From Albula goreensis (Eukaryota; Chordata; Actinopteri; Albuliformes; Albulidae), in NCBI GenBank assembly GCA_022829145.1, contig CM040763.1:1213342-1277341 (forward strand): a DNA stretch of 64,000 bases, given 5' to 3'. Shown in pieces: positions 1 through 64,000 of the stretch (its first letter is position 1; each line of letters opens with the position of its first letter). A program made the translations under genes and the position numbers. The notes beneath the pieces are model-generated. The model saw only the letters and a program-made list of their open reading frames with translations. It did no database searches and was not told the DNA's origin.

Positions 1-51
1 TACCGTCCTTGGGTGGGGTGGGGGGGGTCGGGTGCGGTGTTTTGTTTCCAG

Positions 52-177
52 AGCACCGAGCCACACGAGGAGACAGAGGTCATCGAGTTCATTCGTTTGC
101 CTCTTCGGAAAGATGAACTCGGCGCACTGGCGAACCCAGCGACCCCGCTGACAGATGCCGAGTCACCCTCACTGTGA
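52..177 (+). CDS. Possible 3'-terminal coding exon of an unidentified gene
   Basis: A pyrimidine-rich stretch ending in TTTGTTTCCAG (41-51) is followed by 41 open codons and a TGA at 175-177. The deduced tail begins STEPHEETEVIEFIRLPLRK and ends TPLTDAESPSL. It is acidic and shows no repeat character. An AATAAA signal lies at 214-219, which would give a short 3' UTR of roughly 60 bases. I do not recognise the protein. It does not match the tail of CDPF1, the convergent neighbour of PPARA in mammals, as far as I recall it. Because the ppara ligand-binding exons must lie further left, a real exon here would be inside a ppara intron on the opposite strand. A 41-codon open stretch can arise by chance, so this stays tentative. 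Confidence 0.3.
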   Translation, partial: STEPHEETEVIEFIRLPLRKDELGALANPATPLTDAESPSL

Positions 178-981
178 CCTCCGACAGCCAAGCGGCTTTT
201 ACTGGCAGGTTTAAATAAAGCGGGGTCAGGTAACCCAAAGACCCGGGGGTCACCCATAATCCTTCAGGAGAATGTCCACCCGGGCGGGGTGAATGGGTTC
301 GGAGGGTATCACTCGATAACGGCAGAAAACCGTCCAAATACCAGCTTCTGTCAACCTGATTTACAGCTGAGAAGCAGATGTGGGGGGAGGGTGTGGGGGG
401 CTAAGGTTTCATCCTCTCACCCTGGGAGTTAACTGTCCTCTTCCAGCTTTAGTCTGGTCCTACGGGGAGGGGGTAAGGAAACAGGAAGCTGTAACACAGT
501 GCTGAGTTCCTCCATCACTGTGGTGTCTAACCCTGGTCCTGAGAGCCACAGCGCACGCTGTATTTTGTTGCTGCTCAGCACTTATATGCTCAATGAACAC
601 GGCTGACAACACAGCTGGCTAACCAAACTCCTCTGGTTTCTTGGTTCTAAACTGGCTTCTGATTTTATGCTGAAATCAAGCACCGGCCACGCACTGTCGC
701 TCTCCAGGACCAGGCCCGGCGACAGGCGTCTTTACAGGTAGATCTTGTAGAGGAGCTAAACTTCTGTAACTCTTAGAATCAGCGAGCTCCAATTATGGGG
801 AGTACACCCCAACAGCTGGCAGAGCACACGTGTTTTAACCATACAGGCAGCCATTCAGCTCTGCCAGCTGATAAAATTATGCTTTCTCTGATTGGCTCTT
901 TTAACCATCTATCACTGGTTGATGATCCATTCCTTTGGGGATTGGTTTAGGGATGAGGTGGCTGCGATGTGATTGGCTCAC
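178..981. other. Non-coding stretch left of ppara zinc-finger exon 3
   Basis: The left part would be the 3' UTR of the possible plus-strand exon, with its polyA signal at 214-219. The rest belongs to the ppara intron that follows the second zinc-finger exon. I see no further exon: nothing here on the minus strand resembles the PPAR hinge or ligand-binding domain. The stretch 520-720 has diffuse gene-desert-like sequence without a clear repeat. Confidence 0.5.
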
Positions 982-1120
982 CGTTGTGGGACATGCCCAC
1001 TGACAGGCACTTCTGGAAGCGACAGTACTGGCACTTGTTGCGGTTCTTCTTCTGGATCTTGCAGCTGCGTTCGCACTTCTCATACTCCAGTTTGAGCCGG
1101 ATTGTCCTCCTGAAGAAGCC
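982..1120 (-). CDS. ppara: ppara exon 3 (second zinc finger of the DNA-binding domain)
   Basis: This minus-strand exon of 139 bases is preceded by a CTGCAG acceptor (1126-1121) and followed by a GTGAGCC donor (981-975). It enters in phase 0 and leaves in phase 1. The product starts [20 protein letters not shown], continues [13 protein letters not shown], and ends CLSVGMSHN plus one base of the next codon. It carries the end of the P-box helix (GFFRR) that reads the DNA half-site. It also carries the second zinc finger with the C-x3-C spacing (CERSC) that is peculiar to PPARs; most nuclear receptors have five residues there. The exon joins in frame to the upstream CEGCK of exon 2. The receptor binds DR1 elements with RXR in the nucleus and activates fatty-acid oxidation genes. 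The ligand-binding exons are outside the window to the left. Confidence 0.96.
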
Positions 1121-1214
1121 CTGCAGACAGAACCAGAATTCAGGTTAAAAACTGAGAGATCACAAAATGAAAAACAGATCAGAATGAGTCAAACAGGCCT
1201 TAGGTTGCTTCACC

Positions 1215-1328
1215 TGTATGCCATTACGGCACAGTTATTTAGCTGTATTTATCCAGAGGGACTTATTTACTTTGGCTTGAGCCACCAAACTTAGCACTTA
1301 GTCACTAGGCTACAGATCTGCCCATCAA
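1215..1328 (-). mobile_element. Degenerate tRNA-derived SINE fragment
   Basis: On the minus strand the stretch reads like the body of a fish V-SINE/HE1-type element. It has a TTATTTAGCTGTATTTATCC-like block, the complement of the usual AAATATCCAGCTGTATAAA, followed by a 'ttggcttgagccacc' block corresponding to the GAGCAAGG segment. It is strongly diverged and truncated. Confidence 0.4.
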
Positions 1329-1984
1329 AAAATGAATGACGGACCTGACCCTTCCCAGAAACCAACGCTTGCTCACTGCAGATAACCTCGGGCTCAACTG
1401 TTATGACGAAAACAGGAACCCAATGCCTGGCCATGTGATCTCTCACACACACAACATCTCAACATCACTCACGCCTTGTACATTCCAACCCTGCAAGCTT
1501 ATCACACACGCTGGCTTTAATGACAGCTATTTACAACACGCTGATGCGAAACTCACATCACATCAGGCAAAGGCAGGATTAGAGGCGATCCGCCCAGTAC
1601 CTCCATAAAACACCACTGCGGCACGTCGCTAACGTTCCCTGTGGACATAACAGGCGTTACCCTTAAACTGATCCCAAAGGAATGGGCTGTCAGTGCATGA
1701 CGGGCAGGTGAGAGAGCCAATCAGAAGGATGCAATTTCATGAATCTCTCACATATGAAGGCATTCGCACTCTGCACATTCCAGCGGTGTTAGTCTGTCAC
1801 AGCCACCTGCCCCCATTCCCAAAACCTGCGACGTAACGGAAAGAGCGAGGTGGGATTACGGCTAACTCGCCCGACCCCGTCCGAAAAACACGGAGCATGT
1901 CAGCGGAACGCCCTGAAAACACCACGTCTGTTCTTTCACCTCGCTGCGTACTTCTGCACCAAGGTCAAAAACCTGGACACACAT

Positions 1985-2382
1985 AGGGCACACTCCAGTG
2001 TTAGGGCACACTCCAGTGTTAGGGCACACCCAGTGTTAGGGCACACTCCAGTGTTAGGGCACACCCCAGTGTTAGGGCGCACTCCAGTGTTAGGGCACAC
2101 CCCAGTGTTAGGGCACACCCCAGTGTTACGGCACACCCCAGTGTTACAGCACACCCCAGTGTTAGGGCACACCCCAGTGTTAGGGCACACTCCAGTGTTA
2201 AGGCACACTCCAGTGTTAAGGCACACCCAGTGTTAGGGCACACCCCAGTGTTAGGGCACACCCCAGTGTTAGGGCACACCCCAGTGTTAGGGCACACTCC
2301 AGTGTTAGGGCACACTCCTGTGTTAGGGCACACTCCAGTGTTAAGGCACACCCCAGTGTTAGGGCACACTCCAGTGTTAGGG
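1985..2382. repeat. Minisatellite, 18-bp unit containing TTAGGG
   Basis: About 22 head-to-tail copies of GGGCACACTCCAGTGTTA, with a few 17-bp units and a C/T variant in the middle. Many units carry the vertebrate telomere hexamer TTAGGG across the junction, others TTAAGG or TTACGG. Open frames here on both strands come from the 18-bp (six-codon) period without stops and are not genes. It lies in ppara intron 2. Confidence 0.95.
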
Positions 2383-3024
2383 AGACTCTATGACAGAAAA
2401 TACTGACATAGAGGGCTGTCAAAGCCGTGTGTCTGGCCAGCCTCTTTAGAACACATACAGTGATTCCCTCAGCAATGGGATGTTTCAGCACAGTAATTAC
2501 TGCAGCAATAACTACAAGGTCACTGACATTCAGAACCCCCGGAAGTTCTGCCTGTCACCACGGTAACACATTGATCATCATATTCTGCAGACGGGGAGGA
2601 TTCGCAGCACATGCCGAACATGCTGGAGGCACGTTCTCAGTGCGGCACGCGTCACAATGGCCCCCCGAGACCCACACTGCATGGCGTGCACCTCGCACAT
2701 GCTCAGCCAGCTATACACGGCCATATACATGTACATGCATGCTGTACGACTGCTGCTGCCAGCGAGGCCATTCCAGGCATGACTCGAATGACTTACTTCA
2801 GACAACTCGCAAACAAAGTCACAAGGTCGAATGTGTGTGTGTTTAATGCGTATACGAGTTAGGACTCAGACTGTAACCCCTGCTTTACTCTTGGGCCCGA
2901 GGTCACTGGGCTATCGACAGTGTTAAGTTTGCGTATTTGTGTGCAGGTTGTCCAAGGTCAGATCTGAAATAGAATCAAAGGGTTGGTCCCTGGAGCTGAG
3001 GGTCCATGAGGTTCTCCCACACAC

Positions 3025-3172
3025 TTTTAATTCATTTACAGCTGGATATTTACTGAAGCAATTCAGGATAAGCGCCTGGCTCAAAGGCACAACAGCACAA
3101 CCCTGCCCAGAAATCAAACCTGCAACCTCTCAGCCGCAAATCCAGCTCCGTAACGACTATACCATACGCTTG
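3025..3172 (-). mobile_element. tRNA-derived SINE (V-SINE/HE1-like), reverse orientation
   Basis: The plus strand shows the reverse complement of the usual body: a TTTACAGCTGGATATTTACT block, then 'ctggctcaaaggcac', then 'aaatcaaacctgcaacctct' (the complement of the B-box GGTTTGATTT region), and 'gctccgtaacgactatacca' near the tRNA-like head. The order is that of a complete but diverged SINE on the minus strand. Confidence 0.7.
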
Positions 3173-3408
3173 TATGTGCTGATTCAGTGTCATGATTTAT
3201 GATTGGATCACCAGAATTACCTCAACCAATCACATGCCCTCTTAGTCTTTTTGCACCATCAAAACTGTTTTTCATGGACAAAATGCTTTAGTGAATCACA
3301 GTTTGATTGGGTGTTGGCCAAAGCAGGGTCTGATGTGACCCTGTCTGCCATAGAAACAGCCACGGAGCATCAAGACAAAAACATCGACATGTGACAATAA
3401 ATCTCACA

Positions 3409-3845
3409 CAGGACCCAGACCAAACACCGTGTGCCTGCGCCAGCACCCAGGATCAGGACCCAGACCAAACACCGTGTGCCTGCGCCAGCACCCAGGATCA
3501 GGACCCAGACCAAACACTGTGTGCCTGCGCCAGCACCCAGGATCAGGACCCAGACCAAACACTGTGTGCCTGCGCCAGCACCCAGGATCAGGACCCAGAC
3601 CGAACACTGTGTGCCTGCGCCAGCACCCAGGATCAGGACCCAGACCAAACACCGTGTGCCTGCGCCAGCACCCAGGATCAGGACCCAGACCAAACACCGT
3701 GTGCCTGCGCCAGCACCCAGGATCAGGACCCAGACCAAACACCGTGTGCCTGCGCCAGCACCCAGGATCAGGACCCAGACCAAACACCGTGTGCCTGCGC
3801 CAGCACCCAGGATCAGGACCCAGACCAAACACCGTGTGCCTGTCC
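3409..3845. repeat. Minisatellite, 45-bp unit
   Basis: About 9.7 nearly identical copies of a 45-bp unit, with a single C/T change separating CACCGTG and CACTGTG versions. The unit is 15 codons long and lacks stops in several frames on both strands, so five overlapping frames of 176-209 residues appear. All are artefacts of the period. It lies within ppara intron 2. Confidence 0.97.
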
Positions 3846-4066
3846 CAGAACCCAAGAGGACGAGGAACCAGAGAGAGGACGGCCGCTGGGAGGACAGCCT
3901 GTTCTCTCTCACAGCCATCACACTTCAGCTTACACAGAAAAGCCCTGCCAGCTCCATAACCAGCTTTCACTGTGACAGGATGTAGTGTGTGTGTGTTTGA
4001 GCCAGAGGAGCACTGAGCATGTGCAGGGTACATCGCTTTCAGCCTCTCAGCCTGGAGGCAAGCTTC

Positions 4067-4174
4067 CTGACAGCAGAGAGCAGAGGTTCTGATCCAGTCC
4101 CACTGACAGCAGAGAGCAGGGGTTCTGATCCAGTCCCACTGACAGCAGAGAGCAGGGGTTCTGATCCAGTCCCA
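4067..4174. repeat. Minisatellite, 36-bp unit, three copies
   Basis: Three exact-length copies of a 36-bp unit starting CTGACAGCAGAGAGCAGGGG and ending in GATCCAGTCCCA. There is one base change (AGAGG for AGGGG) in the first copy. Confidence 0.9.
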
Positions 4175-4425
4175 GCCTGATTAGGCCCAATGTCCCACCC
4201 AAACAGCATGAGGTAAAGCAAGTTTACCACGCCTTCTTGGTGCAGGACGGGTCACTGGCCCAGTGCCTCAATGGGCATGGTTCACCTGCCATGTGGAAAG
4301 AGGGCGAGGGCTTGTCATTTTGTGAATCAGACGAATCACATGTTCATGTTCACGGCCTCCTGCGTGGGAGGGGTGCTGTGAGGGCCTGACAATTTTGGCA
4401 GAGAGAAAAAAAGTGGGAAAATTTG

Positions 4426-4449
4426 AAAAAAAAAAAAAAAAAAAAAAAA
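4426..4449. repeat. Poly-A run of 24
   Basis: An uninterrupted run of 24 A on the plus strand, just before the 32-bp array. It could be the tail of an old retroposed insertion, but no element body is recognisable next to it. Confidence 0.8.
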
Positions 4450-4492
4450 TACGAATGAGGATGTGAGGATGCCCACGGCTGGCAAAGCCCTG

Positions 4493-5231
4493 CAGAGTGT
4501 GGCACACAGAGCAGGGCCGAGGGGCAGAGTGTGGCACACAGAGCAGGGCCGAGGGGCAGAGTGTGGCACACAGAGCAGGGCTGAGGGGCAGAGTGTGGCA
4601 CACAGAGCAGGGCTGAGGGGCAGAGTGTGGCACACAGAGCAGGGCGGAGGGGGCAGAGTGTGGCACACAGAGCAGGGCTGAGGGGCAGAGTGTGGCACAC
4701 AGAGCAGGGCCGAGGGGCAGAGTGTGGCACACAGCAGGGCTGAGGGGCAGAGTGTGGCACACAGAGCAGGGCGGAGGGGCAGAGTGTGGCACACAGAGCA
4801 GGGCGGAGGGGCAGAGTGTGGCACACAGAGCAGGGCTGAGGGGCAGAGTGTGGCACACAGAGCAGGGCTGAGGGGCAGAGTGTGGCACACAGAGCAGGGC
4901 TGAGGGGCAGAGTGTGGCACACAGAGCAGGGCTGAGGGGCAGAGTGTGGCACACAGAGCAGGGCTGAGGGGCAGAGTGTGGCACACAGAGCAGGGCTGAG
5001 GGACAGAGTGTGGCACACAGAGCAGGGCCGAGGGGCAGAGTGTGGCACACAGAGCAGGGCCGAGGGGCAGAGTGTGGCACACAGAGCAGGGCTGAGGGGC
5101 AGAGTGTGGCACACAGAGCAGGGCTGAGGGCTGAGGGGCAGAGTGTGGCACACAGAGCAGGGCTGAGGGGCAGAGTGTGGCACACAGAGCAGGGCTGAGG
5201 GGCAGAGTGTGGCACACAGAGCAGGGCTGAG
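4493..5231. repeat. Minisatellite, 32-bp unit, about 23 copies
   Basis: Head-to-tail copies of a 32-bp unit with the core AGAGTGTGGCACACAGAGCA followed by GGGCTGAGGGGC. Variants read GGGCCGAG and GGGCGGAG, and one unit is enlarged (5120-5140). Because 32 is not a multiple of three and the minus strand has no stops, three overlapping frames of 277-330 residues appear there. They are not genes. Confidence 0.97.
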
Positions 5232-7583
5232 TAATGCAGAAACTACAGTGGGCGGATTGAGAGGAGGTGAGCGGACAGCAGGAGGACTTCTTGTGCCGTT
5301 CTTTCAGCTGCTGCACGTGATTTCCCACTACAGCCTAATCCAGCTCACTTCTGCAGCCCTTATCCTGTTACGGGCTTTGTTTGTCTGCTCCCTTTTCATT
5401 TAAGAATAAAGCCGATTTATACCACATAAGCGATCAAAACACCGTAACTGCTGTGGCGGAGAGAAAGCTAGAGCCTCCTGAAACCGTTTGTGTATCTGTC
5501 TTAAACGTACCAGAAATGATCATGAATACACCGCCTTAAGAGCAGATTCATTTTTTATTGTTTTCTTATTTTTGGAGTTTGTCCGCCATGGCACACAAAC
5601 ACAGAATCTCCTCGCATGACAGAACTCGGTCTGACTTGTTGCAAAGCTTTAGCCTGCGGCCGTCTTTTGGAAATGAAACATGATGTTTGATAGAGAGATT
5701 CTGGAAAATGTTTCATTGTTATACTCGGTTGTTTATGGAAAAGCTCAAAGTTAGGAAAAGACAGGAGAATAAGTTTAAACATATCTGTTATCAAAAATAA
5801 CAGCTAATTTTTTTTCTCAAACTGACTGTTTCTGTTTTTCTTAACTGAGGTTGTGTTTATGGATTCTTATCTAAATTAGTAAAATTTGGCTGTAGTAGCA
5901 GTCACAAGGAAAGGCCAGTATCACTGCAGAGGCAATATACAGCTCTTAAAAAGATTCAATCCAAATTCACCAACCAAGTAAGATTCTTCATATTTAAAAT
6001 AATATAAGAGGAACTTTTTCACTCTTGTCAGCATCACAGCAATGGATGTCTTGCAGACAACTGTATTCTGTCATTTAAGGACTCATCTTATCCTTCTGTC
6101 ATTATCCCTCCTTACTGTATCTAGTGACAGTCCTAAATTAAGTTTAAAAACTAAGTTTGTCACAATTACAACAGTGCATCGTCCCTGCCAGGTTTCATGT
6201 GAATGCTACATAAGCAAACTCATGAGTGCCTGTCTATGGCACAGCTGTAAGAGTGCGAATGTGTATGTGCTTTAACTGTCATTATATCAGGGCTTTCCAA
6301 AGAGTCCTGTTGATCTTTTCAGCCAGGGGTTTTCATTTAAACCATAAGGGTAACAGGTTATCAATGTGGTAATGCCTTACTAGCTGAAATCAGTATCTCA
6401 GTGTAGAAACATGTGTGCTATACAATATAAACTCAAATACTCAATATTTACTTTTCAGTGTTTTAATGTTTAGTTTTCAATATTTACACTCACTCTCTCT
6501 CTCACTCACTCACTCACTCGCTAATTATCTGTGTATTCTCAGATTGCATACCCCGTTTCTTATAAATACCAAAAACTAAATCGGCACACCATCCCTCAAC
6601 TATCAAATTCTCCCTCCCTCTGGTCTCTCCACAGAGTGGGCAGAAAGGGTTTTGGTTTTTGTGGTTGTTGTAGTTTTGGGGCGCCTTGCATGGGGAACCA
6701 GCTGCATCCTACCACAGAGCTGAAATGATATTCACCATTCGCTGGTTAAAAACAGTAAGATGGTAATTGGCTGTGTTTAAACTGTGAGTAATTAGATTGA
6801 GATTACGCCAATAACTTCCAATCCAACAAATTACCTCATTAACCAAATGGATTAGACTGGACACGTCTGAGAGTTGAGGAAAAGCAACACTGTGCAGCTC
6901 TTTGAGTGTTTCATACATGAAAATGCAATTCAGTTCACAAACTAATGTTAAAAAAACAAGACAGAAGATTGAATTAATTAAATGTTTAAAGATTAATGAA
7001 GTTAAATAGTTTTAAAACTGAAGCAGAAAATTTGGCTGCATTTGTACTGACCTGGCTGAACCCAGAAACACAAGGCTTTATTTCGACAGGCCAGACTTGT
7101 TGCGCAATGTTTTAAAAAAACAAAAAAAACAAGCGTATTATATTAAATAATTGGTGCGTGATTTATTTGGAAACACAGATTTGTGTGATATCTGAGTCAG
7201 GGCAAAGTTAATCTTATAGCAGTTTGGAATGTGCTCTTGCAGACATATAACCATTTCACTGTGTGTGAGAAACTGAGGCTGCACGGTTTTGAGATAAACA
7301 TGGCAGCATCACCTGAGGTGACATGCTGCGTTTTGACGGATGCTCTCGCAGACTGAGCAGCTGAAGCAGAGCACATGGGGTTTCACCGCCGTTTCGGAAA
7401 AGCAAAAGTAAACAGCGATGCTAAAGCGGGCCGAGTACCTGAGGTTTATTCACACCACCACGCCACAGGTGACAGGGTCAGTGTTATTTAACCAAAGAGC
7501 GTTAATTAAGGTGTGTTATTCAAACAAAGAGCTTTCAGCACCATAAACGCCCCTGTGTTCACATCACCACCGATACATTCAAT

Positions 7584-7745
7584 GATTGGGTGCAGCAAGT
7601 AGCCGCGTGTTGATTGGGCGCAGCAAGTAGCCGCGTGTTGATTGGGCGCAGTGAGTTATATCTACATGTTGATTGGGTGCAGTGAGCTATAGCAGTGTAT
7701 TGATTGGGCGCAGTGAGTTATATCTACATGTTGATTGGGTGGAGT
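7584..7745. repeat. Minisatellite, 28/31-bp unit, at the intron 2 donor of ppara
   Basis: Five full units and one partial, each starting GATTGGGYG: 28 bp at 7584 and 7612, then 31 bp at 7640, 7671 and 7702, and a remnant at 7733-7745. Each unit contains ATTGG, the complement of CCAAT. In the sense direction of ppara the array begins only ten bases after the exon 2/intron 2 junction. Confidence 0.93.
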
Positions 7746-7755
7746 ATCTGCTCAC

Positions 7756-7913
7756 CTTGCAGCCCTCGCAGGCGTGCACTCCGTAGTGGAAGCCGGAGGC
7801 GCGGTCAGCACACACCCTGCACTCCAGCGTGAGGGGGCCGGAGGGGAGGTCCTCCTGTCCAGGGAGGGACACACACACCCCAGAGGAGGGGCTGGAGGCT
7901 GGGGTCAGAGCAT
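7756..7913 (-). CDS. ppara: ppara exon 2 (end of A/B domain and first zinc finger)
   Basis: A 158-base minus-strand exon between a CTCTCCCCTGCAG acceptor (ending 7914) and the donor AAG|GTGAGCAG (7755). It enters in phase 1 and leaves in phase 0. Together with the last base of exon 1 it reads [11 protein letters not shown], a segment close to PPAR-alpha DTLSPASSPSS. It continues through LPSGPLTLE into the first zinc finger [20 protein letters not shown] and ends CK. The four zinc ligands C-x2-C-x13-C-x2-C and the start of the P box (CEGCK) are present. One oddity is CAD after the second cysteine, where receptors nearly always have CGD. The next exon restores CEGCK-GFFRR. GT-rich sequence lies directly upstream of the acceptor and a minisatellite directly downstream of the donor. 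Confidence 0.97.
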
Positions 7914-7931
7914 CTGCAGGGGAGAGAGATA

Positions 7932-8176
7932 AAACACACACACATCAGCCCACACTCACATATACACACACACACTCACACACACATCAGCCCACACTCA
8001 CATATACACTCACACTCACACACACTCACACACATATCAGCCCACACTCACATATACACTCACACTCACACACACTCACACACACATCAGCCCACACTCA
8101 CATATACACATACACACACACACACATATCAGCCCACACTCATATATACACACACACTCACACACACACACACATC
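7932..8176. repeat. CA-rich microsatellite with a higher-order unit
   Basis: CA repeats broken by recurring 'atcagcccacactcacatat' blocks, so the tract is a higher-order repeat of roughly 50-70 bp. In the sense direction of ppara it is GT-rich and sits immediately before the exon 2 acceptor. Confidence 0.9.
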
Positions 8177-10547
8177 CAGAAAAAGAGTACTGGACTATTC
8201 AGTGTACACATTGTGGAGGGGAAGCAGAGAGGAGGTCGGGTGAGGTGAGGACTAACCAGATAAAAACAATCAGGCTTTTACTTATTATAAACACAGCCTG
8301 GTGGAGCCCCCTGCAGGTGGTACTGGGAAACTCTGCAATGCCTTCTGGGAGATGGCGGGAAACAGTGAAAAGAACCACCCACAAGAACCAACCCTCACCT
8401 GCCCATACATCTCATTGCCTACAGTTACCATACATCCCATAATGTCCTTGACAATGGTTAAATAAACCTGTGTGTAACAATGTGCCTCAGTAACCTTTAA
8501 TGCTTGGATTACCGTGTCATTCCTTACCATGTGACTATAGCCTGTTAGCCACGCCCACCACAGCACAGGTGGGTAAGGCCAGGTAAACAACAGTCTCTAA
8601 TAAACAGACTTACATACTAAGAGGCCGTGACTGCAGAGATCAGAATATGCCACATTATGCAACGGTTTCCTTATGTAACAAACAGCTCTGAAACCGCAGG
8701 GTGTGCAAAAAGCTATCAAAACAAAGCCGTCTCAGTCTGTCCCCACGACCGCCATACGCATGTTAACCGTGGGGTATTTATAAAACCTTGCAAAGGGAAC
8801 TTAACTCCTTTATCGCCCCAGCATGCTCTAGGTTGATGTTGTGGCGTGTTTAAAAAAGTCAACTGTGGTCTCTGAAGTTGCTGAAATAACACAATCAAAC
8901 GAAAGATAAACTAGACTTACCAGAAGACAAGTGCGTCATCCTGGTAGCCCTTTGTAAACTGTTAGTTTTGACTTCAAAAAACCAAACAGGCGTGTGTTCA
9001 CCAGGTTAACAGAGTGATTCAATTAATATTTCCTGTTTTAACTTGGACTTAACCAAAACAACAATCACTCTTAGTTCAGTTTATCAAATGGCCTCTTAGT
9101 GGCCAGTGAGCATTGTTTTTATCTTACCACAATAACTATTGAGTCTATCAGATCATTATTTCACACTTATGTGTTTTATGATACTGTGATGTGTATATTT
9201 CTGTATATTCTATGCTATGACTATTTGATTTTCTCTTTGACAGTACTGATATTTACTCCTGCTGTTTTGGAGTTTTGGATGAGTTCTCTCTTTTTCTTTC
9301 TCATCGCAGTGAGACTACCCTGGCAAAATGAAGGCTGAATACCAATGAGTTCCATCATGAGGACGAGCAAAAGCGGCAAAGGGAAGGTAAAAAATGGAGG
9401 TGATTATTTTGAGGAGACAGGGGAGTGGGCGTGGTCAGGCGGGAATGAGGCTGCTGTTCAGCCGCTGGAATAAGCCAGTCATCACGGCGCGGACGGCCCG
9501 GCTCGGACGGCCCGGCTCGGCCCCGGGCCTGTTGCATTCCAAAGGCAAACACCCCAAGGACCATTACTGACACCACAAGAAAAAAAGAGCCCACAAAAAT
9601 GCGCTACTCAGATCTCATGAAGCTGTTCCATGACATCATCTGCTTCAGACCTGACCCCCCCCCACCCAAACCCTCTTTCTCCTTCAATCAGGGATGTGAT
9701 CTAGGGGGAGAACGACCTTGGGTGGGGGCCGGACTTTCCCAAAATCCCTCTTTTTCCGTTTTTCTGAACAGAGGATACAATTTCCAGACAATCCCAGAAA
9801 AAGTGGGACACAGCAGGTGAGTTGCTGTTTGCAGTGCTGTGGGGGGGGGGGGATTTGAATCATTTCTTTTCCAGAGCAGAGGATAAGAGTCCAGAACGAT
9901 CCCGGAAAATCCGGGGTGGGTAGAGACCCTCTCTCCAGTACATACACACACCTTCTCAGTACAGAGAAATGCAAGACAGTGTCACAACGTTTCCATACAG
10001 ATATCAGAAAATATGTTGGTTGATGTTTGTTGTACTCTTCATGACAAATGGTGAAGACCGTTTCCGTTTCTTCTCCCATGTCACACTGCAGGAATGCGGT
10101 AATGACGGTGGTAACCAGATCTGCTCTGAGGATGGAAGGCCCTCGGGGCGTAGGTAAGTGGGTCAGGCATGCTAACACTGACAGCTCTCTGATAAGCCCT
10201 CACCTCCAGGCTACGGCTCCGCGGAAAGGCTTGAGACACTGAGGACCATCATGGGGTAAGACCCATCGCTTACAGTCAGTGCCTTAAGAGCCTGCAGAAG
10301 GTCTAATCTGGCAGCAATGCCATGTGCCCCACAGGACGTGAGGGCGAAGATGGCACCTGCCAGTTTGTAATGGGCACTGAGCTCCTGCTTCCACATTTTC
10401 CCTTTCACCCCTACGGAGGGACTGGCTCTTTTGCAGCAACAGTAACAAAAACTAACAACAACACCAACACCAGGAAAAGAGAGTGTGCAGGATATGTGCG
10501 TAAGCATAACTGCAACACACTGATTACTGTTGCAACAGCTGTGTATG

Positions 10548-10684
10548 TATGTGTGTGAGAGACTGTGTGCATGTGAGCCAGCATACTTGTGAGAATGAAT
10601 GTGTGTGTGTGTATGTATCTGTGTACGTGTGTGTGTATGTGTGTACATGTATCTGTGTGTGTGTGTCTGTGTGCGTGTGTGCGT
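10548..10684. repeat. TG-rich microsatellite beside the exon 1 donor
   Basis: Imperfect TG repeats with TATG and TCTG interruptions on the plus strand, which is AC-rich in the sense direction of ppara. It begins 27 nt past the 5' splice site of intron 1. Confidence 0.9.
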
Positions 10685-10711
10685 ATCAGACTGCACTGGG
10701 CCGGGCCATAC

Positions 10712-10957
10712 CGAGCACTGTGGACCCCTCGGACCCGGAGCCGTTGCTGGAGGAGTGGTACTCGGGCACGTCGAAGGAGCTGAGGGCATCGTCCTCGATG
10801 GAGCGGGACAGCTCCTGCAGGTCGGCCACGCCCTCCATCAGCTCCCCGCACAGCGGACTGCCCAGCACTGAGTCCTCCAGCGGGGAGGGGGCGCTGTGCT
10901 GCCGATGCATGTCCACCATGATGGAGCGCTGGGTCCAGAGCTGGGTCACGCATCCGA
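10712..10957 (-). CDS. ppara: ppara exon 1 of the coding part (start codon, A/B domain)
   Basis: The exon follows the acceptor GTGTCCCTGCAG (ending 10958) and ends CTCG|GTATGG (donor at 10711). The ATG is at 10919-10917 in the context ATCATGG, and 69 codons plus one base are coded (10919-10712). The first 38 bases are 5' UTR. The product starts MVDMHRQHSAPSPLEDSVLG, passes SPLCGELMEGVADLQELSRS, and ends GSGSEGSTVL. The order MVD, SPLE, LxSPL, LQE(L/I)S(R/Q)SI, SF, EY and GSxGS follows the N-terminus of PPAR-alpha and not that of PPAR-delta or -gamma. This is the ligand-independent activation domain. I chose this ATG because it aligns with the PPAR-alpha start. An upstream ATG (10953) opens a different frame that overlaps the start. 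Confidence 0.95.
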
Positions 10958-12040
10958 CTGCAGGGACACAGACAATACCGTAAATACCAACACCATAAAG
11001 AGAAAATACCAATGCTATAATTACACATGATATAAGGTTGCCACTTCCTACTTTCTTATTATCGGTATTATTGTCATTCTGTTTTTTCTCCAATTAAGGT
11101 TTGAACTTTTATCTCTCACAACTGTTTATAGTAAAGCTTTGTGTTGCCAAATATGTTATGGCTATAAGGAATTCACATTAAAATAGGGAGAAAAATGGAG
11201 GACAAACTGAATCTGTAGAAAAGTACATTCAGATCACTTTTCCCATGATAAGAACAGACTTAATGTAAGTGATAGAGGCATTTGTTTTTTATTTTATGTT
11301 GTTTTTTTCCTAACCAAACATAGTCTTGAGTCAATTAATTGCGTTTGGACTTTTCACGAAAACACAACAACTGATAACTTACTGAAGACCTGAAAGCAAA
11401 TCAGGTATATTCATGTTTTGGCATTAATAAAAAGAAATGGTTAGAAAAAGAGATGGAGGCTGAACAGAACAGGCAGAAGTGATAGCGCAGCATACATCAC
11501 ATTCTGTACTGCAGCCTGATTCACTTCCAGGTCACACAGCTAGCGTAGTGCTAGCCAATATACCACACAGCAGGTGAAAGTCCTCAAACAAAACACACCT
11601 CACATTACCATCATTTTACAGATATAATAAAAAATCATATCCGCTTGGCCAAGAGTGAACCTTCCAGACAGGAAGTGCGTGTTATCTGCACAGGAAGTGC
11701 GTGTTATCTGTACGTGTTCTTCCCAGGATCGACACAAAGTTGTGTCAGCATTCCTCAGCACAGAAGGAAACAGTTTCATCCTCCTGCACCTACAGCACAA
11801 GAAATACAACCATATTCTATGATAAATAATAACTATATTCATAGTTCTGGTCATAACTGGAGCAAGGAGGCCACTGGTCAAAGTTTTGATTCGACTTTGG
11901 ACTGGGTTGCCAGATCGGGAAGAAAAACCTGGCAACCTTCTTCCCTGAACAGCCCCTCACTTTGCTAAGTAAATGAGCTCAGCAGAGCTGCGCCAGAGGG
12001 GAAGGGGGTAGGGCGGTAATATGGGGCAGCGGGATAACTG

Positions 12041-12080
12041 AGGGGAGGGGGAGGGGGAGGGGATGTGAGGGGGAGGGGGA
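12041..12080 (+). repeat. GGGGAGG-type G-rich simple repeat
   Basis: Runs of four and five G separated by single A or short spacers (GGGGAGGGGGAGGGGGAGGG and so on). It has at least four G-runs within 40 bases, so it fits the G-quadruplex pattern on the plus strand. Confidence 0.7.
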
Positions 12081-12264
12081 TACATACGGGCAGAGACTCA
12101 GAGACTCACAGTGAAGATCTCACCACTGGAGCTGGGGGGATTTATCCCTGCAGGGATGGGGAATGTGGGCTAGCTGAACACACCTGTGCACCAGGCACAG
12201 GTGGGACCTGCAGGGAAAGCTAAGGAGGGTCATGTGACCATATCTGCAGGGGAATGGAATGTTT

Positions 12265-12335
12265 AGCATTTATATGTCAGGCATTAAGCAGACGCCCTTA
12301 TCCCGAGTGAATAACACAGCTTACAGATTTACAGA
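12265..12335 (-). mobile_element. 3' fragment of a V-SINE/HE1-like SINE
   Basis: GGCATTAAGCAGACGCCCTT followed by 'atcccgagtga' is the reverse complement of the usual SINE end (CTCTGGATAAGAGCGTCTGC, then TAAATGCC). Only the 3' end is present. Confidence 0.6.
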
Positions 12336-12380
12336 TTTGATTGAGATCGTTACTAAAGCAGTTCCGCCCTCCCCAGCTCC

Positions 12381-12658
12381 CAAACCCCACCCACACTGAG
12401 AGCTTCAGTACAAACCCCACCCACACTGAGAGCTTCAGTACAAACCCCACCCACACTAAGAGCTTCAGCACAAACCCCACCCACACTGAGAGCTTCAGCA
12501 CAAACCCCACCCACACTAAGAGCTTCAGCTCCCAAACCCCACCCACACTGAGAGCTTCAGCCCCAAACCCCACCCACCCACTGAGAGCTTCAGCTCCCAA
12601 ACCCCACCCACACTGAGAGCTTCAGCTCCCAAACCCCACCCACACTGAGAGCTTTAGC
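12381..12658. repeat. Minisatellite, 30-bp unit, about 9 copies
   Basis: Copies of CAAACCCCACCCACACTGAG followed by AGCTTCAGYA, or by AGCTTCAGCTCC in longer variants. The CCAAACCCC and AGCTTCAGC blocks resemble those of the 32-bp array at 24.5 kb. Confidence 0.95.
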
Positions 12659-14059
12659 AGTGCTGCCAGGACCCTATCGATACTCTGATGTTATATCCTC
12701 CCTCTCTTTCTTCCTCCTTTCCCTCCCTCCTTCTCTCTCTCCCTCATCATTTCACTGATCTGATCTAATGATTGACCAGGTGAGCTTCAGCCACATCGCT
12801 TTCCGTCGGCCACGCTCTGTGGGTCAGGTGAAGAAAGGATGGGAGGTTTTCAGACACGGCCAGATCACAGCAGTGGGTGGAGTCAGAGAGCTCACCTGCC
12901 CCTCAGGTCTCAAGCAGGAGCATTAGGAAGAGACAGAAGCCAAAAATAATACCCTGCACCTGCCACAGCTTTCAGTGGGTTTTGTGAGTTCTGAGCAGAA
13001 TGGGATCTACACCCTAATTTACCCTCAAACGACCTTTCACTGCGTTAACACCTCACTGCAAATGGCAAACTAATTATTAATTTTTACCTGAAAATATTTA
13101 ATTATTAATGGTAAGAGAGGATGTATTCGTTACTAATTAACCATAAAGACCCAACAGAGCCAAACTCATTTCCTGATTTAACCTGAAGAAACACTCATTC
13201 AATGGGACAGAAGTGATGTGTGACTTCACACAGTTAGACTGCAATAATGCCCCTGCTGCAGAAATCACAGCATCAGAGCAGAGTTAGACAGTAATAATGC
13301 CCCTTTGTTTGATCAGGACCATGACGAACAGAATAAAGATTTCACATCTGTAATTATGCAAAAATCACACATCACAGCATATGGAATATCATTTCAGGAG
13401 GAAGTCTAAAAACTATTCTTTTACACAGTCATATTACTTGTACTTTCATTGACATGTCAATGTGATTGAACTTGGATCACTGAGAGATGACACTTACACA
13501 GTGGAAAGCTTTCAAACTGAGCAGGTCAGCGTGAGTAAAGTACGTCTTTACTCTATCTGTGCTGCAGAACTCAGAGCATCAGGGCAGAGTTAGGGCTACA
13601 GGCTTTCAGGGGCAGCCAATCAATGCAGAGCAATGTCAGGTCACCTTGGAGGAGGTCAGCCAATCAGAATGGAGGTCAGTTTCATCATGCTGTTTGCCGG
13701 TGGGAGGGGGAGGGGCTGCCATAGACTCTTTAGGCACACCAGATAATCAGCTCCCCTTCCATACACATACACAAATTCCACATTTGTTTATCAAATGAAG
13801 AAGCATGACCAAGTTTAACGGTGTGGAATTGGATGGTGTGTTCCATAATACAGCGCTGCAAACTCCTGTCTACATCCTGCAAGAGCCGGCCATCTGGCTG
13901 CTCAGCGGAGTCAGCGGGGATGGCCACAGACAAGAAGAATGGACCGATCCCTGCAGAGAGCCGCAGTGCGAAACGCACAGCCGTACGGGAGGAACTCCCC
14001 AGCTGCTCTGAACGAACGCCGCACATTCCTTCACCCCAACTGCACACCATAAGTATCTG

Positions 14060-15395
14060 AGAACTGACATTCTAACCTGCTCACTGTCCCTACCTGAGTA
14101 CTGACATTCTAACCTGCTCGCTGTCCCTGCCTGAGCACTGACATTCTAACCTGCTCACTGTCCCTCCCTGAGTACTGACATTCTAACCTGCTCGCTGTCC
14201 CTGCCTGAGCACTGACATTCTAACCTGCTCACTGTCCCTCCCTGAGTACTGACATTCTAACCTGCTCACTGTCCCTCCCTGAGTGACATTCTAACCTGCT
14301 CACTGTCCCTGCCTGAGCACTGACATTCTAACCTGCTCACTGTCCCTCCCTGAGTACTGACATTCTAACCTGCTCACTGTCCCTGCCTGAGTACTGACAT
14401 TCTAACCTGCTCGCTGTCCCCACCTGAGTACTGACATTCTAACCTGCTCACTGTCCCTGCCTGAGCACTAACATTCTAACCTGCTCGCTGTCCCCACCTG
14501 AGTACTGACATTCTAACCTGCTCACTGTCCCTGCCTGAGTACTGACATTCTAACCTGCTCACTGTCCCTGCCTGAGTGCTGACATTCTAACCTGCTCACT
14601 GTCCCTACCTGAGTACTGACATTCTAACCTGCTCACTGTCCCTGCCTGAGTACTGACATTCTAACCTGCTCACTGTCCCTCCTGAGTACTGACATTCTAA
14701 CCTCCCTGATCACATGTCCCTACCTGACATTCTAACCTGTACTGACAGTTCTTCTAACCTGCTCACTGTCCCTGCCTGAGTACTGACATTCTAACCTGCT
14801 CCTGAGTGCTGACATTCCCTCCCTGTCCCTAGAGTACTGACATTCTAACCTGTCCCTCCCTCAGTCACTGTCCTGCCTGAGCACTGACATTCTAACCTGC
14901 TCACTGTCCCTCCCTGAGTACTGACATTCTAACCTGCTCACTGTCCCTCCTGGGTACTGACATTCTAACCTGCTCACTGTCCCTGCCTGAGTACTGACAT
15001 TCTAACCTGCTCACTGTCCCTACCTGAGTACTGATATTCTAACCTGCTCACTGTCCCTCCCTGGGTACCTGAGTCCCTGCCTGACTGACATTCTAACCTG
15101 CTCACTGTCCCTACCTGAGTACTGATATTCTAACCTGCTCACTGTCCCCGCCTGAGTACTGATATTCTAACCTGCTCACTGTCCCTACCTGAGTACTGAC
15201 ATTCTAACCTGCTCACTGTCCCTGCCTGAGTACTGACATTCTAACCTGCCCACTGTCCCTGCTGAGCACTGACATTCTAACCTGCTCACTGTCCCTACCT
15301 GAGTACTGACATTCTAACCTGCTCACTGTCCCTCCCTGAGTACTGACATTCTAACCTGCTCACTGTCCCTACCTGAGTACTGACATTCTAACCTG
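14060..15395. repeat. Minisatellite, 37-bp unit, about 36 copies
   Basis: A 37-bp unit containing GTACTGACATTCTAACCTGC and TCACTGTCCCTGCCTGA. Variants exchange GTACTG/GCACTG, TCACTG/TCGCTG and CTGCCTG/CTCCCTG/CTACCTG. Around 14690-14880 and 15055-15095 the units are broken up and rearranged, while both flanks are regular. Confidence 0.96.
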
Positions 15396-15622
15396 TCTCT
15401 CTGCTCTGCTCCATAAGCCTGTATGTTGATCCAGATCAGAGTTACTCACTGGGAGACAGTAATTGCATAGCACAGGATTTGTGGTGCAATATTTGTATTT
15501 ACAGGCAGTTGAACTACATTCTTATGCAAAGTGGAGGTCAGATTACATGTCGATATACAAGCATATCACTTACACACATGCGAGCACTCACACACATACA
15601 GACACACGTGTGTACATGCTCG

Positions 15623-15625
<3 letters not shown>

Positions 15626-15691
<66 letters not shown>
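15626..15691. repeat. Perfect (CA)33 microsatellite
   Basis: Uninterrupted CA dinucleotides over 66 bases, preceded by less regular ACACGTGTGTACATG sequence. Confidence 0.97.
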
Positions 15692-15693
<2 letters not shown>

Positions 15694-15795
15694 CTCACAT
15701 CTCCTCACAATGACAGCCCTGTCAGTAATGACATTATCTCAGATTACAAACGGTCCTGAACTGAGCTTGTTCTTCCTGCTGCCTGAACTGAGGGA

Positions 15796-15968
15796 ACATT
15801 AGCATGTTAGCAGGAGTACACATCTAGCCACTGCTCACAGCCCTGCGATGCTGCATTAGCACGTTAGCAGGAGCACACATCTAGCCACTGCTCACAGCCC
15901 TGCGGTGCTGCATTAGCACGTTAGCAGGAGCACACATCTAGTCACTGCTCACAGCCCTGCGATGCTAC
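15796..15968. repeat. 57-bp unit, three tandem copies
   Basis: Three consecutive copies of a 57-bp unit beginning CATTAGCACGTTAGCAGGAG and ending near CAGCCCTGCGATGCT. The first copy differs by a few bases (ATGTTAGCAGGAGTAC). Confidence 0.93.
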
Positions 15969-17084
15969 ATGTGCTTTAACATTACTTATCTCAACTCACC
16001 ATGTCTGCAAAACATACTTTAGCAACAGTGTGGACTAAATTCCGTTTCAGAAAATGTAGATTCAATTAATATACTGAAATAAATGGTCCATCATTTTATC
16101 TGTTTTATACTGAATTAAAATGGAAGTGATGAATTCTCTGACCACCATGAGTCCCTTTGTATATGATGCATTTTAAAAGTGGTCAAAGTTCTCTGTTCGA
16201 TTCAAAGCCCCCCCATCTCGGACACTGCCTTAGCTCCCCCATGCCCAAACTCCCAGCTCTCACTATCAAAATGAAGCTGTGTAGCTACAGCAAAATGATG
16301 ACATCATCCTTAAAACAGATGCTACATTTGGCTCAATCCCACAAACTTTATGCCAGCATAACTAAAGGAATAATGGCTAAACTGCTAAATAGACTCACTC
16401 GGATGCTAGATAATGCTATTACCTTATCATATCATTTAATTCCTGGGGCCATTTGAAGGTAATTAAAAATAAAAAAAGGTTACATCTTAGGTTTAATAAA
16501 AAGTAAATCTACAAAGGTTCTGTTGCGTAACATTAAATGAATGCATTGTGATGTCATTTCCTGTCCACAGCCTCATCCATCTCTCAGGTCTGTAGTGTCA
16601 GGGCGGGAAGGTGGGACAAAGGCAGGCTTGGGGGGGTGACCCCAGGCTTAAGGGGGGGTCAGGCGGGTTCAGTCAAACCCGGGGCCAGGGTCACGTCCCA
16701 GGGGTCACCACTCTTTTGTGTGTGCTTAACTGGGAGTGACAAAAGCAGCGAGGGGGGGCACCCAGGGTCGTTTTTAGCTGGCCAAGGGCCTGCACCAGAG
16801 GAGGGAAGATTCACTCAGTCCCCAGGGACCAACAAAGACCTCACAAAACACACCCCCTGGGATTACCATGACGATAGCACCTAATTCGATATGGGGGTGG
16901 GGGGTGAGAGGGAACGCTATTCATTTTCCTATTTGTTTGCTGGTGCAATTTATCAATCACAACGGCATTTAACAGCAGGATCTGACCGAATGCAAATTAT
17001 TCATAAAGACTACCACTCGGGCAGCCCTGCGTTTACGGAACGCTCTCACCCTGGGTGACTCACACAGCTTAAGTTTTTGAAAGT

Positions 17085-17185
17085 ACACAGTCAGTCTATT
17101 TATACAGCAGGATATTTACTGAAGAGATCCAGGTTGAACACCTAGCTCAAGGGCACGACAACACTGGCCCTGTCTGAGGTTGCAG
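17085..17185 (-). mobile_element. Partial V-SINE/HE1-like SINE, reverse orientation
   Basis: Shows TTTATACAGCAGGATATTTA and 'ctagctcaagggcacgac', the reverse complement of the SINE body blocks. The 3' tail and most of the head are not recognisable. Confidence 0.6.
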
Positions 17186-17634
17186 ACCTCACACATCAGA
17201 TTCAGAGTATCCACACATGTCCAGGACAGAACAGCGGGAGACCAACAGGGGTCCAGATCACTGGACCACAAAGGGCTGAGCCTCCCCATCACCACGGTGA
17301 CAGGACATGTGTGGACTCACTATAAGACCAGTGAGCAAAAGACAAACTGTGTAGAGAGACCGCATCCTCTATCTGCTTTATTTATAGTACTTCATTACAC
17401 TGCCTAATTCATTCCATCACAGCCAGTAACTCGCACCACATTACATTATAACAACAAGTCATAGCCATTAAGTTCCACATAGCATTACCAATATAATTAA
17501 ATGATCCAAACTCCATTACACTCTGTACTGAGTTATCAATGTCACATTACATTAAATTAGACACTTACCCACAATGCCTTAGAAAAGTAAGCACACAGCC
17601 ACAGCAGAGATGGATAATTGACACCGTTAGAGAT

Positions 17635-17702
17635 GGTAACGGTCAGAACCCATAACGGTCAGAACCTGTAACGGTCAGAACCCGTAACGGTCAGACGGTA
17701 AC
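17635..17702. repeat. 16-bp unit with TAACGG, four to five copies
   Basis: Tandem TAACGGTCAGAACCYG units. Each contains TAACGG, which fits the MYB consensus YAACKG. Confidence 0.85.
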
Positions 17703-17832
17703 ACTCTCAGGCAAGCAGGGCCAGACCCGGCCACAGTATCCTTATAACCATCTGTCTCAGAAAATGTGCAAACACCCCGCCAACGTATCCAGCGTTAAAT
17801 TAGGTTAAGTGCTATGAGCTCCTTACGGGAAG

Positions 17833-18010
17833 AGTGTGTGTGTGTGCATGTCTGTCTCTCTGTCTTCTGTTTGTGCATGTACGTGTGTGCCCTTGTATGT
17901 GTGTGTGAAAGTAGTTTGTGTGTGTATGTGTCTGTATGGGTGTGTGTGAGTGGGGTGTGTGTGCATTTGTGTCTGAATCGGTGTGTGTGTGTGTGTCAGT
18001 GTGTGTGGGA
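17833..18010. repeat. Degenerate TG microsatellite
   Basis: TG-rich sequence with many TC, TA and GG interruptions. The open frames here have only V, C and similar residues and are not genes. Confidence 0.88.
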
Positions 18011-18125
18011 GGGGCAGGCTGGTTGCCAGGTAAAGGAGTATGGGTTTGGACTTGTCTCACACAGGAGTCAGAAACTCGACTGCAGGCAGGGAGGAGGCTG
18101 GCAAACGCAGAGCTCTGAGAGTCCC

Positions 18126-18580
18126 CAGCCTGAGCCCTGCCCCCCAGCACAGCCCTGCCCCCCCAGCCTGAGCCCTGCCCCCCCCAGCACAGCCCTGCCC
18201 CCCCAGCCTGAGCCCTGCCCCCCCCAGCACAGCCCTGACCCCCCAGCACAGCCCTGCCCCCCAGCCTGAGCCCTGCCCCCCAGCCTGAGCCCTGCCCCCC
18301 AGCACAGCCCTGCCCCGCCAGCCTGAGCCCTGCCCCCAAGCACAGCCCTGCCCCCCAGCCTGAGCCCTGCCCCCCCAGCACAGCCCTGCCCCCCAGCCTG
18401 AGCCCTGCCCCCAAGTACAGCCCTGCCCCCCAGCCTGAGCCCTGCCCCCAGCCTGAGCCCTGCCCCCCAGCACAGCCCTGCCCCCAGCCTGAGCCCTGCC
18501 CCCCCCCAGCACAGCCCTGCCCTCCCCCAGCACAGCCCTGCCCCCCAGCCTGAGCCCTGCCCCCCCAGCCTGAGCCCTGT
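18126..18580. repeat. C-rich minisatellite, about 20-bp unit, about 23 copies
   Basis: Alternating CAGCCTGAGCCCTGCCCCCC and CAGCACAGCCCTGCCCCCC units with four to eight C at the junction. The minus strand therefore has a long series of regularly spaced G-runs. Frames of 150-258 residues on the minus strand are only G/A/L/W-rich translations of the repeat. Confidence 0.95.
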
Positions 18581-19089
18581 ACAGTCACTGGGTAAACTGT
18601 GACTCAGCACTTAATTGGTCAATTAACAGAGCTGAGCGCACAGTTAACTAACCCCACCTGCATATGTGGGTTTGAGCTGGTTTACGGTGAAAGCCAAACC
18701 AGAGCAGAGCCTAAGGCCCTCTTACTGTCCCTGCCTGGGTATCCATAGCCTGTCTTACTGGAGGTATGACGAGCCAGGATCAGCTCTGCCATTTAGCTCG
18801 TTTGGATACGGTCGGGTTATAAACAGGGGTCAGTGATCCTGTGCTCTACAAAGCAGACTCAGGTATTCCTTTGCATTCCCAGAAGATGCCAGTCAGTAGC
18901 AGCTGAATCAGACTGCTGGGGAACGGGAACGGGTTTAAAATGGGAGAGATTCACATACAAACGCTCAAGAGCCTTACCCTACAGCATTTGCATCTATTTA
19001 AACTGCTTTTTCCAAAATCCAACTGCACACATTACCGCATGATATTATGTATTTGTTTTGCAGAGTTTATCTTATCCAGGCCTGTTTGC

Positions 19090-19262
19090 ATGACAGACAG
19101 CCTCTTCACATAGAGCTCATTTATACAGCTCTGTGATTTTACTGCAGTAATTCAGTTTAAGTGCTTTTAGCTCAAGGTTACAACAGCAGTGCCCTTCCAG
19201 GGTACTGAACCTGTGACCTGAGATTCAACCCCTCGTTCCTTACCCATAACCCTGCTGTGCTT
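19090..19262 (-). mobile_element. Degenerate V-SINE/HE1-like SINE, reverse orientation
   Basis: Blocks 'catttatacagctctgtgat', 'gctcaaggttacaacagcag' and 'gattcaacccctcgttcctt' follow the reverse-complement order of the SINE body and tRNA-like head. Diverged, but nearly full length. Confidence 0.55.
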
Positions 19263-19323
19263 AAGATAGGCCAAAACAAACACACCTCACACAGGTCTCT
19301 CAATAACAGGAATGCACATTCAG

Positions 19324-19352
19324 TCTGTGTGTGTGTGTGTGTGTGTGTGTGT
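19324..19352. repeat. (TG)n microsatellite
   Basis: About 14 uninterrupted TG dinucleotides. Confidence 0.93.
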
Positions 19353-20059
19353 TCACAGGCGATGACTGCGCTGAGATTAGCAGAGGAAACTTCTGCTCAA
19401 GCGCTCATTGGAGCCATCCTGAGGTTTTGTTTAGCCATATGTTACATTCTGCATTTTGTAAATGATGCTGTACAATAATCCAGTTCAGGAAACTGACACC
19501 GGTGTAATTCAGCGAGTCTTCCCTAGCCTGATTACTCAAACGCCGTCATGTATTTTATTGCATGTTGACACATGCGATGTAGCTGTTCAGCCATACTTCA
19601 CCAACTTCCACGTCTGTTTCAGAGCTCAGCTCCAGGTGGAAACAGGAAGTGACATACAATGGAAACAGGAAGTGAGATATGATGGACAGGCCTTTAGCTC
19701 TAGACCGCTGCTGGAGAGGTTCAGTAGCTGAGCGGTTAGTGGTCACTGTTTACCCCATCCCTCTACCCCTGTGCCCCCTCCAGCCCCACACCCGCCCCCG
19801 CCCCCAGCCGCAAACCCCCTCCACCTCCTACGGTCAGCCTGACAGAAAAAAATTATATAAACATTTAGAAACCACACACCCATTACAAGAACAGTGATAG
19901 AAGTTTTATGTGTATTTTTACAGTAGTCCCTATGGTAGTGATGCGGCGACTGTGACAGCCGGGGTTGGCGGTTTGTCAGTGATGACGAGGAAAGGACAAG
20001 GCTATCAGAGTGGAGGTCAATCTGACCGCTCAGTTTAACGTTTAATGAACGCGCCACGT

Positions 20060-20360
20060 GGTACGAATGCTCAACGGGAACGCCCAGCCCCCAGGTCCAC
20101 GACCACAGGTACGCTTCGGAGGCCACGCTAGCGCTCACACCATCTGCAGCCCGGCCCAGCCCCGCCCCGGCTCCGCCCGCTCTGTTTGCATTCGGGTCTC
20201 CTCCCGCCAGCCCCATGTTTGCGCTGGGTGCCCTGCAAACACCAGCCCTTATCTTATCAGCACTGCGACACACCGGGCCGCCGCTGTGCTTTAATTGCTC
20301 CGGGTCCTGACCAAAGTTCGCAGGCGGGGATCGTTTTACGGTGGCCTGAGAGGGAGGGGG
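20060..20360. promoter_or_regulatory. GC-rich block with GATA, GC-box and homeobox-type motifs
   Basis: A CpG-containing block with clustered GC boxes around 20158-20180 and a double GATA site TTATCTTATC (20249-20258). A TTTAATTGC homeobox-like motif lies near 20290-20298. It differs in composition from its repeat-rich surroundings. It might be an intronic enhancer or alternative promoter of ppara. This is inferred from motifs only. Confidence 0.35.
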
Positions 20361-20409
20361 AGGCACTGCCCGTCTGCAGCCAGGAGACCCAGCGCGCTGG
20401 GCTGTTTAG

Positions 20410-20976
20410 TTACAGTGTAGTATAATGGTTTGGGAGCTGGGCTTGTAGCTCTTGTAGAGGTTACAGTGTAGTATAATGGTTAGGAGCTGGGCTTGTAGCT
20501 CAGAGGTTACAGTGTAGTATAATGGTTAGGGAGCTGGGCTTGTAGCTCAGAGGTTACAGTGTAGTGTAATGGTTAGGGAGCTGGGCTTGTAGCTCAGAGG
20601 TTACAGTGTAGTATAATGGTTAGGAGCTGGGCTTGTAGCTCAGAGGTTACAGTGTAGTATAATGGTTAGGGAGCTGGGCTTGTAGCTCAGAGGTTACAGT
20701 GTAGTATAATGGTTAGGGAGCTGGGCTTGTAGCTCAGAGGTTACAGTGTAGTATAATGGTTAGGGAGCTGGGCTTGTAGCTCAGAGGTTACAGTATAGTA
20801 TAATGGTAAGGGAGCTGGGCTTGTAGCTCATCGGTTACAGTTTAGTACAATGGTTAGGGAGCTGGGCTTGTAGCTCAGAGGTTACAGTGTAGTGTAATGG
20901 TTATGGAGCTGGGCTTGTAGCTCAGAGGTTACAGTGTAGTATAATGGTTATGGAATTTGAGTTTAAGCTCAGAGGT
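20410..20976 (+). repeat. 47-bp minisatellite made of a SINE head, 12 copies
   Basis: About 12 copies of a 47-bp unit containing AGTATAATGGTTAGGGAGCT followed by GGGCTTGTAGCTCAGAGG. The block TAGCTCAGAGG fits the Pol III A box (TRGYNNARNGG). The last unit runs directly into the remainder of a SINE (to about 21150), so the array is an expansion of that element's tRNA-like head. The same unit occurs inverted at 36520-38538. Confidence 0.96.
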
Positions 20977-21150
20977 TGCAAGTTCCATTCCCAAGTGGGG
21001 CACTGTCATTGTACCCCCGAGCACAATACTTAATATTGTACTGTACCTAATATCCAACTGTACAAACAGATCATGTGCATTAAAAAAAAAAAGTAGATTG
21101 CGTGAGTAGCTCTGGGTAAGACCATCTGTTAAGTGCCTGAATGTAAACAC
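20930..21150 (+). mobile_element. V-SINE/HE1-like SINE continuing from the 47-bp array
   Basis: After the last unit (A-box-like AAGCTCAGAGG, 20965-20975) comes a B-box-like AGTTCCATTCC (20981-20991). Then come GGGGCACTGTCATTGTACCC, 'gagcacaatacttaat' and 'taatatccaactgtacaaac', an A-run and the tail GTAGCTCTGGGTAAGACCAT. This is the standard order of a full tRNA-derived fish SINE on the plus strand. Confidence 0.85.
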
Positions 21151-22989
21151 TGGCAGTGTTTGAGGTGAGTCAGGCTCACAGCAACACTGTCAGATTAAAG
21201 TTATTACGTAAAATCAACCCATTGTTATTATTATTTTCATTACACTTTAATCTGCCTTGTACATGCTACATGGCTTTCAGAAAATGGCTACAGAGTTGAT
21301 AGTGAGTGAAGGTGACACACACAGGGACTGAACCACAGCAAAACCTCAGGAATCACAGAGTCGCATCACACAGGGTCATCCCAAGGTCACACTCAACTCT
21401 GACAGCTGGCCAGATCCCCAGAGCCACTGCTTCTGCCCTCTGTAAGCCCAACATAAAGACCAATATAAAAAAAAAACTCGCCTTTAACTCTCTATAACGT
21501 TGTATCACTTCATTTTGTCCATAAAAGACAGTTTGGTTTTTAAAGTACTTGCTTTCAACTCCATGAACGTATTTATTATTATTGTGTCCCTCTTCTTTTC
21601 AGCCATTGTTCTGGAAGGCCCTTTGGCACTCTGCAAACACCAGAGGCAACCATTAAGTGTTAGACATAACAGAGAGCTTTTCAGCAGCTCTGACAGGTAA
21701 CATGCTGTCTGATTTGAAAAGCAGGTGACTCTCTCTCTCTCTCTCTCCCTCTCTTTCTCTCTCTCTCCCTCTCCCTCTCTCGTGTCTCCACCTGTGCCAT
21801 CTCTGTACCTGAGGCCCCGACACAAACACTGTGATTATGGCAGGAAACGGGAATCTGAGTCAGTCACAGACTGTGGCCGGGGGGTTGGGGGGGGTGAGGC
21901 CAAGCAGCAGATATAACAGTCAGGAACGACGAGCTTAAGGCCTGGGGGCTCGCAGCCCTGCCTTGGGTGACACTTCAGAGATACGGATTGCCAGAGTTTG
22001 TGGTTTTACCACAGAACCTCAGACATCCGGAACACCGGGTTTTGTGCTTGCATACAGCAGAACCTCGGAAATGTGGAACTCTGGTCTGCTCTGGGAACAC
22101 GAGAGTGTCAATTAGACCAGGCTCAGCACAGCTCTCCTGAGGTACACCGCACTGGAGTCACTCAACACCTGACCATAACTCTGACATAAACAGGTACAGC
22201 AGCTGATGCACAGATCATTCCAGAAAGGTGGGGTCAGCCTTAGCCTCAGACGTCATTCGCCTCGAACATTTTGAACTTTGAGTAATTTTCAACCATGAAA
22301 TGGAAGACTTCTCTTCTTCATCTCACAACAGAACTAACTGGAATTTTCCACAAGGTCCTGATGTTTTGTTAGCTGGCTAAAAGGCAGTATTACTTTTTCA
22401 GATTTCTTAAATAAATGCAAAATGTAAACGGTCAAACTCTGAAGAAATAAAAACTTGTATAATCAAATTTCAGGTCATGATTGAGTACAGGCCAAAGATG
22501 AGCTGAATATAAGTGAAATATGAATGGGGGGCATGATAATGTTTCCCAAGCAAAGATGACACCCACAAACCTACAGATCAACAGACCAGTGGTGAGAGAC
22601 TCCTCAACGAGCCAGTTTCCCCTTCCCATCATATGCTAACAATGCAATGGCTGTCCATGTCCTCTCAGCTAACACTCCGCTAACAAACAAATGAACTGCA
22701 GAAATATGTGATCCGGGTGAGTCACCCCTTTAAGTGTCTAGCTGGATGAAAATCTTGGGGTTCTGGAGAGCTTCAGCCCAGTTTTAAAATCACAGGACTT
22801 GACCTTTGAGGGGAAAAAGTGCTGGTTGAATCCGGGACAGCGTTTACCGCAAAAGCAAAATGGATGTGGTGTGTGGCAATGTGGGTGGAGCGAGTCATGT
22901 GACTCAGCTGCGCTGTCTGCACATGTTTACAGCTGGGCCCGACGGCCGCCAGCAGCTCAGACGGCCTCGCTCAAACAATGACAGGGATG

Positions 22990-23027
<38 letters not shown>

Positions 23028-24482
23028 TCTCTGCTTTTTCCATGATCCTTTGCAAGAACTTGGCTCAGAATCCCAGCAAATTTCCAAATCGGTCCACGCG
23101 CTCGGGTTCAGACTCACATTACCCAATTGTGCTGGAAGGGGCCCCTAACCTGGGCCAAAACGGGGCTGAGCTGTGGTTACCTGCCCAGCTGGGGGCATCG
23201 CTCTTGGGATACTGGGAGAGGGCTTTAACATGGTTCTGTCTCCAGCCCATATCTGCTTTAACAGCCCTGTGTTTCTGTCTCCAGGTAGATCAGCTGCTCA
23301 CTGCCATGCGGGCCTTCAGGTCTCTATGGCTCTTTCTCTCTTCCCCTGGTGACAGAATGCTTCGACATTAACATATTTACAGTTTTTTTTTCCAACCATA
23401 ATTTTTTTGCTTCAATTATAAGACATTTAATGACAAGAGTGGGCCATACAGCCCAAGGTACTTGTATCATAATTTTCAAACTAGAAGGACAACACTAAAT
23501 GAGAAACGTTTGAAAAACATAAAACCATAAGGAGTTTCAGAAATTCAAAAGAGAAAAAACAAGAGAAATTCTGGAGAGGGTTTCTTTTCTGTGCCAAAAA
23601 CAACATGCATCACTTCAGTGAAAGAGAAGAAAAACCCCAGAAAACTGAGCGGCGTCACTCAGCCCCTGTGTTAATGTGAGTGCTGAGTGGATTTGCTGAC
23701 ACGGGAAAAAACTGCTTTCTTGTTGCTTTTATTGAAATATTTATTTTCTTCTTGTGTGAGCTGACAGAGGAACAAGCTGTGCAGATGCTTAGGGAGAGTT
23801 TGAACAGTTCATGGAACAATTTGTGAAACTCAAAAATGAGCCATCATTTCTGTGAGAGCGCTCAGTCCGTGCGAGGGCTCGGTCACACTTCTGTAGGATT
23901 CTAAACCCTTTCTGAAGGAATGATCTGGAACTTCTTGGACGGCTCACGCCTCTGGCACCAGGCGCGACCCACACCTCTGCCCTGACCTCTCCTCAGTCTG
24001 CTGGTTCAGAACCTCACAGCTGCTCTGGGACCGTAAAGCAGCTGTGGAATCACTCTGCATTTAGCAGAAACCCCGTGTTCCACCTCCAGCTTCTCACCAC
24101 TGATCCAGCGTCATTCATCTCTCCACCAGCACTGCAAGCAAAAAGCTCATTTTCCCTGATATTGCCTGATCAATCTATCTATGCGGACAAAACTGTGCAG
24201 TCTTAACATAAACCTAATCTTACTTATTTAAAAGTAAATAATCTTACTGTTGGTACAAAATCCTCTAACCAGTACAAACCAGTCTAAATGCTGGCCAATC
24301 AGCAGTAGTCTCACAGGACAGACCGGGCCTGTGATTTCCTCTGGGGAAGGTGATGACTGACAGTCCACCCACACTGGTGAGCTGCGGCGGGGACTTCCTA
24401 AACCACAGTCCCGCGTGGTGAGCCAGCCGCCAGCCAAATGTCAGCAGGACGAAAGCTCCCAGACTGCCCAACACAGTCCACG
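20977..24482. other. Non-coding region, SINE body to the 32-bp array
   Basis: After the SINE I see CT microsatellites at 21729-21783 and 22997-23024 and otherwise unremarkable sequence. No exon, promoter or conserved domain could be recognised on either strand. Confidence 0.5.
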
Positions 24483-25387
24483 GCTTCAGCACTGTCCCAT
24501 TCTCCAAACCCTCAGCTTCAGCACCGTCTCATCACCCAAACCCTTAGCTTCAGCACCGTCTCATCCCCCAAACCCTCAGCTTCAGCAACGTCTCATTCCC
24601 CAAACCCTCAGCTTCAGCGCCGTCTCATCCCCCAAACCCTCAGCTTCAGCGCCGTCTCATCCCCCAAACCCTCAGCTTCAGCGCCGTCTCATTCCCCAAA
24701 CCCTCAGCTTCAGCACCGTCTCATTCCCCAAACCCTCAGCTTCAGCGCCGTCTCATTCCCCAAACCCTCAGCTTCAGCGCCGTCTCATTCCCCAAACCCT
24801 CAGCTTCAGCGCCGTCTCATCCCCAAACCCTCAGCTTCAGCGCCGCCTCATCCCCCAAACCCTCAGCTTCAGCGCCGTCTCATTCCCCAAACCCTCAGCT
24901 TCAGCACCGTCTCATTCCCCAAACCCTCAGCTTCAGCACCGTCTCATTCCCCAAACCCTCAGCTTCAGCACCGTCTCATCCCCCAAACCCTCAGCTTCAG
25001 CACCGTGTCATCCCCCAAACCATTAGCTTCAGCGCAGTCTCATCCCCCAAACCCTCAGCTTCAGCACCGTCTCATTCCCCAAACCATCAGCTTCAGCGCC
25101 ATCTCATCCCCCAAACCCTCAGCTTCAGCGCCGTCTCATTCCCCAAACCCTCAGCTTCAGCGCCGTCTCATTCCCCAAACCCTCAGCTTCAGCGCCGTCT
25201 CATCCCCCAAACCCTCAGCTTCAGCACCGTCTCATTCCCCAAACCATCAGCTTCAGCGACATCTCATCCCCCAAACCATCAGCTTCAGCGACATCTCATC
25301 CCCCAAACCATCAGCTTCAGCAACATCTCATCCCCCAAACCCTCAGCTTCAGCGCCGTCTCATCCCCCAAACCCTCAGCTTCAGCAG
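24483..25387. repeat. Minisatellite, 32-bp unit, about 28 copies
   Basis: Units of CCAAACCCTCAGCTTCAGCG followed by CCGTCTCATYCC. Variants exchange GCGCC/GCACC/GCGAC and CCTCAG/CATCAG. Decayed copies continue to about 25510. The period of 32 with no stop gives a 355-residue frame that cycles through the three translations of the unit. It is not a gene. Confidence 0.96.
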
Positions 25388-26089
25388 ACTTTTTCAGTAC
25401 ATACCCACAATTTCAAATCAGCTTGTGTCCTCCCTTAGAATGTGTCCTCCCAAACTTCCTTTCAGCTTCAGCGCTCCCTCCTTCCCTAATCCCAGCCAGC
25501 TTTAGCACGGCCTTTATCAATATACCTTCCCCAAAATCCATCCGGTTTCAGAGCCGTCTCTTTCACATAATTTCCGCTCAGCTTCTTTCTCCAAAACAAA
25601 CACAGCAGCAGTGCCTCATCCGCTTGCACCCCAAAGCTGCTGCTGAGGACTCTGGCCGGGGTGCCTCCAGCTTCAGCCCCCAGAGCTGTGCTCCAGGCCT
25701 GCAGGAGCAGCAGGCACTCTTAAGCAAGAAATGTATGCGATGGAGGAGGCGCAGAGAGGGGTCACTCCGGGATAGGGAGCCCATACTATATCTGGCAGGC
25801 TTTGCTAGCCGAGCGGAGCGGAGCTGCGGGTCCTGTCGGGCGGGGGTTTGTGGGGGGGTGAACTGGCGGAGCTCCAGGAGCTCAGGCACTTTGGGGGCAG
25901 TTGAGGTGGGGGGGAATGTCTGCACAGCTTTGTCCTCAGCGTTCAGGTCACGAGCCGCTGTTTCCTGTGAGGGCTTCTGCTAGCTGGTTACTGCACGATC
26001 ACAACCATAAGGAGAAAGAAAACAAGAAATGGCACAAAAAAAGAAAAAAAAAATAGTATCTCTCCTTTTGGGTAATATATCACAAATAG

Positions 26090-26270
26090 CCTGTGTGTGT
26101 GTGTGTGTGTGTGTGTGTGACTGCTTGTGTGTGTGAGTGTGTGTGTGTGTGACTGCTTGTGTGTGAGAGTGTGTGTGTGTGTGTGACTGCTTGTGTGTGA
26201 GAGTGTGTGTGTGTGAGAGTGTGTGTGCGTGTGTGTGTGTGTGTGAGAGACTGTGTGTGTGTGTGCGTGT

Positions 26271-26309
<39 letters not shown>

Positions 26310-26372
26310 TGTGTGTGCGTTTGTGTGAGAGACTGTGTGTGTGTGTGAGTGTGTGTGTGTGTGTGAGTATGG
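26090..26372. repeat. TG microsatellite, long and interrupted
   Basis: About 280 bases of TG repeats with GA and GC interruptions, including repeated 'gactgcttgtgtgtgagagt' blocks. Confidence 0.95.
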
Positions 26373-26839
26373 GGTCTATGCAGAAAAACAGCAGCATGAG
26401 TCTAAGGGGGACCCCAGCTCCAGGTACAGTCTGTGTTTTTATTTATTTTGCCTCAGTTTAACCAGGCAGGTCAGCTGAGGACCGCCTCCTCATTCCCGGG
26501 CTGGGTCATTACCCACAGCGGCGGGCTGGAGGAGCAGTGCAAGGGGCCGAGCTGGGCTGGTGATGTGAGGTGAAGCTGTGAGAGAGAGGGGAGGTTCTGG
26601 GGAAGGTTCAGCTTCTCTGGGGAAGCGCAGATGTGTGGGTGCTGTTACTCTCTCTGTCCAGCAGCTGTGTGACAGAGGGGCTCTGTGCTGAGCCAATGAG
26701 CCAAACCCGCCAACCCCCCGGGACACCTCCGCCCCCAAAACCAGCTGTCATGTTCACACAGCAGGGGGGGGAGGCATGGGGCAGGAGTAAAGCCCACAAC
26801 TTCAGTGCACTCCTACTGTAAAAGCCCAAACATTTTAAT

Positions 26840-27030
26840 ACCGTGCGTCTCCACAAGATTTCGGTTACATTGCCAGCTGGTTGTAAGATGATGTTACGAC
26901 GGGAACGTTCGTTGAACGTTTTACGGTTTCAAATCGGTGTCACGGTCATGGAAAGAATGTTCCAGGAATGTCGCGTACAAACTTACTGGCAACATCCCAT
27001 CATAGTTATCAATTAGTCATGAAAGAAACA
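26840..27030. mobile_element. Dispersed repeat copy A with GAACGTTC-type motifs
   Basis: Shares the block order GGTTACATTGCCAGCTGGTT, then a GTTC-rich segment (GGGAACGTTCGTTGAACGTT), then 'aatgttccaggaatgtcgcg' with a second stretch at 28885-29060. The two are diverged copies of one element, probably a non-autonomous transposon. Its ends and family are unclear. Confidence 0.45.
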
Positions 27031-27129
27031 TCATGGAAGATAGATTTTCAGAATTTTCTGGATGGAAGGGAGCCCTGCACTTTGGAGAGTTTAAGCCTCA
27101 GTGCAGCTCCACGCTCCTAACACGGAGTC

Positions 27130-27235
27130 TCCATCTTTAAACGCTTACAGTTAGGAATTTAGCAGGCACCCTTATCCAAAGCAACTGACACAAGATCCAC
27201 TCATGTTTTTAGCTGGAGTACCTTGCTACAGCAAC
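27130..27235 (-). mobile_element. 3' part of a V-SINE/HE1-like SINE, reverse orientation
   Basis: TTTAGCAGGCACCCTTATCC, then 'aaagcaactga', is the reverse complement of the SINE 3' end. 'gctggagtaccttgctacag' further right is a degenerate body block. Confidence 0.6.
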
Positions 27236-27934
27236 ACAGAGTCTACGGTTCCAGATGATGATACATAAAGTGGAAATTCACAAAAAGGGGTGTGACCAAG
27301 GACGATGACAGTGTCTGTATGGTTGTACAGCACTAAAACGTCTACTTTTGATAACCTGTGTACAGATTCTGTTCCAGAACCAAAACTTTCACGGCCCCAG
27401 ACATGCAGCTGAGGCCTGAGTGACATCACACAGGTCCCCATGGAAACAAAGCTGACTGACAGGAGGAAGGCAGGAGCTGAAGATCTGGTGGGTCTACAGG
27501 CTCTTTGGCTCCAGCACTCTTGCAGTGGTGTGGAACCGTGGGAGGTGAGAGACTGAGAAACAGCTCAGCAGAGTCATGTGATCCAACACAGTCCTGCAGT
27601 GATGGCTTTTCCCTTCCTCTTTCTTCACCTCCTTTAAACTCCAGATATATCCCCCTCCCTCTTTCCTCCTCACACAGTATAAATTGGCCAGAGAAGGACT
27701 TTGGCTCTGCAGAAAAAGGGGAAGGAGGGGGCTATCTATCTGTTTTCCTGGTCTAATTGCGTAGGGGTATAGAGGGGAAGGTTGTTGGAGGCACAGTATA
27801 TATTACACCAGTGTTTTCTTTGACTGCTAACCCCACAGCTGAGGTGGGAAGTATCAGCCAACATTCACAGATTAACGTTAGTCGCCATGCCAGTGCAGGA
27901 GAATAGCGATCCCTAAACCTGATCCTAGAGTGCC

Positions 27935-28010
27935 CCAGTGCATGCTGGTCCTGGAGAACTCCCAGTGCATGCTGGTCCTGGAGAACTCCCAGTGCATGCT
28001 GGTTTTGGAG
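27935..28010. repeat. 27-bp unit, three tandem copies
   Basis: Three copies of CCAGTGCATGCTGGTCCTGG followed by AGAACTC, the last with TTTTGG instead of TCCTGG. Confidence 0.9.
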
Positions 28011-28494
28011 GCTGTTAAATGTTACTTTGTACCATGAAAATCAGTTCCTTACACAATGCGGCATTAAGAGGCTAAACCGTTGCTCTATCGAAATTAGAAG
28101 TGTTCAATTAAAACCACAGAGCAGCTCTTTGTACTCCAGGAAGTGAAGTTAAGGTTGGGAGGAAAGTGGCGCACCAGGACCTGCCGCATGGACTGCTGGG
28201 CCATGGTACAGGAGAAAGGTCGTTGACCCCTCTGTCTGCTCTTGGCAGAAGCAATGCTGTCATTGATGTGTGAATGCATGCTGAGGCAGCAAAACTGTAT
28301 GACACACACACATGTCTCTTACATCACTTCCTGTTTTTAGCCCACAGTGTACAGAGGCCCAGGCAAACCACAGACATCTCTCTCTGGGAGCATCTCAGAC
28401 GGCAGACACAGAACATCTTGTTCTCTCGCACCCACAGCCCTTTGGGACCGCCACAGACCAGCATGCAGAACGAGTGCAAGAGCACAAACCCAGT

Positions 28495-28712
28495 TAAGAT
28501 GAAACTCCGTCACTATTCAGCCGTCGCACAATGGTTAAAGACCAGGATGTTTGCCTGGCATGTAACTCATCGCTTGCAGGTGGTATAGAGCAACTGTGCT
28601 TAACTGCTCTAGTAAAGCTCCTCCTCTATAAACTGATGGTGTGTAAAAATGTCATCTCTAAACTGCTCTGGACAAGAGTGTCTGCTGAATATCTTAAACA
28701 TAAAGTGCAAGC
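28495..28712 (+). mobile_element. V-SINE/HE1-like SINE, plus orientation
   Basis: A degenerate tRNA-like head near 28530 (CACAATGGTTAAAGACCAGG) is followed by a body with 'gagcaactgtgcttaactgc' and the tail CTGCTCTGGACAAGAGTGTC, TGCTGAAT. Confidence 0.65.
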
Positions 28713-28879
28713 TCAGCTAAAGTTAAAGTTCCCAGAACACTGGAGCACACTGACTGCAGGAAAACCCCCCAAGAACTGTGGGCCAACCACAGATCTTACA
28801 GACCGAGCAGATGTTCTCAGCGCTGAACATTTCGGTCTCCTTCACTGCAGAAGCTCAGGCATTCCAATACGACACATCC

Positions 28880-29070
28880 TCTGTGCGTTTTAGTTACATT
28901 CCCATTTGGTTGCTATGACAAGAATGTTCCCCTAACATTGGGTGAATGTTCCATGGTTCCAAACAAGTTCTGTCAGACTCACGGAGGCTCGTTCCAGGCA
29001 AGCCACACAACACCCCCCTGGCAATCTTCCCTGATGGTTATCACCAATGTTACATACCAAAACATTTACG
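28880..29070. mobile_element. Dispersed repeat copy B with GTTCC-type motifs
   Basis: Shares AGTTACATTCCCATTTGGTT and a following 'gaatgttcc' and 'gaatgttccatggttccaaa' segment with copy A at 26840-27030. The orientation is the same. Confidence 0.45.
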
Positions 29071-29824
29071 GACATTCTGAATCAAAGTGCTGAAACAGCA
29101 GATTTGTCTGAATCGCCAACATTCCTGATAAAATCAACACAAATGACCATCAAAAATCCGAATCCTTTTTAACTGGAACAAAGAAAATAAATTATCTTAG
29201 CCCATTCCTGCAAAGTGGCTACACAGATAAGGAAACTTCCAGGGGAATCCAGGAAACTGGATTAATAGAACAATTGCTGGGAATGTTTACTCTATTTTCC
29301 TTAACTTTCCCATGATCTCCTGAAAAACCGTCAGGAGGGAACACAGCCACAGTGGGAAGCTGTCCCGCAGGTATGGCACAAACAGAGAGAGACAGAGATA
29401 CTGCACACTCATAATTACACACTAGAGAACACCGAGAGGCCCTGGAAGACACTCGTAAAAACATGGACCTGTCAGATCAAATATCTCTCTCTTTCTCTCT
29501 CTGCAAAAGGCAACACCCAGCTGCAGTACTGAAGGAAAAATCTGTTTTTTCAAATGTTATTCCTGTTTTCTCAAGATTTGTGTATGTTTGTGCCAAATCA
29601 CTGTTACGTGAACTCTTCCAAAACTCTTCCACCCCTTCCACTGTGCAGCCTGGGGGTCATCTCTTACAGTCTCTACACCCTTGCTCCTGCATGGCAAACA
29701 CAGTCTGCACTGACACACTCAACACCAGATCACTGCGACCAACACATAAGAACAGGGCTGTGCCAAATTCAGCTCCCCGTCAGCGCCACACAGCCATAAC
29801 ATCCAGCCATAACTAAGGTATGAC

Positions 29825-30005
29825 AGGAAACTGGTCCAGAGGCCGGAGATTCCATTCAGGCCTGGGACTGTGCTGCCGTGCCCTTAAACGAGGTGCCTCC
29901 TCCAACGTGCTTCAGTAAATATCCATCCAGCTGTATAACTGGATCATGTGTAAAAATGTAAACTACATAAGAGCTCTGAGTGCCTGCCTAATGCCCAAAA
30001 TGTAA
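29825..30005 (+). mobile_element. V-SINE/HE1-like SINE, plus orientation
   Basis: Body blocks 'ctgccgtgcccttaaacgag', 'gcttcagtaaatatccatcc' and AGCTGTATAACTGGATCATG are followed by a tail AGAGCTCTGAGTGCCTGCCT, 'aatgcccaaaatgtaaa'. The order is that of the SINE body on the plus strand. Confidence 0.75.
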
Positions 30006-30225
30006 ACATGTCAACATTCCCGCTGTCCTGCCGGCTCAGCAGAAAGCATGGCCCGTCTCCCATGGCGCAGTGAAGCTGGATTAACCTGTGAGAGGTGGAT
30101 TAGACCAAGCTCAGTCAATGGGGCAGGATTTAGCAGCGCACGGCAGGTGGACCGCATCCTCTCAAGAGAGGGGCCATCTGTTCAACAGTCCAGCGCTTAC
30201 CCTGGAAAATCCGGTCCCGACCAAA

Positions 30226-30238
30226 AGGTCAAAGGGCA
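30226..30238 (+). promoter_or_regulatory. DR1-type nuclear-receptor site
   Basis: AGGTCAAAGGGCA: a perfect AGGTCA half-site, an A spacer and an AGGGCA half-site differing by one base. This fits the element bound by PPAR/RXR and HNF4. It lies in the presumed ppara 5' intron. Confidence 0.4.
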
Positions 30239-31536
30239 TCAGACACTTAGCTGATAGAGCTGTGTTTGGATGAAGGCGTATTATCATTATCTTAGGCCAC
30301 TGCTTACAGTGAGTCAGAGGGTGACACTGGAGCCCACATAATCACTCAGGGGTTTAACTGGGACCGGGGGGTGGGGGGTCTAAATCGGGCCCACTGAAGA
30401 ACTTTCGGAGCCTGATTAACCAGGAAATACTGATTTTTAGACCCTAACTGTCCAAACCAGGCAGAGAGGTTTGCTCGATTTTTCTGTCGACTTTTCTGTC
30501 AATCCCACGATGTCCCATGCTAGCCCTTTACTCGGCTTCATTGAAAATGAAAGAGAAAACATCACTCTGCAAAATGCCGGCAGATATGCACTGTAACCAG
30601 AGGCACAGAGCCTGTCACATGCACAAACATCAACAGCTCTGCGTCTCTATGACAGCTGAGACTGAGGGAGAACGCTCAACACTTAGGCCAAACAGGCAAC
30701 TAGTGACCGTAGAGAAGTTCACAGCAAAACACATTAAAACTTTTGAATTTCACAGAGGATGTTTGTGACCAAATTCTGTCAACCCTTCATGTGACTTCAG
30801 CTTGTTTAAACTTCAATGTTTTTCCTTATTTTCCAAAAAAAATGTGTCTTTTGAGGTTTTTTTTTTTTTTAAATAAAGAGTTGATATGTATTGTCCATAA
30901 ATAAATTTTTTCCATTTGGGGAGCTGCAGGTGTGAAGGAGCTGAGCTGGTTGCTCTGTGAAAGACAATACTGTAGGTTACGTTATATGAAGCTGCAGGAA
31001 TTCTGTGGGGCCAGGCACTAATGAAACAGTGCCTTTATTTACAGTTCTGGGGCTCGCGGTCAGAACCCGCTGTATCCATGGCAACGGGCCTTCACAGAGA
31101 CACTCAGCGACATGTCTCTCCTATTTAGTTCTTTTGGAAACTTCGTACAAGCAGGACGTGGTCGCTGCCAGGTGTGTGAAATGCCCAAAGCCTTCAGTGT
31201 GAAAGGCAAAGACGTCTGTGTCTGTTTCAAAACATTGTGGCAAACGCTGGAGTTACCTGCCTGGCAGGAGCATGGGAGATGGCGGTCCCGAAAGCGTGTG
31301 TTAGCTGTTGGGCGGGGATGCGTCCTAAGAGAGGGGCTCTGGAGAAATTACAGCCCCACAGGTGAGTTAGCCCCATTCCGTTGTAAATCTGGATAAATTT
31401 TAAGCCGCACAGGTGAGTTAGCACCATTCCACTGTAAAGTCACAACAGGTTAAAACTCACTGCAGCAAGTCTCCAATGAAAACCGGTACTAAAACCTGAC
31501 AATCCAGTTTTACCAAAAAAAAAAAAAGCCTTATTC

Positions 31537-31875
31537 TGTTCCCTCCCTCTCTCCCTCCCTACCATCTCTGTCTTTCTTCCTTTCCCTCTCTTTCTCTCCT
31601 TTCTTAGACTCTGTCTCTTTTTTCTGTCTGTCATTTTTTTTTTTTATTGAGTCCCGTGCATTACTGGGAGCCCCTATGTTTCTGTAACGCTGTTATTTCT
31701 GTCTCCTTCAGGGTTTCAATAAAAGGATATCAAAGATCTCTTGTTCCATTTCTGTTTTTCATTTTCTCCCTCTCTATTCATCTTCTCCCTCCTCTTCTCT
31801 TTCTCTCTCTCCTGGTCTTTCTCACTCTTCCTTCTGTCCTTCACACCCTCTCTCCCTCTCTTTCTCTCATCAGTT
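31537..31875. repeat. Pyrimidine-rich low-complexity tracts
   Basis: Two CT-rich stretches (31537-31640 and 31755-31875) made of CTCT, TTCC and TCCC runs, separated by ordinary sequence. Confidence 0.8.
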
Positions 31876-32090
31876 GACATGCAGGAGGTTTCAGATTGCT
31901 CTTTTAATCACATCTTGAGAGTGCTGAAATGAGATCCTGAAACTGCTCTGAAATAAAGGTGATGAGCGTCTCCCCCAGTGAAGAAAAAGCTCTCTGGATT
32001 AGGATTAATAACCGCACACGTGACGCACAGGGCCAAAGTCCAAACGCTGAGCCGACCTTTGGACCCCTGTGTGAAGCACGCTGGATGGAG

Positions 32091-33220
32091 AGCAGCTCTC
32101 TGAGACACGGAGCAGCTCTCTGAGACACGGAGCAGCTCTCTGAGATATGGAGCAGCTCTCTGAGACACAGAGCAGCTCTCTGAGACACGGAGCAGCTCTC
32201 TGAGACATGGAGCAGCTCTCTGAGACACAGAGCAGCTCTCTGAGACACGGAGCAGCTCTCTGAGACACAGAGCAGCTCTCTTAGATATAGGGCAGCTCTC
32301 TGAGATATAGGGCAGCTCTCTGAGACACGGAGCAGCTCTCTGAGATACGGGGTAGCTCTCTGAGATACGGGGTAGCTCTCTTAGATATGGAGCAGCTCTC
32401 TTAGATATGGAGCAGCTCTCTGAGACACGGAGCAGCTCTCTGAGACATGGAGCAGCTCTCTGAGACACGGAGCAGCTCTCTGAGACACGGAGCAGCTCTC
32501 TGAGATACGGAGCAGCTCTCTGAGACACGGAGCAGCTCTCTGAGATATAGGGCAGCTCTCTAAGACACGGAGCAGCTCTCTGAGATATAGGGCAGCTCTC
32601 TGAGACACGGAGCAGCTCTCTGAGATATAGGGCAGCTCTCTGAGACACGGAGCAGCTCTCTGAGATATAGGGCAGCTCTCTGAGATATGGAGCAGCTCTC
32701 TGAAACACGGAGCAGCTCTCTGAGATATAGGGCAGCTCTCTGAGATATGGAGCTCTCTGAGATATGGAGCAGCTCTCTGAGACACAGAGCAGCTCTCTGA
32801 GATATAGGGCAGCTCTCTAAGACACGGAGCAGCTCTCTGAGATATAGGGCAGCTCTCTGAGACACGGAGCAGCTCTCTGAGATATAGGGCAGCTCTCTGA
32901 GACACGGAGCAGCTCTCTGAGACACGGAGCAGCTCTCTGAGATATAGGGCAGCTCTCTGAGACATGGAGCAGCTCTCTGAGACACGGAGCAGCTCTCTGA
33001 GATATGGAGCAGCTCTCTGAGATATAGGGCAGCTCTCTGAGACATGGAGCAGCTCTCTGAGATATGGAGCAGCTCTCTGAGATATAGGGCAGCTCTCTGA
33101 GACATGGAGCAGCTCTCTGAGATATGGAGCAGCTCTCTGAGATACGGAGCAGCTCTCTGAGACACTGAGCAGCTCTCTGAGATATAGGGCAGCTCTCTAA
33201 GACACGGAGCAGCTCTCTGA
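32091..33220. repeat. Minisatellite, 20-bp unit, about 56 copies
   Basis: AGCAGCTCTCTGAGACACGG units of 20 bp, with a constant CAGCTCTCTGAGA and a variable segment (CACGG, TATAGG, TATGG, CATGG or CACAG). Because the unit lacks stops on the minus strand, four overlapping frames of up to 266 residues appear. They repeat the same 20 residues and are not genes. Confidence 0.97.
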
Positions 33221-33373
33221 CAGGCAAACAGCTGCAGAACAGACAGAAGCCGCTGTTTACCCTGCCAATATCACCGAGCTGTCTGGACAAAGTTCTGCTC
33301 AAAACTGCTGATAACCCCAAAAAATATAGGTCTCAGAACACACGAACACACACACACACACATACACACACAC

Positions 33374-33406
<33 letters not shown>

Positions 33407-34380
33407 GAGGTTTTATTCTGTTAGAGGACTGCAGTTCTTATGCAGAAGATTACAGATCTGCAGAGCTGTGCAGTCGTGGTGCGAGAGCACTGCAGTTCTT
33501 ATGCAGCATGCTACACATGCTAAGTGCTGCGATTTACCTGTTTTAATATTGAGTGGCAAATGAAGCCATGAGTTCATAAAGAATAGCCAGTAAACGTTGT
33601 TCCAGACAGTACCTCGGTGTGACGGCATCTCTGAGTGTCTGGGGTGCTGTTCTGAAAAGATTTGTACATTTGGAAAACTAGTTATGCAGTTGTGCAGGGG
33701 TGTTGATTTGAATGACAAGGAGGCTGTAACCGTGTCTACCACAACCCCCCCCATCATGCTATGGGTCACCTGGCCACACTCAGGTCAGGTACAGCCTCGT
33801 TTTGAATTAAAATACCGAAGGAAGCTGCCGGGCTGTCTTTGGTCTTAAGACATGAAACTGCGGTCCTCATTCACTGTGGTCATTATCTAAAGAGCGGAGG
33901 CTGTTACCCACCGCGTCCTGGCCGAGCTCCAACAAAAACTCTCCCTCAGCATCTGGTCATCTAATCACCTGTATCTGATTGGCCACAGAATCCTTCGCCT
34001 TCTGAGAACGGAGAGAATTGAGCTCTTGATCGAACAAACAGGTTTGATAAAGATCGAACAGCCTAAACAAGAGAGATAACACAGACATTGGGGGGGGCAG
34101 GATTAGGGTTAGGTACAGAGACACAGGCAGTCTAGCTGAGCGCCCAGGGGGTGAACGCCCCCCACCCCGGGGACACCTGTGATGGTGTCGCGGAAACAAC
34201 AGGTGGGTGAGCTCAGAGCGTGCCTGTTGGCTGCGTTTCCTTCCTGCGGATCAAAGCGCAGACGTTCAGGGGACTCTGGGGCTCTGATGGAGGTTTTACT
34301 GTGATTCAGCGCTGGGCAGCTGGGGCAGGACGGGGGGGAGGGGCACTGCTAACCCATATACACACACACATATGGGAACT

Positions 34381-34469
<89 letters not shown>

Positions 34470-36366
34470 GGGAACTCGCACACACACACATGCACATACA
34501 TATGCATACATGCACACCCATGTGCATGCACACACACACAAACTTATGCATGCACATCCATGTACAGACACACACACACACATGCATGCACACACATGCA
34601 CGCACGCACGCACACACACAGGTGTACACACATGGCCATATGGGTACAGATAAAGAGAGACGAGGAGGTCAGTTGTGTCGAACAGGAACTCTGTTGGTCA
34701 TGTTGCTGTTCCTAATCACAGAGAACCTCTCCATCTTTGTTCCTCATCTTTATGGCACACTATTGCATCACACTTCAACCCAAAACACCGCAGGCCAATC
34801 AGCAGCACTGCGAAAACAAGAGCCTCGTTCCTCCAAGACAACATGCTGCTTTATTATTCCATAAACTGCAATCAAACGCAAAGATGGCCAGACTGGACAT
34901 ACGGCTTTTATTGACAATGGCAACAAAATGCACATTTTTCTTCTTTTTTTTAAAATTGGTGACTCAACTGTAAACAAATATTAAACAGACAAATATTGGG
35001 TGTATTTCATAACAATATGACTTAAACAGACCAGTGGACCGTCCTTGAACACGCCAAGAGCTCCACGTAGCAATAATCAGGGAAATATGGACAATCGGTT
35101 AACCCAGCTGTGGGGGGGGGGGGGTTACATAACCCTGAACTCACAGAGCAGGAGGTTATGGCCCAGTTATTCAACACCAAACCCATCTGAGCATGCTGTA
35201 TCCAACGTCTAGGCTTATCTTCACATCTGTCTCCAGTGTTGCATAAGGCGTTTTATGACCCTGGAGAAGGCCGAAGCACGGGCCTACAGTCACCTGAGTT
35301 ACACATCTAGAAACTCAGGTTCCTTTGTTTGAGGGATCAGGGAAATAACAGGCTTTCCATGACTCCAGAGAAGAGTTTATCCCAAACCAGGGTGTTCCCA
35401 GCTCCGCTGCTCAGGAGCCACAGGGTCTGCCGGCTTTAGCTTTCACCGTTAAACTAACAAGTTTACACCCAAGAAACCGGGTGAGGTGAGTTTACAGTGG
35501 AATCTGCTGCAGTTATGTATCAAATACACACTGAGTAACGGCAGAGACCAGGCAGGCCTGTGAGAACGCCTCAGTGAGGGCTGGAGGCCGAATCACACAG
35601 ATTTCCCAAAACGGAGAACTCCGCTGAATGCCGGTCTTCCGTGTTTGTGCTGGCACTGTACTGTGAAACACTCCACTCACATCCTGCCAGATCGTCAGCT
35701 GATGGACACAGTGGACTCATCACTCACATGAGATTGACAGCTCCATGTGGACAGCAGATCTCATGGTGTGACGGTAAGACTGTGTTAGACTGCGAGAGAT
35801 TGAAGCATCAGTTCTTTTAAAGCTCAGATTTGTGTGATATCTGTGTCAGCACCAATCAGAATGTCATCATCGCAGCCATGGAACTATTGAATTTCACTCG
35901 TGTGAAATTGATGGCACACAGTCTTTAAGATAAACATGCTGATGTTCACTCAGGATACTGCGCTCTGTTTCCACCGCTGTTCTGTGAGCGTGGAGCACTG
36001 AGCCAGCACCCTTGCATCACTTTCACTGCACCCGAAGCCAAAGTCCAGGGGGACACAGACGTTTCAAAAATCATTTTCTGTCAATGTTTCTGTCTGTGTC
36101 CACATCAGAGTGCTAAACTACTCTTGCTGGACTCAAGAGCTGCACAGCTCTAACAATGAAATCATTATGTGCTTAACAAAGTGCAATGTTTCATCTTCAC
36201 TCTTTATTCGTGTTTTATAAAAGTTATACAGATATCTATTAGTTATTTACTTAAAATATTCATGTGGTACGAGTGGTTATCTGTGGAAATGTACCTAAAC
36301 ATCACATCTGTACGTGGATTTGGAAAACAAGGAGCCGATTGTGAAGACACAGACATTTAAGGGAAT
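33221..36366. other. Non-coding region around 33-36 kb
   Basis: Contains CA then GA microsatellites at 33343-33412, a duplicated GACTGCAGTTCTTATGCAG-like block (33427 and 33490) and CA repeats. From 34960 to 36360 the sequence is unremarkable. No exon was recognised. Confidence 0.5.
34357..34622. repeat. CA microsatellite flanked by duplicated TATGGGAACTCGC
   Basis: A nearly perfect CA tract (34385-34466) with TATGGGAACTCGC on both sides, then ACAT/GCAC-rich sequence to 34622. The duplicated flank suggests that the CA tract expanded inside a repeated unit. Confidence 0.93.
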
Positions 36367-36503
36367 TTAAGCACAGAAATGTAGGTGCATGAAGCATAGA
36401 CATTTAAGATACATATTTAACTTCACATGCCAAATGAAGTTAAACATATATGCCATATGTATCTTTGCTAAATTACTGTATGTCCCTACATTCCTGTGCT
36501 TAA
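36367..36503. mobile_element. Palindromic MITE-like element
   Basis: The 24-base ends (36367-36390 and 36480-36503) are inverted copies matching at 21 positions, starting TTAAGCACAG. Inner blocks AGATACATATTTAACTTCA and TGAAGTTAAACATAT/ATGTATCT also pair, so most of the 137 bases can fold into a hairpin. There is no reading frame. It lies 16 bases from the large 47-bp array. Confidence 0.6.
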
Positions 36504-36519
36504 TGAGTTTAAATGCTGA

Positions 36520-38538
36520 AACCATTACACTACACTGTAACCTCTGAGCTACAAGCCCAGCTCCCTAACCATTATACTACACTGTAACCTCTGAGCTACA
36601 AGCCCAGCTCCCTAACCATTATACTACACTGTAACCTCTGAGCTACAAGCCCAGCTCCCTAACCATTACACTACACTGTAACCTCTGAGCTACAAGCCCA
36701 GCTCCTAACCATTACACTACACTGTAACCTCTGAGCTACAAGCCCAGCTCCTAACCATTACACTACACTGTAACCTCTGAGCTACAAGCCCAGCTCCCTA
36801 ACCATTACACTACACTGTAACCTCTGAGCTACAAGCCCAGCTCCCTAACCATTATACTACACTGTAACCTCTGAGCTACAAGCCCAGCTCCTAACCATTA
36901 CACTACACTGTAACCTCTGAGCTACAAGCCCAGCTCCTAACCATTATACTACACTGTAACCTCTGAGCTACAAGCCCAGCTCCTAACCATTACACTACAC
37001 TGTAACCTCTGAGCTACAAGCCCAGCTCCTAACCATTATACTACACTGTAACCTCTGAGCTACAAGCCCAGCTCCCTAACCATTATACTACACTGTAACC
37101 TCTGAGCTACAAGCCCAGCTCCCTAACCATTACACTACACTGTAACCTCTGAGCTACAAGCCCAGCTCCTAACCATTACACTACACTGTAACCTCTGAGC
37201 TACAAGCCCAGCTCCTAACCATTACACTACACTGTAACCTCTGAGCTACAAGCCCAGCTCCTAACCATTATACTACAGTGTAACCTCTGAGCTACAAGCC
37301 CAGCTCCGTAACCATTATACTACACTGTAACCTCTGAGCTACAAGCCCAGCTCCCTAACCATTACACTACACTGTAACCTCTGAGCTACAAGCCCAGCTC
37401 CCTAACCATTACACTACACTGTAACCTCTGAGCTACAAGCCCAGCTCCCTAACCATTACACTACACTGTAACCTCTGAGCTACAAGCCCAGCTCCCTAAC
37501 CATTATACTACACTGTAACCTCTGAGCTACAAGCCCAGCTCCTAACCATTATACTACACTGTAACCTCTGAGCTACAAGCCCAGCTCCCTAATCATTACA
37601 CTACACTGTAACCTCTGAGCTACAAGCCCAGCTCCTAATCATTACACTACACTGTAACCTCTGAGCTACAAGCCCAGCTCCCTAACCATTACACTACACT
37701 GTAACCTCTGAGCTACAAGCCCAGCTCCCTAACCATTACACTACACTGTAACCTCTGAGCTACAAGCCCAGCTCCCTAACCATTATACTACACTGTAACC
37801 TCTGAGCTACAAGCCCAGCTCCCTAACCATTACACTACACTGTAACCTCTGAGCTACAAGCCCAGCTCCCTAACCATTATACTACACTGTAACCTCTGAG
37901 CTACAAGCCCAGCTCCTAACCATTACACTACACTGTAACCTCTGAGCTACAAGCCCAGCTCCCTAACCATTATACTACACTGTACCCTCTGAGCTACAAG
38001 CCCAGCTCCCTAACCATTATACTACACTGTAACCTCTGAGCTACAAGCCCAGCTCCCTAACCACTACACTACACTGTAACCTCTGAGCTACAAGCCCAGC
38101 TCCCTAACCATTATACTACACTGTAACCTCTGAGCTACAAGCCCAGCTCCTAACCATTACACTACACTGTAACCTCTGAGCTACAAGCCCAGCTCCCTAA
38201 CCATTATACTACACTGTAACCTCTGAGCTACAAGCCCAGCTCCCTAACCATTATACTACACTGTAACCTCTGAGCTACAAGCCCAGCTCCCTAACCATTA
38301 TACTACACTGTAACCTCTGAGCTACAAGCCCAGCTCCCTAACCATTATACAACACTGTAACCTCTGAGCTACAAGCCCAGCTCCCTAACCATTATACTAC
38401 ACTGTAACCTCTGAGCTACAAGCCCAGCTCCCTAACCATTACACTACACTGTAACCTCTGAGCTACAAGCCCAGCTCCCTAACCATTATACTACACTGTA
38501 ACCATTGAGCTACAAGCCCAGCTCCCTAACCATTACAC
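36520..38538 (-). repeat. 47-bp minisatellite (SINE-head unit), inverted, about 43 copies
   Basis: On the plus strand it reads CTCTGAGCTACAAGCCCAGC then TCCCTAACCATTATACTACA and CTGTAAC. This is the reverse complement of the unit at 20410-20976. Units are 46 or 47 bp depending on CTCC or CTCCC, and C/T at ATTAYACT varies between units. No SINE 3' body is seen next to it; its left neighbour is the MITE-like hairpin. Confidence 0.97.
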
Positions 38539-40018
38539 AACTAACATTTCTACATGTAGGAAAAACACCTTGCTGTACATACCACACTTCTGCTGCTTCA
38601 GTCACATGGAGTGCATTAGTTACACTATGCATGCACATATTGAAAATATTCTACTGCCACATTTCGACTTTAAAGCTACAAGCGACTGTAAAGATCGAAT
38701 GGGTGAAAGAAATGCACAAACTCCAGATTTTTTTTGAGCGCTTGGAACATTTGGAACCATTTTTCCAAAGTATGACAATCAGGGATAAACTACAGGTACC
38801 GCCAAAACCTGAGGCCAGCAGATTCTTCAAACCAAAACTCAAACTGAAGGAAAGCATATCTGCAAAACCTGGCCCATTTTTGGGCAGGATGGGCACAGAA
38901 CACACAGAATGCACTCGCATGACCTGCTGATGTGGTTAACACGTTGGTCAAAACGCTGAGGCAAATGAATCTACAACACTCTGCAGGAGGTGGCTGGTTT
39001 TGCACCTAGTCTAGACTCCAGACACTCAACCTTTGATAGAACATCTGGATAGCTTTATTATCTCTTTGGGTGTAGGCTTCCTGCAATCTGATTGGTTCCA
39101 GCAGATTGTAGATGGCAATTTTGGTTACTTCTTGTGATTTAGCATCTCATACACCCACGATTATGCAGTTTGTCAGAAATCGTATCTGACCATTGGCGTA
39201 TTTAAAAGAGACATCCATGGAGGCAGGGCAGAGCTAATCCATGAAAGAGTGACATGCTAGTTAGTCATGATATCATAGTTATGATGTCACATTTTTTCAG
39301 ACTGACTACAGACACAAGTTTGATGCCCCAATCTTCAGTTCTCTCCTTTGTCTGTTACGTGTCCCTTTCACACTCTGCAAACATCAAACCCCACATGTGA
39401 TAAGACCGGTCTAAATCAACCTTCCTCTAACTTAAAAGGTTTTGTTTCTGCAAACTCTCTGAAGTGCTTGAGACAAGAGGACCAAAAAATACCATGTCTA
39501 ATAAATGGGGTGCCCTCCCCCTTTCCCCCACGGTAAAGTTTCAGCTGGTAAGCTTCGGTCTAAGTGTGTCAGTCTCCAGCAATGAGAGTCAGTGTATCTG
39601 CTGGAATTTGGAGTGTTTCAGTACTTAAGTGCTTAATTTAAATCACTGATTGGCTAAAGCGTCCACACACATTGTTCCCAGGGCCTGCACTGGCTGCGGG
39701 CTAAAAGGAAACCAGAAAAACCTGCAGACACTGCAGCCGTGCAGGACAGAAGCTGTAGACATGGATTTGGGAAGACACCCACAGTGCTGTTGGGTTTACA
39801 CCCCTCCATCGTGGAGCATGATTCATTTTACGTAAATCACAGGCGAGGGAAAAACAAAAACAAAGAAGGTTGTTAGCCATGCTGACCTTAAACGATCGAT
39901 ACGCCCCTGGGTAGAAACAAGAAGCTCTTTAGGCAAGTCATGACCAAACCGTTTTTGGCTGCGGGGAAAACGTGCGACGCAACGCCTTCCTCCAAAATCC
40001 CCGTTGACCCAGACTCAC

Positions 40019-40110
40019 CCTGCCTCGCTAACACCGATATAATGTTACCGATGGGCGGCGCGCCTGCGCACAAGACATGCATGCCCTGCGCGTACGATCT
40101 ATTTGTGAAC
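40019..40110 (-). promoter_or_regulatory. Candidate promoter and untranslated first exon of ppara (a)
   Basis: A CpG-rich patch with GGGCGGCGCGCC (40053-40064) and, on the minus strand, TGCGCAGGCGC resembling an NRF1 site. A strong minus-strand donor GCAGG|GTGAGT lies at 40019/40018. It is on the strand of ppara, about 29 kb upstream of its start exon, which starts with an acceptor and therefore needs an upstream exon. The link to ppara is inferred. Confidence 0.4.
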
Positions 40111-40925
40111 CTCTAAGTGAAACAGTGTATATAACTACACAACCAACACCTTCTAGGCGTTTTACGTAATATCTCCTCAACGTTGAAGCTGGCTCTTACA
40201 CTTAGGTTGAATCGCCAAGGGTTAAGAGTGTGAAACGCATGCTTTCACACATATGCAAATGTATTAGCCTACATGTGCAGCAATTTGTGAATATCCACAA
40301 GCATTTCGGTACAGATGTGGGCTAAGCATGAATTTTATCGAAATTAATTGTTCGATATTTTAAAGGATAATAGAAGAGTTTACACGTTGAAGAAATTTGG
40401 ATATGCATTCAACTAAAATGTGCAAATGTAGTAATTAATAGCTGACCCAAATTCAGACAAACAGCGGGAAATGCAATAGCTCAAATATGACTGGCAGCAG
40501 CTACACAATCAGTACGATCGATAGTAGCAGCTATGAATAGCTCAGCGGATACGCAGACGTGCTGAACACAGAATCTCTGCGACAATACAGGGAATGAGAA
40601 TAGGTTTAACAGCTGTGGATATGCTAACGTTACTGCAGCGGGTGGTATTGACTGATAGTCACATCTTAGTTACAGTGAGTCCATACTTATTAAGATAACA
40701 ATTGAGCAAACATTTAAAATTAGTCAGGCTATCTGTTTTGTAGCTCAGTGATTCAACAGTACTTCGCCTGTTTGAAGACGTTCCCCAATTCTAAATGTCT
40801 CAAAAATACAATCTCGAGACATGAATTTGTCGTTGCTCGAGCCCCTTGTGATCTGTAAAGTTTATGTGAATGAAATCAAAATTAGCGAATGCAATAACCT
40901 TGATTTTAAAAATGTGGGTCACTAC

Positions 40926-41225
40926 CTTAGAGGGGGCTGCCCAGTTCGACGCCGCCATATCGTCCAGATTCAGCTGCAGCGCTGTCAACGTCCAAATCTG
41001 CAAGAACGAGGAGGAGGAAAAACGCGAGTCGCTCGCATACGGCCTTGTTTGTCTGAACAGCAGTGCCGCTGTCAAAATCCTGCACTGAGAACAGCCAGCA
41101 AGCGCTCCCTGCCTGTCGGAAATGACGACATGACTGACAGCTGGAGGGATGAGTGCACACACACCTACTGACACACCTATGGTTTCAGCGAATAGGAGCA
41201 CGGCGCCTCTCTCTGGCGGAGGACG
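40926..41225 (-). promoter_or_regulatory. Candidate promoter and first exon of ppara (b)
   Basis: A CpG-rich patch ending on the minus strand at TCTAAG|GTAGTG (donor at 40925). An ATG in good context (GATATGG, 40958) opens MAASNWAAPSK up to the donor. Joined directly to the ppara start exon this frame would stop after three more codons, so it would be a 14-codon upstream frame. It could equally be the start of another gene. Confidence 0.4.
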
Positions 41226-43694
41226 CCCTCTAACATTGAACTGTGGCTCTTTTCAGCGGGAAGTCAAAAGAAAACGTAATCTCTCCGAGCAAGAACTGAG
41301 CTAATATTATATAATCGAGCCCTTAAAAAATTTGCCTCCGCAGTCTACAACTGCACTGCCATACACTGGGTATAAGAATGAAGCCGCTGTAAGCAAAGCT
41401 ACATTTCTGTCCTAAAGACTCATCTCAATGTTCCTGTTCGCTGCCACTGTTTACACCGTATGCACTTTTGTTCAGAATGAACACTGAACTTTTTGCCACA
41501 GATGTCATATAAAAATCCAACCAATTATAAACACAGGACTTGTGCATATATAAATTTCTATGGGCCCATAAGCAAACATTGTTTAGTGCCATGTGCTTAT
41601 TATTGTATGTATAAAAAGGACTCCTGATACACGCTGTGGAATCACACCTGAACACTTTGTTTTATGCAGAACATCTCTGCATGAAGCACGAGACATTTTT
41701 TTCAGCCTATGTAAGTACAGCCTATGCGGTGAGTGTGTCAGGCTGCCAGATACCTGAACAGTGTGCTCCTTATGGTCCTCTAATGGCAGCTGTTTTCTCT
41801 CACATGCATACACCAGGGACCTGCATTGATCATAAATACACATCAATATAAAAGAGGTGGAAAACTAGGAAGTTAATTATAACCTGGGTATGCATCAGTA
41901 TCGTCAGCGAATAGGACCAGTAATGTGTATCGCATCTCGTCCCAAATCTGCACAAAGGTGTTCGTAAGCCAGTTTTTCCTCAAGAACCGGCAAAGTCATT
42001 ATCTCATTTCCACTGAGTCAGCTCATGTCCTGCTCCCCAAATTTCAGAATCAGATAAGCAACGATTGGTTACACTCCAGAATTAGAGCAGGTCTATAAAC
42101 ACAGGTTTACATTGATAATAGAAACACAAAAAAAAACAAGCTAGAATATCATTTCTAAACCATTAAGGACAATCTAACCTTGTGCATCGCCATATTCCTC
42201 TCATTTCTGATGTGTGGCAGTGCAGCTTTGGTTGAAATATTGAAAATGATTCATGCTCTTACACCATTTGGAATTGGTAAGTTGGAAAACTAATTGGAAG
42301 AAATGGCTTCGAGTTAATTTCATAGAGCATTCTAGAGCAATGTTGAAACTCTAAAATAAGACTGCCATGACCAGAGATCCGGAAGTTCCGGAAGTCTCCC
42401 ACTTTCAGTCGTGACTCCCCCATTCCTGTAAATCATATCTAATATCAAGGAAATGGGTCGCTCTCCCGGAACACATGTTTTTTAAATTGCAATTCAAGTC
42501 GCGCTGGATTGAGTAATTGGTTGTCAGAAAACTCTGCAATCTCACTGGGTTTTTCAAACCTCCCGAATGACTCTCACGTTTACATAGCGCCCCTCACACT
42601 CTGCCAAAACTTGGTTTCTACTTCTCTGTCAGACATCTCTCCCGGAAATAAATTTGGCCAGGTCGGGGTGTCTGGATATAAATTATATCAAAGCTCAACT
42701 ACCTTGGCAGGACTGGACCATGACCATTTTCTGCAATGTAAAATAAACCTTTAAAATGCTTAGCAACCAGAAACTGCCAAATCGGATAACCAAACATTCT
42801 GAAATTCTCTCTTGGAATGATTCAAGCTAACAGCCCCGGCATAATGCATTCATCTTTTGAGTCAGAAATGTAGCCTTCACAGTTTGTCTTTCGATTGCTA
42901 CACATCAGTACAAGTTTATACAGCACGTTTTCAATAAAAATATTTCTAACAAATATTAAACTTGACAAAATGATTTAAAAAAAAAATAATAATAAAGTTC
43001 AACCATATGATACCTGCATTTACCTAATTACTCCTGGACAAACCCACCACGGCAATTCCCATGACACACTTGGGCATATGAATTAAATAAAAGTGTCTCT
43101 AGCGCCATCTGCTGATTAACTGCATACTGCAATAAGCGCTACACTTTCTGCTAAATGCTAGTTAAACGCGTTATAATGAGAACAGCTAAACTGTGACCAA
43201 CAGCACAGCGAAATGATTTGATTGCTGAAGTATCTTCTATGACTGCGCCTTCATTTGTGACGTAGAGTTTGTAAATCTCAGTATAGATGAAAATGCATGA
43301 TGCTGAAAAGTACTTGTGTTACACTATATTGACTTAATCTGAGCAATAGCATTGTGAGAAAGGTCTTTTACACACACACAGCAATAACACTGAAATCCCT
43401 CCTTACTCTTTAAAATCCCTGTCAGTTTGCCAGCAGTCTGTGCTGGCATTTATTCCTTATATTTGTCCTTATTTGACCCATCTGTGCTTGCAGGCTGCAA
43501 AGTAAATGATTGTTGAGCATAGACTTCAGGAAATGGGATAATGAGGTTTCATTTGAACAAATATGGGAAGAGCTATCATATAGTATCAGTGACTCATAGA
43601 TGTGGACCAATGACTGCATTGGCTGTAGCAGTAAGATCACTTTTGATTGGTCCAATGATGACAGGTGAGGACTCACTCTTCCTTAGTAGCCTTC

Positions 43695-45545
43695 CACCAT
43701 CACTACCATGCTGTAGCTCCAGAGTATGGCCCTCACCCATCACTGCCATGCTGTAGCTCCAGAGTATGGGCCTCACCCTTCACTGCCATGCTGTAGCTCC
43801 AGAGTATGGGCCTCACCCATCACTGCCATGCTGTAGCTCCAGAGTATGGGCCACACCTTCACTGCCATGCTGTAGCTCCAGAGTATGGGCCTCACCCATC
43901 ACTGCCATGCTGTAGCTCCAGAGTATGGGCCTCACCCATCACTGCCATGCTGTAGCTCCAGAGTATGGGCCTCACCCATCACTGCCATGCTGTAGCTCCA
44001 GAGTATGGGCCTCACCCATCACTGCCATGCTGTAGCTCCAGAGTATGGCCCTCACCCATCACTGCCATGCTGTAGCTCCAGAGTATGGCCTCACCCATCA
44101 CTGCCATGCTGTACTGCAGAGTATGGCCCTCACCCATCACTGCCATGCTGTAGCTCCAGAGTATGGGCCTCACCCATCACTGCCATGCTGTAGCTCCAGA
44201 GTATGGGCCTCACCCATCACTGCCATGCTGTAGCTCCAGAGTATGGCCTCACCCATCACTGCCATGCTGTAGCTCCAGAGTATGGACCTCACCCATCACT
44301 GCCATGCTGTAGCTCCAGAGTATGGCCCTCACCCATCACTGCCATGCTGCTCCAGAGTATGGGCCTCACCCATCACTGCCATGCTGTAGCTCCAGAGTAT
44401 GGGCCTCACCCATCACTGCCATGCTGTAGCTCCAGAGTATGGGCCTCACCCATCACTGCCATGCTGTAGCTCCCTCAGCCATGCTGTATGGGCCTCACCC
44501 ATCACTGCCATGCTCCAGTAGCTCCACCCTTCAGTATGGCCCAGAGTCACCCCATCACTGCCATGCTGTAGCTCCAGAGTATGGGCCTCACCCATCACTG
44601 CCATGCTGTAGCTCCAGAGTATGGGCCTCACCCATCACTGCCATGCTGTAGCTCCAGAGTATGGCCCTCACCCATCACTGCCATGCTGTAGCTCCAGAGT
44701 ATGGACCTCACCCATCACTGCCATGCTGTAGCTCCAGAGTATGGCCCTCACCCATCACTGCCATGCTGTAGCTCCAGAGTATGGCCCTCACCCATCACTG
44801 CCATGCTGTAGCTCCAGAGTATGGCCCTCACCCATCACTGCCATGCTGTAGCTCCAGAGTATGGCCTCACCCATCACTGCCATGCTGTAGCTCCAGAGTA
44901 TGGGCCCTCACCCCATCACTGCCATGCTGTAGCTCCAGAGTATGGGCCACCCATCACTGCCATGCTGTAGCTCCAGAGTATGGGCCTCACCCATCACTGC
45001 CATGCTGTAGCTCCAGAGTATGGCCCTCACCCATCACTGCCATGCTGTAGCTCCAGAGTATGGGCCACACCCATCACTGCCATGCTGTAGCTCCAGAGTA
45101 TGGACCTCACCCATCACTGCCATGCTGTAGCTCCAGAGTATGGGCCTCACCCATCACTACCATGCTGTAGCTCCAGAGTATGGCCCTCACCCATCACTGC
45201 CATGCTGTAGCTCCAGAGTATGGGCCTCACCCTTCACTACCATGCTGTAGCTCCAGAGTATGGCCTCACCCATCACTGCCATGCTGTAGCTCCAGAGTAT
45301 GGGCCTCACCCATCACTGCCATGCTGTAGCTCCAGAGTATGGCCTCACCAATCACTGCCATGCTGTAGCTCCAGAGTATGGCCCTCACCCATCACTGCCA
45401 TGCTGTAGCTCCAGAGTATGGGCCTCACCCTTCACTGCCATGCTGTATCTCCAGAGTATGGCCCTCACCCATCACTGCCATGCTGTAGCTCCAGAGTATG
45501 GCCTCACCCATCACTGCCATGCTGTAGCTCCAGAGTATGGGCCTC
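43695..45545. repeat. Minisatellite, 40-bp unit, about 46 copies
   Basis: Unit CATCACTGCCATGCTGTAGC followed by TCCAGAGTATGGGCCTCACC, with GGCC/GGGCC/GGACC variants. Around 44465-44560 the units are scrambled and shortened. Short frames such as 'MGLTHHCHAVAPEYG' repeats are by-products. Confidence 0.97.
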
Positions 45546-46710
45546 TTACTGTGTTCCCATCTCATTCTGCCCATCAGACTGAAATGTGCTTTTAACCCAC
45601 TGCTTAAGTTTTAACAATGGCAAGATTTACCATCAGACTCATGACTGTGTTTCAGACTTTCAGTGTGTTATCAGTTTGTGAATCTTTATCACTGATAATA
45701 GACCTGTTCTTGTTTTTCTGGCTAAACAGGCCAGGCAGGGTTTTAGTGGAGATTTTCCAACTGCACCGGCTCCACTCATATCCTCCTGTCATGGTGAATC
45801 ACTACCTTCATTCCCATCTATGACAATAAGTGTCACAAAGTGACATGTTTGTTGTTTTTGATAATGATACCTGAGATTGTGTTTTTATCTTTTAAAACTG
45901 GTTTTGCCCGCCCCACTATGACTGATTGGGTTCACATGAAGTTCACAGAGACAGAACTTTCACCACATTGATCTGAAGGCAAGAGAAACCATGCTCCGAC
46001 AGCTGCTCCTTAACTACACATGAATGGCGGTTAGTCACGCAGACATAAGCGTATAATATCATAAAACATGCAAACCAGAAGCTGTGTAGATCCACCGACG
46101 ACCACCAATTAGGCTTTTCCTCTCCAGAACTTAGTTTTATAAAACAAACTTTACTGACCAGTCTTGGATTTTCAGGTCCAGTGATCACAGAACTCAATTA
46201 CAGAATATACAAAAACAATCATGGATAAATTTCTGATACAAAATGACAATAAACTGCACTTATTTTCATGTGTACATAACTTTTTTAACTATATTTTTTA
46301 TTTGGGGTCTTGATTGATGAATGCAGTCCATTATTATTTATTGAATGTTAACTGTGAGCACTGAAAATCAGCAGTAAAAGAAAAACGACTTATCACTGAT
46401 GTTTCCATGATTAGACACTAGATGGCGGTCAAGCCTACTTCATAAAATTTTATCAGTCAGGCAGTGTGTCAGTGAGGTCACAGACATATGGCAGCTTCTT
46501 CCAAAGTTGAGAAACTTTATGACTTGGATGACATTGAACATTTCTGAGATGTTTAACCTACCTCCTTATTCTTAGTCTACTTCTTTATTCTGCTTATCTA
46601 AAATATTTGAGTGAGACCATCAGTGAGGGTTATACTCACAGGCTTCTTGTTCATCTAACGCACACTGATGAGAGTTATACAGCTATTCCAGTGCTTATAG
46701 GGATGTAGAA

Positions 46711-46796
46711 GTGTTTGTGTGAGCGTGTGCGTGCTGCTGCCTGTGTGTGAGCATGTGTCTATGAGGATAAGTGTTTGAGAACGAGTGTGTGTGACA

Positions 46797-46839
<43 letters not shown>

Positions 46840-47010
46840 AGAGAACATGAGTATGAATGTTCTTGAGAGTGCCTGAGAATGCGTGCATGTATGTATTCGT
46901 GTAGGTGTATGTGTACATGTATGTGTGTGAGAACCTATGTCTGTTTATTCATGTTTGTGTGTGAGAATCTGTGTGTATGTTTTCGTGTGTGCATTTGTCT
47001 GTGCACGTGT
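46711..47010. repeat. TG-rich microsatellite
   Basis: A pure TG run at 46799-46836 within a longer TG-rich, interrupted region. Confidence 0.92.
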
Positions 47011-48559
47011 CTAAGAATGTGAGCATTTGGAAGGGGAGGGGTGTATGTTCTGTATGTGTTTCCCACACAACACGACATACAGGAGTCTCACTAAATGAGG
47101 TTCAGCAAATTCATACCACCACCGCTTCTCAAGCTCAAGGTCAGTGCATTCCCCAAAAACACCACCAGGGGGCTCTGCACATCAGGATTTAGAGTGCGAT
47201 AAATGGCAGTCCCCATACTTCCACCCCCTCCATCCCACAATGCAGAGCGTGCCAGCGTTGGCTCCTTTAACGAGTCCGCCATCTTAATTGTGCCCACCTC
47301 TTTGAAAATGCGTACCATTCCCCATTTCATCTCTCACCAGTTATTCTCTCGACCCCATCCCCGTAAAACATATTCAGCTCTACAGACACAAGGGAAACTG
47401 TCCTGATTGCACATATTTAGCCAAGAAAATTTGTAATCCATTCTTGTGACATAGTATGTATGTGTCATGTTCATTTCTGTATTATGCAATGTACAATTTT
47501 GTCTGTGACCTTCTGTTTATCATTATTGTTTTGTGTGGAATTTTACCACTACTTCCTGCGATAGTTCCTTGTCAGTTTTTAAACCATAGAACCACAAATC
47601 ACACAAACTATCTGACAGCAGATATGACCCAGTGAGAAAAATGCATGGTAAAATGACCTGTGCTGTTATCACCTAAGATTCACATGTATTTACATTGTAA
47701 TTCCTGTGTAAGTACATATTTATCAACCATTAGTTATAATTTCAGTCACTTACATACTGTTTTAGTCACATCTATTTAAGTCTAACCCTCTCGTCAGTGT
47801 TATCAGTGGCTTTATTTTGAAACACCCTTTTCTCCTTTTTCTCATTACATAAATAGGATTCCTGTTTTGCTGTATATCACATCCTGTTGTTGATGTTACA
47901 ATATAATCCAACATCCAAAAATCAACATGTTGGTGAAAGTGTTAGTAATTGTGAAGTCAAGAATTATTGGTAATTTGGCAATAAATCTGCGATGCTTGTT
48001 CCTGCATATTTTAATGAAGGTGTTGTAGCTAACCTGTTCATAAAAATACCGGGGCATGGTGGGGAAGTACTTTTCTACTTGGGCCAACAGTTTTATGAGT
48101 GAAAATGAGAGGTAATTTCAGATGGATTTGGGCTTTTAAGGGGTGAGAACACCAAACAAATTTTTATTTAATTTCTCTGACAAATTTCAACTTTAACTTC
48201 TCTGTCAAATTCTCAGGATTCAGACATGTCTCTTAATGAGTGAAAATGTGCCGTTGGCCATCGCTTATCCTGAAAGATCAGGTTCTGCTGGGCATGAGTG
48301 GACAGGAGTGGAACGTCCTGCTGCCGCAGGGCCGCAGGGGGTGCCGATTTTTGTCATTACTCAGAACTTAATTGGTCAATTAAAATAGTTAATTACACAG
48401 CTATTTCTCCTCACCTGGTCTCTTGGGTCCTGATTTTAATTAGCCGCTGATTTTGAAATGAAAAGAAAACTGGCACAGTCTGTGGCTCTCCCGGACCAGC
48501 AGTGGGGGACTCCCATCTCAAGGCGTGGCCCAGCTCAGGTGAAGGAATCCAAGCAGTGC

Positions 48560-48742
48560 AGCATAACAGTGAAGCAGAACTGGACTCTAGGGGCTGCAGG
48601 TTCAAGTACCACTTTGGAGCACAGCCATTGTAGCCTTGAGTAAGGGGCTTAGCCTAAACTGCATCTGAAAATATCCAGCAGTCTAAATGGATAATATATA
48701 AAGTATATAAGCTGTAAGTTGCTCTGGTCAAGGGCAGCTATA
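48560..48742 (+). mobile_element. V-SINE/HE1-like SINE, plus orientation
   Basis: B-box-like GGTTCAAGTACC, then 'cattgtagccttgagtaagg', 'aaatatccagcagtctaaat' and the tail GTTGCTCTGGTCAAGGGCAG. Head and body are both recognisable. Confidence 0.75.
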
Positions 48743-49847
48743 AGCACAAGGAGGATTTGCAGTGAGAAAGAGGGCGAGACCACTCCTCCTCTTCCTCACA
48801 GAGCAGAGCTGAGTCAAACAATGGCCTTCATTATCCACAATTAAATGTATGGTAGTTGTGAAAAGTGAAATGTGTCTTTACTGTATTAAAAATTCATAAA
48901 GACAACTGAATTTGGTTCATTTTGTGGTTTGTAGTAGGGTACAGAGCGCATCTATTAGAGAAAAAAAAACTGCACAGTTCGGTCATGCAGCAAGTTAATG
49001 ATCCAAAACAGACAAGCATGTCTATCTGCATCAGAATAGATAAAGAACAAAACATTCACATGAAAGAGAGAGAAAGAGAGAGGGCGAGAGAGAGAGATGT
49101 TACAAATGTTACAATATAATTTTTAGGTATTAGTATTGCAAGTGTTGTATACATATTACGATATTATTTTGTTTTATTAGGTTAAGGCCTTTTGATTGGT
49201 TTTGATCTACACTTTAATCTTATGATTTTTAAAAATGATAACTATAACATTTAAATTCAAAGTGCCTTAACAGAGAGGTATACAAAAGAACGATGCAACA
49301 TAAAAATAAGAGTAGTACGCATATAAAATCAATTGAATAGATCAAATAGAAAAGGTGATTACAAGGGTGAAAATCAGGTTAATGCTATCATCTTTGATGG
49401 TAAATTTAATGACCAATTTAGACTTATAAAGCTGGAGAAGAAGAACCCTCAGCTAAAGAAAAAATGTTCAATGGTAGTTTTTGAGAAATGTTATTCATCT
49501 GTATGGTGCTGAAAATCCATTACATTCATAGTTACTGTCCCTCATCCTGTCAGACGGGTTCTGACCGCTCTTCCTGGGAAACAAACTGGAAAAAAAGAGA
49601 CGTTTGGCAAAGTGCTCTCTGTCGTTTCTTCTGAAAATTAGGTCAAAGGCACCAAAAAAAAGGTGAATCTTAGAGTCTGGCACTTTTCTGGCAGGCAGTG
49701 TGGGGGCCCAGTCTGTCTGTGCCTTTCAGCCTCTCGCCCATTCAGACCCCCCCACAACCCCCAACACCCCCCCAAAAAAACAACCCCCAACACCACCCCC
49801 TCAAACACAACCCCCCCAAACACAACTGTGAGCAGTTAAACCTTTAT

Positions 49848-50095
49848 TCTGTGTGTGTGTGTGTGTTTGAGTGTGTGTGTGTGTGTATGTGTGGGTGTGC
49901 GTGAGTATGTGTGTGTGTGTGTGTGCACGTGTGTGAGTGTGTGTGTATGTGTGAGTGTGTGTCTGTTTGTGAATGTGTGTGTGTGAGAGAGAGTGTGTGT
50001 GTGTGTGTGTTTGAGTGTGTGTGAGTGTGTGTATGTGTGAGTGTGCATGAGTATGTGTGTGTGTGTATGTGTGATGTGTGTGTGTGTGTGTGTGA

Positions 50096-50129
<34 letters not shown>

Positions 50130-50212
50130 GAGTGTGTGTATGTGTGAGTGTGCATGAGTATGTGTGTGTGTGTGTGTGAGTGTGTGTGTATGTGTGAGTG
50201 TGTGTGTGTTCA
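49848..50212. repeat. Long TG microsatellite
   Basis: About 365 bases of TG repeats with GA, TA and GC interruptions. The histidine/threonine-rich minus-strand frames here are artefacts. Confidence 0.95.
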
Positions 50213-51442
50213 TTTTTCCAGAGAAGAGCATAAAGTTTGTTTGGTCTTTGAAATTCTGTCTTTTCCTTTTTGTTGGGACTCTGATAAAAATGATACATTA
50301 AAACATTATGGTCGGAGGTCCCTGAATCTATGAAGAGTGCAAACATGGTCATACAACAGTGCCCAAACGTACAAAAACTGACAAGACCAGCTCCAGAATC
50401 ATTACACTACATTACTGCCAATACAGCACATCGCTTAGCCTTTGCTGTTGACCCTCAACTGTTCCCCATATTAGCACTTCTGCTTTGTTTTGGTTATTGT
50501 TGGATCATTAAAAATACACAATGAGAGCACAACGGCGGCCTGTCAGGCCTGGGTATCTCACTGAATGAACCTGATCAGTATTTACATTCAGCATGTTTAC
50601 ATACGGAGGAGGAAACTGGATATTCTCCTTGGTCGTGTTCTCCGTTAGCAGTAGATGGCTGTGTGTGACAGACAGAATTCAGACCTTCTGAGCTGGGCCA
50701 GCTGGGTCAACCTGGAATACAGTCCTTAAGAATACTGTGTCTCTTTTCCCACATTCATGTTTAAAAAACATTTTCATCTTAACAATGAAAAATTACCAGA
50801 ATTCATTATTCAGACAAAATAGTTTCGTTCTCAGTGGTTCATATTCCTTAGAAACAAATTTGTGTAAAAAAAAAACTTTAAACTGGACCTTAAACTGACT
50901 TCAAAATGGACAAGATCCCGTGTTACCACACCAAAAAAAATACAGCATGACATAAAATCTAGTTTCTTTTTTCTCTTGGCTCTGACTAGAGAAACTAAAT
51001 ACTGAAAATCTAATCTATTTAGCATGAGAGGGGGATACTGACAAATCTCTGGCTTTTTTGGTGTTGAAAGTTGAAGCTCATTTATTTTTCATACATTTAT
51101 GCTTGTCCATAATAATACAGAGGCGATATGCTGGGGAGAAGGTTTCTTCTCCTCAGTCAGGCTTGGTTCTCAGGGAGGGCGGCAGTCAAATACAGCAGCG
51201 TTCACATTCACAAGACTTATAATTCTCAGTGAGAAGATGAGATAATCTATGCCTCAGAACCCCATTCATTAAATTGGCTACAATTGTTTATAAAAAAACA
51301 AAACGGCCCGGACTCTATCATCAGCTGACTCACAGTTAAATAAAAAGTGTTTGTTGTTTGGCTGCTCCGTCACAAACGCAGCTTGTTTCGCTGGTTTTAG
51401 TGCTAGCTGAACTTGCCAAAATGCATCTGTGAAAATGAGCGC

Positions 51443-51468
51443 TCTGTCTGTCTGTCTGTCTGTCTGTC
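51443..51468. repeat. (CTGT)n microsatellite
   Basis: Six CTGT repeats. Confidence 0.9.
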
Positions 51469-53299
51469 AGCGGTATACACAGAATCTCTCAGGGGAAAAA
51501 CATTTGCAAAGACGACCTAAAGACATGTTGCGTTTACTACTGATTTATTTATAACGTGTAGCTTAATTAAGGTTGCGACTGATTGCCATCATCAATCAAA
51601 AGACAATGCAGCAATAACAACTGCTTATTCAACAAAGGAAATGGAACAGTTGGTTAGACCCTGTCCGCTATGTTCTCCTGCCCCCGCCCATCAAAAAAAA
51701 AAAAGGACAAGGGCAGTCTCCACTGCTCTCATGTTTTTGTGAGCGATATTTTAAGATGAAAACGGGTGAAGACTTCTGTGACGAACACAGAGCCAAGAAG
51801 AGCTGAATGCCAGCTCTAACTGCAGCATAGACAACGACCACTCAAGGGCTAAAAGTAAAGGTTATAAGATGGAAACAGAATTTCTGCTTTAGTTGTCAAT
51901 AGTCCTGGTTCTGGAGAGCCAGAGACATCTGCTAATTTTTGATTTCATTCCTGATGATCAGCGAGCAGGAAGCCGAATGCGCTGCGTTACCGGTAGAGGA
52001 ACACTGTATTCATCTGTTAGTCACCTCTGAAATAAGCGCTGCACATTGACTTGATTTTTTCATATGACTTTCTGTCTGTTGGAAATTTGTGGTAACTGTC
52101 AAGCCAGCTGCAGGACTCATGGGATAGATCTTACACAGGTTTTATCCTGACTGATGCAATGATAAAAAGACCATGTTGCATTGTGTAATTGGAGAAGTGT
52201 GTATTTGATTTATATTCATAAGCAGCTATAATATTAACCTAATGAACAATTCTACAATTATTCAGCATAACACAACAAGTCCAGGCTTTTATAACAAAGC
52301 CCAATATCTGGTTCCCTTTCTGTCCGAATTGACATTGAAAACCCAGGAATAAAACGGAGGTCCCATGGTCTGCACATTGCCCATTCGAAGCACCCTGACA
52401 GATATAATCACTGGTTTTACTTTGAGGCAAATGCATCATATATTGTTTTTTAGATTGAGATGTTGTGTGCACAGTCATGCCATTGTCAGGGTCAGAATAA
52501 ACACCGTTTACGGGAGCTGGGGAGTTGCCACGGCAACAGACATACCCTGTTTGCTCTTCAGGCCCCAGCTAAACTTCCATTTGCCAATTTCACTTGCTTT
52601 CAGGAAAAAAGGGAAAAAAACAATAAACTAAAACTTAATATTCACACTCACATAAAAAAGAACCAAGAATTTCTTAAAATCTGTAAATTGAGTTTGTCAT
52701 TTTTATTTTCGTCTCGGGAGAGTGAGTACTTTCTTCTTCTTAACAATGTAGAAATTTTCATTAATTTCATCTTGAACAAAACAGGCTGATGCAATGGCAG
52801 GGAAACAGGCTGGCCGGCGCTCCCCCCGCATGCGTCTGCCCATGATGCAGTGCGCCTCTGCCGAGGATGTCTCAGGATGGCGACCGGCTCCCTCGCGCAC
52901 ATTTCGCCATCAGCAGCAGGAACGTTCCGGTCTGGTCTGGTCCAGCACATTTGCTCGAGCAAATGTCCACCATCTTATGAGGCCCAAAGGGGACCACAGA
53001 GGAGACACTGCAATAAAAACATTAACCAGGTCAGATGAAAGAAACCAGGTGAGTCACATTACCTGTAAAACTCAGTTTTGATCAGTATGTGCCGAGTAAT
53101 AGAGCAAAATCCTGCACAACCAGTTCAGAAATATATGAGCCAGCCCCCGAGCTGCTTGGACAGCAGTACATACGACAAACACGAACATCTATTCACTCAA
53201 CTGTTTAAACTGCTAAGCTGCAGACAAAAAAAATAAAAATAATATAAAAATATAAAATAATAATAACAATATAAAAAATCATGAATAATTTTTATAAAA

Positions 53300-53480
53300 T
53301 ATTTACATGCACTCATTAGATGGTCATTTCCAGAGTGACTTACACATTTGATATTTTCAGCATTATTCAGCTGGGTAATTATATTTTCAGCTGGGTAATG
53401 GCAGAAGCCCCGCTCAGGGGTAGAGCAACAGCGCTTTGGGTGGGAGCTGGGCACTAAATCACAGCATTACACTACCTCAC
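53300..53480 (-). mobile_element. Degenerate SINE, reverse orientation
   Basis: 'catttccagagtgacttaca' (complement of the SINE tail) and, on the right, GTGGGAGCTGGGCACTAAAT with CATTACACTACC, a remnant of the tRNA-like head. The middle carries a duplicated ATTTTCAGCTGGGTAAT. Confidence 0.45.
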
Positions 53481-54759
53481 ACATCTTCTCTCATATGGCA
53501 CCTTAGGGTTACCATGCTTGACCAATCAGAAGCTGAGAGCTTTTTTTGGGTGTGGTTAGGGTGGGAATGACTGGCTGAGGAATCACATGGTACCCAGTGT
53601 AGCCGTGATGGCGTTAGCACTCTCAGGATCAGACTGCGCTGATCTCAGAGCGCAACGTGGGCCACAGCCAACAGGGGGCGGCCTCAGCTCTGAGCCCTTC
53701 ATCCCCGACCCGCACATCAGAGGCGCATGCCGTGACTTTTGGTATTAGTCTGCCTGTAAGATTACTGGTGTCCTCAGGTTTCCTAAAGTGGATTTGGTTA
53801 ATTCATTTTACTTACTAATTGCTTTTTTTAACAAAGCAAGAGGAGGTATAAAAAGGCAACAAAAGAAACATAAATCAGGATGAAGCAAGACACCCTGAAG
53901 TGCTTATGACTGGGCCTCGCCCAAGAATCCAAAATCACAGCTAAACTCTGCATATGCCCACATTTATCACAGAGAGAACGTTTCTGGTTCTCAACGGCCA
54001 CTTCAAATTGGAATCCTACCTACACCAGTCAATAGTGATTTTTCATAAGTACCTGCCCATTAGTTTGCAAGAAAAGACCATCCCTAGAGCTCGGTCATGT
54101 CACTGTCAGACTTGAACCCTGTCTTTGCAGAGGATGAATTTACAAATGTCTTGAGGCTGAAATGTCATACACAAATAATGAGTGGGTGAGTGTGAGGTGA
54201 GTCAGGTGAGTGGGAGTTTTCTTTTTCTTTGGACCACTGACATTACACACGACAAACTATAACCTGGAGATGTCTACAGACCTTGGTAGAGATCTCTATT
54301 CATGAGGTGAACCAATGGAAAGTTCCGTTGGTGGAAAGTAACCAATGGGAAGTACTGTCGTTGACCTCACCATTGACATGGAAGCTGTCACTGCTGGAAG
54401 TATTGCATTCAGTGATAAAATAATCACAAGTTATACTGCAGTCTCTGTTGCATTGTATTATCTCGGGAAGTACATTTCAACTGTACAATAATTTTGCACT
54501 GCAGTAAAAAAAGCATTAATTCACTGATGGTTTGTGGTTTGCATATTTTAAACACATCTAATGCAAAAAAGCAAATCAAATAATTTAGAGTGGCCTTGAT
54601 TCTCTGAATCACCTGACATTCACATAAACAAAAAATACAAATGATTAAACATAGTTAAATTGTCTTTGATGTGCAATCAATAAATTATCAGTCTTTTCCC
54701 CCCAAGAACAACAGAAGTCTCGTTTTCTCGTGTGGAGCTGATGACCTGAGCAGGAAGTC

Positions 54760-55035
54760 TCGGGAACTCGATAACCCCCTCGCTCTGTAATCCTCTCCCT
54801 GATCCCGACCTCGCTCGCTCGCGGCACACGCACACGACTGTGTGGCCTACTTCCGCAGCAGCGGCGCGGCTCGGGGAAGAGAGAAAAGGGTGACGTCACA
54901 GACCCCGGACGCGCGCCTCGGTTTCTTTTTAATCTTCCAACCCGCCCGAGTTCAATGGGGGTACGCGTCCTCGCGAGGCCCCCTCCCGCGCCCAGAGCGG
55001 CGCGGCCGATATCGGCGAATATAATTCCATTACAC
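54760..55035. promoter_or_regulatory. CpG-island promoter with CRE and ETS motifs
   Basis: A sharply CpG-rich patch with a perfect cAMP-response element TGACGTCA (54891-54898), an ETS-type ACTTCCG (54849-54855) and GGCGCGGC motifs, inside AT-rich sequence. It has the look of a housekeeping-type, possibly bidirectional, promoter. Which transcript it drives cannot be told; no strong splice donor follows closely on either strand. Confidence 0.5.
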
Positions 55036-58000
55036 ATAATACAACATGAGTGATTGTTTTTGATCGGGCCTTGCACTGAAACGATAAAGCCCGTTTGCTC
55101 GTATGCGGGCTGTGTGGCGACTTATTCTCCCAGTCGAAGACTTGCAGTTATTGAAATATCAGACCGGAGGAGAATGTCTCCACTTTTGTATGCGACCCTT
55201 CGAGTCTGTCCCCAACCCTTTCAGCATGTCGTCATCCCCACTCTGTTGAGACAGAACTCTGGATGCGGCCAGGTTTATTTTCTTTAAAGACTTTCATTCT
55301 GCGGACGTGGACGCCTCGCCTCTCTGCGGGAATCCTGCCATTCGTGCACAGTTTAAAAACAGTAAGCGTGAAATGAAGGCGACAGACAGAAACAGAATTA
55401 GGTGATAATTCTCTTGTGCTCCCCTCTTCTATCTCCCAGGATCTCTGCAATACTTATTATGGTTTGTCTTGCATACCTCGTGTAAACTAACATGTCAGTA
55501 ATTGTGTCAACTTAAAAAAAAATAAATTAGCCTCCTGTTAACTGTAGTCTGATTTCATACAACTTTTGCCATAAATGTTATGTTTTATTAAAAAAGAGCT
55601 AAGTTTGCCACACTGAGATGGGGAAAAATATGTCAAAAACTCTGAGGTTAAAGTATTCAAGTATATCAAGTATTGATACAATAAAGGTTTATGTATATGC
55701 TTTTTAAAGAATGCATTGATTTGATGTCACTCAAAAAATACATACAAATAAAATAAAACAGAAACATTAACACCAGATGAAATAAAACAATTTAGTGTGA
55801 AATATGAAATTAATCTGACCTCATTGGACGCATTAGGAGATGAGTCAATGTAAAAACAAGATGAACGGGGCATTTCAGATAACCCCAGGAAAAAAACACA
55901 CCGCTTCATTTCTGCACTCACCACACCGCTCGCAATGTGGCAGCAGAAGGTCTCCAAAACTCAAAAAAATAAGAAACACTTTATTTATTTATTTATTTAT
56001 TACAAAATCTGTCATGCGTTTTCAGGCCATGGGAAAGTTCAAACATTTACCATTTTTCAGTCTCTGCTCTTTGGAAATGGCACGTTAGGAGAAAAGCTGT
56101 CATGTATTTTTTCTACCTCCAGTGACAGCTGTGCACATCGCCGTCCAAAAACATCCAAAACGAAAGCTTTGAAACTAGGGGAAAAGTTTTGAAAATTAAT
56201 TTTTAGCCTCAAATCATGAAATAAATCAAAATTCTTTTGGGGTGAAGACTGTCAAATGTGCTGCATTAAGATTTACTGCGCTCAGCATGGAACTGGCCAA
56301 ACACGGCCCAAATTACACCTGATTTACTGCTGCTATCTACTAAGGCTGGCTTAATTAAGCCAGGACAGACCTCCTAACACAGCCCTGCAAACATCTCGGC
56401 AGTGAAAGCTTTAGTTAAAAACAAGCCTGGGGCTCAGGGATGTGCCCTCGTTCTCCTTACACAGTTTACTCATTCTTACTTAGCAGCACATGAAATGAGT
56501 ACGGTGTGAGTTCATTTCTGAGCGATATCCCCCTCTGCCCAGACAGGTCTTGTGACTTAGAGAAGAGGGACATAAAGGTGGTCCTGTAAAATTAATTTTT
56601 AACATTATGCTACAGCATTACAGTGAGTATTTATTAGACACTCCCACTCTGCTTATTTATCACATCACTAATGCATGAATAAGAGTGTGTTTTGAGAAAT
56701 CTGACTTTCAGGTATTCAGGACAGTGTAGAACACTTGTGAACAAACCCTGTACACTTTATACACTTGTAAAAACTACTAACATGCATATATGTTCTTGTA
56801 ACTTGTCATATTATGTTCAATAATGAACTGTTTGATTGTGTGTGATATACATATTTTTTTAAATTCAGCAATACACATTAGTTTTACAATGAAGAGTATA
56901 ATTCTTTCACAGCATGATCAGTGGACATTAAACCAGGTTCAGATTAATTAAATGTGTTACAGGAACACACTGGTGTTCATCAGAAGGTTTTATCAATGAA
57001 TCTTATCTGCTGTGGCAGCAATAAAAGTAGAGCAAGACAGTCTGTGCATACATTCATCTTTACAAGTGCATATTATATTTAATGAGAATAATAGTATGAA
57101 TAGCAAACTTGCTACTGCCCATGCTACAGTTCCATATTTCATTTATGTCAATTTATATTTACAACTATAGTATGAGACGGATTAAATAATGCACTGTCGC
57201 ATTTTGCGGATTTAAAGGTGGTTCTATCCTGTAAGCATTTTCTATTACAAGGAGTGAAATGAGATAAACTGTACTGACCGTCACACCACTGCAAATAATA
57301 ACCATGATACGGCTGATCCACTGAACCGTATCTGTAAAACAAGAGCTGAACACGAAAGCTAATTAGAGCAAGTCCGGGCAAGAAAGGGCCTGAATCGCCT
57401 TGCAGTTCCGAGCTTATCAGCAAGAAAACGACCCCAGCGACCGCGGACACGTGCTGTGATATTCACGCAGCGCCAGGGGAGAGCGGGCAGGTAAACAACA
57501 GGTGCAGACGCGCACAATCTGCTCAAGATTCGGAGTGCGTGTGTCTGCTATGCAAGGCGTTCGTTGCCATGCACCAAACGTTGCAAACAAAGGCTTATTT
57601 ATTCACGCACAACCGTTATTATAAAACATTCTGCCGTGGACAGGCTCGTCCTTGATACACTTCAGCGAATGGCGTCTTCTTCCAAAACATTGAAAATATG
57701 CCTCTTGGCGAACTCGCGAGAATGACACTTTCGCCTGAATCTACAAATGAACCGTGCAAACCACGCAGTAATCACGGTTTTATAATATCGACTTATTTGA
57801 TGTGTTTCTTCTTGGAAACTGGCTCGAATATGGTTTATTTTCATCACAGAAATGAGTGCGGTTTGTTTTCCTGTAGCCTAGCGTTCACCGATGTCGACAT
57901 GTTTTGTTGTGAAATAAAATAAAGTAGCGTACGCAAGTCGAGGATAAATATCTAAATAGAAAAAGAAACTAAAAAAAAACGAACCCCATACAGGAATAGC

Positions 58001-58235
58001 TTTAGAATAGTTTTATTTTATTAATTACAACGGCTGTCATGATTGCAACAAAACATTATCTGAAAGACAGATCTGTATTTACAGAGGAATTTGGTGTTAA
58101 TTATAATTTCCATCTTCGACTCCGGTAATATTTTGTGGCAAACTGCCGTTCTGCGTTGGTTCGCATTAGCTAGGTAGCTCAGACTGGCTCTCGTATTTGG
58201 ATGGTCTCGCTCGAATCGCTGTTCACCTTAAATGA
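55036..58235. other. Non-coding region between promoter-like patches
   Basis: Mostly AT-rich, with a TTTA repeat at 55980-56002. The stretch 57330-57560 is CpG-containing with CACGTG (57449-57454) and reads like a conserved regulatory element. No exon recognised. Confidence 0.45.
55980..56002. repeat. (TTTA)n microsatellite
   Basis: Five TTTA repeats. Confidence 0.9.
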
Positions 58236-58239
58236 ACTT

Positions 58240-58732
58240 TTATAATCGTCCCCAGGAACAGCGAGCATACCGTCGTCTAGTGGGTAAAGCCGTGGCTGAT
58301 GTGGCGATAGATGAAAAGCTATTCTTAGGAATTAAAAAAAAAAACCCAACCTCCAGATTGAGTGACTCTCGTCGTTGGTAGATGTCAGTTCCCAGAACGG
58401 CCGGGGTTGATCGGTTCACAGTCCGCCCGCTCTGGGGGAGTGGGGACGGCACAAATATCTGCCTTTTCTCACGCGCAGCTTTGTCGCGAGCTGCTCTCCG
58501 CCAGCCGGAGTAACCGAGAACACAACAACCGAGGGCGAAGAATGACATTTCTGCGCCACCCGAAGATCGGGGCGGATACCGACTTCAACTTAAACTTGGA
58601 AACAGTTAGTTTATCAACATGGAATTCAAACTGGAGTTACACTTTTACGTCCGTGTTATCTATCCGGTTTGCGTGTTTACAAAGCAAAAAAAATGTTGAG
58701 AGTTTTCTGGAGCTACGCAGACAAGCTTTTAC
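58240..58732 (+). ncRNA. Candidate promoter and first exon of an unidentified plus-strand transcript
   Basis: A CpG-rich patch (58240-58560) is followed by sequence ending in a strong donor TTTTAC|GTAAGT at 58732/58733. A short frame from 58693 reads MLRVFWSYADKLL and leaves in phase 1. The transcription start is not known, so the left limit is approximate. In mammals WNT7B lies in this direction from PPARA, but the known WNT7B start sequence is absent. Confidence 0.4.
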
Positions 58733-60053
58733 GTAAGTTTCTTGTTGGGCTTTATTTAGTTGGTAGCCTATTGAAATTACTCGCGAATGGTTCTCTTTCT
58801 TGTATTTTAAATTGACATTTCATGCAGCCTGAGTTCAGTACAATACCCTTCTCCTGTCAATAACACAATAATCACTTATTAATGTGAGTACGGCCATGCA
58901 AAGTATTTTCAGACTGCTGGAAATGACCGAGCTTGCTGTTCTTTGCTTCATACGGGTTTAGGCTCATTTGCTTCGTTATTTTACAGAAGCCTATAATGTT
59001 GTATTTGCAAACTTAAATGTTCCTAAGTGTGAAGGAAATGACCTTCAGAATTTCAGCGACGAAGTCACATTTTATAGCAAGCAACATGTTCATTGTGATG
59101 TTTTGTTTGCATTTCGTGGGAAACGATCATTACACATTTTATTTGTTATCATCAGCACGATGGTTATATTGGGGATATTAATGCAAACATTAATTTATTT
59201 TTGTTTCCACTAGGCTTTGGCATGTCGTAAAATATTGCTAATGCCGCCTGCAGACTCTCTCTTATATATGAGAGCCTTAATGTGCCGTAGTTCTTTTGTG
59301 TCCTCAGTAATTATATTTTCAGATTAAAAGACTGAGATAACTGAAAAAAGTGAAGCGGTGTCATCATTTTGCTCCTCATACAGCTAACATATTAAAATGG
59401 ACTCTGCTTTTCAAACCACGCACTTCAATTCTCGACTGTCAGAAATTTTGATTTCATTCGATGTGTGTTTTTCCCCCACAGTATTTTCTTAGTGGCCTCA
59501 AGTATTTCACTAAAAAGTAAAGCGATAGGCGAGATAACAGTTGTGATTTTTTTTTTCGCAAAATAGGCCGACCCACTTAATATCCGTGTTCAAAGGCGCA
59601 TGTAAAACGGCTTTCAGGCGGCTCGGCAGGACGTTGCTTAGCGGAAGGAAGATTATTGACAGTAAATAAAGAACAAGAGGTTTATGTATGATCTTAAGTT
59701 TTCTGATATAGTACAGGATTATTCAAACTTTTAATTATTGGCGCAGAAACAATCCAGATGCCTCCGGACATACACCGTACTCATCTGCTGCTAGCATGCT
59801 TTTAAATCAGTGTCCACTGGAACGCTAAAAATGTAGTTATATTTCCATCTACCATTTTGATTATTAGCTAAAATGTTTTAATTGCACAGAAGTGTATACG
59901 CTATATTTTACACTTATTCATTTCGTAGTTTTGTCTTTCTTAATAAGCCTATGTAAGCGAACGTCATGAAAACGAAATGGACCTTGAAAAAAATGTAAAC
60001 ATCTTGTTTATGGAGCTCAGTGTTACTGATGAGCGGTTTTTTGTGTGCTTCAG

Positions 60054-60141
60054 AAATGCCTGCCTTAAACAGAATTGCATTGCTGGAGGCAATAACCAGA
60101 AACTGATGCTGAAGCAGCAAACCCTCCCAACTTAAGAACAG
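60054..60141 (+). ncRNA. Candidate internal exon of the plus-strand transcript
   Basis: A good branch site TACTGAT (60024-60030), a TTTTTTGTGTGCTTCAG acceptor ending 60053 and a near-perfect donor AACAG|GTAAGT (60142) enclose 88 bases. In the phase left by the exon at 58732 it reads QMPALNRIALLEAITRN and then stops, so the spliced RNA would be non-coding or carry only a short frame. Confidence 0.45.
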
Positions 60142-60733
60142 GTAAGTTAGGTTTAATGAAATGTCTGGCTGTCCAGCTAGAGATAGAAAAATAACTTTTA
60201 AAAATCCTAAAAATTCTCATATTGTTGCAACTGGTAAAAACAAGAGGAACATTTGATGAATACAACATTTTTATATATCAGGAACCTGTTATATTTTTGC
60301 ACAGTATATAAACACACGCAGACATACACACACTATAACATGTAATTTCTCTTTCTTGTTTTTGAGAGCAGATGTGCATGTTATATAATACGCATAACAA
60401 ACACATAATATACATTGCAAATAATACGCCTGTAAATGACTGTGTGGCTGACGAGAGTCCAGTCTTTATGCACTCTGTCATAGTCAGTTTAATTACCTGC
60501 AGTAAAACGCTCACACCCGTCTGATCTGTCAAACTTTGCCCTTAGGAATATAATGATTTCATAATTTAAACTGATTATTATTATTATGATTATTACTAAA
60601 TGTACACTATCATTTTTTTGAGACAGTATATCTGTCTACAACAGCAGCTATGGTTAATGCATTGGAGCCGGCTATCTCATTACAGCCATGATATAGGCAC
60701 TGTACCTGTCAGGTTCTTTGATAGTTCTGCTTT

Positions 60734-60960
60734 GTGTTCCGGGTTCTGTCAGGGTTCCCTGCACTGTGTTCCAGGTTCTGTCAGGGTGCCCTGCACTGTG
60801 TTCCGGGTTCTGCAGGGTTCCCTGCACTGTGTTCCAGGTTCTGTCTGGGTGCCCTGCACTGTGTTCCAGGTTCTGTCAGGGTTCCCTGCACTGTGTTCCA
60901 GGTTCTGTCAGGGTTCCCTACACTGTGTTCTGGGTTCTGTCAGGGTTCTCTGCACCGTGT
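60734..60960. repeat. Minisatellite, 32-bp unit, about 7 copies
   Basis: Unit GTTCCAGGTTCTGTCAGGGT followed by TCCCTGCACTGT, with CCGGG/CCAGG and GTTCC/GTGCC variants. Open frames here come from the repeat. Confidence 0.95.
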
Positions 60961-61075
60961 TTACAGCTGTAGCTGTGCCAGGCTCTGGACAGTAGACCTC
61001 GTTGTGTCACTGACTTGGGTCTCCAGGATCACGGTTCAACCCATCAGAGAGTTACTGCCTGTGGGTTGAGTGGCT

Positions 61076-61284
61076 GTGCTTGGGGCCAGTCTGTGCAGGT
61101 CTGGATCTCTGTGCTTGGGGCCAGACTGTGCAGGTCTGGGTCTCTGTGCTTGGGGCCCATCTGTGCTGGTCTGGATCTCTGTGCTTGGGGCCAGTCTGTG
61201 CAGGACTGGATCTCTGTGCTTGGGGCCAGTCTGTGCTGGTCTGGATCTCTGTGCTTGGGGCCAGTCTGTGCAGGTCTGGGTCTC
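61076..61284. repeat. Minisatellite, 35-bp unit, 6 copies
   Basis: Unit GTGCTTGGGGCCAGTCTGTG followed by CAGGTCTGGATCTCT, with GCAGG/GCTGG and GGATC/GGGTC variants. Confidence 0.95.
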
Positions 61285-62457
61285 GATAATTCCTCCCAAA
61301 AAAATTTTATTCCCACCCAAATCATGATCGACAATTCGCCTGGCAGTGGAGCTTCTTCAAGACAGATCATTTTGGGCGATATCATCGCAGTGTGATCATT
61401 AGCTGTCAATCAGTGACCTCTTTGAACCAATAAAAAGGTTTTGCTCTTCATAACAAAATACAATGATTGGTTGACGTCAGTGAGTTAACCAATAGCATGC
61501 TGTAGCTCCACCCATTTTTGGTGTTGTGATACCTCATCCACAGGTTTGGCCTGTGTAGTTGCATAGTTCCGTATTCCACACCGATCTGAATTATGTTTTC
61601 TGAGTTATATTCCAGAAAGATTGTCGTTTGTTGTGTACTGTTTTTCACCAATCAGCCTCTGAGAAAAGTGATGAGGATACTGAATGTGGTACCTGCAAAG
61701 TAAACATGACATATGATCATATACTAAAGACAGAATGTGGTGCACATATGTAAGTGTGTGTTACACATGTGAACAATGTGAGATGTCCAAAAATACATGT
61801 TAAGTGCATGACAATAATGGTAGACTGCTATGGGTGTCACTGCACATATTTCAGCTCTGCTTTTTGCAGTAATTTTCACATATTTAAAATGCACTACGGC
61901 GTACACTGACACTCATGTCCCAGCCTGTGTTTTGTCCTTCACTGTAAACTCAGACGATTTAGCCTATGCAGTATGGTACGGTTTTCAGTCAACACATATT
62001 TGGTTCTAGATTTAGTTGTACCTCTTTAACGTCATGTGTCATTTAATATGACAAAAAAAATTTCCAGAGATCATATTTGCTTGTCTCAAATCCAACAAAT
62101 AATACTGAAAGAAACCTATGTTATGACATAAAGTCTGATGTGATTGAGTTGTGTACGGCCTTAAAGAAACAAAGTGCTTTTGGCCGAATCTGGGCCTCAG
62201 CCCGTAGTGTGTGCCATACCCAGTTTTGGTGACGGTTTCGTTACCTTCACAGCCCCCGGCTTTCTCTCGTACCCGTGACCGGCTTAGCAGGTCTTTTTTT
62301 CCCGGCTGCCTGATTTATTTATGTGAGGGTGTGCAAATGCAGTTACGGCCTTTTGAAACTCCATGACCGAGTCTTCAGGTTATTATTTCTCTGCGCTGTT
62401 CAATCTCGCGTTTTGGACTGGCTGTATGGCATGGGAGTGCTGTGTTCCTTTATTCAG

Positions 62458-62502
62458 CGTTGATTGAGCAGAATGGGTTTGATATATTACACAGATATCT
62501 GG
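62458..62502 (+). ncRNA. Possible further exon of the plus-strand transcript
   Basis: TGTTCCTTTATTCAG acceptor (ending 62457) and TCTGG|GTAAGTG donor (62503) enclose 45 bases. One frame is open (LIEQNGFDILHRYL) and has phase 1 at both ends, so it would join the exon at 58732 in frame if the 88-base exon were skipped. Weak evidence. Confidence 0.25.
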
Positions 62503-64000
62503 GTAAGTGTGTGTGTGTGTGTGTGTCATACCTGGCTCAGGGTTGACCAGTTAAAATAAAACTCCCATTTTGTGTGTCATATGTCCTGCCACGTCCGTAC
62601 GCCTATGAAGAATGTAAATACGTGGACATAAATTTCTTTGCTTGGAAAACAACAGAATTTGCTGCATAAACTAGTGCTTTACTGTATTTCTTTTATTCTG
62701 ATAAAAGTAACCTGCCGGCCATAGACAATTCATGTTTTGAAATGGCCACAGTAACACTCATAATTATATATTGGTATCATTATTCAAGGTAATATGCTAT
62801 ATATGTATAGTTGTTTGTTTTTCCAAATGAAGAGCCATTCCAATTTGAAGAAAAAACACTTGGAGCTGTTGTATTTCCTTTTCTTATTCTTTAAGTCATA
62901 CTGTCTTTAATTCAGCCGTATAAGTGTGGTTAGGAAGTACTGAGTAGGAAATACAGACAAATAGAGTCATTTTATAAAGGCAAGTAGTAAGTGTCTATGG
63001 TTTGAATATAAGATGTTGGTTATGGAAGATGGCATTTAATTGTTTGTGGTATCATGGTTTGATCAAGTGAAATCATTTGGAAAAATGATTAAATACTTAA
63101 TGTCGAAAGTCAGCCATCCTGTTTCCAAATACAAAACAAATATGGCATTTTTACAAGTTTTGTATGAGTGAACTCACGTTTGACAGGCTTGTTAAGGCAG
63201 GAAGGACCTCTGTTAGAAGCCCTCTCATTTCATATGATTTTCGTATGGATAGAACCTTAGCCACTTTCCAAATGCATTTTAAGATTTGAGATTTAAATGA
63301 AGTCAGATAAATAACTGCACAGATAGTATGTACATTAAAGTTAGTTTAAGTAGATGAAATATATCTCAGTTAAGTAATCATATTTATGATAAATTTGTGA
63401 TTTCGATAAACAAACTCTGTCGCTTGTAAACATGTAGTAAACATGTAGTAAACGTGATGTTCTTTGCAAGCTCTGCTTTCCACTGAAGGATATAACATGT
63501 ATATGAAATGTTTGCTTGAGCATTTAAAGAAAGGTTCCCTGCCTACACAACATCACCAAGCAAACTATTCCAAACTTTGATAACCCTTTTTATAAAATAC
63601 TTCCTCATATATATATTCCTCAAAATGTTCCCATACGTAATTTCCCTCCATGTCCCTTTGTTCGGCTGACTGACCTCTTCTGTCAGACATAGATCAAAAT
63701 GGAGGACTTGAAGGGGTGTGGCTCTTCTTTATTTATATAGATATAGTGAATGTAAACGCATGTGCAAGAGCAAGCGCCTTTTTTATGAACTCACATTACT
63801 TGTATGAGGCTAATTTGGGTTCCCCACATGAACATTTTGTGTGGTAATTTAACTCTTGCACTTTATCAGAGTAACCTTTACACTTGTAATATTTAACATT
63901 GAGTGTTTTACAGTGTGTTCGGAGTTATTCTTGAGTGTTCTGTTAATTTTCAGTTTTGCTTTGATGTATTTCTGTTCACACGTTCCCTGTGCATGTTTAA
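62503..64000. other. AT-rich non-coding right end
   Basis: A short TG run (62505-62525) is followed by AT-rich sequence. Near 63535-63670 a stretch with 'ctacacaacatcaccaagca' and CCCTCCATGTCCCTTTGTTC looks like an old interspersed repeat of unknown family. No exon was recognised. Confidence 0.4.

Follow-up and report, generated by a model that had tools for sequence, protein, structure and literature searches.

The 47-bp repeat described here is a SINE-derived subtelomeric satellite. The two arrays of this repeat in the window, i.e. the whole 64,000-nucleotide stretch of Albula goreensis DNA that was analysed, are very likely members of one such family, which occurs on many chromosomes, mostly near their ends, and is probably homogenised by subtelomeric recombination, and their inverted placement would follow from random orientation.

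Two arrays of the same 47-bp unit

The two arrays are located as follows:

20409..20977, plus strand: array 1, comprising about 12 units (about 47 bp each)
36520..38538, minus strand: array 2, comprising about 43 units (46-47 bp each)

In agreement with the original prediction, Tandem Repeats Finder and alignment identify 47-bp arrays at two sites, with near-identical consensus units that are reverse complements of each other and a spacing of 15.5 kb (from the end of array 1 at 20977 to the start of array 2 at 36520). In Tandem Repeats Finder, array 1 extends over 20409-20954 (11.6 copies, 95% matches) and array 2 over 36520-38538 (43.2 copies, 97% matches). Anchored dissection divides array 1 into 12 units of 46-51 bp each and in array 2 finds 43 anchors (46-47 bp), of which the final one continues into the flank. 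Cyclic alignment extends the right end of array 1 to 20977, where the last unit (20931-20977), a diverged SINE head, is continuous with a SINE body. For array 2, an nhmmer search at the HMM threshold found no SINE body in the 260 bp on each side.

When array 1 (plus strand) is aligned with array 2 (minus strand), 523 of the 537 aligned bases are identical, with 6 gap positions; the best ungapped stretch comprises 417 bp with 405 identities, and the longest exact match is 172 bp. The longest 25 of the 1041 inverted-repeat pairs in the window all combine array 1 with array 2. Chance similarity between the two arrays is excluded. Searches of the whole window gave no match in Rfam at the gathering score and no tRNA in ARAGORN. 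The window is also rich in other minisatellites besides the 47-bp arrays, as detected by Tandem Repeats Finder.

Parent SINE and origin of the unit

The 47-bp unit corresponds to the 5'-terminal 46-47 nt of a tRNA-like SINE, matching the head consensus of 24 dispersed copies at 44 of 46 bases. It extends from the first bases of the SINE (CAGTG) to just short of the B-box region, and carries an A-box-like motif without a B box. In the SINE head, TAGTATAATGG was assigned as A-box-like and AGTTCCATTCC as B-box-like, by comparison with consensus sequences. The profile used in the nhmmer searches was an HMM built from the 24 dispersed copies, and it identifies the following continuation of array 1:

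20978..21135, plus strand: SINE body joined to array 1 (nhmmer, E 2.8e-24, 79.5 bits, flank positions 11-168)

This body contains, at 20981-20991, what we take to be a B-box-like motif (again by comparison with a consensus). ARAGORN recognises the SINE head consensus as a tRNA-Thr (TGT) at a relaxed threshold only, and as no tRNA at the default threshold. The head also contains the complementary segments GGCAGTG and CACTGCC, which resemble an acceptor stem. The SINE tail may be UnaL2-like, going by a weak match (25 bits against a gathering score of 55, E 0.75) in one of the six copies searched, i.e. L021, a sister of the copy at array 1. The heads of the 24 dispersed copies are 57-89% like their consensus.

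Directly 3' of the array, a same-strand SINE body is present in 13 of 28 flanks, compared with none of 26 flanks on the 5' side; loci picked by a SINE query inflate the former count, which becomes 8 of 22 when these and array 1 are left out. No SINE body was detected at the HMM threshold in the other 15 of the 28 arrays, array 2 among them, which implies that the arrays are not tied to SINEs.

We infer that a first duplication of the head took place across a CAG present both at the SINE 5' end and next to the B box, and that slippage or unequal exchange subsequently lengthened the array. The units would have been spread and homogenised by subtelomeric recombination, whether by gene conversion, by ectopic exchange or by reinsertion of array DNA, and in part would have entered SINE copies already present near chromosome ends. 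Spread into such pre-existing copies would join young heads to old bodies.

Genomic distribution

One exact junction 39-mer of the unit occurs at 3568 places in the genome, and its reversed control at none. Scaling from 252 junction 39-mers in 49.9 kb of arrays gives an estimate of about 15,000 units, or 0.7 Mb. The sampled array loci are concentrated near contig ends: of 36 loci, 30 lie no more than 2.5 Mb and 35 no more than 5 Mb from an end, where the 36 represent a grouping of 147 matches from the best 40 of 433 candidates (sequence was read for 20 of the 36). The corresponding numbers for near-consensus SINE bodies are 1 and 6 of 46. Array-free SINE loci are less depleted near the ends (3 of 31 within 2.5 Mb and 11 within 5 Mb), these 31 being the best 40 of 187 candidates minus array 1 and eight loci with arrays, established partly by match rows only. 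In all these counts nearness refers to the distance to contig ends and not to telomere repeats, with interpolated lengths for contigs C8, C11, C13 and C19, and the expected near-end shares assume 25 large contigs. The same distribution can be seen along contig C1, with five array clusters in 0-1.5 Mb, one in 1.5-64.9 Mb and eleven in 64.9-69.58 Mb, the list covering 69.58 of its 72.1 Mb.

Uniform units on diverged SINE bodies

Unit identity is 0.969 within arrays (26 arrays) and 0.965 between arrays on different contigs (308 pairs), and 711 of 980 units are identical to one of four variants. Array-attached SINE bodies resemble each other at only about 0.60 (70 pairs). In 13 arrays the terminal head scores 0.93 against 0.70 for the body; by another cut, in 11 arrays, the terminal head scores 0.87. 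The 24 dispersed SINE copies have values of 0.80 for the head and 0.83 for the body, the latter being raised because these copies were chosen by likeness to the SINE of the window and scored on their own consensus. A neighbouring 40-bp minisatellite, taken as a control, is private to the window (40 of 40 matches).

These values bear on two other possible origins. Each array could be an ordinary minisatellite, born locally from the SINE of its own locus by replication slippage and without exchange between loci. The continuation of 13 of 28 arrays into a SINE body fits such a birth, as does a window rich in minisatellites of which the one tested, the 40-bp repeat, is private. However, heads that are only 57-89% like their consensus should have yielded private units, yet the 711 units belong to four common variants and identity between arrays is close to that within arrays. 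We consider this origin highly improbable, and independent local births are rejected on the similarity of units across contigs and the dominance of the four variants.

Alternatively, a SINE with a tandem head may itself have been mobile, so that array and body were retrotransposed together; composite SINE-VNTR elements provide a case for comparison. In favour of this, the body, where found, is 3' of the array and on the same strand, and four body-bearing arrays (L011, L026, L042 and L046) begin 0-3 nt from the SINE 5' end. On the other hand, the attached bodies are diverged from each other (about 0.60), head and body divergence is sharply unequal within one copy, and a second head is not plain in the 24 dispersed copies, although a permissive alignment passes one head (over 60 nt) in five of them, the longest reaching 123 nt in L017. 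Joint retrotransposition is therefore unlikely as an origin; a recent event of this kind is rejected on the diverged bodies and on the contrast between head and body divergence, while an ancient one, later homogenised, may have occurred.

Within the preferred reading of a satellite homogenised by subtelomeric recombination, we tentatively propose a more specific possibility, namely that the satellite colonises its own parent. Young half-tRNA-like units of 47 bp would use homology-directed repair to invade the heads of old, dead SINE copies close to chromosome ends. They would replace the head as far as the B box, where homology stops, and would expand at that site, and exchange between the ends of chromosomes would keep the roughly 15,000 units nearly uniform. 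If so, old SINEs would serve as landing pads for satellite units. The phases at which arrays end, and for arrays without a body also those at which they start, gave no clear sign of circle integration when judged by eye. The contrast, in a single copy, between units that are young and uniform and a body that is old and diverged makes the mechanism of spread testable, and how the units stay uniform between chromosomes is the real question raised by this family.

Orientation of neighbouring arrays

The idea that the inverted pair in the window is a special arrangement is not supported, as opposite neighbours are to be expected at the density of arrays near the ends. This density is 2.7-3.6 arrays per Mb (2.3 and 3.3 at the two ends of C1), at which 2-3% of arrays are expected to have an array of opposite orientation no more than 16 kb away on a given side, and 6% at 8 per Mb. 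A second inverted pair, with arms 0.5 kb apart, was found in L056. There was no clear excess of opposite over same-strand neighbours, either within 200 kb (4 opposite and 2 same, counting the pair of arrays 1 and 2 and leaving out L056) or within 300 kb on C1 (4 opposite and 6 same), and no clear rule of orientation toward the nearest end (23 of 36 array loci, p 0.13; on C1, 7 of 17 clusters). Arrays 1 and 2 would then be opposite because array loci are oriented at random; the inverted placement is probably due to chance, and the pair is probably a neutral by-product, the explanation of which requires no function. A device specific to this locus was rejected, since the 47-bp unit is found genome-wide with thousands of occurrences.

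Comparison with known tandem repeat families

The closest resemblance is to the SINE-derived satellites (sSats) of squamates (Vassetzky et al. 2023, PMC10702118), the restriction of which to squamates is left uncertain in the passages cited. As described there, and as in the 47-bp arrays, a portion of a SINE (tRNA-derived in squamates, tRNA-like here) forms the tandem unit, a longer unit at one end reaches the rest of the SINE (here in 13 of 28 arrays, including array 1 but not array 2), the loci favour subtelomeric regions while the parent SINE is dispersed, and the units are homogeneous within and between loci. The main snake unit differs in being 67 nt long and in holding the B box and part of the body (PMC10702118), whereas the present unit comprises the A-box part of the head but lacks the B box; the SINE is another one, and the host is a fish. 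The same anatomy in an unrelated fish genome, built from another SINE and from another part of its head, suggests that the route from SINEs to subtelomeric satellites is a recurrent one.

Other families share single properties with the 47-bp arrays, as far as the cited portions of the papers describe them. Amphibian tandem families with a tRNA-like or supposed tRNA-like part include Hydromantes Hy/Pol III, Xenopus satellite 1/OAX, Rana/polIII and Cynops PolIII/TAN (PMC10702118, PMC9659126). They likewise combine tandem repetition with a tRNA-like part, but have units of about 200-360 nt where given and an unproven link to a SINE (PMC10702118), whereas the parent SINE of the 47-bp unit was identified within its own genome. 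The (GGCAGA)n minisatellite of 1998 was also born inside a SINE (PMC9659126), and differs from the 47-bp half-tRNA-like unit near chromosome ends. In fish, satellites with SINE-derived parts are reported in one paper, going by the portion cited. The complex satellites of Harttia armoured catfish consist of several parts with intervening sequence (PMC11955569), while the short 47-bp unit is made up entirely of a single piece of a SINE head. CharSat01-52 has a short unit (52 bp by its name) and subtelomeric clusters in one species, but the words 'tRNA' and 'SINE' are absent from the main text of the paper (PMC8210747). Among the open-access papers listed, judged by title and opening of the abstract, no fish satellite with a unit consisting of one piece of a SINE was found.

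Possible RNA pairing and the ppara transcript

The original prediction had also proposed that, if ppara starts near 40-41 kb, the arrays could form a stem of hundreds of base pairs within one ppara transcript. The pairing capacity is substantiated at about 520 bp: when array 1 and a 560-nt piece of array 2 are co-folded as minus-strand RNA, the energy is -1055.6 kcal/mol, with 517 intermolecular pairs. The inclusion of both arrays in one ppara transcript would be compatible with the minus-strand PPARA-like exons downstream of both arrays, but candidate CpG-rich starts also lie at sites that would leave the arrays outside. The relevant features, with a human PPARA sequence as the tblastn query for the exons, are:

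10755..10919, minus strand: PPARA-like first coding exon with start codon (tblastn, 40% identity, E 1.1e-5)
7756..7917, minus strand: PPARA-like exon with the first zinc finger (tblastn, 64% identity, E 3.9e-16)
980..1123, minus strand: PPARA-like exon with the second zinc finger (tblastn, 87.5% identity, E 7.9e-23)
39701-40200 and 40801-41400, no strand assigned: two CpG-rich stretches right of array 2, in the start region that had been assumed
19701..20500, no strand assigned: CpG-rich stretch next to array 1, a candidate promoter region among several

Further CpG-rich stretches are present at 10.6-11.1 kb and 54.6-58.7 kb. Since the exons are on the minus strand and downstream of the arrays, a minus-strand transcript starting to the right of 38.5 kb would contain both arrays, and RNA pairing would follow. 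A start at 10.6-11.1 or 19.7-20.5 kb would place both arrays outside the ppara transcript.

The inverted pair could accordingly be seen as a source of long nuclear dsRNA, in which one ppara primary transcript forms a stem of about 500 bp that is edited by ADAR or cut to small RNAs. The very strong predicted pairing (517 pairs), the downstream minus-strand coding exons and the possible start in the CpG-rich stretches at 39.7-41.4 kb are consistent with this reading. It is nevertheless unlikely, in view of the alternative CpG-rich stretches at 10.6-11.1 and 19.7-20.5 kb, of the ligand-binding exon, which was not found for the window copy on its contig C23, and of the frequency of 47-bp arrays near chromosome ends, by which some inverted neighbours are expected. 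The query with the PPARA ligand-binding domain gave no match on C23 at E values up to 10 (64 of 64 candidates scored), and matches on contig C25 span this entire query; the ppara copy of the window may be truncated.

Two inverted arrays of a 47-bp unit

Two arrays of a 47-bp unit were identified in the window by Tandem Repeats Finder, with units that are reverse-complement to each other:

20409-20954 (to 20977 by cyclic alignment), plus strand: array 1, 47-bp unit
36520-38538, minus strand: array 2, 47-bp unit

On dissection, array 1 was resolved into 12 units (46-51 bp each) and array 2 into 43 anchors, with the final one continuing into the flank. The arrays align with 523 identities over 537 bases and 6 gap positions, the longest exact match being 172 bp, and every one of the longest 25 of the window's 1041 inverted repeats is a pairing of array 1 with array 2. 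The original prediction of near-identical arrays in opposite orientation, with about 12 and 43 copies, is thus borne out. Pairing over hundreds of base pairs had also been proposed, and agrees with a predicted co-fold of the minus-strand RNAs of array 1 and 560 nt of array 2, with 517 intermolecular pairs and -1055.6 kcal/mol.

Origin of the unit in a SINE

The right end of array 1 runs on into GGTTGCAAGTTCCATTCCC, beyond which come an A-rich stretch and a tail. When 20930-21095 was searched against the genome, 45 matches were obtained on many contigs (best 40 of 187 candidate loci scored); the window's own match excepted, these are 71-91% identical to the query. The SINE consensus, made from 24 aligned dispersed copies without arrays, begins CAGTGTAGTATAATGG. 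Its 5' tRNA-like part (the head, as distinct from the remaining body) is called a tRNA-Thr by ARAGORN, at relaxed threshold only, and a weak UnaL2-tail match (25 bits, against a gathering score of 55) occurs in one of six SINE copies searched. The array unit equals the head consensus at 44 of 46 bases, and therefore spans the SINE from its 5' start to a point immediately ahead of the B-box region; what we take to be the A-box and B-box of the head were named by comparison with consensus sequences. Where one unit meets the next, GGTTA precedes CAGTGTAG, and at the matching SINE position GGTTG precedes CAGGTTC; the CAG common to both places suggests head duplication by microhomology.

Two A to G differences distinguish the array unit (GAGC...GCTC) from the head consensus (GAAC...ACTC). 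Both favour GAGC/GCTC complementarity and could thereby stabilise a small hairpin within every unit.

Genomic distribution

The window occupies positions 1213342-1277341 of contig C23 (25.9 Mb, in a genome of 932 Mb), which places it about 1.2 Mb from the contig's end. Matches to a 201-bp array query (147; best 40 of 433 candidates scored) were grouped by us into 36 loci, spread over 18 contigs. A contig end is no more than 2.5 Mb away at 30 of these loci and no more than 5 Mb away at 35, against expected shares of about 13% and 27% if 25 large contigs are assumed. SINE bodies, collected with a 37-base pattern allowing up to 3 mismatches (46 places, no exact matches), lie within these distances in 1 and 6 of 46 cases. 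The contrast holds, albeit more weakly, in a second sample, the 31 array-free SINE loci from the 20930-21095 search (3 and 11). The exact junction 39-mer occurs 1756 + 1812 times genome-wide, and its reversed control 0 times in the whole genome. On contig C1, among the places listed (to 69.6 Mb), five clusters of this 39-mer fall in the first 1.5 Mb, a single one is at 7.8 Mb, and at least 11 lie between 64.9 and 69.6 Mb; cluster density at the two ends is 3.3 and 2.3 per Mb. Longer arrays of the unit were found at two other loci:

L054, 2081-10000: about 168 units or more, cut by the end of the stretch analysed
L044, 2167-8187: about 128 units

At 2.7-3.6 arrays per Mb, 2-3% of arrays are expected to have a neighbour in opposite orientation no more than 16 kb away on one given side; at 8 per Mb the expected share is 6%. 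Since the genome holds some 15,000 units by scaled estimate, other inverted pairs should exist. A second pair, with arms about 0.5 kb apart, is present on contig C3 (locus L056, 2.266-2.269 Mb):

3134-3482, plus strand: 47-bp array
3970-5912, minus strand: 47-bp array

No clear bias was found in the orientations of neighbouring arrays among the sampled loci and the C1 clusters.

Uniform units and diverged SINE bodies

Units of the same array are on average 0.969 identical (26 arrays) and those of arrays on different contigs 0.965 (308 pairs), and four variants (two sites, each in two states) account for 711 of 980 units. A same-strand SINE body is present in 13 of 28 3' flanks of arrays and in 0 of 26 5' flanks; one antisense SINE lies 5' of the array at locus L041. 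The attached bodies are mutually 0.60 alike (70 pairs). In 13 array-bearing copies the terminal head is 0.93 similar to the unit, against 0.70 for body to consensus (paired test, p 0.001), so most heads are less diverged than their attached bodies; in L046, L053 and L055 (the last scoring 0.60) the head/body alignment is uncertain and may have picked an earlier head. By another cut (11 arrays), terminal heads score 0.87 and internal units 0.99. Array 1 itself illustrates this poorly, with 0.83 for its head and 0.80 for its body. The 24 dispersed copies give 0.80 for head and 0.83 for body, although similarity was the basis of their selection and the consensus they were scored against was their own. 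Local birth of arrays from each diverged SINE would not yield heads that look younger than bodies, nor would recent joint retrotransposition of array and body yield less diverged heads. Homogenisation or invasion of the heads would account for the difference.

The SINE-derived satellites of squamates (PMC10702118) likewise have a tandem unit from a portion of a SINE, a longer terminal unit, a subtelomeric preference and homogeneous units; the authors of that study are uncertain whether such satellites are restricted to squamates. As the features tested are found here, we class the 47-bp arrays as a SINE-derived satellite in a different genome. The duplicated PPARA-like genes and the UnaL2-like tail point to a fish as host. 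Fish satellites containing SINE sequence have a precedent, since SINE-derived parts are reported in satellites of Harttia catfish (PMC11955569).

PPARA-like gene and other minisatellites

The minus strand carries three PPARA-like coding exons within 980-10919, the first three of the gene. Genome-wide, matches on contig C25 cover the whole protein and C23 yields these three exons only; a ligand-binding-domain query (64 of 64 candidates scored) gave no match on C23. From this exon content, the C23 gene may be a truncated or decaying duplicate; alternatively, its missing exons may be unassembled or too diverged. Both arrays may be co-transcribed with it, as a candidate arrangement.

The window also contains a minisatellite at 43697-45545 (46 copies, 40-bp unit) that is private to it (40/40 matches), and eight other, unrelated ones:

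1984-2382
3409-3854
4492-5231
14057-15403
18123-18579
24483-25386
32090-33220
60733-61284

Units of these nine are about 18-45 bp. Such abundance would not be surprising close to a chromosome end.
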